NCBI GenBank assembly: GCA_023664385.1
Contig: JAMPFU010000023.1
Coordinates: forward strand, 1 to 45,263
Reading direction: 5' to 3'
From: Clostridium sp.
GTDB lineage: Bacteria; Bacillota; Clostridia; Lachnospirales; Lachnospiraceae
DNA: 45,263 nucleotides
The notes beneath the pieces were generated by a model, which saw only the letters and a list, made by a program, of their open reading frames with translations, had not been told where the DNA came from and made no database searches. Within the stretch, counting starts at the first letter, position 1. Each line of letters begins with the position of its first letter. The position numbers and the translations under genes were made by a program. This document shows, in pieces, positions 1 to 45,263 of the stretch.

Positions 1-523
1 CAGGCAGAGATAATGGGTGTATATAAGGCAGATGCACAGACAGCCCTTAATGCGAGAAGCCAGTATGCAGTGGCTGGGAAGGGTATAGAGACTAGCTATG
101 GGAAGACAAGCCTAAATTTGTTGAAAAACACAGAAAATTTTATGGACTCAGCTATTGAACATATATTTGAAGGACAGATAAATGCTAGAGGTAAAGCAGT
201 AGGTTATCATTATGAAGGAATTAAAGGAACTTCTGGAAAGATAATACCAGGAACAGAATCATCTGTAAATAACCTTGGTGTATATAAAGCACAAGTTGAA
301 GTAAGATGGTATATCCAAGACAGCCAATAGTGGATTTTCAACATTTTATTCAAAGGATATGAGCCCACAACAAGTAGTTGATGCAATTAATGAAGCTTAT
401 AGTAATTGCGAATTAAAGCTTGGTACTAGAAATACATATCAAGGCGTTGCTAAAAATGGTATGAAAATAGATATGTTTTTGGATGAAAATCATAAAATTA
501 TTTCAGCGTTTCCAAAGGAGTAG
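1..523 (+). pseudogene. EndoU-type polymorphic toxin, C-terminal end, frameshifted
   Basis: The reading frame is open from the window edge, so this is the tail of a longer toxin. It resembles the bacterial EndoU RNase domain used as the tip of contact-dependent toxins. Visible are a HIFEG motif (nt about 160) and a GYHYEG motif (nt about 205), which would carry the two catalytic histidines. Frame 1 stops at 328-330. Frame 2, entered at 305, continues the expected family sequence (DGISKTANSGFSTF, then SPQQVVDAINEAY, ending ISAFPKE) to a stop at 521-523. One extra base near 304 explains the break. The active domain is therefore split unless this is a sequencing error. The cognate immunity gene starts 2 nt after the stop. 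Family assignment is by recalled motif similarity. Confidence 0.72.
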
Positions 524-525
524 AG

Positions 526-876
526 ATGAAATACAGAATAGAAGAATATAAATTAAAGAATGGTATCGAGGATATAAGTATCATATTTCAAGAGAAATAT
601 CAATTGCTGACAACATTTATGTACTGCGATGTATTACCTTTTGAAGATTGGATTAAAACAGGTTTTGATAAAGTACTATCAGGCGAAAGTGAATATGAAG
701 AAGTAAACGGAAACGTCTGTTGTGCAGAGATTAGTTTTAAATCAACGAAAATATATGATAATCTTGCAGAAAATGCAATGGGAAATTGGTGTGAAGTGGA
801 TACACAGGAACTACGCAAAATAATAGAGGAGTGGTGTGAGAAAGTTCGAGAATTTAAAAATAAGCAGCACAACTAA
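526..876 (+). CDS. Probable EndoU immunity protein
   Basis: This 116-aa acidic cytosolic protein has no signal or membrane segment. An AAAGGAG site (514-520) lies inside the last codons of the toxin and places the ATG 2 nt after the toxin stop, the usual toxin-immunity coupling. By position it should bind and neutralise the EndoU domain upstream. I do not recognise a named immunity family in the sequence, which has a Trp/Cys-containing core (WIKTGF, GNWCEVD). If the toxin is really broken, this gene may persist as an orphan immunity gene protecting against kin that carry an intact toxin. Confidence 0.6.
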   Translation: MKYRIEEYKLKNGIEDISIIFQEKYQLLTTFMYCDVLPFEDWIKTGFDKVLSGESEYEEVNGNVCCAEISFKSTKIYDNLAENAMGNWCEVDTQELRKIIEEWCEKVREFKNKQHN

Positions 877-895
877 GTCGCCTTACAACTGGATA

Positions 896-1018
896 TTAAC
901 AAAACTTCTTAGATTCATAAGGCTTACCATCCTGTAATACTGTATAGATTGTAATAGTAAACTTATGAGCCGCAGATCCGGTTGCAGTTAGATGGTGCTT
1001 TCCTTGCCCCCCTGTTTG
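896..1018 (-). pseudogene. Scrap of an IS110-like transposase C-terminus
   Basis: On the minus strand about 40 codons read without a stop and end in TAA at 896-898. The stretch contains GSAAHKFTITIYTVLQDGKPYE, shaped like the C-terminal end of IS110/IS1111 transposases (HK, then IIY, then a short loop with KPYE). No upstream part, start codon or second end of the element is visible. It sits between two immunity-like genes, so it is probably the residue of an old insertion and deletion. The assignment rests on memory of the family and is uncertain. Confidence 0.35.
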
Positions 1019-1103
1019 TTTTTATAAGCAGAGTGATAACATTGGAGATATTAAAAGAATTTTTAATAGAATAAAAGTAAAAATAATGTGGGAGAAATAA
1101 TAC

Positions 1104-1700
1104 ATGTATTATAAGCTGACCTTTGATATGGATATAATTGATGTGACAATGAATGAGGGTAAAAATTATATTTATGCGGAAGCTGCTAACATAGATGAAA
1201 TTGAAACGGAAAGTTGCAAAAAAGGGTCGTTTGACAATATAATTTTATCAAATAAGGGAATAAAAGAATGGCCGATTGTAGAATTTTACTATAGCTCTCA
1301 GGCATCAAACAGAGAAAGCGATTATCTGTTAAATGTGAAAGGATGGCCAATTATACATACTAGGGTAACGGAAGCCTTAAAAGAAATAAAAGGAATAAAA
1401 TTTTATCCAATAAAATTAGTAGATATTGTAACAAACGCCGTTAATACGAACTATTTTTTAATGTACATTGAAAATTTTATTGATGCATTTGATATGAAAA
1501 AAAGTCAATATCGCTATAACGAAAAATACAATTTATATACATTTTTGCCGAAAGGGGTTTTTTTGGATTATGAAACGTGTTCCCGGTATGATATTTTCAG
1601 ATGTGAAAAAAGTGTCGCAGGAATATATGTTTCTTCTGTTTTTTCTAATATAATTCAAGAAAATAACTTCTCAGGCTTTAAATTTGTTGAGCAACTATAA
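1104..1700 (+). CDS. Imm11/DUF1629-like immunity protein
   Basis: This 198-aa protein resembles the Imm11 (DUF1629) immunity family of polymorphic toxin loci. The typical core is visible: a WPIIHTRVTEALKEI helix at about residues 80-95, then GIKFYPIKLVD, then a YFLMYIENFIDAFDMKKSQY stretch before a C-terminal beta-rich part. The start follows a GGGAGAAATAATAC leader. It is probably one of a bank of immunity genes kept downstream of the EndoU toxin. The partner toxin is not in the window. No signal peptide is present, so it acts in the cytosol. Confidence 0.6.
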   Translation: MYYKLTFDMDIIDVTMNEGKNYIYAEAANIDEIETESCKKGSFDNIILSNKGIKEWPIVEFYYSSQASNRESDYLLNVKGWPIIHTRVTEALKEIKGIKFYPIKLVDIVTNAVNTNYFLMYIENFIDAFDMKKSQYRYNEKYNLYTFLPKGVFLDYETCSRYDIFRCEKSVAGIYVSSVFSNIIQENNFSGFKFVEQL

Positions 1701-1803
1701 TACGCTATCTTATGTGGGGAAAGGCAAATAAATTTCCTCCAAAGGCATCTTAATTATACCGAAAAAGCTTACAGTTACTTTTTTTCATATTAGAGAGATT
1801 ATT

Positions 1804-2085
1804 ATGGATAAGAAACAGGAATTATTGAAAAAGTTTCATTTATTAATACAGGAAATTGAAAAAGCTAAGAAAGTAGCAGATGGTGAAAAAAATATATATT
1901 TGGATAATTATGAAGAATGGATTGAAGCTGTAACAAGAAGATTACAAGATGGTACATTACCTGCATCTAAAGGGGAACTTATAGGTACTACGAGAGGAAT
2001 TTCGGAATATGATAGCTTGGCTTCTATAAAAACATTATATGATGCAGCATCTGATGTGGATTTATTTTACAGTAGGGAATGTTAA
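1804..2085 (+). CDS. Small helical protein, probable immunity
   Basis: This 93-aa protein is lysine-rich and helical at the N-terminus (KKQELLKKFHLLIQEIEKA), with a central YEEWIEAVTRRLQDGTLP segment. I do not recognise the family. The start is preceded by AGAGAG at 1793-1798. Its size, cytosolic nature and position between other immunity-like genes suggest it is another member of the immunity bank. The next gene starts 28 nt downstream. Confidence 0.45.
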   Translation: MDKKQELLKKFHLLIQEIEKAKKVADGEKNIYLDNYEEWIEAVTRRLQDGTLPASKGELIGTTRGISEYDSLASIKTLYDAASDVDLFYSREC

Positions 2086-2113
2086 GCGTGGCAGATGGAA
2101 GGACGATGATAAA

Positions 2114-2653
2114 ATGGGTGTGCATATTAATAAGAATGATAAAATAGTGGAGTGGAATGTAGGAGAAAAAACAATCAGGATTCATAACGAATATGTATTA
2201 TATGCTTTTGAGCATGGAAGAAATATGCTGATGATTAAGGAAAAACATGAAGCATTAGAGAGTGGATTTAGTACATATGACAGAGAAGGAAATTTAGTCT
2301 TTTCCTATAAATATTTAGGAAATCATATTAAGTTTAAAAATAAGGATATTTCCCCAATTAATGGCTCAGTAATTTCAGTTGATTATGAAGAAGAAAAAGG
2401 GAAATTAGTGGTTTTAAAGGAGTATGATGAGATAAGGTCGATTGTAATATATGATGAAAATTCGGATGCTTTAAAAGAAATAAATTGTCCAAGAGGTTAT
2501 GTTTTTGTTTCATTGAAAAATAATGCTGGTAATATCATGGTGGCAACACACGGCACAAATGATTTAACTAGGGATTCATTTGGAAGAAATGATTGGAATT
2601 TTGCAATTAATTTTGAAAATTTTAGCGTTGAAAGAAAATCAATTATACAATGA
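2114..2653 (+). CDS. Unrecognised 179-aa protein in immunity array
   Basis: I chose the ATG at 2114 because GGAAGGA (2098-2104) precedes it by 9 nt; earlier in-frame starts overlap the preceding gene. The protein is beta-rich with repeated short strands (IRIHNEYVLYAF, YDREGNLVFSYKY, SIVIYDENSDALKE), as in a small propeller-like or immunity fold. It has no catalytic motif, signal or membrane segment. The reading frame ends over the start of another open frame, so the last residues may not be native. Position suggests an immunity role; the sequence alone does not prove it. Confidence 0.4.
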   Translation: MGVHINKNDKIVEWNVGEKTIRIHNEYVLYAFEHGRNMLMIKEKHEALESGFSTYDREGNLVFSYKYLGNHIKFKNKDISPINGSVISVDYEEEKGKLVVLKEYDEIRSIVIYDENSDALKEINCPRGYVFVSLKNNAGNIMVATHGTNDLTRDSFGRNDWNFAINFENFSVERKSIIQ

Positions 2654-2846
2654 GCTGCTTGGGGATTTGCAGTGTGACAGATATAAAAAGGCAAGGCAAA
2701 TAATTATGAATAACGAGGATATAGAAAATATACATATTAATGGAGGGTGTAGAGCATATCTTGATGCGTTTAGCGATTATATGAATCCTGTATTAACTGA
2801 AATGGATAAAGCAGAAAATATGTTAATGTCTAATTTCCCGAATTAG
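2580..2846 (+). pseudogene. Possible truncated immunity-like gene
   Basis: This 88-codon frame overlaps the end of the previous gene. Only its second half (from about 2640: LYNELLGDLQCDRYKKARQ onward) looks like real protein. The first 20 residues read like a shadow of the neighbouring frame and lack a good ribosome site. A deletion that fused the tail of one immunity gene to another would explain this. The family is not recognised. Confidence 0.25.
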
Positions 2847-2916
2847 AATGGTATATAAATGATGCTGTTTAAATAAAGGCACTTTTGACATGAGAAATAG
2901 AGAGGGGAGTACAAAA

Positions 2917-3213
2917 GTGAAAAACCTGATAGAAGTATTAGAAAGAGCGAGAAATCAGAAAAAGGGCATTGTATGCATGATAAGTGCAAAGATAGGTATA
3001 GCTTTTGTTAGAGAAAGTTATAAATTTAGTAATATAAAAGATGTTATGAATGTGATAGAAATTGTAATCACTGAGAATTATTGTTCAGATGATTGGTTTA
3101 TTGATTTAACCGATGTTAGACATTGGAGAGAGTTTATAAACACCACAACTATACACAAGGAGGTAAAGCAATGGAGGAGTATAAGATTACAATCCCACAT
3201 TTTTATCAATTAG
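2917..3213 (+). CDS. Unrecognised small protein, probable immunity
   Basis: I place the start at GTG 2917, which sits 7 nt after GAGGGGAG (2901-2909), rather than the ATG at 2890 upstream of that site. The product is about 98 aa. A conserved-looking segment, SDDWFIDLTDVRHWREFI, lies near residues 60-77. The frame runs 43 nt into the next gene, so the last 15 residues (after HKEVKQ) may be an artefact of a lost stop. Its neighbours suggest an immunity protein; no family is recognised. Confidence 0.4.
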   Translation: MKNLIEVLERARNQKKGIVCMISAKIGIAFVRESYKFSNIKDVMNVIEIVITENYCSDDWFIDLTDVRHWREFINTTTIHKEVKQWRSIRLQSHIFIN

Positions 3214-3421
3214 AATATACTGAAGGTAATCATAAAATGTATCTCGATATAGATTTTAGGGATCCTGAAATATATTTAGAGGTTGCTCATGTTGAACATT
3301 GGGAAAAGCCGTTTGAAAATGAAATAATATCTGAAAGTGAAAAAAACGTATTATACATAATGTTTATATTGGTTTGCTAAAACAAGGATTTAGTACAGAT
3401 CAAATAAAAATGAAGGAGTAA
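3171..3421 (+). pseudogene. Immunity-like gene broken in a poly-A run
   Basis: AAGGAGG (3159-3165) precedes ATG 3171. Frame 0 reads MEEYKITIPHFYQLEY...ESEK and then falls into a short missense tail that stops at 3378-3380. Shifting at the A7 run 3340-3346 gives a sensible continuation, KRIIHNVYIGLLKQGF, to a stop at 3419-3421. One missing A would restore an 83-aa protein. Its downstream ribosome site (AAGGAG 3413-3418) overlaps the restored stop, which supports the restored frame as ancestral. The family is not named; the immunity role is inferred from context. Confidence 0.5.
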
Positions 3422-3423
3422 TT

Positions 3424-3477
3424 ATGGTTGTACTGTCGGATGGAATTGCATTTGAGATGCAATGGAAAAAATCCTAA
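3424..3477 (+). pseudogene. 17-codon gene start, remnant
   Basis: An ATG with a good upstream site (AAGGAG 3413-3418) reads MVVLSDGIAFEMQWKK and then stops. It is tightly spaced behind the restored end of the previous gene, as expected for the first codons of another immunity gene whose remainder has been lost. No matching body follows. Confidence 0.25.
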
Positions 3478-3531
3478 TGTTAATTTGAGAGTTATTTAAA
3501 TAGAGCGATAGGAGTAGTAAAAGTTTTGGTG

Positions 3532-3560
3532 ACCGGGCAGAACTGTTCCGGTCATTTTTG
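3532..3560 (+). terminator. Weak hairpin before the AbiE pair
   Basis: GACCGG (3532-3537) pairs with CCGGTC (3549-3554), followed by ATTTTTGG. It would separate the immunity array from the AbiE operon. The T run is short, so termination is probable but not certain. Confidence 0.4.
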
Positions 3561-3641
3561 GTATTGATATTCCTATGAAAAGTGGATATAATAAAAATGA
3601 AAATACAAATATCTAAAATGTTTACAAAAGGAGATGGAGCG

Positions 3642-4268
3642 ATGTTATACGATTATCTTATAAAAAACTATGGGGAAAATACGCCTATTTTCGTATCGGA
3701 GTTAAATATTGAAGGATTGAATGAAAGCACATTGCGGGTTCAGATAAAAAAATTGACAGATGCCGGAAATTTAAAGAGATTTGACACGGGCATTTATTTT
3801 ATTCCGAAAAAATCAATTTTCAAATCGGGTTCCACGATTTCAGCAATGCAGGTAATTGAAAAAAAATATTTAAAGAACAAGGATAATGTGTTCGGTTATT
3901 TGAGTGGATATATGCTTGTCAATATGCTCGGCTTGACAACGCAGGTTCCGATGGTTTATGAGGTGGTGTCCAATAATGCCACCACGGATTACAGGAAAAC
4001 TATGATAAGCAAAACTAAAGTAATTGTCAGACGACCGAAGGTGGAGATTACAAATGAGAATGTTAGGATTTTGCAGTTTCTTGATTTAATCAAGGATGTG
4101 GATGTTTATTCCGAAGAAGAGGGGGATGCCTTAAAAAAGAGGATGGTGGGAATCATGAAGAAGATGAATGTTACTTTTTCAGCACTGGAGCCATATTTAA
4201 ACTATTACCCGGAAAAGATATATAAGAATATGTATGAAACGGGGGTGCTTGCGGGTGTATCTGCATGA
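3642..4268 (+). CDS. abiEi: AbiEi-type antitoxin (type IV TA)
   Basis: The product is 208 aa from ATG 3642, chosen because AAAGGAG (3627-3633) lies 8 nt upstream; the frame is also open from 3582. The N-terminal third has a winged-helix layout (FVSELNIEGLNESTLRVQIKKLTDAGNLKRFDTGIYFI, split here only by reading), as in AbiEi antitoxins. The rest is the AbiEi C-terminal region. In this family the antitoxin binds its own promoter and counters the AbiEii nucleotidyltransferase toxin without a stable toxin complex. The toxin gene overlaps its 3' end, so the two are translationally coupled. Confidence 0.75.
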   Translation: MLYDYLIKNYGENTPIFVSELNIEGLNESTLRVQIKKLTDAGNLKRFDTGIYFIPKKSIFKSGSTISAMQVIEKKYLKNKDNVFGYLSGYMLVNMLGLTTQVPMVYEVVSNNATTDYRKTMISKTKVIVRRPKVEITNENVRILQFLDLIKDVDVYSEEEGDALKKRMVGIMKKMNVTFSALEPYLNYYPEKIYKNMYETGVLAGVSA

Positions 4269-5181
4269 GGACAGGGAACAATTCACAGATGCTGTAAGGA
4301 AGTCGGTTCAGTATACGAATATGTCAGAAATGATTATTGAAAAAGATTATTATGTGACCATGATTTTAAGGCTGTTGTCACAAAAACTGCCATATGTGGT
4401 GTTTAAGGGTGGGACATCTCTGTCGAAGTGTTATGGGGTTATTAAGCGTTTTTCAGAGGATATAGACATAACAATTGACACTTCCTTGTCCCAAGGAGAG
4501 AAAAAGAAGTTGAAATATGTGCTTGTCGATATTGCAGAAGAATTAGGAATGAATATATCTAATTTGGAGGATACAAGGAGCAGAAGGGATTATAACCGAT
4601 ATCAGCTTGAATATAAAAGTGCGTTTGAAATAGATGAGATTTCCCTATCATCGTTTGTTCTTGTGGAAACATCGTTTACGGCGGTTTCTTTTCCTACAGT
4701 AATGATGCCCGTTACAAATTATATTGGCGGGGTAATGGAAAAGGAGGCACCGGAAGTGATAGGTGAATATCATATAGAACCTTTTGAGATGAAGGTACAG
4801 GGTCTTGAACGTACATTGATTGACAAGGTGTTTGCCATCTGTGATTATTATCTACAAAATCGAATCAAAAAGCATTCAAGGCATATTTATGACATCTACA
4901 AGCTGCTTCCGTTTGTGGAGATGGATGAGAGCTTTAAAAGGCTAGTGGAGGAAGTCAGGGCTGTGAGAAAATGTTTCAATATATGTCCTTCTGCACAGGA
5001 TGATGTGGATATACCAGCACTTTTGCAACTGATTACGGAACAGGAAATATATAAGGATGACTATCAAAATTTGACGGAGGCTCTGCTTGAGGAGGAGGTC
5101 GGTTATGAAACTGCTGTTCAGGCGGTAGAAAAAATAAGAGTAAGCGGAATATTCGAGAAATGCGTAAGAAAGCATTTGTAA
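4255..5181 (+). CDS. abiEii: AbiEii/AbiGii nucleotidyltransferase toxin (type IV TA)
   Basis: The nucleotidyltransferase signature is plain: FKGGTSLSKCYGVI (GGTSLSK) followed by FSEDIDITID, whose acidic pair binds metal. The family transfers nucleotides, in studied members onto tRNA acceptor ends, to stop growth on phage infection. I favour the GTG at 4255 (protein starts VYLHEDREQF), 9 nt after a GGGGGT site and overlapping the antitoxin stop by 14 nt. An ATG at 4234 in the same frame adds seven residues. Length (about 308 aa) is normal for the family. Nothing suggests inactivation. Confidence 0.78.
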   Translation: MYLHEDREQFTDAVRKSVQYTNMSEMIIEKDYYVTMILRLLSQKLPYVVFKGGTSLSKCYGVIKRFSEDIDITIDTSLSQGEKKKLKYVLVDIAEELGMNISNLEDTRSRRDYNRYQLEYKSAFEIDEISLSSFVLVETSFTAVSFPTVMMPVTNYIGGVMEKEAPEVIGEYHIEPFEMKVQGLERTLIDKVFAICDYYLQNRIKKHSRHIYDIYKLLPFVEMDESFKRLVEEVRAVRKCFNICPSAQDDVDIPALLQLITEQEIYKDDYQNLTEALLEEEVGYETAVQAVEKIRVSGIFEKCVRKHL

Positions 5182-5297
5182 ATAGTGAACTTGCAGAAAA
5201 GATGATTGGGAAAAACTTTCTAATGATGTATTGAAAAAAGATTTACAATAGCAAAAAAATAAAGTTTTAAAACAAACAGCGAAAGCAGGAGCTAAAA

Positions 5298-5741
5298 ATG
5301 GAATTTGAAGAAAAGGTTAAATACGCATTTAAAGATATAATTGATAAATATAATATGAAATCTGCTGCTATCTCGGAAAATGAAGTTGTGTTGTTTACTG
5401 ATAAATTCATATTGTCATTTTTGTATCACGCTGCTGAACTTGATATGGTATATATCGAAAAGACAGAGGATGGGGAATTGTATGGGTATTATAATATTGA
5501 TTCCTTTATTGCAAGCTCAATTTCAAAGGAAGATAGAATACAGATAAAAGAACGATTGCAGGGAGAGTCAAAATTGGTTATACATTTAGAATTGCTTGCA
5601 TGTACTTTAGAAAAGAAGTGGAAAGATTTATTATCAGGCGGTAAGGAGTGGATAAAAGAATATCAGAAATTCTTTTTACATATGCCTGCAAGGAATGTTA
5701 CAAAAATAATAGAAGAATATAACAGGTATAAATGTATATAA
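5298..5741 (+). CDS. Unrecognised 147-aa protein, possible immunity
   Basis: This cytosolic acidic protein begins after AGCAGGAGCTAAAA. It has an alternating beta pattern (SENEVVLFTDKFILSFLYH) and a long amphipathic C-terminal part (LACTLEKKWKDLLSGGKEWIKEYQKFF). I do not recognise the family. Its base composition and style match the immunity-like genes further left. The stop abuts the convergent stop of the next gene with no space for a terminator. Between it and the AbiE toxin (5182-5297) only short frame-broken coding scraps are visible. Confidence 0.4.
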   Translation: MEFEEKVKYAFKDIIDKYNMKSAAISENEVVLFTDKFILSFLYHAAELDMVYIEKTEDGELYGYYNIDSFIASSISKEDRIQIKERLQGESKLVIHLELLACTLEKKWKDLLSGGKEWIKEYQKFFLHMPARNVTKIIEEYNRYKCI

Positions 5742-6974
5742 CTACAATTCATACCCATTCTTCACAAGCAGCTCCCGTGCCGTATCGACAGAATCAACCC
5801 CTGAGCTGTTTTTTACAGGTGCAAATTCCTTCTCACGTTCAACTGGAAAAACAAGGCAGTCATCCATTTCGTGAATTAAATCCAAAGCGAGTGTTTCATA
5901 TTTTAAGCCGTTTGGTTCGGTTGGCTCAATCAGCTTGCCAGTCTCATCAATATACGGAATTGCCTTCTTCACAATATGATGGGGCATTTTCATATTGAGG
6001 GTTTCCTTTAATCTGCTAATCGGAAATAAATAATTCAGTGTGACGCCAAAGCCATATGCCAAATCCCCGTTATCATTTTTTTTGTACATCATATCCTCGG
6101 AAAGCTCATAGTATTCGATAATGTGTGGCTTGCCGTTCTGAAGGCAGATTGCGCCTACCTTTTCATTTGGTGCAGTTTTTTTCACTACCTTTGCGCCGCA
6201 CATTTTTCCGCTTTCAATAGTTGCACCTAAAAATACAGGGTCAGCAATCCGTTGCAGAACATTATCAACGGCAAAGACATTAATCCATTCAAGGCTTGAA
6301 TCGAAAATTTCATCAAGCAAGCCTGCTCTGTGCATGGAGGAAAACCAGCCTCCGTTCCCATTTGGGGAAAGTGCAAGGGAGGACTTTGCGTTCATAAGAA
6401 TACGTCCGTCAAAATCTGTTGCAGGATTTAATTCCTGTACGAAGAAATGGATAAATTCAGGGTCATACCCAAAAAAGTCATGCTCCTTAAAAAAGGTTAT
6501 AGTGTCCCCATAATTGATATCGCTTGTCATAATGTACATATGGATAAAATTGCCTGCAAGCCTTACCACGTCCATCGTATGCTCCATGAGAAGCTGGAAA
6601 ATAAATAAATCCTTTGTAATTCCCATGTTAAAAGCACCCTTGGGCTTGTCAAAGCCGAGCCTTGTTCCCTGACCGCCTGCAAGTAAAAGAAGACAGAGCT
6701 TTCCCTCTCGTATGGCATTTAAGCCTATGGTGCGGTGCGCTTCTTCATTGTCCTTCATGTCAGAAGGCACATGTATCGGTTCTATAGAGTCGGGAGCTTC
6801 CTTTTTTTCATCTTCCGTAAAGATGGACCAGTCTATCTCCTCGATTTGCTTCGTCAGTCTTAAAAGCTCCTCATAGGAAAGCTCGTCGGCATAGCTTAAA
6901 AGGTGCTCTTGACCGTGCTGCTTCAGAAGCTCCTTTATAGGATTTAGATTTATGCTCTGTGATACGGTATTCAT
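5742..6974 (-). CDS. UDPGP-family UTP:sugar-1-phosphate uridylyltransferase (UDP-GlcNAc pyrophosphorylase-like)
   Basis: The 410-aa protein has the eukaryote-type UDPGP fold signature LAGGQGTRLGFDKPKGAF at about residues 98-115, where the nucleotide phosphates bind. It also has the UAP-like blocks SLALSPNGNGGWF and FAVDNVLQRIADPVFLG. It should make UDP-GlcNAc or UDP-glucose from UTP and the sugar phosphate in the cytosol. The helical N-terminus (residues 1-60) is as in UAP proteins. It lies 1 nt downstream of the glycosyltransferase gene, so the two form an operon that may supply and use an activated sugar for envelope glycans. Substrate choice between GlcNAc, GalNAc and glucose cannot be read from sequence. 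Confidence 0.8.
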   Translation of the reverse strand: MNTVSQSINLNPIKELLKQHGQEHLLSYADELSYEELLRLTKQIEEIDWSIFTEDEKKEAPDSIEPIHVPSDMKDNEEAHRTIGLNAIREGKLCLLLLAGGQGTRLGFDKPKGAFNMGITKDLFIFQLLMEHTMDVVRLAGNFIHMYIMTSDINYGDTITFFKEHDFFGYDPEFIHFFVQELNPATDFDGRILMNAKSSLALSPNGNGGWFSSMHRAGLLDEIFDSSLEWINVFAVDNVLQRIADPVFLGATIESGKMCGAKVVKKTAPNEKVGAICLQNGKPHIIEYYELSEDMMYKKNDNGDLAYGFGVTLNYLFPISRLKETLNMKMPHHIVKKAIPYIDETGKLIEPTEPNGLKYETLALDLIHEMDDCLVFPVEREKEFAPVKNSSGVDSVDTARELLVKNGYEL

Positions 6975-6975
6975 A

Positions 6976-7752
6976 TTAGGATTTTAGCTCCCTTCGTATT
7001 TTTAATGTGTCCTTGAACATCCGATATATCTGTGCCGGTGAAAATCTCATTTTATCTCGCTTGCTTCTGCTGTAGTTAAGCTCCACGGGAAGCTCAATTA
7101 TTTTACAGCCTGCGTTTTTTGCACGGACAAGCAGTTCAATGTCAAAGGCATAGCCGAAGGTTGTAAGGCTTTCGCAAATAGGCTTGACTACTTCCACCTT
7201 AAAAAGCTTAATGCCGGTCTGCGTGTCCTTTAAATTCAGCTTGAAAAGCAGCTTTAGAAACAGATAATATCCCACGCTGAGTATACGTCTGATTAAAGGA
7301 TAGTGCAGGCGAGAGCTTTTGTGCATTTTTGAGCCGATGGCAATGTCTGCATCCGACTGTCTCAGCGTGCTTAAAAAGTATTTCAGCATTTTAGGATTTA
7401 GCTCCAAATCCGAGTCGAGAAAAGCAATGTAGCTGCCCGCGGCATATTTTACGCCCGTTGCAATGGCAAAGCCCTTTCCATGATTTTCCTCATAGCTTAC
7501 ATATGCTATGTTGGAATTGTCAGAGGAGGCTCTCATGATTTCAGCACCTGTATTGTCCGTGCTTCCATCGTTTACTGCAATAATAAAATAGTTTTTGACA
7601 AAGCCGTTTAAAATATCCGAGGTTGTAATCAGATTGTCATATATTTTTTGTCCCTCGTTGTATGCGGGCATAATAACACACAGGTAGGGAGAATTATCTT
7701 TATGCTCAAGTATTTTATTTACATTCGTTTGTAAATTTGCAGAAATATCCAT
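6976..7752 (-). CDS. Family 2 glycosyltransferase, dolichyl-phosphate glucosyltransferase (ALG5)-like
   Basis: The 258-aa protein has a GT-A fold. Visible are VIMPAYNEGQKI near residue 28, NDGSTDNTG near 61, a DSDLELNP metal-binding motif near 114, and RILSVGYYLFLKLLF followed by DTQTGIKLF, as in the DPG/DPM synthase-like GT2 branch. It lacks the C-terminal membrane pair of full polyprenol-sugar synthases. It probably transfers a sugar from a UDP or GDP donor to a polyprenyl phosphate at the inner membrane face. It is followed after 1 nt by the pyrophosphorylase gene that could make its donor. Confidence 0.78.
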   Translation of the reverse strand: MDISANLQTNVNKILEHKDNSPYLCVIMPAYNEGQKIYDNLITTSDILNGFVKNYFIIAVNDGSTDNTGAEIMRASSDNSNIAYVSYEENHGKGFAIATGVKYAAGSYIAFLDSDLELNPKMLKYFLSTLRQSDADIAIGSKMHKSSRLHYPLIRRILSVGYYLFLKLLFKLNLKDTQTGIKLFKVEVVKPICESLTTFGYAFDIELLVRAKNAGCKIIELPVELNYSRSKRDKMRFSPAQIYRMFKDTLKIRRELKS

Positions 7753-7835
7753 TATTATGCTCCTGAAAATTTGTATGCCATACGATGCACGATTTACTGT
7801 GCCTTTCGCAAACTATACGGTACACAGCATAGCAT

Positions 7836-7863
7836 ATTATATACTACCACAAATAAAAAACAA
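7836..7863 (-). promoter_or_regulatory. Candidate promoter of the glycosyltransferase operon
   Basis: On the minus strand TATAAT (7836-7841) lies 16 nt from a partial -35 TTGTTT (7858-7863). It would give a leader of about 80 nt. The rest of the AT-rich gap 7753-8042 holds the left island end described separately. Confidence 0.45.
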
Positions 7864-7891
7864 ATACAAAAATAAAATAAAAAAGACAATA

Positions 7892-7907
7892 TTAAGAAAT
7901 AATTAAT
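7892..7907 (+). repeat. 16-bp direct repeat, left copy (candidate att core)
   Basis: TTAAGAAATAATTAAT occurs here and again, same orientation, at 23025-23040. The pair flanks the integrase-containing island. The sequence is AT-rich, so chance is possible; its support is the position outside the arm-type repeats on both sides. Confidence 0.45.
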
Positions 7908-8019
7908 TTTTATATGTTTTTACAAATACTTAAAAATACAGAAAAGTGCTGATAAATCAAGGGAATAGCTAGTTTATTTGTTATAATAAAATTTATCAAA
8001 TAGTTATACATAAAATACG

Positions 8020-8040
8020 GTTAGCAACAAATTAGTAACA
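8020..8040 (+). repeat. Integrase arm-type repeats, left end
   Basis: Two copies of (A/G)TTAGYAACA begin at 8020 and 8031, 11 bp apart, directly beyond the integrase stop codon. The same pair with the same 11-bp spacing and orientation recurs at 22956-22976. This matches the layout of arm-binding sites of tyrosine integrases. Confidence 0.6.
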
Positions 8041-8042
8041 AA

Positions 8043-9230
8043 TTAGACTTGTATTTTATCTATTTCATGGCGTAATTCAGCTAATGTTCTATGACCATAA
8101 ACAGATTTTTCCACATCGCCTTTTATTACGTGTCCCATAAGCATATGCTTTGAAAGGTCATCGACTTTGTATTTGTCACATAACCATGAAAATGTGTGGC
8201 GGCAGTCGTGCGGTGTATGTTTCTTTCCGTTTAAGGTTGTTTGTATGCCTAATTTTTCTAATGTAGGATAAAATACATTTTTTCTATAATCTGTTGATTT
8301 TACATAAAAGGGTTTACCTTTGTATGCTGCGACCATGTCATATATTGAATTGTGAATCGGGACTATTCTGTCTTTTCCGGCATTTGTTTTTACACCGCCT
8401 CGGAAATATCTGTCTTTTAAATTGTATTCCATACTTTCATATGCGCTGATACGGAAACCGGAGTAAATCATAATAAGTATTGTATCCACACCGGGCATAT
8501 CCTTATTCTTCCAAAGCAGAGTTAATTCTTCCTGAGAAAATGGTTCACCGCTTTCGTCGTCATCTTTTATATTGATGGTAACGAATTGGGAATAGTCCTT
8601 GTCCATGTAATCATTTTCTAGTGCAAATTTATATATGCCATGATACAAATTGATTATTAATTCTAAGCTGGAATGTTTTAGCGTACAATTATCAATAACC
8701 TCCTGTAAGTCTGCTTTTTTTAATTGCTTAAATTTTCTTTCGTGTAATACTGAGCAATTATTAAAGGTGGCTCTTACAGAATAGATTGAGGATTTGGAAA
8801 ATGTTTTTTTGCTGTTTTCATACTTAGATTTGTAATATAATCTATACATATCCGCAAAAGTTATATTTTCATTTTTTATGTCATATGGATTGTGATTATA
8901 TTCACGGAGTGCATCAAAAGCCTGATACCAATCTTCATAATATCCGATTGCAGGAACTGAGACAGGAGAACCGTTAATATTGTATTCTTGAGTTGGAGGA
9001 TATGCGGCATATGGATTTCGTCTGTTTTTGCCTAAATACTTTATGCTGCCATAACCGTTTGGAAGCTTTTTGTGTTTCTTTTTTCTTTTAGTATTGCCTT
9101 GTGGCTTCGCAGGAGCCTCAACGTGCTCTTTAAATTGGTTAAGTGATGAATTTATAGGGTAGCCGCAAGAAGGGCAGGATATAGCCTTATCTGATATATT
9201 GTGACCACATTCAGGACATGATATAAGCAT
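8043..9230 (-). CDS. Tyrosine integrase with N-terminal zinc ribbon
   Basis: The 395-aa protein opens with a four-cysteine zinc ribbon (CPECGH at 5-10, CPSCGYP at 19-25). A Lys-rich linker follows, then an AP2-like/SAM-like core-binding region (about 150-220) and a catalytic domain. Catalytic residues visible are Arg in SGFRISAYES, the HDCRHTF box (H-x-x-R), and HMLMGHV followed by the Tyr nucleophile in KSVYGHRT near the C-terminus. It should integrate and excise the island. The start follows AAGGAG by 9 nt. The stop codon lies within the left arm-type repeats, the usual position at an island end. The zinc ribbon is not part of the standard integrase. Confidence 0.85.
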   Translation of the reverse strand: MLISCPECGHNISDKAISCPSCGYPINSSLNQFKEHVEAPAKPQGNTKRKKKHKKLPNGYGSIKYLGKNRRNPYAAYPPTQEYNINGSPVSVPAIGYYEDWYQAFDALREYNHNPYDIKNENITFADMYRLYYKSKYENSKKTFSKSSIYSVRATFNNCSVLHERKFKQLKKADLQEVIDNCTLKHSSLELIINLYHGIYKFALENDYMDKDYSQFVTINIKDDDESGEPFSQEELTLLWKNKDMPGVDTILIMIYSGFRISAYESMEYNLKDRYFRGGVKTNAGKDRIVPIHNSIYDMVAAYKGKPFYVKSTDYRKNVFYPTLEKLGIQTTLNGKKHTPHDCRHTFSWLCDKYKVDDLSKHMLMGHVIKGDVEKSVYGHRTLAELRHEIDKIQV

Positions 9231-9299
9231 GGAAATATTCTCCTTGTATAAAAATTTTCATTTGCTTTATTTTCGTTTCAAGATTAATAGAGTTTAAAT

Positions 9300-10757
9300 T
9301 TATTGATTAACTGCACCCAGCCCTTTTAAAAAGAATGTCATTGTGTCAGTAGCTTTATCATAAATGATATAATCAATAACGGAATGGAGAGCTGTAGCAC
9401 GGTCAACTGTTACAGATGAGTTTTCTATGTAGTCATAGACGGACTGAAGCTTTTCAGTCGTAATCTGCACCGGTGCAATGTCCATTTTGTTATATTTGTC
9501 CTCAAGAACGGCCAGTTCATTTTCAAGCGTTGCTTTGTTTGACTTGTATTCCTTAAGAGTATCAACACCGTTTATATATGCATCTTTGACTCTTTTAAGC
9601 TTTTGTTTAACGGAAGATATTTGTTTTTCAATTGTTGCAGGTTCGGGCTGATATTGCGGTACAGGGTCAAGAGCGGCAATATCATTATTGTTAATGATTT
9701 CTTTAAGCCCCTCAAGTACATAATGTTCCGCTTTGACCGCAGATATGGAATTTCTGCAATTACACATGCCCTTGACCGACTTCCAGCAGACAAAATAAGG
9801 AAATTCACGGTTTTTTCGTTTATCATAGCCTCTTTGGTATGCAAGTGTTCCATCGCAGGCGGGGCATCTCATTACCCCTGACAGCCAGTGCTTTTGTATG
9901 CTCAGTCTTTTGGCGTGGCTTTGTGTGGCTGTAAGAAAGCTATACCGTTCATTTGCCTTATTCCACAGCTCTGTATCAATAATTGGTTCATGTCTGCCGT
10001 CAACTATAATCGTATCACCCGTAGTTTTTTTCGAGTGGTTGCCGGAATAATTCCATCTGATTTTTCCAATGTAAAAAGGATTTTGTATCATATCGACAAT
10101 GTTGCGTGATTCCCACTTGCATCCGCCTCTTGTTCTGTATCCGGTATTATTTATGTATGCTGCAATCTGCGACAGCGCTTTTTCTTCTATTGCAAACATA
10201 TGGAAGCACATACGGACCATATCAACATACTCAGTATCAGGATAAGGAATGGTATCGGCGCCTTTATCTTTTTTATATCCTATAGGTGGTCTATTGTTGT
10301 ATCCGCCGGAAAGCGCCTTCTGTGTCATGCCTCGTCGTACCTCTCCCGACAGGCGGATGGAGTAGTATTCATCCATCCATTCAAAGATACGCTCAACAAG
10401 CTGTCCGATAAATCCATCAGGAAGCGGCTCGGACACTGATACAACATCAACATTATTTTTCTTCAAAAGGGATTTATACACAATTGATTCTTCCTGATTA
10501 CGGGCAAACCTTGAAAATTTCCATACTAAAATAGCATCATAAGGATGTTCCTTTGACTTGGCGGTGGCAATCATATTTTGAAATTGGGGACGCTTTTCGG
10601 CAGTTCTTCCGGATATACCTAAATCCTGATATACATCCGTGAGAATCATATCGTTGTTTACTGCATATTCCTTTAGAAGCCTGATTTGGGCATCAGGTGA
10701 ATATTCTTCCTGATCCTCTGTTGAAACCCGGATATAGGCGCATACTATTTTTGACAT
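9300..10757 (-). CDS. Large serine recombinase
   Basis: The 485-aa protein starts at MSKIVCAYIRVSTEDQ, chosen because AGGAG lies 8 nt upstream (10766-10770); upstream codons in the same frame have no ribosome site. Ser12 in the RVS motif is the nucleophile, and KFSRFARN carries further active-site residues. A recombinase domain (about 165-270) is followed by a zinc ribbon (CPACDG then CxC) and a C-terminal coiled coil with a Lys/Glu-rich helix (about 410-455), the usual order for large serine integrases. It is the second recombinase in the island. It may belong to a nested or older element, or may act on the same ends. Confidence 0.85.
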   Translation of the reverse strand: MSKIVCAYIRVSTEDQEEYSPDAQIRLLKEYAVNNDMILTDVYQDLGISGRTAEKRPQFQNMIATAKSKEHPYDAILVWKFSRFARNQEESIVYKSLLKKNNVDVVSVSEPLPDGFIGQLVERIFEWMDEYYSIRLSGEVRRGMTQKALSGGYNNRPPIGYKKDKGADTIPYPDTEYVDMVRMCFHMFAIEEKALSQIAAYINNTGYRTRGGCKWESRNIVDMIQNPFYIGKIRWNYSGNHSKKTTGDTIIVDGRHEPIIDTELWNKANERYSFLTATQSHAKRLSIQKHWLSGVMRCPACDGTLAYQRGYDKRKNREFPYFVCWKSVKGMCNCRNSISAVKAEHYVLEGLKEIINNNDIAALDPVPQYQPEPATIEKQISSVKQKLKRVKDAYINGVDTLKEYKSNKATLENELAVLEDKYNKMDIAPVQITTEKLQSVYDYIENSSVTVDRATALHSVIDYIIYDKATDTMTFFLKGLGAVNQ

Positions 10758-10807
10758 ATACATCACTCCTATACAATTAAAATTCTTGTATAAAAGCATC
10801 CTGTTAT

Positions 10808-10919
10808 GATATAATATGCATGTTGGGGCTATTATATCAATAAAGGTGTGAGAGGTTGTGCTTTTATACTTTTTATTGAAGATAGCTTTGTGCTCCCTGT
10901 TGGCGCAGGGGGCATTTTT
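10808..10919 (+). ncRNA. Possible small plus-strand transcript opposite the recombinase leader
   Basis: TATAAT (10810-10815) on the plus strand has a weak -35 (TTGTAT) 18 nt upstream. About 70 nt further on a hairpin GCTCCCTG/CAGGGGGC (10892-10914) is followed by a T run, a good terminator for this strand only. The -10 sits in a perfect inverted repeat, GATATAATA (10808-10816) and TATTATATC (10830-10838). This would make a ~100-nt RNA reading away from the serine recombinase start. No coding potential is evident. Confidence 0.35.
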
Positions 10920-11977
10920 TATTTGAAACATCTTTTACAAGGCACAAATTGGTTTTGCTCGGCTTCTTCTTTTTCCAATTTGAGTGCGTCATGTAAACCA
11001 CTGCAGTGCGGAGTAGTATGGTATTTGTTGCTGTTTGGTGAAACAAATACATATTCTTTAGATACAATATTCATATTTAAAATTTGTCCTAAATAGGTAA
11101 CATCTTGTGGAAAACGGTTGCAATGTCTGTTCACTTCTTTATCCAAAACGCTTTTAAGTCTTTTGTATGGTGCCGGATATTTTAATAAACTAAGCAAGTA
11201 CAAAAATTGTCCTAATCCCGGTTCCATGGGTAGAATAATATTTGAAAGCTTGTCAACTCTTAATGTACTAGAACATTTATAATTATAGATTCTGCCTCCG
11301 TGTGCTGCTTTATTTCTGTAATCAACACAAATAAAGAGTGTATCCATCATAAGCATTCTTAAGGTGTTTATGCCAAATTCATCTTCGGACAAATCGTATA
11401 AAAGTCGGCATAAATTTTCTTGTTCAGGCACTTTAAATAATGATATAAAATTTACTATTGTTGAAAAATAAGCACTCTTAAGCAATATCCAAGGAGGAAC
11501 AGTACCATATTTTGTGGAATAGTGGTGTATAGGATACTTATCAGTTTGCAGCATATCTCTTAATGTTGTCAAAATATAGCCTAAACTGAAACGCTTTTTT
11601 GTTTTTTTCTTATCTCTAAAGTTTTTGAAATTCAAATATTCATCTTGGTGTGTTCCGAATGTTTTTGCAAGAACATCAGCAGTGCTTTCTTTAATATGTT
11701 CTTCTAAATCCTGCATTGCTGCCATCATTGCATTTCTTAATGCTTTGTCCAACAAGTATAGTGATTCAATTTGGTTAAAAGTTACGCCGGAACGATATGA
11801 TTTTTCATTACCGTTAGTTACTACATATGGTTCTCTATAACTCTTTATTAAATTTGAGTACCCATATATTTGAAGTTTGCGTTTAGCATTTTCTTCATCT
11901 TCAATGATTAGGTTTTGTTTTTTCAGTTTGATTATTTGTTGTTCAGGTGTGGTATAATTAATTGGAATGCTTGTCAT
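10919..11977 (-). CDS. Abi_2 (AbiD/AbiF-type) HEPN protein with C-terminal zinc tail
   Basis: The 352-aa protein matches the Abi_2 family of abortive-infection proteins. The HEPN RNase motif DYRNKAAHGG (R-N-x3-H) lies near residues 217-225; the N-terminal region TTPEQQIIKLKKQNLII is also typical. After residue about 310 comes a short Ada-like metal site (YHTTPHCSGL, then PCKRC at the end) that the core family lacks. The start is fixed by AGGAGG 10 nt upstream. HEPN proteins of this family cleave RNA and arrest growth. An independent 62-nt transcription unit with terminator lies directly upstream on the same strand, as in RNA-antitoxin systems. It probably serves phage defence or island stability. 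Confidence 0.8.
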   Translation of the reverse strand: MTSIPINYTTPEQQIIKLKKQNLIIEDEENAKRKLQIYGYSNLIKSYREPYVVTNGNEKSYRSGVTFNQIESLYLLDKALRNAMMAAMQDLEEHIKESTADVLAKTFGTHQDEYLNFKNFRDKKKTKKRFSLGYILTTLRDMLQTDKYPIHHYSTKYGTVPPWILLKSAYFSTIVNFISLFKVPEQENLCRLLYDLSEDEFGINTLRMLMMDTLFICVDYRNKAAHGGRIYNYKCSSTLRVDKLSNIILPMEPGLGQFLYLLSLLKYPAPYKRLKSVLDKEVNRHCNRFPQDVTYLGQILNMNIVSKEYVFVSPNSNKYHTTPHCSGLHDALKLEKEEAEQNQFVPCKRCFK

Positions 11978-12001
11978 ATGTACATTTCCTCCTATTTAAA
12001 C

Positions 12002-12063
12002 AAAAAGAGCCAAGGAAAAATCCAAGGCTCAATTCGTGGCCGGACACCAGCCATTCACTAATT
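12002..12063 (-). ncRNA. abiF-like RNA, candidate RNA antitoxin or attenuator
   Basis: Transcription from the promoter at 12070-12098 would start near 12063 and stop at the terminator 12007-12030 (GAGCC/GGCTC hairpin followed by U5), giving about 62 nt. A central hairpin GGCUGG/CCGGCC with a UGU loop maps to 12038-12052, and AAUU at the 5' end can pair with AAUU at 12031-12034. The Abi_2 gene starts 25 nt past the terminator, so its mRNA would arise by readthrough. Small structured RNAs (the abiF motif) are known upstream of Abi genes, and RNA antitoxins for AbiF have been reported. Assignment to that Rfam family was not tested. Confidence 0.65.
12007..12030 (-). terminator. Terminator between abiF-like RNA and Abi gene
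   Basis: On the minus strand GAGCC...GGCTC forms a five-pair stem with an inner GG/CC, followed by TTTTTG. It lies between the upstream promoter and the Abi_2 ribosome site, so it sets the ratio of RNA to mRNA. Confidence 0.75.
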
Positions 12064-12098
12064 AGTGATATTATAACTATATGCAGAAACCTTGTCAA
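12055..12098 (-). promoter_or_regulatory. Consensus promoter and palindromic operator of the abiF-like RNA
   Basis: The minus strand has TTGACA (12093-12098), a 17-nt spacer and TATAAT (12070-12075), a full sigma-A consensus. A perfect 14-bp palindrome, TCACTAATTAGTGA (12055-12068), covers the predicted start site. It could bind a repressor or form the 5' hairpin of the RNA. Confidence 0.85.
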
Positions 12099-12205
12099 GT
12101 ATTCATCATGAAAAAATTTATTTATAATGTTTTTGAATATATATATTATCACAAAATACTTTTTTCAGGTCAGCATTGAGCCTAATGATTTTTCTATTTT
12201 ATATG

Positions 12206-12706
12206 CTAAGATACTTCTGATTTTCCCCCCGATGCGGATTCTCTTTGCTTTTCATCCGCATATATTTGTTGTCCGTTTTCGTTTAAATATTGGACGACGT
12301 CAAAGTTTTCTGTACTCTCAGCAGCATCCACGTTTTTATCGGACATGAGTTTATCAAATACTCTTTCCACATCTTTCCAATCTTCATCACTCAGTTTTGC
12401 TAAACCTTCAACCAGCCTTGTTTTAAATGATTCAGGTTCTATTGCAATTTTCTTTGTGAAATCTTCCATGGCTTGTTTTCGGGATTGGTTTACAGAACAA
12501 ATATCTCCTTCTTCATATCTGAGCCATTTCTCGCTTATATTAAATTCCCGGCAGATTAATTTAATAACTGTATCGCTTATAGTATTTTTGTCATTTTCCC
12601 ATTGACTGACCGTGTTTTTTTTAGCTCCTAATTTTTCCCCGAATTTTTCAAGAGTAAGACCAACCGTTTCAGTTCTTATATATTTAACTCGTTCGCCTAT
12701 AGTCAT
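12206..12706 (-). CDS. XRE/CI-like repressor of the island switch
   Basis: The 166-aa protein starts at MTIGERVKYIR, after GGGAGGTG; the longer frame to 12757 crosses that ribosome site. Residues 5-60 form a helix-turn-helix (LTLEKFGEKLGAKKNTVSQWE). The rest is an acidic helical tail without a peptidase motif, so it is not a LexA-type self-cleaving repressor. It is transcribed away from the early genes through a promoter interleaved with three 15-bp operators (12766-12832). It most likely represses both promoters and controls island excision or early genes. Confidence 0.78.
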   Translation of the reverse strand: MTIGERVKYIRTETVGLTLEKFGEKLGAKKNTVSQWENDKNTISDTVIKLICREFNISEKWLRYEEGDICSVNQSRKQAMEDFTKKIAIEPESFKTRLVEGLAKLSDEDWKDVERVFDKLMSDKNVDAAESTENFDVVQYLNENGQQIYADEKQRESASGGKSEVS

Positions 12707-12728
12707 AATTGCACCTCCCATCTTGTAA

Positions 12729-12757
12729 ACAATAACACTTGATAAACTTAATGTCAA
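12729..12757 (-). promoter_or_regulatory. Promoter of the XRE repressor
   Basis: On the minus strand TTGACA (12752-12757) is followed after 17 nt by TATTGT (12729-12734). It lies 9 bp from operator O1, so the repressor probably regulates itself. Confidence 0.6.
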
Positions 12758-12765
12758 TAAAAAAA

Positions 12766-12832
12766 GTTCTTATAAAGAACAAAAATGCTTGACAATATTC
12801 TTTGTAAGAATTACAATGTTCGCATAAAGAAC
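12766..12832. promoter_or_regulatory. Three 15-bp operators O1-O3 and early promoter
   Basis: O1 GTTCTTATAAAGAAC (12766-12780) is a perfect palindrome. O2 ATTCTTTGTAAGAAT (12797-12811) is perfect and fills the spacer of the rightward promoter. O3 GTTCGCATAAAGAAC (12818-12832) has one changed half. Centres are 31 and 21 bp apart, close to three and two helical turns. The plus-strand promoter is TTGACA (12789-12794), a 17-nt spacer and TACAAT (12812-12817). Binding at O2 and O3 would block it directly. Confidence 0.82.
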
Positions 12833-12873
12833 AAGTCGACATGGAATTTAAGTTATTGAAAGGAGATGGTCAC

Positions 12874-13044
12874 ATGTCAGATAAAGAAAAAGATTTTATT
12901 AAGAAAATAGAATCAGGTGTGCCGTATTTATCAGATTTTGATAAAGGATATTTTCTCGGTATTGTCGAGTCAAAGGCAAACTCAAATATGGATAAGGCAG
13001 TAGAAGAAAGAAATTTAAGCAGGGAGAGCACAAAGCAGTTATAG
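12874..13044 (+). CDS. Small early island protein, unknown
   Basis: This 56-aa protein starts at MSDKEKDF after AAAGGAGATGG (the upstream ATG at 12841 has no site). It is highly charged and helical, with a central LSDFDKGYFLGIVESKA segment seen in many small phage and island early proteins. It is the first gene behind the repressible rightward promoter. Function is unknown. Confidence 0.55.
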   Translation: MSDKEKDFIKKIESGVPYLSDFDKGYFLGIVESKANSNMDKAVEERNLSRESTKQL

Positions 13045-13096
13045 CCCCAACACACTTTAACTGCAGGTGAATAAAAGGATTACAGGAGGTGGTAGC

Positions 13097-13273
13097 ATGA
13101 CTTACGAATATTATATCGAAAAAGATGGAGAATATGTCGATTTAAAAACACTACCGCTGGAGGAACAGGCAGAAATACGAAAAAGATTATCAGAGACAAT
13201 GGCAACGACAATAGCAAAGAACATAGCAAGACAGAGGGGAAAAGAGATAAGTAATAACGCACTGATGAAATGA
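13097..13273 (+). CDS. Small island protein, unknown
   Basis: This 58-aa protein starts at MTYEYY after ACAGGAGGTGG. Its C-terminal half is a basic helix (ETMATTIAKNIARQRGKE). It has no recognised domain. It belongs to the same operon as its neighbours, judged by short gaps and strong ribosome sites. Confidence 0.55.
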   Translation: MTYEYYIEKDGEYVDLKTLPLEEQAEIRKRLSETMATTIAKNIARQRGKEISNNALMK

Positions 13274-13323
13274 ACATTGAGACAGTTTGCATTATCAAAA
13301 TTTTATAGCAGGAGGTAATTGAA

Positions 13324-13713
13324 ATGATTGAAGAAATTTTATTAAAAATTGAAAAATACTATGGATTTAAAAAGGAATTAATAAGGAATGTACAAATGGA
13401 TGGACCATTGTTTGTAAATTTTGAAGTTAATGGAATTATGTATAGCGGTTATGTACCGTTTGTCGGAGCCATACCTCAGTTGACAGTAAATGGGTATACG
13501 GCAAAACATCACAATGAAAAGGATGTGCTTGTGGAAGACTGGTACTACGAGAAATATATCAAGGATAAGCCAGTACGACTTCTTCGTTATATGGCTGTAG
13601 ATGAAAACGATGAGGCAAAGTGGGAGGACACAGGCGTCATATTAAAAAACCAGGAGGATGCAGAAAAATACATAAATAGTCTGCAGTTACATTATGAAAT
13701 AATAATTGATTAA
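13324..13713 (+). CDS. Island protein of 129 aa, unknown
   Basis: The start follows AGGAGGTAATTGAA. The protein is a mix of short strands and charged helices (IMYSGYVPFVGAIPQLTV, then RLLRYMAVDENDEAKWED). There is no signal, membrane segment or catalytic motif, and I do not recognise the family. It is part of the early operon. Confidence 0.5.
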   Translation: MIEEILLKIEKYYGFKKELIRNVQMDGPLFVNFEVNGIMYSGYVPFVGAIPQLTVNGYTAKHHNEKDVLVEDWYYEKYIKDKPVRLLRYMAVDENDEAKWEDTGVILKNQEDAEKYINSLQLHYEIIID

Positions 13714-13739
13714 TTATGCTAAAAGGAGGATGTGGTTTA

Positions 13740-14018
13740 GTGAATAAGGAAACTGAAAGAATTTCAGTAGAGGAAGCTGCAAGGCTTCTCGGAATGGCAC
13801 CGCAGGGAGTAAGGGTTCAGATGAGACGTGGGCTTCTTGACATTGGTAAGGTATTTCCTTCTGTCAGCCATAAAAAAGGAGGCAGGACAATATATCAATA
13901 TTTTATTTTCAGGGATAAATTAAATAAGGTGCTTGGAAAAAACAATGACGGGGAAGAAGTAAGCTGGACTAATGAAAACAGACGACAAGAGAGCATCCAT
14001 GAAATTAAAAACAAGTGA
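13740..14018 (+). CDS. Excisionase-like helix-turn-helix protein
   Basis: The 92-aa protein starts at GTG 13740, after AAAGGAGGATG. Its N-terminus, RISVEEAARLLGMAPQGVRV, is a MerR/Xis-type winged helix. A wing-like KKGGRTIYQYFIFRDKL follows. Such proteins act as excisionases or early regulators in prophages and conjugative elements; here it could direct the tyrosine integrase toward excision. The next gene overlaps its end. Confidence 0.65.
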   Translation: MNKETERISVEEAARLLGMAPQGVRVQMRRGLLDIGKVFPSVSHKKGGRTIYQYFIFRDKLNKVLGKNNDGEEVSWTNENRRQESIHEIKNK

Positions 14019-14559
14019 TATTGAGGACTGCCTCCAAAATCATGGGAGGTTAAGAAAAATATACATAGCAGCAAGGAAAAACATAACAGAGCAGCTGTAC
14101 GGACTGGACGAGCTTGAAAAGACCATCTATATCCCGATGCGATGTACCTCAGACGGAAACCGGAAATTTTACACATCGGACAAAACCGGAAATACCGTCA
14201 AATCCAACGAAGCAGAAAAATTGAGCGCAGAACGGAATTTCCTGACACAGCAACTAAAAGCCTATGATGATAAAATTGCAATGGTGAACAGGGTCGTTAA
14301 TACGTTCAACAGCCTTGCATTTATATTTCCGCACCATTTTGATATTATTAACCGTCTGTGGATCAAACGGGAAAAAGTGGCGTCAGCCCGTTCCGAAATC
14401 GGGCTTGGAATGACGACCATAAACAATATGCGCATGGACTTTGTTAGGGTAATCACATGCATTGTAAATTCAGATTTAACTATATCAGACATGAGCGATA
14501 TTGAAAAAATAAGAAGTGCAGTAAATGATGATGAACTCATCAGCAACATGAGGAGGTAA
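13972..14559 (+). CDS. Phage-type regulator with coiled coil and HTH-like end
   Basis: The frame opens at ATG 13972, overlapping the previous gene; the ATG at 13999 (after AGAGAG) is an alternative, giving 186 aa. The N-terminal half is helical (KIYIAARKNITEQLYGLDELEK). The region INRLWIKREKVASARSEIGLGMTTINNMR looks like the sigma-region-4/ArpU-style HTH of phage late regulators. A role in switching on later island genes is inferred. Confidence 0.45.
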   Translation: MKTDDKRASMKLKTSDIEDCLQNHGRLRKIYIAARKNITEQLYGLDELEKTIYIPMRCTSDGNRKFYTSDKTGNTVKSNEAEKLSAERNFLTQQLKAYDDKIAMVNRVVNTFNSLAFIFPHHFDIINRLWIKREKVASARSEIGLGMTTINNMRMDFVRVITCIVNSDLTISDMSDIEKIRSAVNDDELISNMRR

Positions 14560-14564
14560 TCCAT

Positions 14565-14933
14565 ATGAAAGAGTACAAATACAAACAGTATAAAATTTAT
14601 ATTCCCACCAGTAATACGAAACTCATCGAGATATTGGACAGTTATTCCACGTATATGAGGGATAAGGTTATTATTGACACGCTTCGGAAAGCTCTTGCAC
14701 TAGATGGGAATAGTGTTTCCAGTCATAAAAGAATTGAAAAAAATCCGGAAGAATATGAGCAGGAAGCCATCGGACGACACAATAATGACGAGATACTTAA
14801 AATGCTTGCGACTCTTACTGAAAAAATTGAGGCACTGGAACACAGAGAAGCTGCAGGAGTAAAAGAAGATATGGGACAGAAACCGATGCTGGATGTTCCG
14901 GATGAAATGCTTGATTTTTTTGCCGACGATTGA
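14565..14933 (+). CDS. Small ribbon-helix-helix-like protein with coiled coil
   Basis: This 122-aa protein begins after AGGAGGTAATCC. Residues 9-48 (YKIYIPTSNTKLIEILDSY, then VIIDTLRKALAL) have the strand-helix-helix look of RHH DNA-binding proteins such as ParR- or Arc-like factors. Residues 75-100 are a coiled coil, and the end is acidic. A nearby A-rich, ~10-bp-spaced repeat field (15092-15160) could be a binding region. It is the last gene of the early operon, closed by a strong terminator. Function is not proven. Confidence 0.45.
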   Translation: MKEYKYKQYKIYIPTSNTKLIEILDSYSTYMRDKVIIDTLRKALALDGNSVSSHKRIEKNPEEYEQEAIGRHNNDEILKMLATLTEKIEALEHREAAGVKEDMGQKPMLDVPDEMLDFFADD

Positions 14934-14949
14934 TTAATCGGGACAAAAT

Positions 14950-14981
14950 AAAAGAGAGGAAACCAACACTTCCTCTCTTTT
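14950..14981 (+). terminator. Strong terminator of early operon
   Basis: AAAAGAGAGGAA (14950-14961) pairs perfectly with TTCCTCTCTTTT (14970-14981). The arms supply both A and T runs, so it works in either direction. Confidence 0.9.
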
Positions 14982-14982
14982 G

Positions 14983-15077
14983 CATGTGCACTTGAAATTA
15001 ACTATACAAGACACAAATAATATGTAAAATGTGTCTTATATATTATCGTTATTTTCAAAATATGTCAAGTGCATATG
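14983..15077. repeat. Nested inverted repeats in a 95-bp AT-rich segment
   Basis: An outer pair CATGTGCACTTGA (14983-14995) and TCAAGTGCATATG (15065-15077) matches with one G-T. It encloses an inner pair AAGACACA (15008-15015) and TGTGTCTT (15030-15037). It lies between the terminator and the large RNA locus. It may be an operator, a replication or processing site; none is proven. From 15092 to 15160 the sequence is A-rich with repeated GTACAAA/GCAAAA words and no gene. Confidence 0.5.
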
Positions 15078-15159
15078 TAAAAATATTCAGTACAAAAAAT
15101 CAAAAAAAGTACAAATTTGCAGAAACAGCCAAAAAACATGCAAAATTGTACAAAACACA

Positions 15160-15963
15160 ATTAAAGTCTGAAAGCATCAAGTGATGAGAGGAACGCAAAG
15201 ACATAAATGGCGGTGTAAGATAACCTGAGGACACTTACATATCACTATAAAATAACCTTTTCGCATGTTGGTATAAACAATTAACCTGAGGGAATAGCTG
15301 ACCCTTTGGCTGCGGAGCAATCCCGGTTAAAGCGCAGAGGAACAACTGCGTCAAATGACGCAAGAGAAAGGGCTGTATATCAATTTATACAGGTAACCCG
15401 TCCCGGATGCTGCTTTCATATGCCTGTAGTGGGTGTATGGAAGCAGAAGGGGGGAGTATCAAGGAAATTAGCTGCCACGTCGTCTGATGCCGGACCTCGG
15501 ACGTTAGCATGATACATGCTTGAAGATACTTTCTGACTAAATACATATATTGGAACATAAACGGCTTCACATTACTGTGAGTGGTTTCTGTATATGTTTT
15601 TAGTCAGGGGGGGAGAATTGAAAATTAATAAATAAAGGAAAATGTGCAGCTAAAGAAAAACGAGAATAAGTCGTTACCTGTAGTATTCGATTTTCAATTC
15701 ACGGGGTTGCCTCTGCGGAGTGGTATATTAAAAAATACATATTATATTTAAACTTCGTAAAAAACTTGATATATAAATTATAATCTCGGTAACGAGAGTA
15801 ACGCCAGTAATTTGGTATCGGGTTCCAAGATATTTTATATATGTTATTATTATAATGGAATGTGATAATGGCAATTGCCGTGGTTGCATTCATTGTTATC
15901 TCCCCTCCTTACATTTTTAGAATAAGAGCGGAAAGGACATGCTTTTGGGTATGTCCTTTTTTG
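15160..15963 (+). ncRNA. Large ornate noncoding RNA (GOLLD/ROOL-like candidate)
   Basis: No plausible gene covers this 800-nt stretch, but it is full of strong stems. They include TTAACC..GGGA with TCCC..GGTTAA (15281-15330), CTGTATA/TATACAG (15373-15392), CTGCTTTCATA/TATGGAAGCAG (15410-15446) and a 16-nt pair with one mismatch (15533-15548 with 15592-15607). Others are an 11-bp perfect pair (15615-15625 with 15690-15700), a GUAA tetraloop hairpin (15785-15796) and a long-range G-rich/C-rich pair (15607-15616 with 15899-15908). CCCTTT in a loop (15302-15307) can pair with AAAGGG (15367-15372), a pseudoknot. It ends at a terminator. The 5' end is approximate. Size and mobile-element setting fit GOLLD or ROOL RNAs; the class was not tested. 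Confidence 0.65.
15932..15963 (+). terminator. Terminator of the large RNA
   Basis: AAAGGACAT (15932-15940) pairs with ATGTCCTTT (15951-15959) and a T run follows. It closes the structured RNA locus before the surface-protein genes. Confidence 0.88.
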
Positions 15964-16067
15964 CATTATACAAATTTCATGTAGCTATCATTAATAACAC
16001 TGCAGTTGAAATTACAGAGGAAAAGTGCAATAATATATAGAAATATTGAAAAAAATAAATTTGTTGC

Positions 16068-16096
16068 TTGACAAATACACACGCATAATGTATAAT
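16068..16096 (+). promoter_or_regulatory. Consensus promoter of the surface-protein genes
   Basis: TTGACA (16068-16073), a 17-nt spacer and TATAAT (16091-16096): a full consensus promoter 50 nt before the first surface gene, implying strong constitutive transcription unless repressed. Confidence 0.9.
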
Positions 16097-16146
16097 ATAC
16101 TTAGATAGGAAAGGCAGTATTTTTAGAAGCAGAGGGGGAGACGGAT

Positions 16147-16848
16147 ATGGATAAGAAGAAAAAGGTAATAATAATCACAATAGCAGCATTGTTTCTCGCA
16201 GGAATTACAACTACGGCGATAATCATGGGAACAAGGGATAAAAAGGAAAGCAGTGTAAAGGCTGAAACGACAGAAGCCATGGCAGTTGCAGATAAAAAAG
16301 AAGCTGACGATGATATGCCTGAGGTTAAGGCTGACACCAAAGAAACAAAGGAAAATGACACAAAAAAGACGGATGCAAAGAAGGACACCCAAGAGGAAAA
16401 GGCTGAAAAGGACACTGTTAAAAGCGAGGTTACGGAAGCTGCCAATGCCAAGCCGAATGTAACAGAAGCACCAAAACAGACAGAACAGTCGACGACAACG
16501 GAAACACCGAAGCAGACAGAACAGCCAAAACAGACGGAAACACAAACAGAACAGCCTGCTCCTGCAACAACCGAAAAGCAGAAAGTATGGCATGAGCCCG
16601 TATATGAGGAAGTATGGGTAGTGGATGTGGAGGCACACTATGAGAGGATGCCTGTTGATGTAAAGTACATAGACCAGTGCTACTGTGGAGCTGACATAAC
16701 AAATATTGACTTTAGAGACCATGTAAACACAACACCTCAATGTGTAGGCTTTTGGGGAGATGTGCCAGTATATACCTACGATGACGTGTTTGTAGCTGAA
16801 CAGGGGCATTACGAGAAAAAGCTTGTAAAGGAAGGCTATTGGGAATAA
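16147..16848 (+). CDS. Membrane-anchored protein with Lys/Glu/Thr stalk and Cys-His C-terminal domain
   Basis: The 233-aa protein has one N-terminal membrane segment (about 7-27). A low-complexity stalk (28-145) rich in K, E, T and with EAPKQTEQ-type repeats would span the wall. The C-terminal domain has paired strands (EEVWVVDVEAHYERMPV, then EQGHYEKKLVKEGYWE) around QCYCGADI...HVNTTPQC, a likely zinc or disulfide site. The start follows GAGGGGGAGA. The domain recurs in hypothetical surface proteins of Firmicutes; function is unknown. It heads a cassette with the large adhesin downstream. Confidence 0.6.
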   Translation: MDKKKKVIIITIAALFLAGITTTAIIMGTRDKKESSVKAETTEAMAVADKKEADDDMPEVKADTKETKENDTKKTDAKKDTQEEKAEKDTVKSEVTEAANAKPNVTEAPKQTEQSTTTETPKQTEQPKQTETQTEQPAPATTEKQKVWHEPVYEEVWVVDVEAHYERMPVDVKYIDQCYCGADITNIDFRDHVNTTPQCVGFWGDVPVYTYDDVFVAEQGHYEKKLVKEGYWE

Positions 16849-16893
16849 AACCAAGACCTGAAGGAATGAAGTAAAATTTAATAAAAACAACAA

Positions 16894-16982
16894 AAGCAGG
16901 AAGGGTAAAACCGACTTGCTTTTTTTATGCCATAGATTAAGGGCGGATAAGGGATTTTTTTCTTTTATCTGCCTTTTCTTAT
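16894..16982 (+). terminator. Two hairpins between the surface genes
   Basis: A weak hairpin with a seven-T run (about 16894-16927) is followed by a stronger one, GGCGGATAA (16942-16950) with TTATCTGCC (16965-16973) and TTTTC. Transcription into the adhesin gene therefore depends on readthrough or on a promoter I cannot see. Confidence 0.6.
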
Positions 16983-17010
16983 TCTAAAACGTAAAGGAGG
17001 AATGTAAAAA

Positions 17011-20000
17011 ATGAATAAGAAAAAGAGAAAAAAGCAGGAGGAAATAATAATGAACAGGAAAATCAAAAAAACAGTAGCACTTCTTATGTCGCTGATTATG
17101 ATTTTTTTCGCATTCAATGCAATGCCTGTTTCAACTGCAAATGCAGAAGAAATATCAGAACAACAGGAAAGTGCTGCAGGAAATGCAACTGCTACGGACG
17201 CAGAACTGACAGAGGTCAATGAGATGTCAACGGAGGCTGGTACCGAGGCTGTAGAGGAAACATGTGAGAGTACGGAAGATGCAACAGTAAATGTAATAGA
17301 GCAGATGGAGGAAATCGTGGAGGAAATCATGGTTTACGCTACGGTTGACACAAACTATACGTTTATTTTTACTGATGGGGGAAGCTTAAACGCCGTGTGC
17401 GAAAATGAGCATCTTCCTGTGGTCGCCCATACGTCCGGCGGAAATCAGCTTCACTGTATAGACGCAAGCCTGTCATCAGCTTTTCAATGGACAAACTATG
17501 GGTGGCAGTCAGGAGGTCTTACATGGTCATATGCCGAAGTCGGAAACAGCAGCATGGCAGATGTTTTGTTTGAGTATTATAAGGGAGATAACCCAAACCG
17601 TGCCGTGACAGATGGTGAAAAGTCGGGTGGTACAGGTTCCTTATATAATCAGCTTACCCATGACCTTGACGGTGCAGAGGGAGGCACACGTACAGCTCCC
17701 ACAAAGGCAGCCTATAAAATTGTAAATGCATCAAATGCTGATATAAACGGGCAGACGATAAATGCGACCGTTGACACTGCAAATAATATTCAGAAAACCG
17801 AAACGCTTACGTTTCTCACAGGAACAACATATCTGCATCATTATGTTACCGTTCCCGCAGGCGTCACGATGCATTACACGCCTTATGACACGGGAGTTCC
17901 GGCAACGGCAACAAACACAACCGTTGCGGTTGTGAATAATACAAAAGCATATTTCACAGCACCACTCACGACAAATATAAGTGTAAGCATTTCAAGCACA
18001 TGTGTAAATCGTGATTTCAATAAAGGTTATTATATTGGCAACATGTATATACTTGCACCACAGAAACAATTAGGCAGTGCTGTGACTTTACAAAGATTTA
18101 TGTACTGTGACGGAAGTCCTGCATCAGCATCATTTTCAATTAACTTTGCCGCTCTTGGAAGCCTGAAAATACAGAAAATTTCAGCAAATCCGGATATAAC
18201 TGACGGAAATGACTGCTATTCCCTTGAGGGAGCAGAGTTTCTTGTCCCAAATGCGGACAAATCAAAGAGCTGGACGCTGACAACGAAGGCTGATGGAACG
18301 GCACAGCTTGATAACATTCCTGTCGGCAGCTATACAATAAAGGAAACAAAGGCATCAAAGGGGTATACAATTAACCCTGCAGGATTTAATGGTACTGTAA
18401 CAACCACTCATACGCCACAAGCTCCTTATATAGTAGAAGTTGGGGAAACACCTAAAAACGATCCTATTGAAATGTTAGTACAGAAAAAATCTTTAGATGG
18501 TGATTATGAGGGAAAGTATCTTGAGGATGCAGAATTTACGGTTAAATTTTATAAGGGAGTGCAGCAAGGCACTAATCCTGCACTTGACGGAATGACAGCC
18601 GATAGAATTTGGGTTCTTAAAACAGTATTGAATCCTAAAAATAATGATGTATGTGCTTTGTTGGATGAATTGAGTAAAATTTCTGGTGACGATTTTTATC
18701 GGACAAGAAGCGGAAAACCAACCCTTCCTCTTGGCACGATAACCATACAGGAAACCAAAGCGCCTGACGGATACCTTGTTGATGACGAAGTATACGTCAG
18801 AACAATAACGGACGACGGAGGGGCACTTGAAGCAGTAGACACCTACAACATGCCTTTGATAATCGAAGAACCAAACAAGCGTCCCGTACAGTTTATAAAG
18901 CTTGGCGAGGACCATGACGGAAATGCAAATCCGCTTGCAAATGCAGGCTTTAAGGTATGCCGTACCGAAGATCTGCAAAAGGACGCTGATGGAAACTACA
19001 TATGGGACGAAAGCAAAGCTGTTTCTTTTGCAAAGGATAAGGGCACTGAGCTTTTTACCGACCAGCTGGGAAATGCCGAAAGCTGTCCGCTTTTCTATGG
19101 GGACTACATGATGAGGGAGACTACCGTTCCCGACAACCATGCTGCCGTTCCTGACTTTTTCTTTACCGTGGACGATGACTCAACGGAGCCGGTTGTGCTT
19201 GGAAGCTTTACTGACAGGCAGATTTATTCTTATCTGAAGCTGATAAAGGCAGACAGCGAAACTGGAAAGAACATCACAGCCTCACATGCCGTATTCAAGG
19301 TGTGGGACTATGCCGGCGGGGAGTATGTGTCCTTTGACGGCGTTTCGGAATTTGAGACGGACGATGACGGAGTGCTTTTTCTTCCGGGCAGGCTTGCAGC
19401 AGGCAGATACAGGCTTGAGGAAATAAAATGTCCTGACGGTTATTATGCCGCATCAGCAGATACTGACATTACAATAACAAATGCAAAGGGTGCGCTTTAT
19501 GAGGCATATGTTGACGAAAATGGAAATGCCACTGATGACATCCTCACGACAGCAGCCATTTACAATGAACAGCTTAAGGGCATCATAACAATAGACAAAA
19601 CTGCCGAAAAGCGGAGCTGGGACGAAGAAAAAGGAGATTTTGTCAGCAGCGACATAAAGCTTTCGGACGTAGAATTTGGAATATATGCGGCAGAGGATAT
19701 TTATTCCCCTGACGGAAACGGAACGCTTTTATATTCAGAGGGAGACAAGGCATGCACCGTAATAACCGATGAAAATGGTTCTGCCGAAAGTACGGAGCTT
19801 CCGCTCGGCAGGTATCAGGTTGTCGAGGAAAAAACGCCTGCAGGATATAAACCTTCGGAACCGCAGACCGTTAAGATTGCATTTGATGATAAAGCAGTTG
19901 AGATTACGGAAGCAGAAAGGACAAAGAAACTGATATATAAGAATGTTGATGTGTACAACTACGCAAAAATTCCGAAAATCAGGACTGCGGCAAAGGATGT

Positions 20001-22026
20001 AAATACAAATTCGCCAGTCGGTTCATGCAGTGAGTCTGCACAGATAGAGGACACTGTTTCCTATGATGACCTTATTCCGGGACGTGAATATGAGCTTTTT
20101 GGAAAGGTTATGCTTCAAAGTACGGGACTGCCTCTCTGTGACATGAATGGAAATGAAGTAAGAAGCAGCCTGAAATTTACGCCTGAGAGCGAGAGCGGAG
20201 AGGTAAAGCTTAAGTATACATTTGACAGCAGGCTTCTTGCCGGACAGACGGTTGTTGTTTTTGAGGATCTGTATTGTGACGGAGAAAAGGCTGCCGTCCA
20301 TGCTGACATTGAGGACGAAAAACAGAGCATTTATTTCCCTAAGATAAGAACACTTGCCGTCTCGGAAAACGGCACAAAGGCGCATATTGCATATGGAATG
20401 CTTCACATAACCGATACATGCTCTTATGAGAATGTCGTGCCGGGATATTGGTACAGGGTAAACGGCATTTTAATGAACCGTGCAACAAAGGCGCCGCTCC
20501 TTGATGATGACGGCTGCATAGTAACGGCAGAAACGTATTTTTATGCGGATAAAAGCAGCGGAACGGTTGATGTTTCCTATGATGTCGATGTTACGTGGAT
20601 GCCGGGCTATTACATTGTTGTTTTTGAAGAACTGCATTTTGCCGAAACAGGAGCAAAAATAGCGGAACATGCTGACATTGAGGATGAAAACCAGACCATA
20701 AAAATAAAGGAGCGGGGCTGGCTCGTTCTGCACGGCGCACAGTCTCCTTCAGGGCGTGCATGGCACAGCAAAAACTACAGCCCGGGAACAGGCGACAGCG
20801 TAAATACAAAGGCGGCTGCCGTTGTGGGAATGCTTGCGCTTATTCTTGGTGCTGCAATGTTGTTGGTTAAAAGAAAGAAAAACAGAAAGAAAGAACCGGA
20901 GGTAATTGTGGTAGGACAAAAAGGAACAGGAAAAAGGCTGTTTGTGCTAAGCCTTTTTGCCGGATTATCGTTTGGTTTATGCGGGAATACGGCACATGCA
21001 GAGGAAATGCAGGAAGACGAATATGTAGTGACAAAAACAGAAACCTGCGATACCGGTGACGAGTCAAAATACGATTTCGGCTTTGACGATGAAATTATTA
21101 CGGCTGACGGAATAAGCTATAAGCTGGATCATATTGACTATGATAAAACAAGCGTTTATGAAAGCGTGTACGGAGAGGAGGGAGTACAGACTGAAATTAC
21201 CAAAGAGAAGGAAAAAATAAAAAATGTGGACAAGGAAAGCTTCAAGCCTGAAGAAACATTTTCTGAAAATGACATGGAGTATGTTTTCAAAGACGTAAAA
21301 TTTGAACAAAGCGGATATGCAGATGAAAATGCAGTAAAGACGCTTGATACGGACGTGCTGCAAGCATTAAATGTTAATGAATATCCGAAAAGCCTCGAAT
21401 ATGAATATGACGGGGAAAAATATGACCTGCCGTATTCAAAATACGAGGAAAAGACGGGCTGGTACTCAGGGTTTAAGCTGACCGGGACAATTTACGGTTA
21501 TGACGGAGGCAGCTTTAATATCGGGGATAATGCATTGACGGACGAGCAGCTTAATGACACGGATATTTTAAAAATATTTATGAGGGAAAACGGATATGGG
21601 GCTGATATTTACAGACCAACATCATTTGAGTATGCATCAGAACCGTATGTGTCAGTTTCGGGAAAGGTATGCAGGGACTATATCATAAATTATGACCTGT
21701 ATGGAACAGTCTACACGCTTATTTATGAAAAAAAGCTTGATGCACCGCTTTATAAGGCAGTGATGACGTATGAATTAAGCGATGACAGCACGAAAAAGCT
21801 TGAGGAAATGAAGGAAAGCTATATCGTAACCGCAAATGCATATTATGTTGAGACGGAAGGAGAAAAAGGGCTTACGGCAGTGCAGAAAGCTGTTCTTGGA
21901 GCAGGAATTGTTTTTCTTATCATACTCTTTATTGCACTTGTGATTTATCTTTTGAAAGGGGGAAGAAAGCCGACGGATTACAAATCTGAAAGGGACATAA
22001 GAAGGGACTATAAGGAACTTAAATAG
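17011..22026 (+). CDS. CnaB/VaFE surface adhesin fused in frame to a second membrane protein
   Basis: The 1,671-aa frame starts after AAAGGAGGAATG; a second ATG at 17050 also has AGGAGG and begins the signal peptide proper (cleavage near residue 45). Residues about 115-380 are an unassigned N-terminal domain. CnaB/SpaA-type repeats start near 383, 485, 625, 741 and 857, with ETKAPDGY-like ends. Two VaFE repeats (989-1230) carry VVFEDLY and VVFEELH. At 1258-1294 lies a sorting-signal-like SPGTGDS, a hydrophobic segment and RKKNRKK, without LPXTG. The frame then continues into another signal peptide (about 1308-1332, ending AHAEE), an extracellular region and a C-terminal membrane segment (1628-1649). 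GGAGG then GTG at 20908, in frame, suggests separate translation of the second part. No sortase is present. Confidence 0.8.
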   Translation: MNKKKRKKQEEIIMNRKIKKTVALLMSLIMIFFAFNAMPVSTANAEEISEQQESAAGNATATDAELTEVNEMSTEAGTEAVEETCESTEDATVNVIEQMEEIVEEIMVYATVDTNYTFIFTDGGSLNAVCENEHLPVVAHTSGGNQLHCIDASLSSAFQWTNYGWQSGGLTWSYAEVGNSSMADVLFEYYKGDNPNRAVTDGEKSGGTGSLYNQLTHDLDGAEGGTRTAPTKAAYKIVNASNADINGQTINATVDTANNIQKTETLTFLTGTTYLHHYVTVPAGVTMHYTPYDTGVPATATNTTVAVVNNTKAYFTAPLTTNISVSISSTCVNRDFNKGYYIGNMYILAPQKQLGSAVTLQRFMYCDGSPASASFSINFAALGSLKIQKISANPDITDGNDCYSLEGAEFLVPNADKSKSWTLTTKADGTAQLDNIPVGSYTIKETKASKGYTINPAGFNGTVTTTHTPQAPYIVEVGETPKNDPIEMLVQKKSLDGDYEGKYLEDAEFTVKFYKGVQQGTNPALDGMTADRIWVLKTVLNPKNNDVCALLDELSKISGDDFYRTRSGKPTLPLGTITIQETKAPDGYLVDDEVYVRTITDDGGALEAVDTYNMPLIIEEPNKRPVQFIKLGEDHDGNANPLANAGFKVCRTEDLQKDADGNYIWDESKAVSFAKDKGTELFTDQLGNAESCPLFYGDYMMRETTVPDNHAAVPDFFFTVDDDSTEPVVLGSFTDRQIYSYLKLIKADSETGKNITASHAVFKVWDYAGGEYVSFDGVSEFETDDDGVLFLPGRLAAGRYRLEEIKCPDGYYAASADTDITITNAKGALYEAYVDENGNATDDILTTAAIYNEQLKGIITIDKTAEKRSWDEEKGDFVSSDIKLSDVEFGIYAAEDIYSPDGNGTLLYSEGDKACTVITDENGSAESTELPLGRYQVVEEKTPAGYKPSEPQTVKIAFDDKAVEITEAERTKKLIYKNVDVYNYAKIPKIRTAAKDVNTNSPVGSCSESAQIEDTVSYDDLIPGREYELFGKVMLQSTGLPLCDMNGNEVRSSLKFTPESESGEVKLKYTFDSRLLAGQTVVVFEDLYCDGEKAAVHADIEDEKQSIYFPKIRTLAVSENGTKAHIAYGMLHITDTCSYENVVPGYWYRVNGILMNRATKAPLLDDDGCIVTAETYFYADKSSGTVDVSYDVDVTWMPGYYIVVFEELHFAETGAKIAEHADIEDENQTIKIKERGWLVLHGAQSPSGRAWHSKNYSPGTGDSVNTKAAAVVGMLALILGAAMLLVKRKKNRKKEPEVIVVGQKGTGKRLFVLSLFAGLSFGLCGNTAHAEEMQEDEYVVTKTETCDTGDESKYDFGFDDEIITADGISYKLDHIDYDKTSVYESVYGEEGVQTEITKEKEKIKNVDKESFKPEETFSENDMEYVFKDVKFEQSGYADENAVKTLDTDVLQALNVNEYPKSLEYEYDGEKYDLPYSKYEEKTGWYSGFKLTGTIYGYDGGSFNIGDNALTDEQLNDTDILKIFMRENGYGADIYRPTSFEYASEPYVSVSGKVCRDYIINYDLYGTVYTLIYEKKLDAPLYKAVMTYELSDDSTKKLEEMKESYIVTANAYYVETEGEKGLTAVQKAVLGAGIVFLIILFIALVIYLLKGGRKPTDYKSERDIRRDYKELK

Positions 22027-22028
22027 AA

Positions 22029-22060
22029 ATCTTGACGGTGTCAGTCAGGATTTTTTTGTT
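22029..22060 (+). terminator. Terminator after the adhesin
   Basis: TCTTGAC and GTCAGGA pair (one G-T), followed by seven T residues, directly behind the adhesin stop. Confidence 0.65.
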
Positions 22061-22070
22061 ATAATAATTA

Positions 22071-22113
22071 ATGGGATGTCACAGGCAAATGCCTATGGCA
22101 TCCCATTTTTTTT
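22071..22113 (+). terminator. Second, stronger terminator
   Basis: ATGGGATG (22071-22078) pairs with CATCCCAT (22099-22106), with an inner AGGCA/TGCCT, and eight T residues follow. Confidence 0.88.
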
Positions 22114-22151
22114 ATGCTCATAATGGGCGAATATTGATGATGAGTTTATGA

Positions 22152-22286
22152 CGTTATACCGACATCGGTCTAAATGATATTTGTAGCAGCAGACAGGAAA
22201 AAGATTTTAATGTTTTGAGTATGAAAACTGAGGCTGATGATAACAACATTTTACGTGATAACAAAAGGACAACTTTGCATATCTGA
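22152..22286 (+). pseudogene. Possible gene relic, unrecognised
   Basis: A 44-codon frame without start codon or ribosome site reads like real protein (DICSSRQEKDFNVLSMKTEADDNN is hydrophilic and varied). It lies just before the oriT-like segment. It may be the end of a lost mobilization or plasmid gene; I cannot name it. Confidence 0.2.
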
Positions 22287-22333
22287 AGAAATTTTTTATT
22301 GTCTTTTGCGAGGGTTATTGAATACGGGGTCTT

Positions 22334-22429
22334 AGGGGTGTCCCCTAGCAAGATGTGTTTTGAATGAACGAAGTGATATACAAAATACGTGTCTTGCTAA
22401 CTTATGAAATAAGTTAGCAAGACACGTAT
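22334..22429. other. oriT-like hairpin region
   Basis: A small hairpin AGGGG/CCCCT (22334-22346) is followed by CTAGCAAGATGTGTTTTG and its imperfect inverse at 22381-22398. Next comes a perfect 21-bp hairpin with a GAA loop (arms 22385-22405 and 22409-22429). Clustered alternative hairpins beside a mobC remnant resemble a transfer origin. There is no relaxase in the window, so use would require one in trans. Confidence 0.45.
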
Positions 22430-22481
22430 CATACATATTGTGTGCCATAAAGATATATTAGCATTAATTGGTCATGCTAAG

Positions 22482-22800
22482 AAAGTACAAAAATGCAAAA
22501 ACTGAACAAAATCGTATAAAACTGCACGAAACTGTCCAAAACTGTACGAAAAGAGTGAACGAAAAAAGCAAAAACTGTTCAAAACTGAACAAAAACGTAC
22601 AAAAAATTTAGCGGATAGTTGGTGGCTTGAAATAGAAGCGGATAAATAAAGAAAAAACAGGATTTTGACAAAAGTACAAAAATGCAAAAACTGAACAAAA
22701 TCGTACAAAACTGCACGAAACTGTCCAAAACTGTACGAAAAAAGTGAACGAAAAAAGTAAAAACTGTTCAAAACTGAACAAAAAAGCAAAAACTGAACAA
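22482..22800 (+). repeat. Duplicated ~114-bp field of ~10-bp A-tract repeats
   Basis: Copy 1 (22482-22595) and copy 2 (22671-22784) match at nearly every position. Each contains about ten units of the type CTGNACNAAAA spaced 10-12 bp, so A-tracts fall on the same face of the helix and the DNA should be curved. Frames through copy 1 are open for 45 codons (22474-22611) but lack a ribosome site. Confidence 0.75.
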
Positions 22801-22907
22801 AACCATACGACAGTGAGGAATTTAAAAGGTTTATGTGCATCCTTGCAGTCTACGGCAACAATCTTAATCAGATAGCCCATAGGATGAACATGGAAATAAT
22901 TGGATAA
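22797..22907 (+). pseudogene. mobC remnant (relaxosome accessory protein)
   Basis: An open stretch ends with EEFKRFMCILAVYGNNLNQIAHRMN and a stop at 22905-22907. YGNNLNQIA is the hallmark of MobC mobilization proteins. The N-terminal two thirds and the usual C-terminal helix are absent, replaced upstream by the repeat field. It shows that the island, or part of it, derives from a mobilizable element. Confidence 0.65.
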
Positions 22908-22955
22908 AAAATATAACATTGCTAAGATACAATAAAATATCATAAAATATATACA

Positions 22956-22976
22956 ATTAGTAACATATTAGCAACA
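22956..22976 (+). repeat. Integrase arm-type repeats, right end
   Basis: ATTAGTAACA (22956-22965) and ATTAGCAACA (22967-22976), 11 bp apart, match the pair at 8020-8040 in sequence, spacing and orientation (17 of 20 bases over 8021-8040). Confidence 0.6.
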
Positions 22977-23024
22977 AGGATTTTGTAAGTTTATTGATTT
23001 TACGCACTTTTTATTTTTATCGGC

Positions 23025-23040
23025 TTAAGAAATAATTAAT
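23025..23040 (+). repeat. 16-bp direct repeat, right copy (candidate att core)
   Basis: TTAAGAAATAATTAAT repeats the sequence at 7892-7907. It lies outside the right arm-type repeats, before the conserved LCP gene. Between it and 23178 I see only AT-rich leader. Confidence 0.45.
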
Positions 23041-23178
23041 ATAGATACTCCAAATTGCCTATTGTTTTTTTTCATTGAATAATGTATCATTGTTTGGAAT
23101 TGTGTATTAAAATGATGAATAATAGTTGTATTGATATAAAAAGGTTTAATACGGGTATAATTTTAGGAGGCTTATAGT

Positions 23179-24276
23179 ATGAGTAAAAAGAAAAAGAAAA
23201 AAGGAATAAATGCAAATGCAAAGTGGGGAATTGCATTTTTGGTTGAGGTTGCCGTCTGTATAACCATGGTTGTAGGCTATGGTGTATATTGGGCAAACAA
23301 TAAAATGGACAATATTAACTATGCGGCTGATGTTGATTTTGGAAAGATTGAGGTCAACGAGGGAGCAGAGGAATCCTCAAAGGGGTATCAGACGATTGCA
23401 CTATTCGGTATTGATGCAAGAAGCAATACCTCCATGGGGGAAGGAAACAGGACAGATTCCATCATTATTGCCAGTATCAACAACGATACGAAGGAGGTTA
23501 AGCTTGCCTCCGTATACAGGGACTCGCTTTTGCAGATAAGAGATGGAAGCAATATGACTACGAAAATAAATGCGGCGTATGCCTTTGGAGGACCGGAGCT
23601 TGCACTCAGCACTTTAAATGCAAACCTTGACCTTCACATAGATGAATTTGTAACAGTAAACTTCCTTGCACTTACAAATGCAATTGATGAGCTGGGTGGT
23701 ATTACGATACATGTGGAAAGCAACGAGCTTCCAGTGCTGAACGCATCAATTGAGGAGCAGATAGGCGTTACGGGAATTTACTCTGACGGCGTGTTTACAA
23801 CCGGGGATATTCTTTTGAACGGTACACAGGCAACAGCGTATGCACGTATCAGAAGTACGGACCAGGGAGATATAACGAGAACAGAAAGACAAAGGGACGT
23901 TATCGCCAAGATGGTAGCGAAGGCGAAAGGCTCAGATCTCGCTACGATTGAAGGCATAATTGACGAGGTATTCCCGAATATTTATACAAGTATAGATAAC
24001 AAGGAAATGATTAATCTTGCAAAGAGTATTTTTGACTACGAGATGGGAGATACAATAGGCTTTCCTCTTGCCTATGCACCAGTAAGCCACGAGGTAAAGG
24101 GGGCTATCCTTGTTCCTGCAAACCTTGAGGCAAATGTAATCGCACTTCACGAATTTTTGTATGAGGACATTCCTTACACACCAAGCCAGACTGTAAAGGA
24201 CATAAGCGCACAGATAGAAAATGAGACAGGCGTGTATGAGCAGGATATAGAGTTAAATATCTTCAAGCCGGAATAA
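23179..24276 (+). CDS. LytR-CpsA-Psr (LCP) family wall-polymer ligase
   Basis: The 365-aa protein has a basic cytosolic start, one membrane segment (about 15-37) and an extracellular LCP domain. Visible are NRTDSIIIASI, the YRDSLLQI strand, TTKINAAYAFGGPE and the RTERQRDVI motif with its conserved arginines. LCP enzymes move polyprenyl-linked glycopolymers onto peptidoglycan. The start follows TAGGAGG. It is the first conserved gene after the island and probably belonged next to the glycosyltransferase operon before insertion. cca follows after 24 nt. Confidence 0.85.
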   Translation: MSKKKKKKGINANAKWGIAFLVEVAVCITMVVGYGVYWANNKMDNINYAADVDFGKIEVNEGAEESSKGYQTIALFGIDARSNTSMGEGNRTDSIIIASINNDTKEVKLASVYRDSLLQIRDGSNMTTKINAAYAFGGPELALSTLNANLDLHIDEFVTVNFLALTNAIDELGGITIHVESNELPVLNASIEEQIGVTGIYSDGVFTTGDILLNGTQATAYARIRSTDQGDITRTERQRDVIAKMVAKAKGSDLATIEGIIDEVFPNIYTSIDNKEMINLAKSIFDYEMGDTIGFPLAYAPVSHEVKGAILVPANLEANVIALHEFLYEDIPYTPSQTVKDISAQIENETGVYEQDIELNIFKPE

Positions 24277-24300
24277 TTTGTAATAATATGGGATTTTTAA

Positions 24301-25692
24301 ATGATAAATATAAAGATGCCCGAGGGGGCGGCATATATAATAAAAGAACTGAATAAGCATGGGTTCGAGGCATTTATCGTAGGCGGCTGCGTCAGGGATG
24401 CATTGCTTGGGAAAGAGCCTTCCGATTGGGATATAACAACCTCGGCAAAGCCTGAGGATATAAAACGCATATTCAGGCATACGGTAGATACAGGTATTGA
24501 GCATGGCACTGTTACCGTGCTTATTTATGGGGCAAAGACGTCCGCAAAAAATGGAAAAAATCATGAAAGCTTTGAGGTTACAACCTACAGAGTGGACGGA
24601 GCTTATACAGACCACAGAAGACCTGATACGGTTACATTTACAGACAGGCTTGTGGAGGATTTGAAAAGGCGCGATTTCACCATAAATGCAATGGCATACA
24701 ATGATGAATCGGGTCTTGTTGATATTTTTGACGGACAAGACTGTCTTGAAAATGGGGTAATTGCCTGCGTTGGAGCGGCAAAGGACAGGTTTGATGAGGA
24801 TGCGCTTAGAATTTTAAGGGCAATCAGGTTTTCTGCACAGCTTGGCTTTGCCATAGAGGAAAAAACCCTTGCGGCAATGAAACAGCAAAGCCCGCTCCTT
24901 GCGAAAATCAGTGCAGAGCGAATTCAGGCTGAGCTTACAAAGCTGATTACCTCAGACAATCCTGACCGCCTGATTACGGCATACGAGCTTGGAATTACAA
25001 AAGTAATTCTGCCTGAGTTTGACGCCATGATGAACACGGAACAAAATAACCCATATCATTTGTATAATGTAGGAGTACATACGGTTAAGGTTATGGAAAA
25101 TATTGCACCTGAGCCGATACTCAGATATACGGCACTTTTGCATGATGTAGGAAAGCCATACACGAAAAAAACAGGGACAGACGGAGTAGATCACTTTTAT
25201 GGACATCAGGAGGTAAGCGAAAAAAAGGCGAGGGAAATTTTAAGACGGCTGAAGCTTGATAATCATACGATCGATAAAACCTGCAGGCTTGTTCTTAATC
25301 ACGATTACGGAATACAAGGGCAGCTAAGTGAAAAAAATGTCCGCAGATTTATAAGCAGGCTCGGCGCTGAAAATTTTGGGGATTTCATTTCCATAAGGAA
25401 AGCGGATATGGCAGGACAGAGTGATTACAGGCTTGCGGAAAGACAGGCTGACCTTCTGTTTATGACGGACACATACAACAAAATAAAAGAAAAAGAGCAA
25501 TGCCTTTCCCTTTCGGATATGAAGCTTTCGGGTAAGGATTTAATTGAAATGGGAGCTTCTCAGGGGAAAGAATTGGGAGCCGTTTTAAAGGAGCTTTTTG
25601 AGCGGGTGCTTGATGACCCTGAATTAAATGAACATGAAAGGCTAAAGGAAATGGCTGAAAAAATACTAAGTGAAAAAACAGCAAATGAATAA
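24301..25692 (+). CDS. cca: CCA tRNA nucleotidyltransferase with HD domain
   Basis: The 463-aa protein has the class II head: VGGCVRDALLG near residue 27 and DWDITT (metal-binding DxD) near 42, then RRDFTINAMAY and the ERIQAE neck. An HD domain follows (LLHDVGKPY near 279). It adds or repairs the 3' CCA of tRNAs. The tRNA-Ser gene in this window lacks an encoded CCA and would need it. The ribosome site before the ATG is weak, so it may be read with the LCP gene. Confidence 0.9.
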   Translation: MINIKMPEGAAYIIKELNKHGFEAFIVGGCVRDALLGKEPSDWDITTSAKPEDIKRIFRHTVDTGIEHGTVTVLIYGAKTSAKNGKNHESFEVTTYRVDGAYTDHRRPDTVTFTDRLVEDLKRRDFTINAMAYNDESGLVDIFDGQDCLENGVIACVGAAKDRFDEDALRILRAIRFSAQLGFAIEEKTLAAMKQQSPLLAKISAERIQAELTKLITSDNPDRLITAYELGITKVILPEFDAMMNTEQNNPYHLYNVGVHTVKVMENIAPEPILRYTALLHDVGKPYTKKTGTDGVDHFYGHQEVSEKKAREILRRLKLDNHTIDKTCRLVLNHDYGIQGQLSEKNVRRFISRLGAENFGDFISIRKADMAGQSDYRLAERQADLLFMTDTYNKIKEKEQCLSLSDMKLSGKDLIEMGASQGKELGAVLKELFERVLDDPELNEHERLKEMAEKILSEKTANE

Positions 25693-25764
25693 TGCATGAA
25701 AAGTTCCCTTTGGACATACAATTAACAAGGCTACCTAAATTTTTATGTCTGGAGGGGATTTTCT

Positions 25765-26763
25765 TTGGCTGAGAAGCTGTCCGAGGTATTCGAAGCATAT
25801 GATATGGAAGTTTATCAAGTTGTACGTGGGAGAGAGTCGAACATATTGAAAACTGACAAAGGAATAAGGCAGTTAAAAAAGCTTACGGTTGGTGAAAAGC
25901 GTCTTGATGCTGAGAGAAGGTATAAGGAGGAGCTTCTTGCCAGAGATTTTTGCGGCATTGATTTCTGCATAGAAAATATGTCGGGGGAGCTTGTAAGCTA
26001 CGACCGGTACGGAAATGCATATGTGCTCCGGAATTACTTTGAGGGCAGTGAGGCGGGGCTTACAAATTTAGAGGATGTAAGGCTTGCTGTTGAAAATCTT
26101 GCAAAGTTACATATTGTGGGAAGAAATATATTTCAGACCACGGAGCATGACGTTCATGTGCGGCATGTGTGCGACTTCAAAAAGAGAAATCAGGAGCTGA
26201 AAAGGGTAAAAGCCTTTATTATGAAAAAGAAACAGAAAAAGGCTTTTGAGGAGCTTTACATAAATGCCTTTGAATATTTTTACAATCAGGCATTGGAATG
26301 TGAAAAAAATTTTGATGTGGAGATTTTTGAAAATATCAAGGAGCATATAGGCTATTGCCATGGAATGTACAACCAGCACAGCGTTATTATTTCTAGGGAT
26401 GAAGCTCCTTTTCGTGTATTTACAACGAGCTTTGATAAATTTCATGTGGGAAATCAGCTTACGGATTTATATCATTTTTTACGAAAGGCGGTAGAGAAAA
26501 ATAATTACAGCTTTCATATTGTCAGGTACATTTTAAACTGCTATTCGGCAGTCTGTCCGCTTTCGGCATGGGATATAGAATACATATATATTTTATATTC
26601 CTATCCTGAAAAATTTTATAAGATAAGCAATCAGTATATTAATGCGCCTAAAAACTGGATTTCCCCTAAAATGATGGAGAAGCTGAATAAGGTAATAGGC
26701 GATGAGGACAAAAAAAAGAATATTTTAGTACAGTTAAAAAATATAGATACTTCACATTTTTAG
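25765..26763 (+). CDS. CotS-like spore coat kinase-fold protein
   Basis: The 332-aa protein starts at TTG 25765 behind GGAGGGG. It has the CotS/aminoglycoside-phosphotransferase outline: an N-terminal lobe with TDKGIRQLKK, an NLAKLHIVGR helix, and a C-terminal DLYHFLRK block. The catalytic loop reads CHGMYNQHSVI where active relatives have HGD followed by an Asn, so the catalytic Asp is missing and this is probably a pseudokinase. CotS proteins sit in the spore coat, suggesting a sporulating lineage. Confidence 0.7.
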   Translation: MAEKLSEVFEAYDMEVYQVVRGRESNILKTDKGIRQLKKLTVGEKRLDAERRYKEELLARDFCGIDFCIENMSGELVSYDRYGNAYVLRNYFEGSEAGLTNLEDVRLAVENLAKLHIVGRNIFQTTEHDVHVRHVCDFKKRNQELKRVKAFIMKKKQKKAFEELYINAFEYFYNQALECEKNFDVEIFENIKEHIGYCHGMYNQHSVIISRDEAPFRVFTTSFDKFHVGNQLTDLYHFLRKAVEKNNYSFHIVRYILNCYSAVCPLSAWDIEYIYILYSYPEKFYKISNQYINAPKNWISPKMMEKLNKVIGDEDKKKNILVQLKNIDTSHF

Positions 26764-26799
26764 AATTATTTAGTATAATACTATAGTTAAGGTGGTAAT

Positions 26800-28143
26800 A
26801 TGCGTAAAAATATACTTTTGTTATGCTTTCTGCTGTTTATGGCTGCCCTTGCCGGGTGTGAAAATGCCAAGGAGCTTAAGGTATATGAAAATACCGAGGA
26901 GTTTGAATTTTCCCATGAGGAAGGCAATATAACGGCAGTTGTTACAAACATTGATTTAGAAAACAATATAATAGAATTTATGAATTGCCAATCCGGAGAA
27001 CGCATCAGCCTTGGCTATCATGGAGGTGTGGGCGTTTTTAATACCTATGGTAAGGACATCGGCATAGGCGGAGTTGTGTGCGGTGATGTTGTTGATGTTG
27101 TGTATTATGCAGATACAGAACGGCTTGTGTCCATAACAATTGATACCGACACGGTTATTGTGGATAATGTCAATAAGCTTACCATTGATATGCAGAAGCT
27201 TCAGGCAACCAGCAATGGAAGAAGCTACGGGATGTACAATTACGTTACGGTATATGATGAGGATAAAGCATTAGACATTATGGAGATAAATACCGAGGAT
27301 AAGGTGCGGCTTTATTTATACAATAACAAGCTTGTGTCAATTGTCATAAAGGAGGGGCATGGGTATGTAAGCCTGTACAACCATGATTCGTATATAGGAG
27401 GCATGGTTGAAATTGGCTATGACGTCATAGTCCCCGTTACAAATGAAATGCTCGTTGCGGTAAAAGAAGGAAATTATACATTAAGAATATCAAAAAATGG
27501 TTACAGTGATACAAAAAATATTACCGTCATAAAGGGCGATGAAACAAAGGTGGACATAAGCACAATTGCAGTGCCGACAGGTACGGTTACAATCAATGTC
27601 ACACCGGCGGACGCCAAGGTTTATATCAATGGCACGCTTGATGAGGATCATGTATATTACAATTTATATGGAAACTACAGCTTAAGGGTAGAGGCAGAGG
27701 GATATAATACATTTAGAGGAAGCTTTAAAATATCTGAGCCGGTAAAAACCTATGAAATAAAGCTTAAAAAAGATGGAGACAGCGAGGACGAGACTACGGA
27801 GGCAACTGAGGAAACGGAAGATACGACCGAGGCTTCAGAAAGCACCACCAATGAAAGCTCCGGGACAACGGAGGATAAAAAGAGCACTGACAGCTCCACG
27901 GAGGATAATAAAACGGATAATGTCATTTCCGTAAAAACGCCTGAGGGAGTGGGAGTATATTTAGACGGCGAGTATGTGGGAACGGCACCCGTATCATTTC
28001 CGAAAACCGTCGGTACACACACGATAACCCTTTATAAATCAGGGTATCTGATAAAAAGCTATACAATACAGGCAAATGATGATGGCAAGGACGATGAATA
28101 TAATTTTGCAGCGCTTACATCAGTTCTTGACACGATTCAATAA
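26800..28143 (+). CDS. PEGA-domain lipoprotein
   Basis: The 447-aa protein has a lipoprotein signal with lipobox ALAGC (Cys20). Beta-rich regions are followed by PEGA-type repeats at about 220-250 (GNYTLRISKNGY), 260-320 (TVTINVTPADAKVYINGTL, GNYSLRVEAEGY) and 380-440 (VYLDGEYVGTAPVSF). A Thr/Glu/Ser linker lies at about 328-375. PEGA repeats bind or display proteins at the cell surface. It is 17 nt upstream of the phosphohexomutase gene; the link between them is unclear. Confidence 0.75.
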   Translation: MRKNILLLCFLLFMAALAGCENAKELKVYENTEEFEFSHEEGNITAVVTNIDLENNIIEFMNCQSGERISLGYHGGVGVFNTYGKDIGIGGVVCGDVVDVVYYADTERLVSITIDTDTVIVDNVNKLTIDMQKLQATSNGRSYGMYNYVTVYDEDKALDIMEINTEDKVRLYLYNNKLVSIVIKEGHGYVSLYNHDSYIGGMVEIGYDVIVPVTNEMLVAVKEGNYTLRISKNGYSDTKNITVIKGDETKVDISTIAVPTGTVTINVTPADAKVYINGTLDEDHVYYNLYGNYSLRVEAEGYNTFRGSFKISEPVKTYEIKLKKDGDSEDETTEATEETEDTTEASESTTNESSGTTEDKKSTDSSTEDNKTDNVISVKTPEGVGVYLDGEYVGTAPVSFPKTVGTHTITLYKSGYLIKSYTIQANDDGKDDEYNFAALTSVLDTIQ

Positions 28144-28160
28144 AAGTAAGGAGGCACATC

Positions 28161-29888
28161 ATGGACTACATGAAAGTATATGAGGAGTGGACAACCAATC
28201 CATTTTTCAGCGAGGAAACAAGGCAGGAGTTACTTGCAATAAAGGATGACGATAGAGAGATTAAGGAGCGTTTTTACGCTGATTTGGAGTTCGGAACAGC
28301 CGGACTTAGAGGTATTATCGGAGCCGGAACAAACAGAATGAATGACTATGTGGTAGCAAAGGCTACACAGGGTCTTGCAAATTATATTATCCGCAGAAAA
28401 AAACAGTCAAAGGGCGTTGTGATAGCCTTTGACTCAAGAAGATGCTCTCCTGAGTTTGCTGATGTGGCTGCACTTTGCCTTGCTGCAAATGGAATAAAGG
28501 CATATGTGTTTGAATCCCTTAGACCGACACCGGAGCTTTCATTTGCCGTAAGATACTTTGGCTGTACCGCAGGCATCAATATAACGGCAAGCCACAATCC
28601 CCCTGAATACAACGGATATAAGGTGTACTGGGAGGACGGTGCGCAGATAACCCCGCCTCACGATGCAGGTATCATGAAGGAGGTTAAAATCATATCCGTA
28701 CAGGATGCAAAAACCATGCCGAAGCAGGAGGCAATACATGAGGATTTATATGAGATTGTGGGAAAAGAGGTAGACGACGCCTATATAGCGGAGCTTAAAA
28801 AGCTTGTCATACACCAGGATTGTATTGATAAATACGGCAGTGAGCTTAAAATCGTATATACGCCCCTGCATGGAACGGGAAATATTCCTGCAAGAAGAAT
28901 ACTTCGTGAGCTTGGCTTTCAAAATGTCTATGTTGTTCCTGAACAGGAAATGCCTGACGGTGAGTTTCCAACCGTAAGCTATCCGAATCCGGAGGCTGCC
29001 GAGGCATTTGAGCTTGCACTTAAGCTTGCAAAGGAAAGGGACGCTGACCTTGTGCTTGCAACTGACCCTGACGCTGACAGGCTTGGCGTATATGTCAAGG
29101 ATAAGGAGGGCGAGTACCACTGCCTTACGGGAAATATGTCGGGAAGCCTGCTTGCCGATTATGAGCTTGGACAGATAAAGGCGACAAGAGGTCTGCCTGA
29201 GGACGGAGTTCTTATCAAGACAATCGTTACGACAAACCTTGCAAATTCCGTTGCAAAGCATTATGGCGTAGAAGTGATAGAGGTACTTACGGGCTTTAAA
29301 TTTATAGGACAGCAGATATTAGGCTTTGAGCAAAAGGGCAAGGGCACTTATCTGTTTGGATTTGAGGAAAGCTACGGCTGTCTGATTGGAACCCATGCAA
29401 GGGACAAGGATGCCATCGTGGCAACCATGGCACTTTGCGAGGCAGCGGCATATTACAGGTCAAGAAACATGACGCTTTGGGACGCCATGATAGAGATGTA
29501 TGACGCATACGGATACCATGTTGATGATATAAAAACAGTGACATTAAAGGGTGTTGACGGACTTGAAAAAATAAAGAGTATCATGGAGATACTGAAAAAT
29601 AATACCCCAAGGGAAATCGCAGGACATGAGGTGCTGTGGGCGAGAAATTATGACAATGACACCTCCGTAAACATGAGGACAAAAACAGTGCTTCCGACCG
29701 GACTTCCAAAGTCGAATGTCGTATATTACGATTTGGCAGATGAGGCATGGCTTTGTGTAAGACCATCAGGAACGGAGCCGAAAATAAAATTTTACTATGG
29801 CGTGGTAGGTACAAGCCTAGAACACGCACGGGAGCTATCCGAGGAATTTGGCAAAGCCGTCATGAAAATGATTGAAAACATGCTCTAA
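28161..29888 (+). CDS. pgcA: Phosphoglucomutase/phosphomannomutase family enzyme
   Basis: The 575-aa protein is an alpha-D-phosphohexomutase. The active-site serine lies in TASHNPPEYNGYK (about 140), the metal loop is DPDADRLG (about 302), the sugar loop has FGFEESYG, and the phosphate loop is RPSGTEPKIKFY (about 534). It interconverts hexose 6- and 1-phosphates, feeding the UDP-sugar pyrophosphorylase elsewhere in the window. Length fits the PgcA group of Firmicutes. The start follows AAGGAGG. Its stop codon lies within a 16-bp inverted repeat arm. Confidence 0.88.
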   Translation: MDYMKVYEEWTTNPFFSEETRQELLAIKDDDREIKERFYADLEFGTAGLRGIIGAGTNRMNDYVVAKATQGLANYIIRRKKQSKGVVIAFDSRRCSPEFADVAALCLAANGIKAYVFESLRPTPELSFAVRYFGCTAGINITASHNPPEYNGYKVYWEDGAQITPPHDAGIMKEVKIISVQDAKTMPKQEAIHEDLYEIVGKEVDDAYIAELKKLVIHQDCIDKYGSELKIVYTPLHGTGNIPARRILRELGFQNVYVVPEQEMPDGEFPTVSYPNPEAAEAFELALKLAKERDADLVLATDPDADRLGVYVKDKEGEYHCLTGNMSGSLLADYELGQIKATRGLPEDGVLIKTIVTTNLANSVAKHYGVEVIEVLTGFKFIGQQILGFEQKGKGTYLFGFEESYGCLIGTHARDKDAIVATMALCEAAAYYRSRNMTLWDAMIEMYDAYGYHVDDIKTVTLKGVDGLEKIKSIMEILKNNTPREIAGHEVLWARNYDNDTSVNMRTKTVLPTGLPKSNVVYYDLADEAWLCVRPSGTEPKIKFYYGVVGTSLEHARELSEEFGKAVMKMIENML

Positions 29889-30028
29889 TGAGCCATGCAT
29901 AACAGAAAATACACTCACAGATGTGTGCTTGCACAAACATCTGTGAGTGTAAATTTTCTGTTATATAGGGCGAAGCCCAGCACCGAGCAGAGCGAAGCGA
30001 TGTGAGGTGCAAGCATGGCTCATTAGAG
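29883..30028. repeat. 146-bp cloverleaf-like palindromic unit
   Basis: Perfect 16-bp arms CTCTAATGAGCCATGC (29883-29898) and GCATGGCTCATTAGAG (30013-30028) enclose three hairpins: a 24-bp stem (29901-29962, inner arms 29911-29924 and 29937-29950), GGGC/GCCC (29968-29978) and GCACC/GGTGC (29980-30010). The left arm contains the stop codon of the mutase gene. It may also end transcription. A related scrap (CACAGATGTGTGCT) occurs at 31410-31423. Confidence 0.7.
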
Positions 30029-30061
30029 AGCAGCACGGCTCAACCGAGCAACTTTAAAAAG

Positions 30062-30149
30062 CGGAGACGGCGGGATTCGAACCCGCGTGCCGGTTGCCCG
30101 GCAAACTGATTTCGAGTCAGCCCCGTTATGACCACTTCGATACGTCTCC
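30062..30149 (-). tRNA. tRNA-Ser (CGA)
   Basis: The minus strand folds as an 88-nt class II tRNA. The acceptor GGAGACG/CGTCTCC closes it, the anticodon loop CTCGAAA gives anticodon CGA (serine UCG), the variable arm is long and paired, and the T arm reads GCGGGTTCGAATCCCGC. The discriminator is G and CCA is not encoded. Confidence 0.97.
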
Positions 30150-30224
30150 GTACATTTGGAAAATCCATAGACAAGTATAACACAAAATCAACATAAAACA
30201 ATAGTAATTTATGAGGTGAATTTC

Positions 30225-30842
30225 ATGGCTGGAATTTTTATATCAATGGAAGGACCTGATGGTGCAGGAAAAACAACGCAGATTGAGCTTCTGAAGTCAT
30301 ATTTGGAAAATAAGGGCTATGAAATACTTATCACAAGGGAGCCTGGCGGGACAAAAATAAGCGAGGCAGTAAGAAGCATTATACTTGATAAGTCAAACAC
30401 AGAAATGGATTACATGACGGAGGCACTTTTATATGCAGCCGCAAGGGCACAGCTTGTCGCTGAGGTAATAAAGCCTGCAATTGCTGAAGGAAAGGCAGTT
30501 ATCAGCGACAGATTTGTTGATTCCTCTGCTGTATATCAGGGAATGGCAAGAGGGCTTGGCGTGGAAACCGTATACAAAATAAACGAATATGCCATACAGG
30601 GCATGATGCCGAAGCTTACAATACACCTTGATTTACCTGCTTCCGTTGGAATCATGCGAAAGAAAAATCAGGCAGAGCTTGACAGAATGGAGCTTGAAAA
30701 AGCAGAATTTCACGAAAGGGTTGCCGAGGGGTACAGACAGCTTGCCAAGCTGTCTCCCGAACGAATTTACACAATAGACGCAACGCTGCCCGTGGAAGAA
30801 ATACATCAGCTTATTTTGTCAAAGCTTGAAGAAATATTATAA
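30225..30842 (+). CDS. tmk: Thymidylate kinase
   Basis: The 205-aa protein starts at MAGIFISMEG, after GAGGTG; the longer frame begins at GTG 30216 inside that site. The P-loop is GPDGAGKTT (10-18), followed by TREPGGT (substrate dTMP), the DRFVDSSAVYQG motif near 95, and a LID region. It phosphorylates dTMP to dTDP. It is the first gene of the conserved tmk-yaaR-holB-ricT-trmN6-rsmI block. Confidence 0.93.
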   Translation: MAGIFISMEGPDGAGKTTQIELLKSYLENKGYEILITREPGGTKISEAVRSIILDKSNTEMDYMTEALLYAAARAQLVAEVIKPAIAEGKAVISDRFVDSSAVYQGMARGLGVETVYKINEYAIQGMMPKLTIHLDLPASVGIMRKKNQAELDRMELEKAEFHERVAEGYRQLAKLSPERIYTIDATLPVEEIHQLILSKLEEIL

Positions 30843-30966
30843 TGGGTGGAAAAAATATTTTACAGATGCTATAATTATTTTATGGCTAAAAAGAGACGAT
30901 ATATAATTTAGCATATACACATATATGCAATTACCTATACACCACACATTGAAAGGAGGGGTAAAT

Positions 30967-31407
30967 ATGGATATAAAGGTTGACCAGCTTAAACAGCTTA
31001 CCCAGATGGAAGCGCCTAAGCGTGAGGTTACCAAGGGCGAAGATTTCAAGTTTACCCTTATTAAAAATATAGAGGAGGATCAGCTTCAGGAAAAGCTTTC
31101 CTCTCTTATGAAGGGCATTGAGGAACAGGGTGCTAAGATTGCAAAGCACATGGACATAAAGGATATGAAAAAATATCGTTCCTCGGTAAAAGAATTTATG
31201 AATGAGATTGTTTCCCGTTCCCATGAGTTCTCAAGAGAGAATTTTTTGGACAGAAGGGGAAGGCATAGGGTGTACGGCATCATCCGTCAGGTTGACAAAA
31301 ACCTTGACGAGCTGGCAGAGGAGCTTATCAAGGAGGAAAAGGACAATCTTGCAATCCTGAACAAAATTGACGATATACGGGGAATGCTGATAGATATTTC
31401 CACCTAG
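30967..31407 (+). CDS. yaaR: YaaR family protein (DUF327)
   Basis: The 146-aa helical protein starts at MDIKVDQLK after GAAAGGAGGGG. The C-terminal half ([13 protein letters not shown], then [22 protein letters not shown]) is typical of YaaR. Its cellular role is unknown. Position between tmk and holB is as in Bacillus, where yaaQ and yaaR lie there; yaaQ is absent here. Confidence 0.85.
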
Positions 31408-31519
31408 CACAGATGTGTGCTATGCATTGTAGTTTGCAGCTGCAAAAACTAACATGCGAAAATCACAAGAAGCCGGCAGGCAGCATGGCAGCATAAAAAA
31501 TAAGAAAGAGGTGTGGCTT

Positions 31520-32506
31520 ATGAATTTCAAAAATATAGTTGGACATGAAGACATAATCAGACATTTTAAGGGCAGCATAGAGACTGGCAATATAAGTCAT
31601 GCTTATATTATAAACGGCGAGGTTGACAGTGGTAAAAAGATGCTTGCAAGGGCATTTGCGAGGACGCTTCAATGTGAGGAGGGTGCAACTGAGCCATGTG
31701 GTAAATGCCAGTCCTGTATTCAGGCGCTTAATATGAATCATCCTGACATTATAACCATTACCCATGAAAAGCCGGATATACTTTCTGTGGACGAAATAAG
31801 ACAGCAGCTTGTGGATTCCATAGGCATAAAGCCGTATAAGGGTAAATACAAAATTTACATTGTGCCTGACGCGCAGCTTATGAATGAGCAGGCACAGAAT
31901 GCACTTCTAAAAACCATAGAGGAGCCACCGGAGTACGGAGTTATCATTCTGCTTACCTCCAATATTGACAGGCTTCTTCCTACGGTATGCTCAAGGTGCA
32001 TGATTTTAAATACAAAGCCCGTAAGGGAACGGGATATGCTGGAATACCTCGTAAAGGAGCTGGGTCTTACTGAGGAGCGGGCATATTTCTGTCTTGATTT
32101 TGCACAAGGCAATTTGGGAAAGGCAATCAAGCTTGCCAAAAACGAGGAGTACAGTGCAATTGTTGACTCTGTGGTAAGCGTACTTAAAAAAATACATGAG
32201 CTTGATGTGGACGATTTGACTACTGCTGTTTCACACATAGAAAAATTCAAGCTTTCCATAGATGATTACATGGATTTGATGATGATGTGGTACAGGGATG
32301 TGCTCATGCTTAAGGTTACGGGAAACATAGATAAGCTTCTGTTTAAGCAGGAGTATTCAACTATGAGGGTACAGGCAGGTCTTATGTCCTTTCAGGATAT
32401 AGAGGATAAAATAGATGCCATTACAAGAGCAAAGGAAAGACTGGCCGTGCACGCCAATTTTGACGTAACAATGGAGCTTTTACTGCTCACATTAAAGGAG
32501 AATTAA
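31520..32506 (+). CDS. holB: DNA polymerase III delta' subunit
   Basis: The 328-aa protein starts at MNFKNIVGHEDI behind GAGGTG (31507-31512); the frame from 31454 crosses that site. It is an AAA+ clamp-loader subunit with a four-cysteine zinc module (CEEGATEPCGKCQSC) and IEEPPEYG plus a SRC sensor block. The P-loop is altered (GEVDSGKK), as in delta' subunits that do not hydrolyse ATP. It helps load the beta clamp during replication. ricT follows after 1 nt. Confidence 0.9.
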   Translation: MNFKNIVGHEDIIRHFKGSIETGNISHAYIINGEVDSGKKMLARAFARTLQCEEGATEPCGKCQSCIQALNMNHPDIITITHEKPDILSVDEIRQQLVDSIGIKPYKGKYKIYIVPDAQLMNEQAQNALLKTIEEPPEYGVIILLTSNIDRLLPTVCSRCMILNTKPVRERDMLEYLVKELGLTEERAYFCLDFAQGNLGKAIKLAKNEEYSAIVDSVVSVLKKIHELDVDDLTTAVSHIEKFKLSIDDYMDLMMMWYRDVLMLKVTGNIDKLLFKQEYSTMRVQAGLMSFQDIEDKIDAITRAKERLAVHANFDVTMELLLLTLKEN

Positions 32507-32507
32507 A

Positions 32508-33419
32508 ATGAAGGAAGTAATAGGTGTCCGTTTCAGGGAAAACGGTAAAATATATTTTTTCAGTCCGCTCAATTACAGAGTGGAGCCGGGAAAACACGTG
32601 ATTGTAGAAACAGCGAGGGGCGTAGAATATGGAAAGGTTGTTCTTGGCATAAGGGAGATAGACGAAACACAGATGTCCTCCCCACTCAAATCAATTATAA
32701 GGCTTGCCGATGAAAATGATGCGGCAAAATATCGTGAAAATAAAGAAAAGAGCAGGAAGGCATATGATATTTGTCTTGAAAAGATTAAAAAGCATAAGCT
32801 TGAAATGAAGCTGATTGATGCCGAGTATACCTTTGACAATAATAAGGTATTGTTTTACTTTACGGCAGACGGCAGAATAGATTTCCGTGAGCTTGTCAAG
32901 GATTTGGCAGCAGTGTTTAAGACAAGGATTGAGCTTCGGCAGATTGGCGTAAGAGATGAGACAAAGATAGTGGGCGGTATCGGAATTTGTGGACGTGAGC
33001 TTTGCTGTCACAAGCACCTTTCAGAGTTTGTTCCTGTTTCCATTAAGATGGCAAAGGAGCAGAATCTTTCACTGAATCCGACCAAGATTTCAGGCGTATG
33101 TGGAAGGCTGATGTGTTGTTTAAAGCATGAGGAGGATACGTACGAATACCTGAATGACAAGCTTCCAAATGTCGGCGATTTTGTTAAGACTGTGGACGGC
33201 AAGAAAGGCGAGGTGGCTTCTGTCAATGTATTAAGGCAGAAGGTTAAGCTTATCGTAACGCTTGAGGATGATACAAAGGAAATTGAGGAGTACAGGATAG
33301 AGGATTTGAAGTTCAAGCCAAAGCGAAGAAGAAATGACACAAGCATCAGTGATGATGAGCTTCAGAAGCTGGAAGCGCTTGAACGCAAGGAAGGAAAATC
33401 AAAGCTGGATGATGAATAA
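32508..33419 (+). CDS. ricT: RicT/YaaT, PSP1-domain protein
   Basis: The 303-aa protein has the PSP1 core (about 60-150). The cysteine-rich motif CGRELCCHKHL then CGRLMCCLKHE (about 163-205) is the iron-sulfur-binding signature of RicT. In Bacillus, RicT works with RicA and RicF in the Y-complex, which aids RNase Y processing and phosphorelay control. The start is coupled to holB with a 1-nt gap. The C-terminal tail is basic and charged. Confidence 0.9.
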   Translation: MKEVIGVRFRENGKIYFFSPLNYRVEPGKHVIVETARGVEYGKVVLGIREIDETQMSSPLKSIIRLADENDAAKYRENKEKSRKAYDICLEKIKKHKLEMKLIDAEYTFDNNKVLFYFTADGRIDFRELVKDLAAVFKTRIELRQIGVRDETKIVGGIGICGRELCCHKHLSEFVPVSIKMAKEQNLSLNPTKISGVCGRLMCCLKHEEDTYEYLNDKLPNVGDFVKTVDGKKGEVASVNVLRQKVKLIVTLEDDTKEIEEYRIEDLKFKPKRRRNDTSISDDELQKLEALERKEGKSKLDDE

Positions 33420-34194
33420 TGAGGGACAATGCAGGGAAGGCATAAGTGATAAGGATATAGTAATGGAGGGAGAACGCATAGACGACCTTCAGTGCAGAGG
33501 CTACAGAATTATACAAAACCCTTCCACATTCTGCTTCGGCATGGATGCTGTTCTTTTGGCAGATTTTGCTTCGGGAAAGGCAAAGGGAAGCGTCATTGAT
33601 TTAGGTACGGGAACAGGCGTAATTCCCATGCTTATGGAGGCGCAGGGAAAGGGTGCGCATTTTACAGGACTGGAAATTCAGCAATACAGTGCCGATATGG
33701 CGGCAAGAAGCGTGGCTTTAAATGGGCTTACAGATAAAATTGATATTGTGCATGGAGATATAAAAGACGTGGCTGCCTTATATAAGACAGCCTCTTTTGA
33801 TGCCGTGACCTCAAATCCACCATATATAAAGGGAAAGCATGGACTTGAAAATGAAAACTCGCCTGTGAATATTGCAAGGCATGAAATACTTGCCACATTG
33901 GAGGACGTTGTAAGGGCAGCCTCCTACCTTCTAAAGGAGGGCGGTACATTTGCAATGATACATAAACCCTTTCGGCTTGCTGAAATATTTGACGTGTTAA
34001 AGGCGTCAAGGCTTGAGCCGAAAAGAATGTGTCTTGTTCAGCCCCATGTGGACAAGGAGCCTAATATGGTGCTGATAGAGGCGGCAAAGGGCGGAAAACC
34101 AATGATAAAAATTGAACCGACCCTTGTGGTTTATAATGATGGCGGCGGATATACGGACGAGCTTTTAAAAAGGTATAAGCATGAGAATAGTTAG
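33409..34194 (+). CDS. tRNA1(Val) A37 N6-methyltransferase family (TrmN6/YabB)
   Basis: I place the start at ATG 33409, overlapping the ricT stop; ATG 33463 (MEGERIDDLQ, behind AAGGA) is a reasonable alternative. The protein is a class I SAM methyltransferase: DLGTGTGVIPML binds SAM and NPPYIKGKHG is the N6-adenine catalytic motif. CFGMDAVLLADF before it is typical of YabB. It probably methylates A37 of a tRNA. The rsmI gene follows after 22 nt. Confidence 0.85.
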   Translation: MMNNEGQCREGISDKDIVMEGERIDDLQCRGYRIIQNPSTFCFGMDAVLLADFASGKAKGSVIDLGTGTGVIPMLMEAQGKGAHFTGLEIQQYSADMAARSVALNGLTDKIDIVHGDIKDVAALYKTASFDAVTSNPPYIKGKHGLENENSPVNIARHEILATLEDVVRAASYLLKEGGTFAMIHKPFRLAEIFDVLKASRLEPKRMCLVQPHVDKEPNMVLIEAAKGGKPMIKIEPTLVVYNDGGGYTDELLKRYKHENS

Positions 34195-34216
34195 TATTAT
34201 GCGATAGGAGAAAATG

Positions 34217-35056
34217 ATGGGAATTTTGTATATGGTGGCAACACCGATTGGCAATTTGGAGGATATGACTTATCGGGCAGTAAGGACGCTGAAGGAGGTT
34301 TCCCTTATTGCTGCCGAGGACACAAGAAACAGCCGTAAGCTCTTAAACCATTTTGAAATAAAAACACCGATTACAAGCTACCATGAGCATAATAAGTACG
34401 AGAAAGCAGAGGAGCTTGTGGCAAAGCTTGAGGCAGGAAAGGATATTGCGCTTATAACGGATGCAGGAACTCCGGGCATATCGGACCCGGGGGAGGAGCT
34501 TGTAAAAAAATGCTATGAAGCAGGGATAACGGTTGTTCCCATACCTGGCGCATGCGCCGCAGTAAACGGACTTGTTGCATCGGGACAGCCTGCAAGGAGA
34601 TTTTCATTTGAGGCATTTTTACCTGTGGATAAAAAGGAAAGACGTGCAGTGCTTGATGAGCTTGTGAATGAGACGAGAACCATAATCATATATGAAGCCC
34701 CGCATAGACTCGTAAAAACCCTTACGGAGCTTAAAGGCACCCTTGGGGACAGGGAGCTTACCGTGTGCAAGGAGCTTACAAAAAAGCATGAGACATTTTT
34801 CAGGACGACTATATGTGAAGCAGAAGCATATTTTAAGGAAAATGAACCGAGAGGCGAATATATGCTTGTCATAAGGGGACGAACCCATGAGGAAATAGCA
34901 AAAGAAAATGCTGCAAGGTGGGATGCTGTTGATATAACGGAGCATATAAAAAAGTATATGTCTGAGGGCATGGACAAAAAAGCGGCTGTGAAACAGGTAG
35001 CCGTAGATAGAAACGTACCCAAGCGAGACATATACGAGTTTTCAAAAAATATATAG
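34217..35056 (+). CDS. rsmI: 16S rRNA C1402 2'-O-methyltransferase
   Basis: The 279-aa protein has the tetrapyrrole-methylase fold: VATPIGNLEDMTYRA at the start, AEDTRNSRKLLNHF, DAGTPGISDPGE and GACAAVNGLVASG. It modifies C1402 of 16S rRNA with SAM. I prefer the ATG at 34217, 6 nt from AGGAG (34206-34210), over the adjacent ATG at 34214. It ends the tmk block and converges with the comFB-like gene. Confidence 0.93.
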   Translation: MGILYMVATPIGNLEDMTYRAVRTLKEVSLIAAEDTRNSRKLLNHFEIKTPITSYHEHNKYEKAEELVAKLEAGKDIALITDAGTPGISDPGEELVKKCYEAGITVVPIPGACAAVNGLVASGQPARRFSFEAFLPVDKKERRAVLDELVNETRTIIIYEAPHRLVKTLTELKGTLGDRELTVCKELTKKHETFFRTTICEAEAYFKENEPRGEYMLVIRGRTHEEIAKENAARWDAVDITEHIKKYMSEGMDKKAAVKQVAVDRNVPKRDIYEFSKNI

Positions 35057-35341
35057 TTATTGCGGTTTTACAGACTCATGGTTGGGATTAGAAGCAATTA
35101 TCTCAATCGCCTTTGTAATCTCCGTAACGATGGTAGCCTCTGACTGTGGCAAATGATTGTTTAATTTTTTGTATAGTGCGCCAGCGTCCGTTCTTACGTA
35201 CTGAGCAGGCAGCCTGTTCAATGCATATGTGGCAATGTCTAACTGACATTTTTTACAAGTGCAGACATTCGGCATGGTAGGGAGTATTTGATTAATATGC
35301 TCCTCTACTGCATCTTCCATAATATTTTTTAACCCTTCCAT
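35057..35341 (-). CDS. ComFB family protein
   Basis: The 94-aa protein starts at MEGLKNIMEDAV after AAGGAGATTGTA. It matches late-competence ComFB: EDAVEEHINQIL, a CTCKKCQLDIATYALNRLP zinc-like cysteine cluster, and an alternating acidic end. Relatives bind nucleotide second messengers in cyanobacteria; its role in Clostridia is unknown. It abuts rsmI with no gap, stop to stop. Confidence 0.8.
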   Translation of the reverse strand: MEGLKNIMEDAVEEHINQILPTMPNVCTCKKCQLDIATYALNRLPAQYVRTDAGALYKKLNNHLPQSEATIVTEITKAIEIIASNPNHESVKPQ

Positions 35342-35431
35342 TACAATCTCCTTATATACCATATTTTGCCAATACCCATTTTCTGACATTTTATACCATA
35401 TTACGAAGAAAATCAAGTATTTACAAAACGC

Positions 35432-35613
35432 TTATTCAAACTCAAATATCTTTTCCATCTTTCTCAGCTTTGCTCCCCTCAAACTGGTACGCTCTTTTCC
35501 TGTTAAACTCTGTAAATGTATATCATCGTTTTTCTCCATTCCTGATTATATGGAAGATATAAAGGAATCATAAAAATATCGCCATTATCATGAATCTTCT
35601 TTATTTTCTGCAT
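35432..35613 (-). pseudogene. Small gene broken in an A run
   Basis: The start ATG (35611-35613) has AAGGAGC 10 nt upstream. The frame reads MQKIKKIHDNGDIFMIPLY up to NQEWRK and then loses sense. Adding one A to the A5 run near 35550 joins it to NDDIHLQSLTGKERTSL, ending at a stop 35432-35434, a coherent 60-aa product. GDIFMIPL recalls Imm26-type immunity starts, but the family is not secure. From 35614 to 35906 there is only a hairpin and the relic below. Confidence 0.4.
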
Positions 35614-35700
35614 TATTTATATGCTCCTTATAAATTATGATTCGTTTAAACCATTCTTTTTGAAAATGGGCAATCCCATTATAGGACTGCCCAGTCATTC

Positions 35701-35838
35701 TTACTTATGCTCCAAAATCCAGTTGCCGTGCTTACGCACTCCCTGATTTTGTCGTTTTCGTATCCGATTTTTCCACTTCTGCACAAATCTAAGCATCATT
35801 TGATGTAAGTTGTATTCCTTCTCAATTTTTCGTATTCA
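35701..35838 (-). pseudogene. Gene tail relic, unrecognised
   Basis: An open stretch of about 44 codons reads EKEYNLHQMMLRFVQKWK then a basic RIRKRQNQGVRKHGNW end and a stop at 35701-35703. It has no start codon or ribosome site and is preceded by stops in frame. It may be the basic end of a lost DNA-binding protein. A hairpin around TGGGCA/TGCCCA (35668-35694) follows it. Confidence 0.25.
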
Positions 35839-35906
35839 TCAGCACTGTTATGATGTAACTGCTTCTGTTTTCAAAAGAAAAGTCTTGTTATATTAAGTCT
35901 TATTTT

Positions 35907-36167
35907 TTAATCATCATAATGTCCACGGCAGGACAAAATCTCTAACACACCGTTTTTAACCCGATAGACAAATCTGTTGGCTTCGTCAATCCGCCTGCTC
36001 CAAAAACCACTCAACTCACCTTTCAGCGGTTCAGGCTTTCCAATTCCCTCAAATGGGTTTCTTTCCGTATCCTTTAAAAGTGCATTGATTCGTTTTAATG
36101 TTTTTTTATCCTGCGACTGCCAATATAGGTAATCTTCCCATGCTTCTTCAAACCAGATTTTTTTCAT
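35907..36167 (-). CDS. yoeB: YoeB-type mRNA interferase toxin
   Basis: The 86-aa protein matches the Txe/YoeB family along its length: WFEEAWEDYLYWQSQDKK, then ERNPFEGIGKPEPLKG, SRRIDEANRFVYRV, and a C-terminal SCRGHYDD. The conserved catalytic Glu, Arg, His and Tyr of the family have counterparts here. It cuts mRNA at the ribosome. The start overlaps the antitoxin stop by 4 nt. Confidence 0.92.
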   Translation of the reverse strand: MKKIWFEEAWEDYLYWQSQDKKTLKRINALLKDTERNPFEGIGKPEPLKGELSGFWSRRIDEANRFVYRVKNGVLEILSCRGHYDD

Positions 36168-36430
36168 TCGTCATCCTCCAAAAGAGGCTCATGCTCTACT
36201 CCCTTGCCAAAATCAAGCGCTGCAATTCCCCTCCGCAAATGTGCCATATTGCTCTCAGAATAGAATGAATCTGCTACGATTTCAAAAGGAATCCTATGTT
36301 CACGGCTTACTTTTTTTGCAAAAATAGTAAATGCAGTTGTCATGGACAATCCCATATCCTCACATACCTGCTCCATATTCTTTTTGAGTTCTGCATCCAT
36401 ACGGAAATTTACATTTACTGCCTGTGCCAT
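36164..36430 (-). CDS. RelB/DinJ-type antitoxin
   Basis: The 88-aa protein starts at MAQAVNVNFRMD behind AAAGGAGCG. It is a ribbon-helix-helix antitoxin of the RelB/DinJ type (FRMDAELKKNMEQVCEDMGLSMTTAFTIFAKKV). DinJ usually pairs with YafQ, whereas YoeB usually pairs with YefM, so this is a mixed pair. Its acidic C-terminus would wrap the toxin. It should repress its own promoter through the palindrome at 36466-36500. Confidence 0.88.
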   Translation of the reverse strand: MAQAVNVNFRMDAELKKNMEQVCEDMGLSMTTAFTIFAKKVSREHRIPFEIVADSFYSESNMAHLRRGIAALDFGKGVEHEPLLEDDE

Positions 36431-36455
36431 TTCTATCACGCTCCTTTCTAAAACT

Positions 36456-36500
36456 ATTATATGTATTTGTAATGAAAAAATCAATCTTTTTCATTACAAA
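36456..36500 (-). promoter_or_regulatory. Promoter and palindromic operator of the TA pair
   Basis: TATAAT (36456-36461, minus strand) has a TTGATT -35 at a 17-nt spacing. A palindrome of two 14-bp arms, TTTGTAATGAAAAA (36466-36479) and TTTTTCATTACAAA (36487-36500), overlaps the promoter, a fit for RHH antitoxin binding. Confidence 0.75.
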
Positions 36501-36535
36501 ATTATACTAGCTTAGCGTATAAGGCATACCTTGTA

Positions 36536-37057
36536 TCATTCAGCCTGATTATCAAAAAATCCTTTTAGGGAAGGGTCGTTCATAACCCGAAACCGTATAG
36601 CTTCTATATTTGCAGATACGGAGTCCATAGCCTTAAAGACATCCTGAAGGTCATGTATTTCTGTTTTGTCAATCACGCCGTCCTGCGTGATATTGACAAG
36701 TATTTTTGAAAGCTCATCCATGTAGTGGCTGGAGCTTAAAAATCTAAGTACAAGGCGTTCAATAGAATCCTTTTCGGTATGCTTTGCCTGTTCCTCAAGC
36801 TTGTGTATGCCGATTGGACATATATTGTCGCAATAATCGGTACAAAGATGTGGAGCCTTGTAAGCGGTTGCCATTATATCGACCTCCTCCGCATATGGGT
36901 CAATTTGGTCAAGCTCAATTCTTGCAAGACGGCTTCGCTCTATTCCAAGCTTTTGTGCAGCCTTTTCGCGGCTTGTATATGTATCATCTTCCTGTGCAGC
37001 CTTGATGCGGGATACATAATATACGTTATCTGTTGCTTTCGATGCTTTTCGTCCCAT
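36536..37057 (-). CDS. XRE family regulator with cysteine cluster
   Basis: The 173-aa protein has an N-terminal XRE helix-turn-helix (TSREKAAQKLGIERSRLARIE, residues about 28-50). A CTDYCDNICPIG cluster near 72-83 may bind metal, and a helical C-terminal region follows. The start follows AAGGAGAGTACATC. Similar proteins are common in Lachnospiraceae with unknown targets. The upstream gap to the glycosyltransferase (37058-37211) is AT-rich with a TATAGCAAAGCTATA palindrome. Confidence 0.7.
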   Translation of the reverse strand: MGRKASKATDNVYYVSRIKAAQEDDTYTSREKAAQKLGIERSRLARIELDQIDPYAEEVDIMATAYKAPHLCTDYCDNICPIGIHKLEEQAKHTEKDSIERLVLRFLSSSHYMDELSKILVNITQDGVIDKTEIHDLQDVFKAMDSVSANIEAIRFRVMNDPSLKGFFDNQAE

Positions 37058-37211
37058 GATGTACTCTCCTTAAATACAAACAAAAAACTAAAATTGTTTA
37101 TATATTATAGCAAAGCTATAGTGTTTAAACTACAGTAAAATAATACCACATTGTAAAAACGGCTAAAAGTAAAATACAATGCTTATATGGTCGGATAATG
37201 TCGGAAATTTG

Positions 37212-38279
37212 CTACATAAGCTCCGAAGGCAGTTCCCATGCGTCTGCGGCGGCGCTTAATTTTTCGCTTTCCATGATATATTTGCTTGAAGCCTCCCTGT
37301 CAGTTTTTTCATATTTCATTGCAAGCCTGTTATAGCAGTCGGAGAGCCTTCTTAATGGAAGGTCGCCCGAGGTACGGATGGAAATAATGCTTTCCGTCTC
37401 TGTTGCGGCATTTTGAAACCAGATGCACGCCTCCTCATAGTCATATTTTGCATAAAAATATTCGCCAAGCTCCATACAGATTTCTGCACAAGGGGTCGTA
37501 ACCATATCCTTGAGACAAAGCTTGAAAAACTCGTCAGAATTATTCTCAAGGCGGTAGCAGCGTGCAAGGACGCAGGCAGCCTCCTTTCTTTCATCCTCAG
37601 AACGAAAAGCCTCCGTTATCGTTTCCTCAAATACGTGCTTTGCACGTAAAAAATCATTATCATCTCCTGCTATGAAAAGCTCCTTTGCATACATGCTGTG
37701 AAGCTTTTTTGAAAAGGCTTTTCCTGCGTCATAAGCCGCAAGCAGCACCCTTATGTCACGCTTTGCATGATTGCCCGCTGCCATATGCTGTATTTCTATT
37801 TCGCTGTCATAGATAACCGGGGCAAGCAGGACTGTTTCATGTATGGGGTCAATCCAGGTAAATGTACGGAGCCGCTTATACAATTTAGGTCGTAGCTCGA
37901 TTTTTGAATTGTAGGCAGTATTTGTTTCCATCATATTAATATATTTCATCTGCACAATGTCAATTTCGGGCAGCATAAGCTCCTTGAGCTGCTTGAAGCG
38001 AAACTGGTTTGCCTCGTCAATCAGCTCGTCTGCATCTGCCGAGTAGATATAGTCGCAGCCTGCCTTGGAAAATGCAAAATTTCTTGCTGCGGCAAAATCA
38101 TCCACCCATTTGAAGTCATATATTTTGTCTGTGTATTTTGCGGCGATTTCCTTTGTGTCGTCCATGGAGCCGGTATCCACAATGATAATTTCGTCTGCAA
38201 TACAGGTAAGGCTGTCAAGGCAGCGTGCCAGCCTGTTTTCTTCATTTTTCACTATCATGCATACTGAAATGGTAGTCAT
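37212..38279 (-). CDS. Family 2 glycosyltransferase with TPR-like C-terminus
   Basis: The 355-aa protein starts at MTTISVCMIVKNEE; a GGGGGAC site lies just upstream, inside the longer frame. The GT2 fold is clear: VKNEENRLARCLDSL, DTGSMDDTKEIA and a YSADADE metal motif. After about 200 the protein is helical with TPR-like repeats. Such enzymes act on cell-surface glycans or glycoproteins. Substrate is unknown. It is divergent from the AI-2E transporter gene. Confidence 0.8.
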   Translation of the reverse strand: MTTISVCMIVKNEENRLARCLDSLTCIADEIIIVDTGSMDDTKEIAAKYTDKIYDFKWVDDFAAARNFAFSKAGCDYIYSADADELIDEANQFRFKQLKELMLPEIDIVQMKYINMMETNTAYNSKIELRPKLYKRLRTFTWIDPIHETVLLAPVIYDSEIEIQHMAAGNHAKRDIRVLLAAYDAGKAFSKKLHSMYAKELFIAGDDNDFLRAKHVFEETITEAFRSEDERKEAACVLARCYRLENNSDEFFKLCLKDMVTTPCAEICMELGEYFYAKYDYEEACIWFQNAATETESIISIRTSGDLPLRRLSDCYNRLAMKYEKTDREASSKYIMESEKLSAAADAWELPSELM

Positions 38280-38480
38280 ATGCTTGTCCCCCATAAAAAA
38301 GTTTATAATATAATTAATCTACTATATTTTTTGTAAAATTTAAAGTGGTATGTGAAATAAACTCTTGCCAAACCCCAAAAAAGTGGTAGTATGTCCTAAG
38401 AGGGACTGGTAAAAACGATGTAAGCCTTAGACCACAGCTTTGTGTGGCGTGAGGTGTAATAATCATGGAAAGGAAATGAA

Positions 38481-39815
38481 ATGAGCGAGAAAAAAAGAAA
38501 CATTCAGACGGTACTTGGCATAATAACCTTTACAGTTATTTTAATATACCTTATTAACCATGTAAGCGTGATATGGGGCATAATCAGGAAAGGCATTTCA
38601 ATGATAATGCCGTTTTTAATAGGCTGCGGCATGGCATTTGTAATCAATATCCCTATGAGCGGTATAGAAAAATCCCTTTTTAAAAATGAAGACGGCAAGC
38701 TTTATAAATACAGGAGAGCCATAAGCATGGTTCTTGCATATATGTTTGCCATTCTTGTAGTTGTGTTTGTTATGTTTGTCGTTGTGCCGGAGGTAGGAAA
38801 AACCATCGGCAGCTTAGGCTCAAAGCTGGAGGTTTTTATAAAAAATGTCCAGGAGTGGATACAGAAGGTTTTGGCGAATCATCCTGACATTGCAAAGCAG
38901 ATTGTAAATGAGCTTAATAATATAGAAATACAGTGGGACCGCATAGGAAGTATGGTTAAGGATAACGGCTCCTCCATCATGGCGACCACATATACTGTCT
39001 TTTCGTCAATCATAGGCGCAATTGTAAATATATTTATCGGACTTGTATTTTCTATCTACATTCTTTCACAGAAGGAGAAGCTTGGCAAGCAGACAAAGAT
39101 GCTCTGCTACTCGATTTTTAAGGAAAATACAGCGGACGAGCTTATGGTGTTTGGAAAAATAGCAAACACAACCTTTGCTAAATTTTTTACAAGCCAGTTC
39201 AGGGAGGGAATTATACTTGGAACCATGTTTGCCGTTGTCATGGCGATAATCGGAATGCCATATCCGCTTACAATCGGTGTGCTGATTGCATTTACGGCGC
39301 TCATCCCTATATTTGGCGCTTTTATCGGCTTGTTTATCGGCTCTTTCCTGATACTGATTGAGGAGCCCAAATATGTAATATGGTTCATTGCTTTGTTCTT
39401 TATATTGCAGTTTATAGAAAATTATTTTATCTATCCAAAGCTTGTCGGCGGGGACATAGGTCTCTCAGCCATATGGGTGCTTCTTGCTGTGCTTGTGGGT
39501 GGAGATTTAATGGGCGTTGTGGGAATGCTTATCTTTATTCCGCTTGTTTCCGTTTTATATGCATATGCCAGAAGCATCATATACAGAAAGCTGAAAAAGA
39601 AGGAAATCGATGTGGATAAAAAGCTTGTTCCCGACGAGGCTATGCCTCTTATGGAGGGTAGGCATAGGCTCTTTGCAAGAAAGGCAAGAGAAAAGGCACG
39701 GGAGGATGCAGCTAAAGAGCAGAAGGCTGAGGAACAAAAGGCTGAGGAACAAAAGGCTAAGGAGCAGGAAACTGAGGAACAGACATCCGGGGAACAGGGG
39801 GAGAGCGATGTATAG
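38481..39815 (+). CDS. AI-2E family (PerM/YtvI-like) membrane transporter
   Basis: The 444-aa protein has about eight membrane segments, with the family pattern of two N-terminal pairs, an extracytoplasmic helical region (about 100-160) and a C-terminal block ([32 protein letters not shown]). The cytosolic tail is a charged repeat of AEEQK units. Relatives move small molecules or sodium/protons; substrate cannot be inferred. The hairpin before it (38425-38458) may be part of its leader. Its last codons overlap the next gene. Confidence 0.82.
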
Positions 39816-41112
39816 GGAAATACCGAAGCTTGTATTATACAGGGATTTAGGAGACGGAAGCATCTTAAAGGAGCTTGCGGCAATTATTCAGGATCAGGCA
39901 TTAGGAAAATGCGGTACGGAGGAAATCATAAGCAGAATTTATCAGCAGGTAAAAAGGCTGCTCGACCTTGCAACAAGCTACGGCTTTGACAAAAATCTCT
40001 GGCAGGATTATCTTGCTTACATTCTTATCACAAATGAAAATTCCTTTACATTAACGTGTGAGAAGGTGGGAGCTGGAGACGGCTCTGTAAATGGCTTTGC
40101 AAAAAATGATTACGGAATATTTATGAAGCTTTTTCACTATGATTTTACTGAGCTTGAAAGTGAGCTTGGCATAAACTGCTTTTCAACGATTACCAATTAC
40201 AAATCCCTGCACAAAAAGGAGCAGATGTACAATAAAAATGTAAGCGAAAGAGTGCGTGACATAAGCGACAGGGTAAGCGCTGCCAAAACCGTTGATGAAA
40301 TATTTGAAATTATGACGGGCTTCTATGCAGAATATGGCGTAGGAATGTTCGGGCTTAATAAGGCATTCAGAATAAAGCATGAGGAGGCACGTCCCATAGA
40401 GTTTATTGCAATCAATAATACGGAGCACGTAATCCTTGATGATTTGGTCGGCTATGAGATACAGAAAAAGAAGCTTGTGGATAACACGGAGGCATTTGTG
40501 GCAGGAAAAAGGGCAAACAATGTGCTTTTATTTGGGGACAGCGGCACAGGCAAATCCACCTGCATCAAGGCGATTATCAATCAGTATTATGGACATGGGC
40601 TTAGAATGATTGAGCTTTACAAGCATCAGTTTAAGGATTTGTCTGCAATTATATCACATATTAAAAACAGAAATTACAAGTTTATTATCTATATGGACGA
40701 TTTGTCTTTTGAGGAATTTGAGATAGAATACAAATACCTAAAGGCTGTGATTGAGGGCGGACTTGAGACGAAGCCTGACAACGTACTGATTTATGCCACA
40801 TCAAACAGGAGGCATCTCATCAAGGAAACATGGAATGACAGGGATGATTACAATGTGGAGCTGCATCAATCTGATACCATGCAGGAGAAGCTTTCGCTTG
40901 TAAACAGATTTGGAGTGACAATCAGCTTTTCCAAGCCGTCCAAGAAGGAGTTTAACAACATCGTTACAACCCTTGCGGCAAAATATCCTGAAATTAAAAT
41001 GCCTGAGGAGGAGCTTCTTCTTGAGGCAAATAAGTGGGAAATGTCCCATGGTGGAATTTCAGGACGGTGCGCCCAGCAGTTTATTAATTACCTCCTTGGC
41101 ACATGTACTTGA
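39808..41112 (+). CDS. DUF815 AAA+ ATPase
   Basis: The 434-aa protein starts at [10 protein letters not shown] behind GGGGGAGAG, overlapping the transporter stop by 8 nt; the longer frame from 39610 is an antisense-like reading of the repeat tail. The P-loop is [10 protein letters not shown] near 245, the Walker B is [11 protein letters not shown], and the sensor is [12 protein letters not shown]815 ATPases are common in bacteria and their targets are unknown. Coupling to the transporter suggests a shared role. Confidence 0.85.
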
Positions 41113-41191
41113 TATTTAAACGGCTATTTGATATTATGCTTTATAGACATGGTTTCTTGGACCTTGCCATGATTTGAATTGCAGTGCCATT

Positions 41192-41815
41192 TTATATTTG
41201 GGAGGCTTCGCTTAGTGCCTTTAATTTTGAAACGATTTTTGCGCCTGACAAGGACGTTATTTTTTCAGCGGAGCTTATAAGCTGCTTCAGCTGTTCGGTT
41301 TCATTTTTTGCGTGGTATATTGTTCCCAAGGCTGTATAGGTTGTGGTAATGTCCGAGCCGATGGAAACGGCATATGCAAGAAATGTGACGGCGTCGGCTT
41401 CATGCCCGGCACTGATAAGGTCCTTGCCGATATTGTCCAGCAGCCTTATTAAAGCTGTGTAGTTTAAGTCATATTTTGTAAGGTCGTTTAAATTTGCAGG
41501 ACCGTACATTAGCTTTAAATCGGTATTTGTGTAGCTTGAAAGATTTATGATTTTTTCATTTGCAAGTCTTGTAAGCTCCTTTGAGTATTTTGACATGCCA
41601 AGTGTATCAAGCGTAGCTACAGGCAGAGTCTGAATTGGGATTTGCACATAATCAAGCGTTGATATGTCCTTACGGCGGACGGAATTTGCCTCGTTTTCAC
41701 GGGACCAAAAATCCTGCTGCTCCTGTGTGCGTTTTCTGTTTGATACAGTGTTGGCTCTCATAATAAGAAAGCACGTAGTCATTATAATTATAAATGCGTA
41801 AGAACCGATACCCAT
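41192..41815 (-). CDS. Membrane-anchored TPR-like protein, unknown
   Basis: The 207-aa protein has one N-terminal membrane segment (residues 3-20) and a charged linker. A helical region follows (LIRLLDNIGKDLISAGHEADAVTFLAYAVSIGSDITTTYTALGTIYH) that resembles two to three TPR units. It probably faces the cytosol or wall depending on topology. It is divergent from a 35-aa membrane peptide gene. Function unknown. Confidence 0.6.
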   Translation of the reverse strand: MGIGSYAFIIIMTTCFLIMRANTVSNRKRTQEQQDFWSRENEANSVRRKDISTLDYVQIPIQTLPVATLDTLGMSKYSKELTRLANEKIINLSSYTNTDLKLMYGPANLNDLTKYDLNYTALIRLLDNIGKDLISAGHEADAVTFLAYAVSIGSDITTTYTALGTIYHAKNETEQLKQLISSAEKITSLSGAKIVSKLKALSEASQI

Positions 41816-41842
41816 AAAAATAATCCTTTCGGAGGTGAAATC

Positions 41843-41950
41843 ATGATAGACTTTAGTAACAAAAAGAAAATAAGGCGTGTATCTGCCATTATTGTCATTA
41901 TTCTTGTCATTGCAATGGTTATTGGCCTGCTTATGACAGGCATTTCCTAA
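41843..41950 (+). CDS. 35-aa single-span membrane peptide
   Basis: A short frame with an excellent ribosome site (GGAGGTG, 41831-41837) encodes a basic N-terminus (NKKKIRRVS) and one hydrophobic helix ending MTGIS. It lies between two divergent/codirectional genes. Size is below most gene finders' limits. It may be a small membrane regulator of its neighbours. Confidence 0.6.
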   Translation: MIDFSNKKKIRRVSAIIVIILVIAMVIGLLMTGIS

Positions 41951-42007
41951 TGCCTATTAAAAAGGATAGCATACATTATGTGAATTTTCAAGAAGGACGA
42001 AACGATT

Positions 42008-43015
42008 ATGGAGCAGGGCACACTCGGAGAGCTTTATCTTACCCGTTCAGTTATAAAGCATATCAGTAAGAAAAATAAAAATGTACTTGCGGGGGCGGCG
42101 GTTGGCAATGATTTTGCAAGGCTTCGGACCGAGGGCGATTTTGTATGTGCCGAGGCTGTTGCAGAAACTCCATATATTGCGTGGGTTAAAGCATTTAACA
42201 ACCTGTCGGTGTCAGGAGCAGAAAAAATCGGTGCAAGGCTTGTATTTCTTCTGCCAGTGCATGTTCAGGAAATGGACATAAAGGAATACATGAAATGCTT
42301 TCTTTCCCTTGCTGATAAAAATAATGTTCAGATTATGGGCGGCCATTCCCAGGTATCTTCTGCATATGCAAGGGCGACCTTTTGTGTGACAGCATATGGG
42401 CAAATGGACAGCCTGCGGAAGGAGAACGCAGAAGCCGATGCTGAAAAAAAGCATACGGCAGGCAGGGGCAAAATAGAAAATGATTACGATGTCGTTATGG
42501 CGGGTTACGTCGGCTGTTTGGGGACAAGGCTTATTGCAGAAGGGAAATATAACGAGCTTGTAGAACATTTTTCTAAGAGCTATATTGACGGCTTTTTTTC
42601 ATATAATGATGATATAAGCATTGCTGCCGCGGCAGGTCTTATGGCCGAAAACGATGTTTGTTATATGCACGATGTATCGTGGAGTGGTGTTTACGGTGCT
42701 TTGTGGCAGCTTGGAGCAGCAATAAAAAAAGGAATTTGCATCGACAATTCTAAGCTTCCCATCAGACAGGAAACGGTTGAGCTATGCGAGTATTTTAATA
42801 TAAATCCGTATCTGCTTGACGGAACGGGAGCGCTGCTTGGCGTTTTTTCTGACGGTCAGGCGGCGGTAAACGTGCTTTTGGAAAATAAAATCCCTGCGTC
42901 GGTTGTCGGTAAGGTGACAGGGGATAAGGATAGGATTGTTACGGCAGGCGCTGATAAACGATATTTACAGCCGCCAGGCTTTGACGAGATATATAAGGTG
43001 ATTGAAGCCGTATAA
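42008..43015 (+). CDS. AIR synthase-related protein (HypE/ThiL superfamily-like)
   Basis: The 335-aa protein has the AIR synthase-like N- and C-terminal halves: VGNDFARLRTEGDFV near residue 32, a GGHSQVSSAYAR loop near 110, and a C-terminal GALLGVFSDG block. HypE itself carries a C-terminal cysteine that is absent here, so the hydrogenase-maturation role is not supported. It probably binds ATP. The start follows AGAAGGACGAAACG. The Lrp gene is 51 nt downstream. Confidence 0.7.
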   Translation: MEQGTLGELYLTRSVIKHISKKNKNVLAGAAVGNDFARLRTEGDFVCAEAVAETPYIAWVKAFNNLSVSGAEKIGARLVFLLPVHVQEMDIKEYMKCFLSLADKNNVQIMGGHSQVSSAYARATFCVTAYGQMDSLRKENAEADAEKKHTAGRGKIENDYDVVMAGYVGCLGTRLIAEGKYNELVEHFSKSYIDGFFSYNDDISIAAAAGLMAENDVCYMHDVSWSGVYGALWQLGAAIKKGICIDNSKLPIRQETVELCEYFNINPYLLDGTGALLGVFSDGQAAVNVLLENKIPASVVGKVTGDKDRIVTAGADKRYLQPPGFDEIYKVIEAV

Positions 43016-43066
43016 GGCTTGATATATAAGTGAAATAACATAAAACTTTATGAAAAGAGGTAAACC

Positions 43067-43549
43067 ATGAATATTGAAATTTTAAAGCTTTTGGAAACTG
43101 ACAGCAAAATGACCATAACGGATATAGCCAAGATGCTTGGACTTGATGAGGCGGCTGTGGCGGCGGATATTAAGGCTATGGAGGAGGGCAAAATTATCTG
43201 TGGGTATCATACCATGATTGATTGGGATAAGGTTGCCGAGGAAAAGGTAACGGCGCTTATTGAGGTTAAGGTGACGCCGCAAAGAGGACAGGGCTTTGAC
43301 AGAATAGCTGAGAGAATTTATAACTTTGAGGAGGTAAATGCCGTATATCTCATGGCAGGTGCATTTGATTTTACGGTTATCCTTCAGGGAACAAGTCTGA
43401 AGGAGGTTTCACGGTTTGTAGCAGAGAAGCTTTCCACGATGGAGCAGATTATAAGCACCTCTACACATTTTGTTCTCAAGAAATATAAGGATCACGGCAT
43501 CATTTTTGACGTAGTAAAGCAGGATGAAAGGTTGGTTATTGCACCATGA
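43067..43549 (+). CDS. Lrp/AsnC family regulator
   Basis: The 160-aa protein has an N-terminal helix-turn-helix (SKMTITDIAKMLGLDEAAVAADI) and a C-terminal RAM ligand domain (ALIEVKVTPQRGQGFD, then VYLMAGAFDFTVIL). Such regulators sense amino acids. Its stop overlaps the aminotransferase start by 4 nt, so it likely controls or senses that pathway. The start follows AAAAGAGGTAAACC. Confidence 0.88.
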   Translation: MNIEILKLLETDSKMTITDIAKMLGLDEAAVAADIKAMEEGKIICGYHTMIDWDKVAEEKVTALIEVKVTPQRGQGFDRIAERIYNFEEVNAVYLMAGAFDFTVILQGTSLKEVSRFVAEKLSTMEQIISTSTHFVLKKYKDHGIIFDVVKQDERLVIAP

Positions 43550-44715
43550 GAAATCCATTATCGAAAACAGTAACAAATATAAAGCCGTCAGGCATAAGAA
43601 AATTTTTCGACATCGTAAGCGAGATGCCGAACGCCATATCCTTAGGCGTGGGTGAGCCTGACTTTGATACGCCTTGGCACATAAGGGAGGAGGGCATTTA
43701 TTCCCTTGAAAGAGGCAGGACATTTTACACCTCCAACTCAGGACTTTTGGAGCTTAGGGAGGAAATATGCAAATGGTACAAGAGAAAATATGATGTTGCG
43801 TATGATTATAAGACGGAGGCGCTGCTTACTGTAGGTGGAAGTGAAGGCATAGACATAGCTCTTCGTGCTATGCTCGACCCGGGGGACGAGGTCATTATAC
43901 CTGAACCGTGTTACGTTTCCTATGTTGCTTGCGTGGAGCTCGCAGGCGGAGTGCCTGTAACGATTGCACTAAAAAATGAAAATGAATTTAGGCTTACCCC
44001 TGAGGAGCTTCTTGCTGCCATTACCGATAAGACAAAGGTGCTTATGCTTGCATTTCCAAGTAATCCGACGGGTGCGATTATGACAAGAAAAGACCTTGAG
44101 CCGATTGCTGACATTTGTAAGGAAAAGGACATTATTGTCATATCAGATGAAATATATTCCGAGCTTACATATGGCGAGGAGGCACACTGTACAATCGGTT
44201 CTCTGCCTGACATGAAGGAGAGAACTATCATTATAAATGGATTTTCAAAGGCTTACGCCATGACGGGCTGGAGGCTTGGCTATGCCCTTGCCCCTCAAAT
44301 GATTGCGGAGCAGATGACGAAAATACATCAGTTTGCAATTATGTGTGCCCCTACGACAAGCCAGTATGCCGCAATTTGTGCAATCAAGGACGGAGATAAG
44401 GACATTGCAAAAATGAGGGAGTCCTATGACAAGAGAAGGCATTTCCTGCTTGCAACCTTTCAGGAGATGGGGCTTCCATGCTTTGAGCCGAAGGGCGCCT
44501 TTTACATGTTCCCTTGCATAAAGGAATTTGGGCTTACAAGTGATGAATTTGCGACAAGGCTTCTTGAGGAGGAGGAGCTTGCGGTAGTTCCGGGCACTGC
44601 ATTTGGCGACTGTGGGGAGGGCTTTATTCGTATATCCTACGCATATTCCATTGATGAATTAAAGGAAGCGATGGGAAGAATCAATAACTTTATAACAAGG
44701 CTTAGGAATAAATAA
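43546..44715 (+). CDS. Class I/II pyridoxal-phosphate aminotransferase
   Basis: The 389-aa protein belongs to fold type I aminotransferases of the PatA group. Visible are SLGVGEPDFDTP at the start, YTSNSGLLELRE, the VGGSEGID phosphate-binding block, AFPSNPTG near 180, SDEIYSELTY, and the lysine of SKAYAMTGWRLGY that forms the Schiff base. It transfers amino groups between an amino acid and a keto acid. It is coupled to the upstream Lrp regulator. Confidence 0.88.
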   Translation: MRNPLSKTVTNIKPSGIRKFFDIVSEMPNAISLGVGEPDFDTPWHIREEGIYSLERGRTFYTSNSGLLELREEICKWYKRKYDVAYDYKTEALLTVGGSEGIDIALRAMLDPGDEVIIPEPCYVSYVACVELAGGVPVTIALKNENEFRLTPEELLAAITDKTKVLMLAFPSNPTGAIMTRKDLEPIADICKEKDIIVISDEIYSELTYGEEAHCTIGSLPDMKERTIIINGFSKAYAMTGWRLGYALAPQMIAEQMTKIHQFAIMCAPTTSQYAAICAIKDGDKDIAKMRESYDKRRHFLLATFQEMGLPCFEPKGAFYMFPCIKEFGLTSDEFATRLLEEEELAVVPGTAFGDCGEGFIRISYAYSIDELKEAMGRINNFITRLRNK

Positions 44716-45207
44716 ATGCTGAATATAGTTTTATTAGAGCCTGAGATGCCTGCAAATACAGGTAATATCGGACGTACCTGTGTTGCGGCGGGTGCAAGGC
44801 TTCATCTCATTGAGCCGATGGGATTTCTTATAAACGATAAAATGCTCAAGCGTGCTGGTCTTGACTATTGGCACAAGCTTGATGTAACGACTTATATTAA
44901 TTACGAGGATTTCCTTGAAAAAAATCAGGGAGCGAAGATATACATGGCAACCACGAAGTCCAAGCAGAGGTATACGGATGTTTCCTATGAGGAGGATGCA
45001 TACATCATGTTTGGCAAGGAAAGCGCAGGTATACCTGAGGAGCTGCTGCTTGGCAACAAGGAAAATTGCGTGCGTATTCCGATGATGCCGGAGGAGCGCT
45101 CCCTTAATCTTTCCAATTCCGTTGCCGTTGTTTTGTATGAGGCGTTAAGGCAGCAGGGGTTTCCACGTCTTGAGGGCGAGGGACAGCTTCACAGGTATAA
45201 ATGGTAA
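44716..45207 (+). CDS. trmL: tRNA (cytidine/uridine-34 2'-O)-methyltransferase
   Basis: The 163-aa SPOUT protein has PEMPANTGNIGRTC near the start, FGKESAGIPEE near 95, and RIPMMPEERSLNLSNSVAVVLYEALRQ with the trefoil knot. Length is normal for TrmL. It methylates the wobble base of certain tRNA-Leu. It starts directly after the aminotransferase stop and probably shares its message. Confidence 0.92.
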   Translation: MLNIVLLEPEMPANTGNIGRTCVAAGARLHLIEPMGFLINDKMLKRAGLDYWHKLDVTTYINYEDFLEKNQGAKIYMATTKSKQRYTDVSYEEDAYIMFGKESAGIPEELLLGNKENCVRIPMMPEERSLNLSNSVAVVLYEALRQQGFPRLEGEGQLHRYKW

Positions 45208-45263
45208 ATGTGGGGCACTCCCTTGAACTCGTACACAGCCATGCAGCCAACGGTATGTGTATT

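Follow-up and report, generated by a model that had tools for sequence, protein, structure and literature searches.

Positions 15160-15963 of the window (the whole 45,263-nucleotide stretch of Clostridium sp. DNA that was analysed, to which all coordinates refer) probably form an independent gene for a large structured RNA that lies outside the Rfam families and would most likely act in trans as a scaffold. The stretch is located in a mobile island, contains no long ORFs, has an excess of predicted structure and matches no known RNA family. That it is a real RNA gene is, in our judgement, likely, although transcription and the biological fold are both things that we infer. The first-pass annotation had read the same stretch as an ornate noncoding RNA of ~800 nt, either a member of the GOLLD or ROOL families or a new class: its reading as a candidate for a large structured RNA located in a mobile island has stood up to analysis; membership of GOLLD, ROOL or OLE is not supported.

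The island and its genes

The island setting proposed by the first-pass annotation is borne out by comparison with related genomes. The island (~15.1 kb, 7892-23040) is a precise insertion with attachment-like repeats: relatives carry an empty site, and a 16-bp repeat, TTAAGAAATAATTAAT, is present at both ends. The window contains exactly two copies of this sequence, at 7892 and 23025, whereas the uninterrupted sites of loci L046 and L047 have one each. In genomes G001 and G036 the match to the window stops at 7907 and 7914, respectively, and restarts at 23025, with an overlap of 16-23 bp on the relative's side. Both island flanks are found no more than ~260 bp apart in G034, and also in two more distant genomes, G021 and G028. 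The main features of the island are as follows.

7892..7907, no strand: left attachment-like repeat TTAAGAAATAATTAAT, one of the two window copies
8043..9230, minus strand: tyrosine (Xer-like) recombinase with N-terminal zinc ribbon (Pfam zinc ribbon; phrog_1 integrase, 7e-24)
9300..10931, minus strand: large serine recombinase (Pfam Resolvase and Recombinase; CcrB-like, under cut-off)
10919..11977, minus strand: Abi_2 (AbiD/AbiF-type) protein (Pfam Abi_2, 3.4e-29; PADLOC AbiD, 2.4e-35)
12206..12757, minus strand: Cro/C1-type repressor (Pfam HTH_3)
13716..14018, plus strand: excisionase-like small protein (phrog_6058, 6.7e-12; phrog_2655 excisionase, 0.0013)
14565..14933, plus strand: small unknown protein directly 5' of the RNA (ORF)
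15160..15963, plus strand: candidate large structured RNA (fold statistics, no ORF, no plus-strand Rfam match; 5' end approximate)
17011..22026, plus strand: SpaA/VaFE-repeat surface protein, island cargo (second gene past the promoter match)
23025..23040, no strand: right attachment-like repeat TTAAGAAATAATTAAT, found once in the uninterrupted sites of L046 and L047

The insert comprises the two recombinases (tyrosine and large serine), the Abi_2 gene, the Cro-type repressor and the excisionase-like protein, together with small unknown proteins, the candidate RNA and the SpaA/VaFE surface protein. NCBIfam Xer models match the tyrosine recombinase (8043..9230, minus strand) under their cut-off, and the excisionase-like protein (13716..14018) matches the excisionase of Blautia phage Montmirail at 3e-5. 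The protein encoded at 14565..14933 gave no Pfam family, no phage match and one NCBIfam model far under its cut-off. No phage structural gene was recognised among the island proteins scanned (11 with Pfam, 6 with PHROGs; these sets leave out the smallest ORFs), nor is there a tRNA in the island, the only tRNA of the window being located outside it at 30061-30149. The candidate RNA sits in the island interior, far from the attachment-like repeats at the ends.

Upstream of the Abi_2 gene (10919-11977), positions 12008-12098 on the minus strand contain TTGACA-17-TATAAT followed by the hairpin GGCTGGTGTCCGGCC, and in the same element a GAGCC/GGCTC hairpin with a T run next to it stands ahead of the ribosome site. 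The element resembles a short RNA that precedes an AbiF gene in C. difficile (PMC12373285); neither the abiF nor the RAGATH-18 model was listed for it at E ≤ 10.

Folding statistics and strand

In agreement with the claim of a gene-free stretch, no ORF of at least 70 amino acids with an ATG, GTG or TTG start is present in 14934-16100 (1.17 kb), and the longest frames touching the RNA when read from stop to stop are of 75 amino acids on the plus strand and 72 on the minus strand. The MFE of 15160-15963 on the plus strand is -241.9 kcal/mol, compared to a mean of -195.5 (sd 7.1) for 100 dinucleotide shuffles, none of which folded to as low an energy. Expressed as z, this is -6.4 with 20 shuffles and -5.7 with 60, a z-score by itself being no proof of an RNA gene. 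The first-pass annotation counted more than ten stems; there are 16 confident helices (at least 6 pairs, mean probability at least 0.7) containing 143 pairs, against shuffle means of 8.9 helices and 67 pairs and maxima, in 100 shuffles, of 15 and 119. The longest uninterrupted helix, of 16 bp, was reached by one shuffle in 100, and the number of helices of at least 7 bp, 14, was equalled by three in 100, leaving energy, confident-helix count and confident-pair count as the three of five measures that lie beyond every shuffle.

The tile of the RNA has a z of -6.0 to -6.4, the mean for 54 other 804-nt plus-strand tiles being -1.4 (sd 1.8). Counting against the candidate, two of the 54 are equally extreme, at 29632 (z -9.1), which includes tRNA-Ser, and at 30436 (z -6.2). 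The tiles around the tRNA-Ser (29601-30435) fold very strongly; in this region locus L049 has ~4.2 kb extra between its matches to 29995 and 30057, and L046 has a short inverted match at 29899-29964. When folded alone, the two halves of the candidate RNA are weaker (15160-15540, z -3.1; 15541-15963, z -4.0), with none of 60 shuffles as low in either case. Among 224 tiles of 400 nt, the plus-strand tile 15201-15600 is outside the 14 lowest.

The plus strand is modestly favoured (z -5.7 versus -4.4 with 60 shuffles; MFE -241.9 versus -188.7). Since the minus strand too beats all 60 of its shuffles, the strand bias is a modest one. G-U pairs make up 39 of the 250 pairs in the whole MFE structure and four of the 16 in the hairpin 15410-15446, and are seen in eight of the nine helices counted, the helix strand 15188-15202 having none. 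Such pairs are as expected for RNA, unlike DNA palindromes.

Predicted architecture

The predicted fold of the candidate RNA can be divided into two multi-branched domains separated by a long hairpin and followed by a terminator.

15188..15498, plus strand: 5' domain, closed by 15188-15202/15482-15498 (MFE, pair probabilities)
15535..15605, plus strand: central long hairpin of 19 + 9 pairs (p 0.84-0.85)
15606..15909, plus strand: 3' domain, closed by a G/C-rich pair (MFE, pair probabilities)
15930..15963, plus strand: terminator hairpin and U run (p 0.94; sequence)

Four well-supported hairpins, including the 16-pair hairpin 15410-15446, are predicted inside the 5' domain, whilst the arms of the 3' domain comprise 15615-15700, 15714-15759, 15763-15824 and 15852-15896. 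At the tip of the third of these is the GNRA-type hairpin pointed out previously (15784-15797, UCUCG-GUAA-CGAGA, p 0.98). Another loop of the GNRA type, GCAA, is found at 15317-15320. The long-range G/C-rich pairing described between 15607-15616 and 15899-15908 also holds, with all ten positions able to pair and one of them G-U; in the MFE structure it takes the variant form 15606-15614/15901-15909 (p 0.77).

The pseudoknot noted as likely between 15302-15307 and 15367-15372 fared less well. The two strands (CCCUUU and AAAGGG) are complementary, but the 5' strand is also part of a predicted helix, 15298-15316/15321-15337, with p 0.82. A conformer containing the pseudoknot and an alternative helix (UUAACC/GGUUAA) has an energy of -236.9 plus -5.9, with no pseudoknot penalty, as against -241.9. 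The pseudoknot is possible, and the model places it in a tie with the competing helix, from which it is indistinguishable by energy.

Two G-rich strands, 15449-15459 (GGGGGGAGTAT) and 15608-15618 (GGGGGGAGAAT), are near-identical (direct repeat D7), a kind of repeat that G runs make fairly easy to obtain by chance. The C-rich strand 15899-15908 can pair with either, through ten contiguous pairs with 15608-15618 or eight with 15449-15459.

Transcript ends

The strong terminator noted at the end of the stretch is well supported, with stem strands 15930-15943/15948-15961 running into a U run. It was omitted by the consensus terminator scan, an omission that is probably explained by the overlap of the stem with the U tract. 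The 3' end of the RNA lies ~180 bases ahead of the gene at 16147. A perfect (12/12) promoter match at 16068-16096 stands 5' of the downstream genes (16147 onward), which should accordingly have a start of their own.

The 5' end is less clear-cut. Scanning both strands of 14900-16200 for promoters gave nine sites, compared to 5.6 ± 2.8 in shuffles; none of these has a suitable position directly ahead of 15160. Two promoter-like sites, 14992-15021 and 15003-15030, would place the start near 15028-15037. As a 5' end of the transcript, 15160 is only approximate, the sequence by itself not defining that end. Past the upstream gene, a hairpin at 14950-14981 was listed as a minus-strand terminator; read on the plus strand, the stem finishes with TTTT and then GC, and judged by eye the hairpin may terminate the upstream operon as well. 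Nested inverted repeats, 14978-14998/15062-15082 and 15003-15015/15030-15042, are also present in the interval separating this gene from the RNA (14950-15082), and three copies of GTACAAA (15090, 15109 and 15148), possibly operator sites, are located ahead of the RNA.

Comparison with known RNA families

The first-pass annotation's suggestion that the RNA might belong to GOLLD or ROOL is not supported, and we see no sign of membership of OLE either. When the 1251 bases from 14900 to 16150 were compared with Rfam by cmscan, at E ≤ 10 as well as at gathering thresholds, five families were listed at E ≤ 10, none of them on the plus strand of 15160-15963 and none of them ROOL, GOLLD, OLE or a group I or group II intron. 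The OLE and intron models were presumably present in the Rfam library used. On the minus strand, three families overlap the end of the RNA; their E values of 1.9 to 4.9 leave them far short of the gathering thresholds, and they were set aside as chance matches.

The search for ROOL (RF03087, gathering 99.1 bits) has a positive control: among 61 genomes, two congeners contain ROOL over the full model, G010 with 307 bits and G031 with 271 bits, so a ROOL RNA at the present locus should have shown. There was no match in the source genome, G000, at E ≤ 0.1 with stricter filters. The congener loci L051 and L052 are full-length ROOL RNAs, the former adjoining two tRNA genes. They have in common with the candidate RNA only short, mostly A+T-rich, chance-like pieces. 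ROOL resembles the candidate in being large, with an ornate predicted fold, in a gene-free stretch and in a mobile-element setting, but measures 604 and 613 nt in the congeners against ~804 here, and is often found near tRNA islands in prophages or phages, whereas the present island has no tRNA and, among the proteins scanned, no recognised phage structural gene.

The search for GOLLD (RF02032, the conserved 3' region) is one without a positive control, as GOLLD reached no more than 16.9 bits in 37 genomes, with none above the cut-off; the best match in G000, of 11 bits, is on another contig. GOLLD is similar in its mobile-element setting and its size, many members exceeding 800 nt according to PMC12286853, but differs in that no model match, no tRNA and, among the proteins scanned, no structural phage gene was recognised in this island. 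OLE, likewise long and ornate, was searched for without a positive control. We found no report of the candidate RNA in the literature searched.

Searches for homologues

The search for relatives of the RNA yielded the source genome and short pieces elsewhere. Plasmids and phages, searched by blastn with 15100-16000 as the query, contained no match at E ≤ 0.01, and the 5' part gave four phage records at E ≤ 10, all short pieces with E 5. Searches at the DNA level matched three of 61 relatives and 29 of 397 genomes of the family (E ≤ 0.01), the source genome being included in each case, and the 5' part matched only its own genome among 392 of the order (E ≤ 1e-4); the two family samples and the order sample overlap, so that these numbers are not additive. 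The 31 non-self loci (L002-L032) are short, mostly A+T-rich pieces, and in 28 of them the match falls in an ORF of at least 40 amino acids, though not all such ORFs need be genes. On reading, no locus had a further matching piece at the order and distance expected, and they were rejected as homologues; this re-reading left out one match from the 397-genome search. Five short exact patterns were found in 0, 1, 3, 1 and 0 stretches of IMG/VR. These loci (L071-L075) were also rejected, having only the pattern itself in common and looking coding by eye; L072 and L074 each have one further piece, weak and short. When a covariance model was built for 15282-15450 from the single sequence entered twice, it found only itself in a family sample of 397 genomes (stricter filters) and in 26 sources. 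The fold is accordingly an energy-based prediction, as no homologue was found in which covariation could be sought.

The neighbouring proteins were no more informative. P0001, P0002 and P0004 have no relative in IMG/VR, P0001 was found only in its own genome among 397, and no relative was seen for P0001 and P0002 in phages or for P0001 in plasmids; P0004 matched six phage records. Relatives of the two recombinases were used to locate related elements. The serine recombinase gave 18 loci. The tyrosine recombinase gave 18 non-self matches from which 16 stretches were fetched, two matches with a contig start <1 kb upstream being omitted; six of the 16 are under 7 kb, at contig ends, and show the island interior only in part. 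In the serine-recombinase set, blastn of the RNA found two pieces of 18-19 nt (L053 and L055) and in the tyrosine-recombinase set none at E ≤ 0.1. Scanning 14 of 34 recombinase-relative loci with Rfam revealed one TPP riboswitch and one RAGATH-18 RNA, the latter at L055:4761-4827, where the element also encodes a relative of the serine recombinase.

In these related elements 36 ORF-free gaps of at least 400 nt were folded (the first 700 nt at most, eight shuffles each). Strongly folding gaps are found, for instance, in L060, L061 (3465-3910, 7035-7569 and 8497-9107), L068, L108 and L115 (11985-12413), and it is possible that one of them contains a large RNA. Two others, L062:6357-7882 and L064:6688-8008, were discarded as counterparts, appearing by eye to consist of small genes and terminators. 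Three ORF-free stretches beside related integrases (L102:1503-2013, L103:1-424 and L104:14799-15265) show very strong, near strand-symmetric folding, with z from -8 to -22 (eight shuffles), and are perhaps recombination sites.

Alternative explanations

Mobile islands do carry DNA-level structures such as origins, transfer or recombination sites and clustered palindromes, and the near strand-symmetric gaps adjoining integrases in L102, L103 and L104, as well as the folding of the minus strand of the candidate stretch (z -4.4), would be in keeping with a structure of this kind and no RNA gene. We consider this unlikely given the G-U pairs in most long helices, the plus-strand bias, the 800-nt length and the 3' terminator, and the attachment-like repeats, being at either end of the island, are distant from the RNA. 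There is quite a small chance that the stretch is decayed DNA or noncoding filler that is stable merely by accident: it is single copy with no conservation seen and two of 54 other tiles have a similar z, but it surpasses all 100 shuffles in energy, in confident-helix count and in confident-pair count. The GNRA hairpins would also fit an intron of group I or group II, which might be permuted or lack an ORF, or the remnant of another catalytic RNA, and ORF-less group II introns are typically of the size of the candidate RNA. This reading is nevertheless highly improbable, as no intron model was listed at E ≤ 10, no domain V-like hairpin could be seen by eye and no recognisable gene is interrupted.

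A very divergent ROOL, GOLLD or OLE member overlooked by the Rfam models would agree with the size, the mobile-element setting and the presence of ROOL in two congeners. That none was listed at E ≤ 10 on 1251 bases even though the ROOLs of congeners score 271-307 bits over the full model, that GOLLD stays at or below 16.9 bits in 37 genomes with the 11-bit match of the source genome on another contig, that only short, mostly A+T-rich pieces are shared with L051 and L052 and that the island lacks a tRNA together make it very unlikely. Finally, the RNA might be a regulatory leader or an antitoxin for a neighbour, either the surface-protein operon or the Abi_2 toxin, given the ~180 bases to the gene at 16147 and the existence of RNA antitoxins for AbiF (PMC12373285). 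To this too we give a low probability: the terminator at 15930-15961 and the 12/12 promoter at 16068-16096 stand between the RNA and the gene at 16147, and the Abi_2 gene is ~3 kb away on the opposite strand. The antitoxin reading was dropped because the Abi_2 gene has a short promoter-hairpin element of its own upstream.

A proposed scaffold RNA in a mobile island

We favour the reading of 15160-15963 as the gene of a large structured noncoding RNA of ~0.8 kb that would form its own transcription unit, ending at 15930-15961. Its 5' multi-branched domain, central hairpin and 3' multi-branched domain would make up a scaffold acting in trans, assembled either with its own copies, as in ROOL and GOLLD, or with protein. 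By analogy, an RNA kept by a mobile island would do its scaffolding during the active phase of the island. In favour of the RNA gene we count the occurrence of ROOL and GOLLD likewise in mobile elements (prophages and phages). In PMC12286853 these two RNAs, from phages and prophages, are described as forming RNA-only cages and OLE as a dimer, and GOLLD expression is reported to go up during lysis of phage-infected cells; the same paper treats as open the question of whether large RNAs commonly form cages. Self-assembly of the ROOL or GOLLD kind is a tentative suggestion for the candidate RNA, made by analogy, and one that we doubt somewhat more than we believe.

The lack of family matches fits a new class, represented here by a single sequence with an energy-based predicted fold, and even as a single sequence the RNA is a good candidate for a new large structured RNA family. 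Going further, the C-rich strand of one molecule could close the domain of its neighbour, making this a new ornate mobile-element RNA family that self-assembles by strand exchange; the model allows such a scheme, which we think fairly unlikely to be correct. If it were true, the combination of strand exchange and the isoenergetic pseudoknot conformer would make the RNA a monomer or oligomer able to switch, in contrast to ROOL and GOLLD.

Few very large structured bacterial RNAs are known. OLE, ROOL and GOLLD are presented as RNA-only assemblies with poorly understood functions (PMC12286853). A large RNA that is unrelated to these and resides in an island where no phage structural genes are recognised would be an independent case to test, and such RNAs would be shown to occur outside all curated families.
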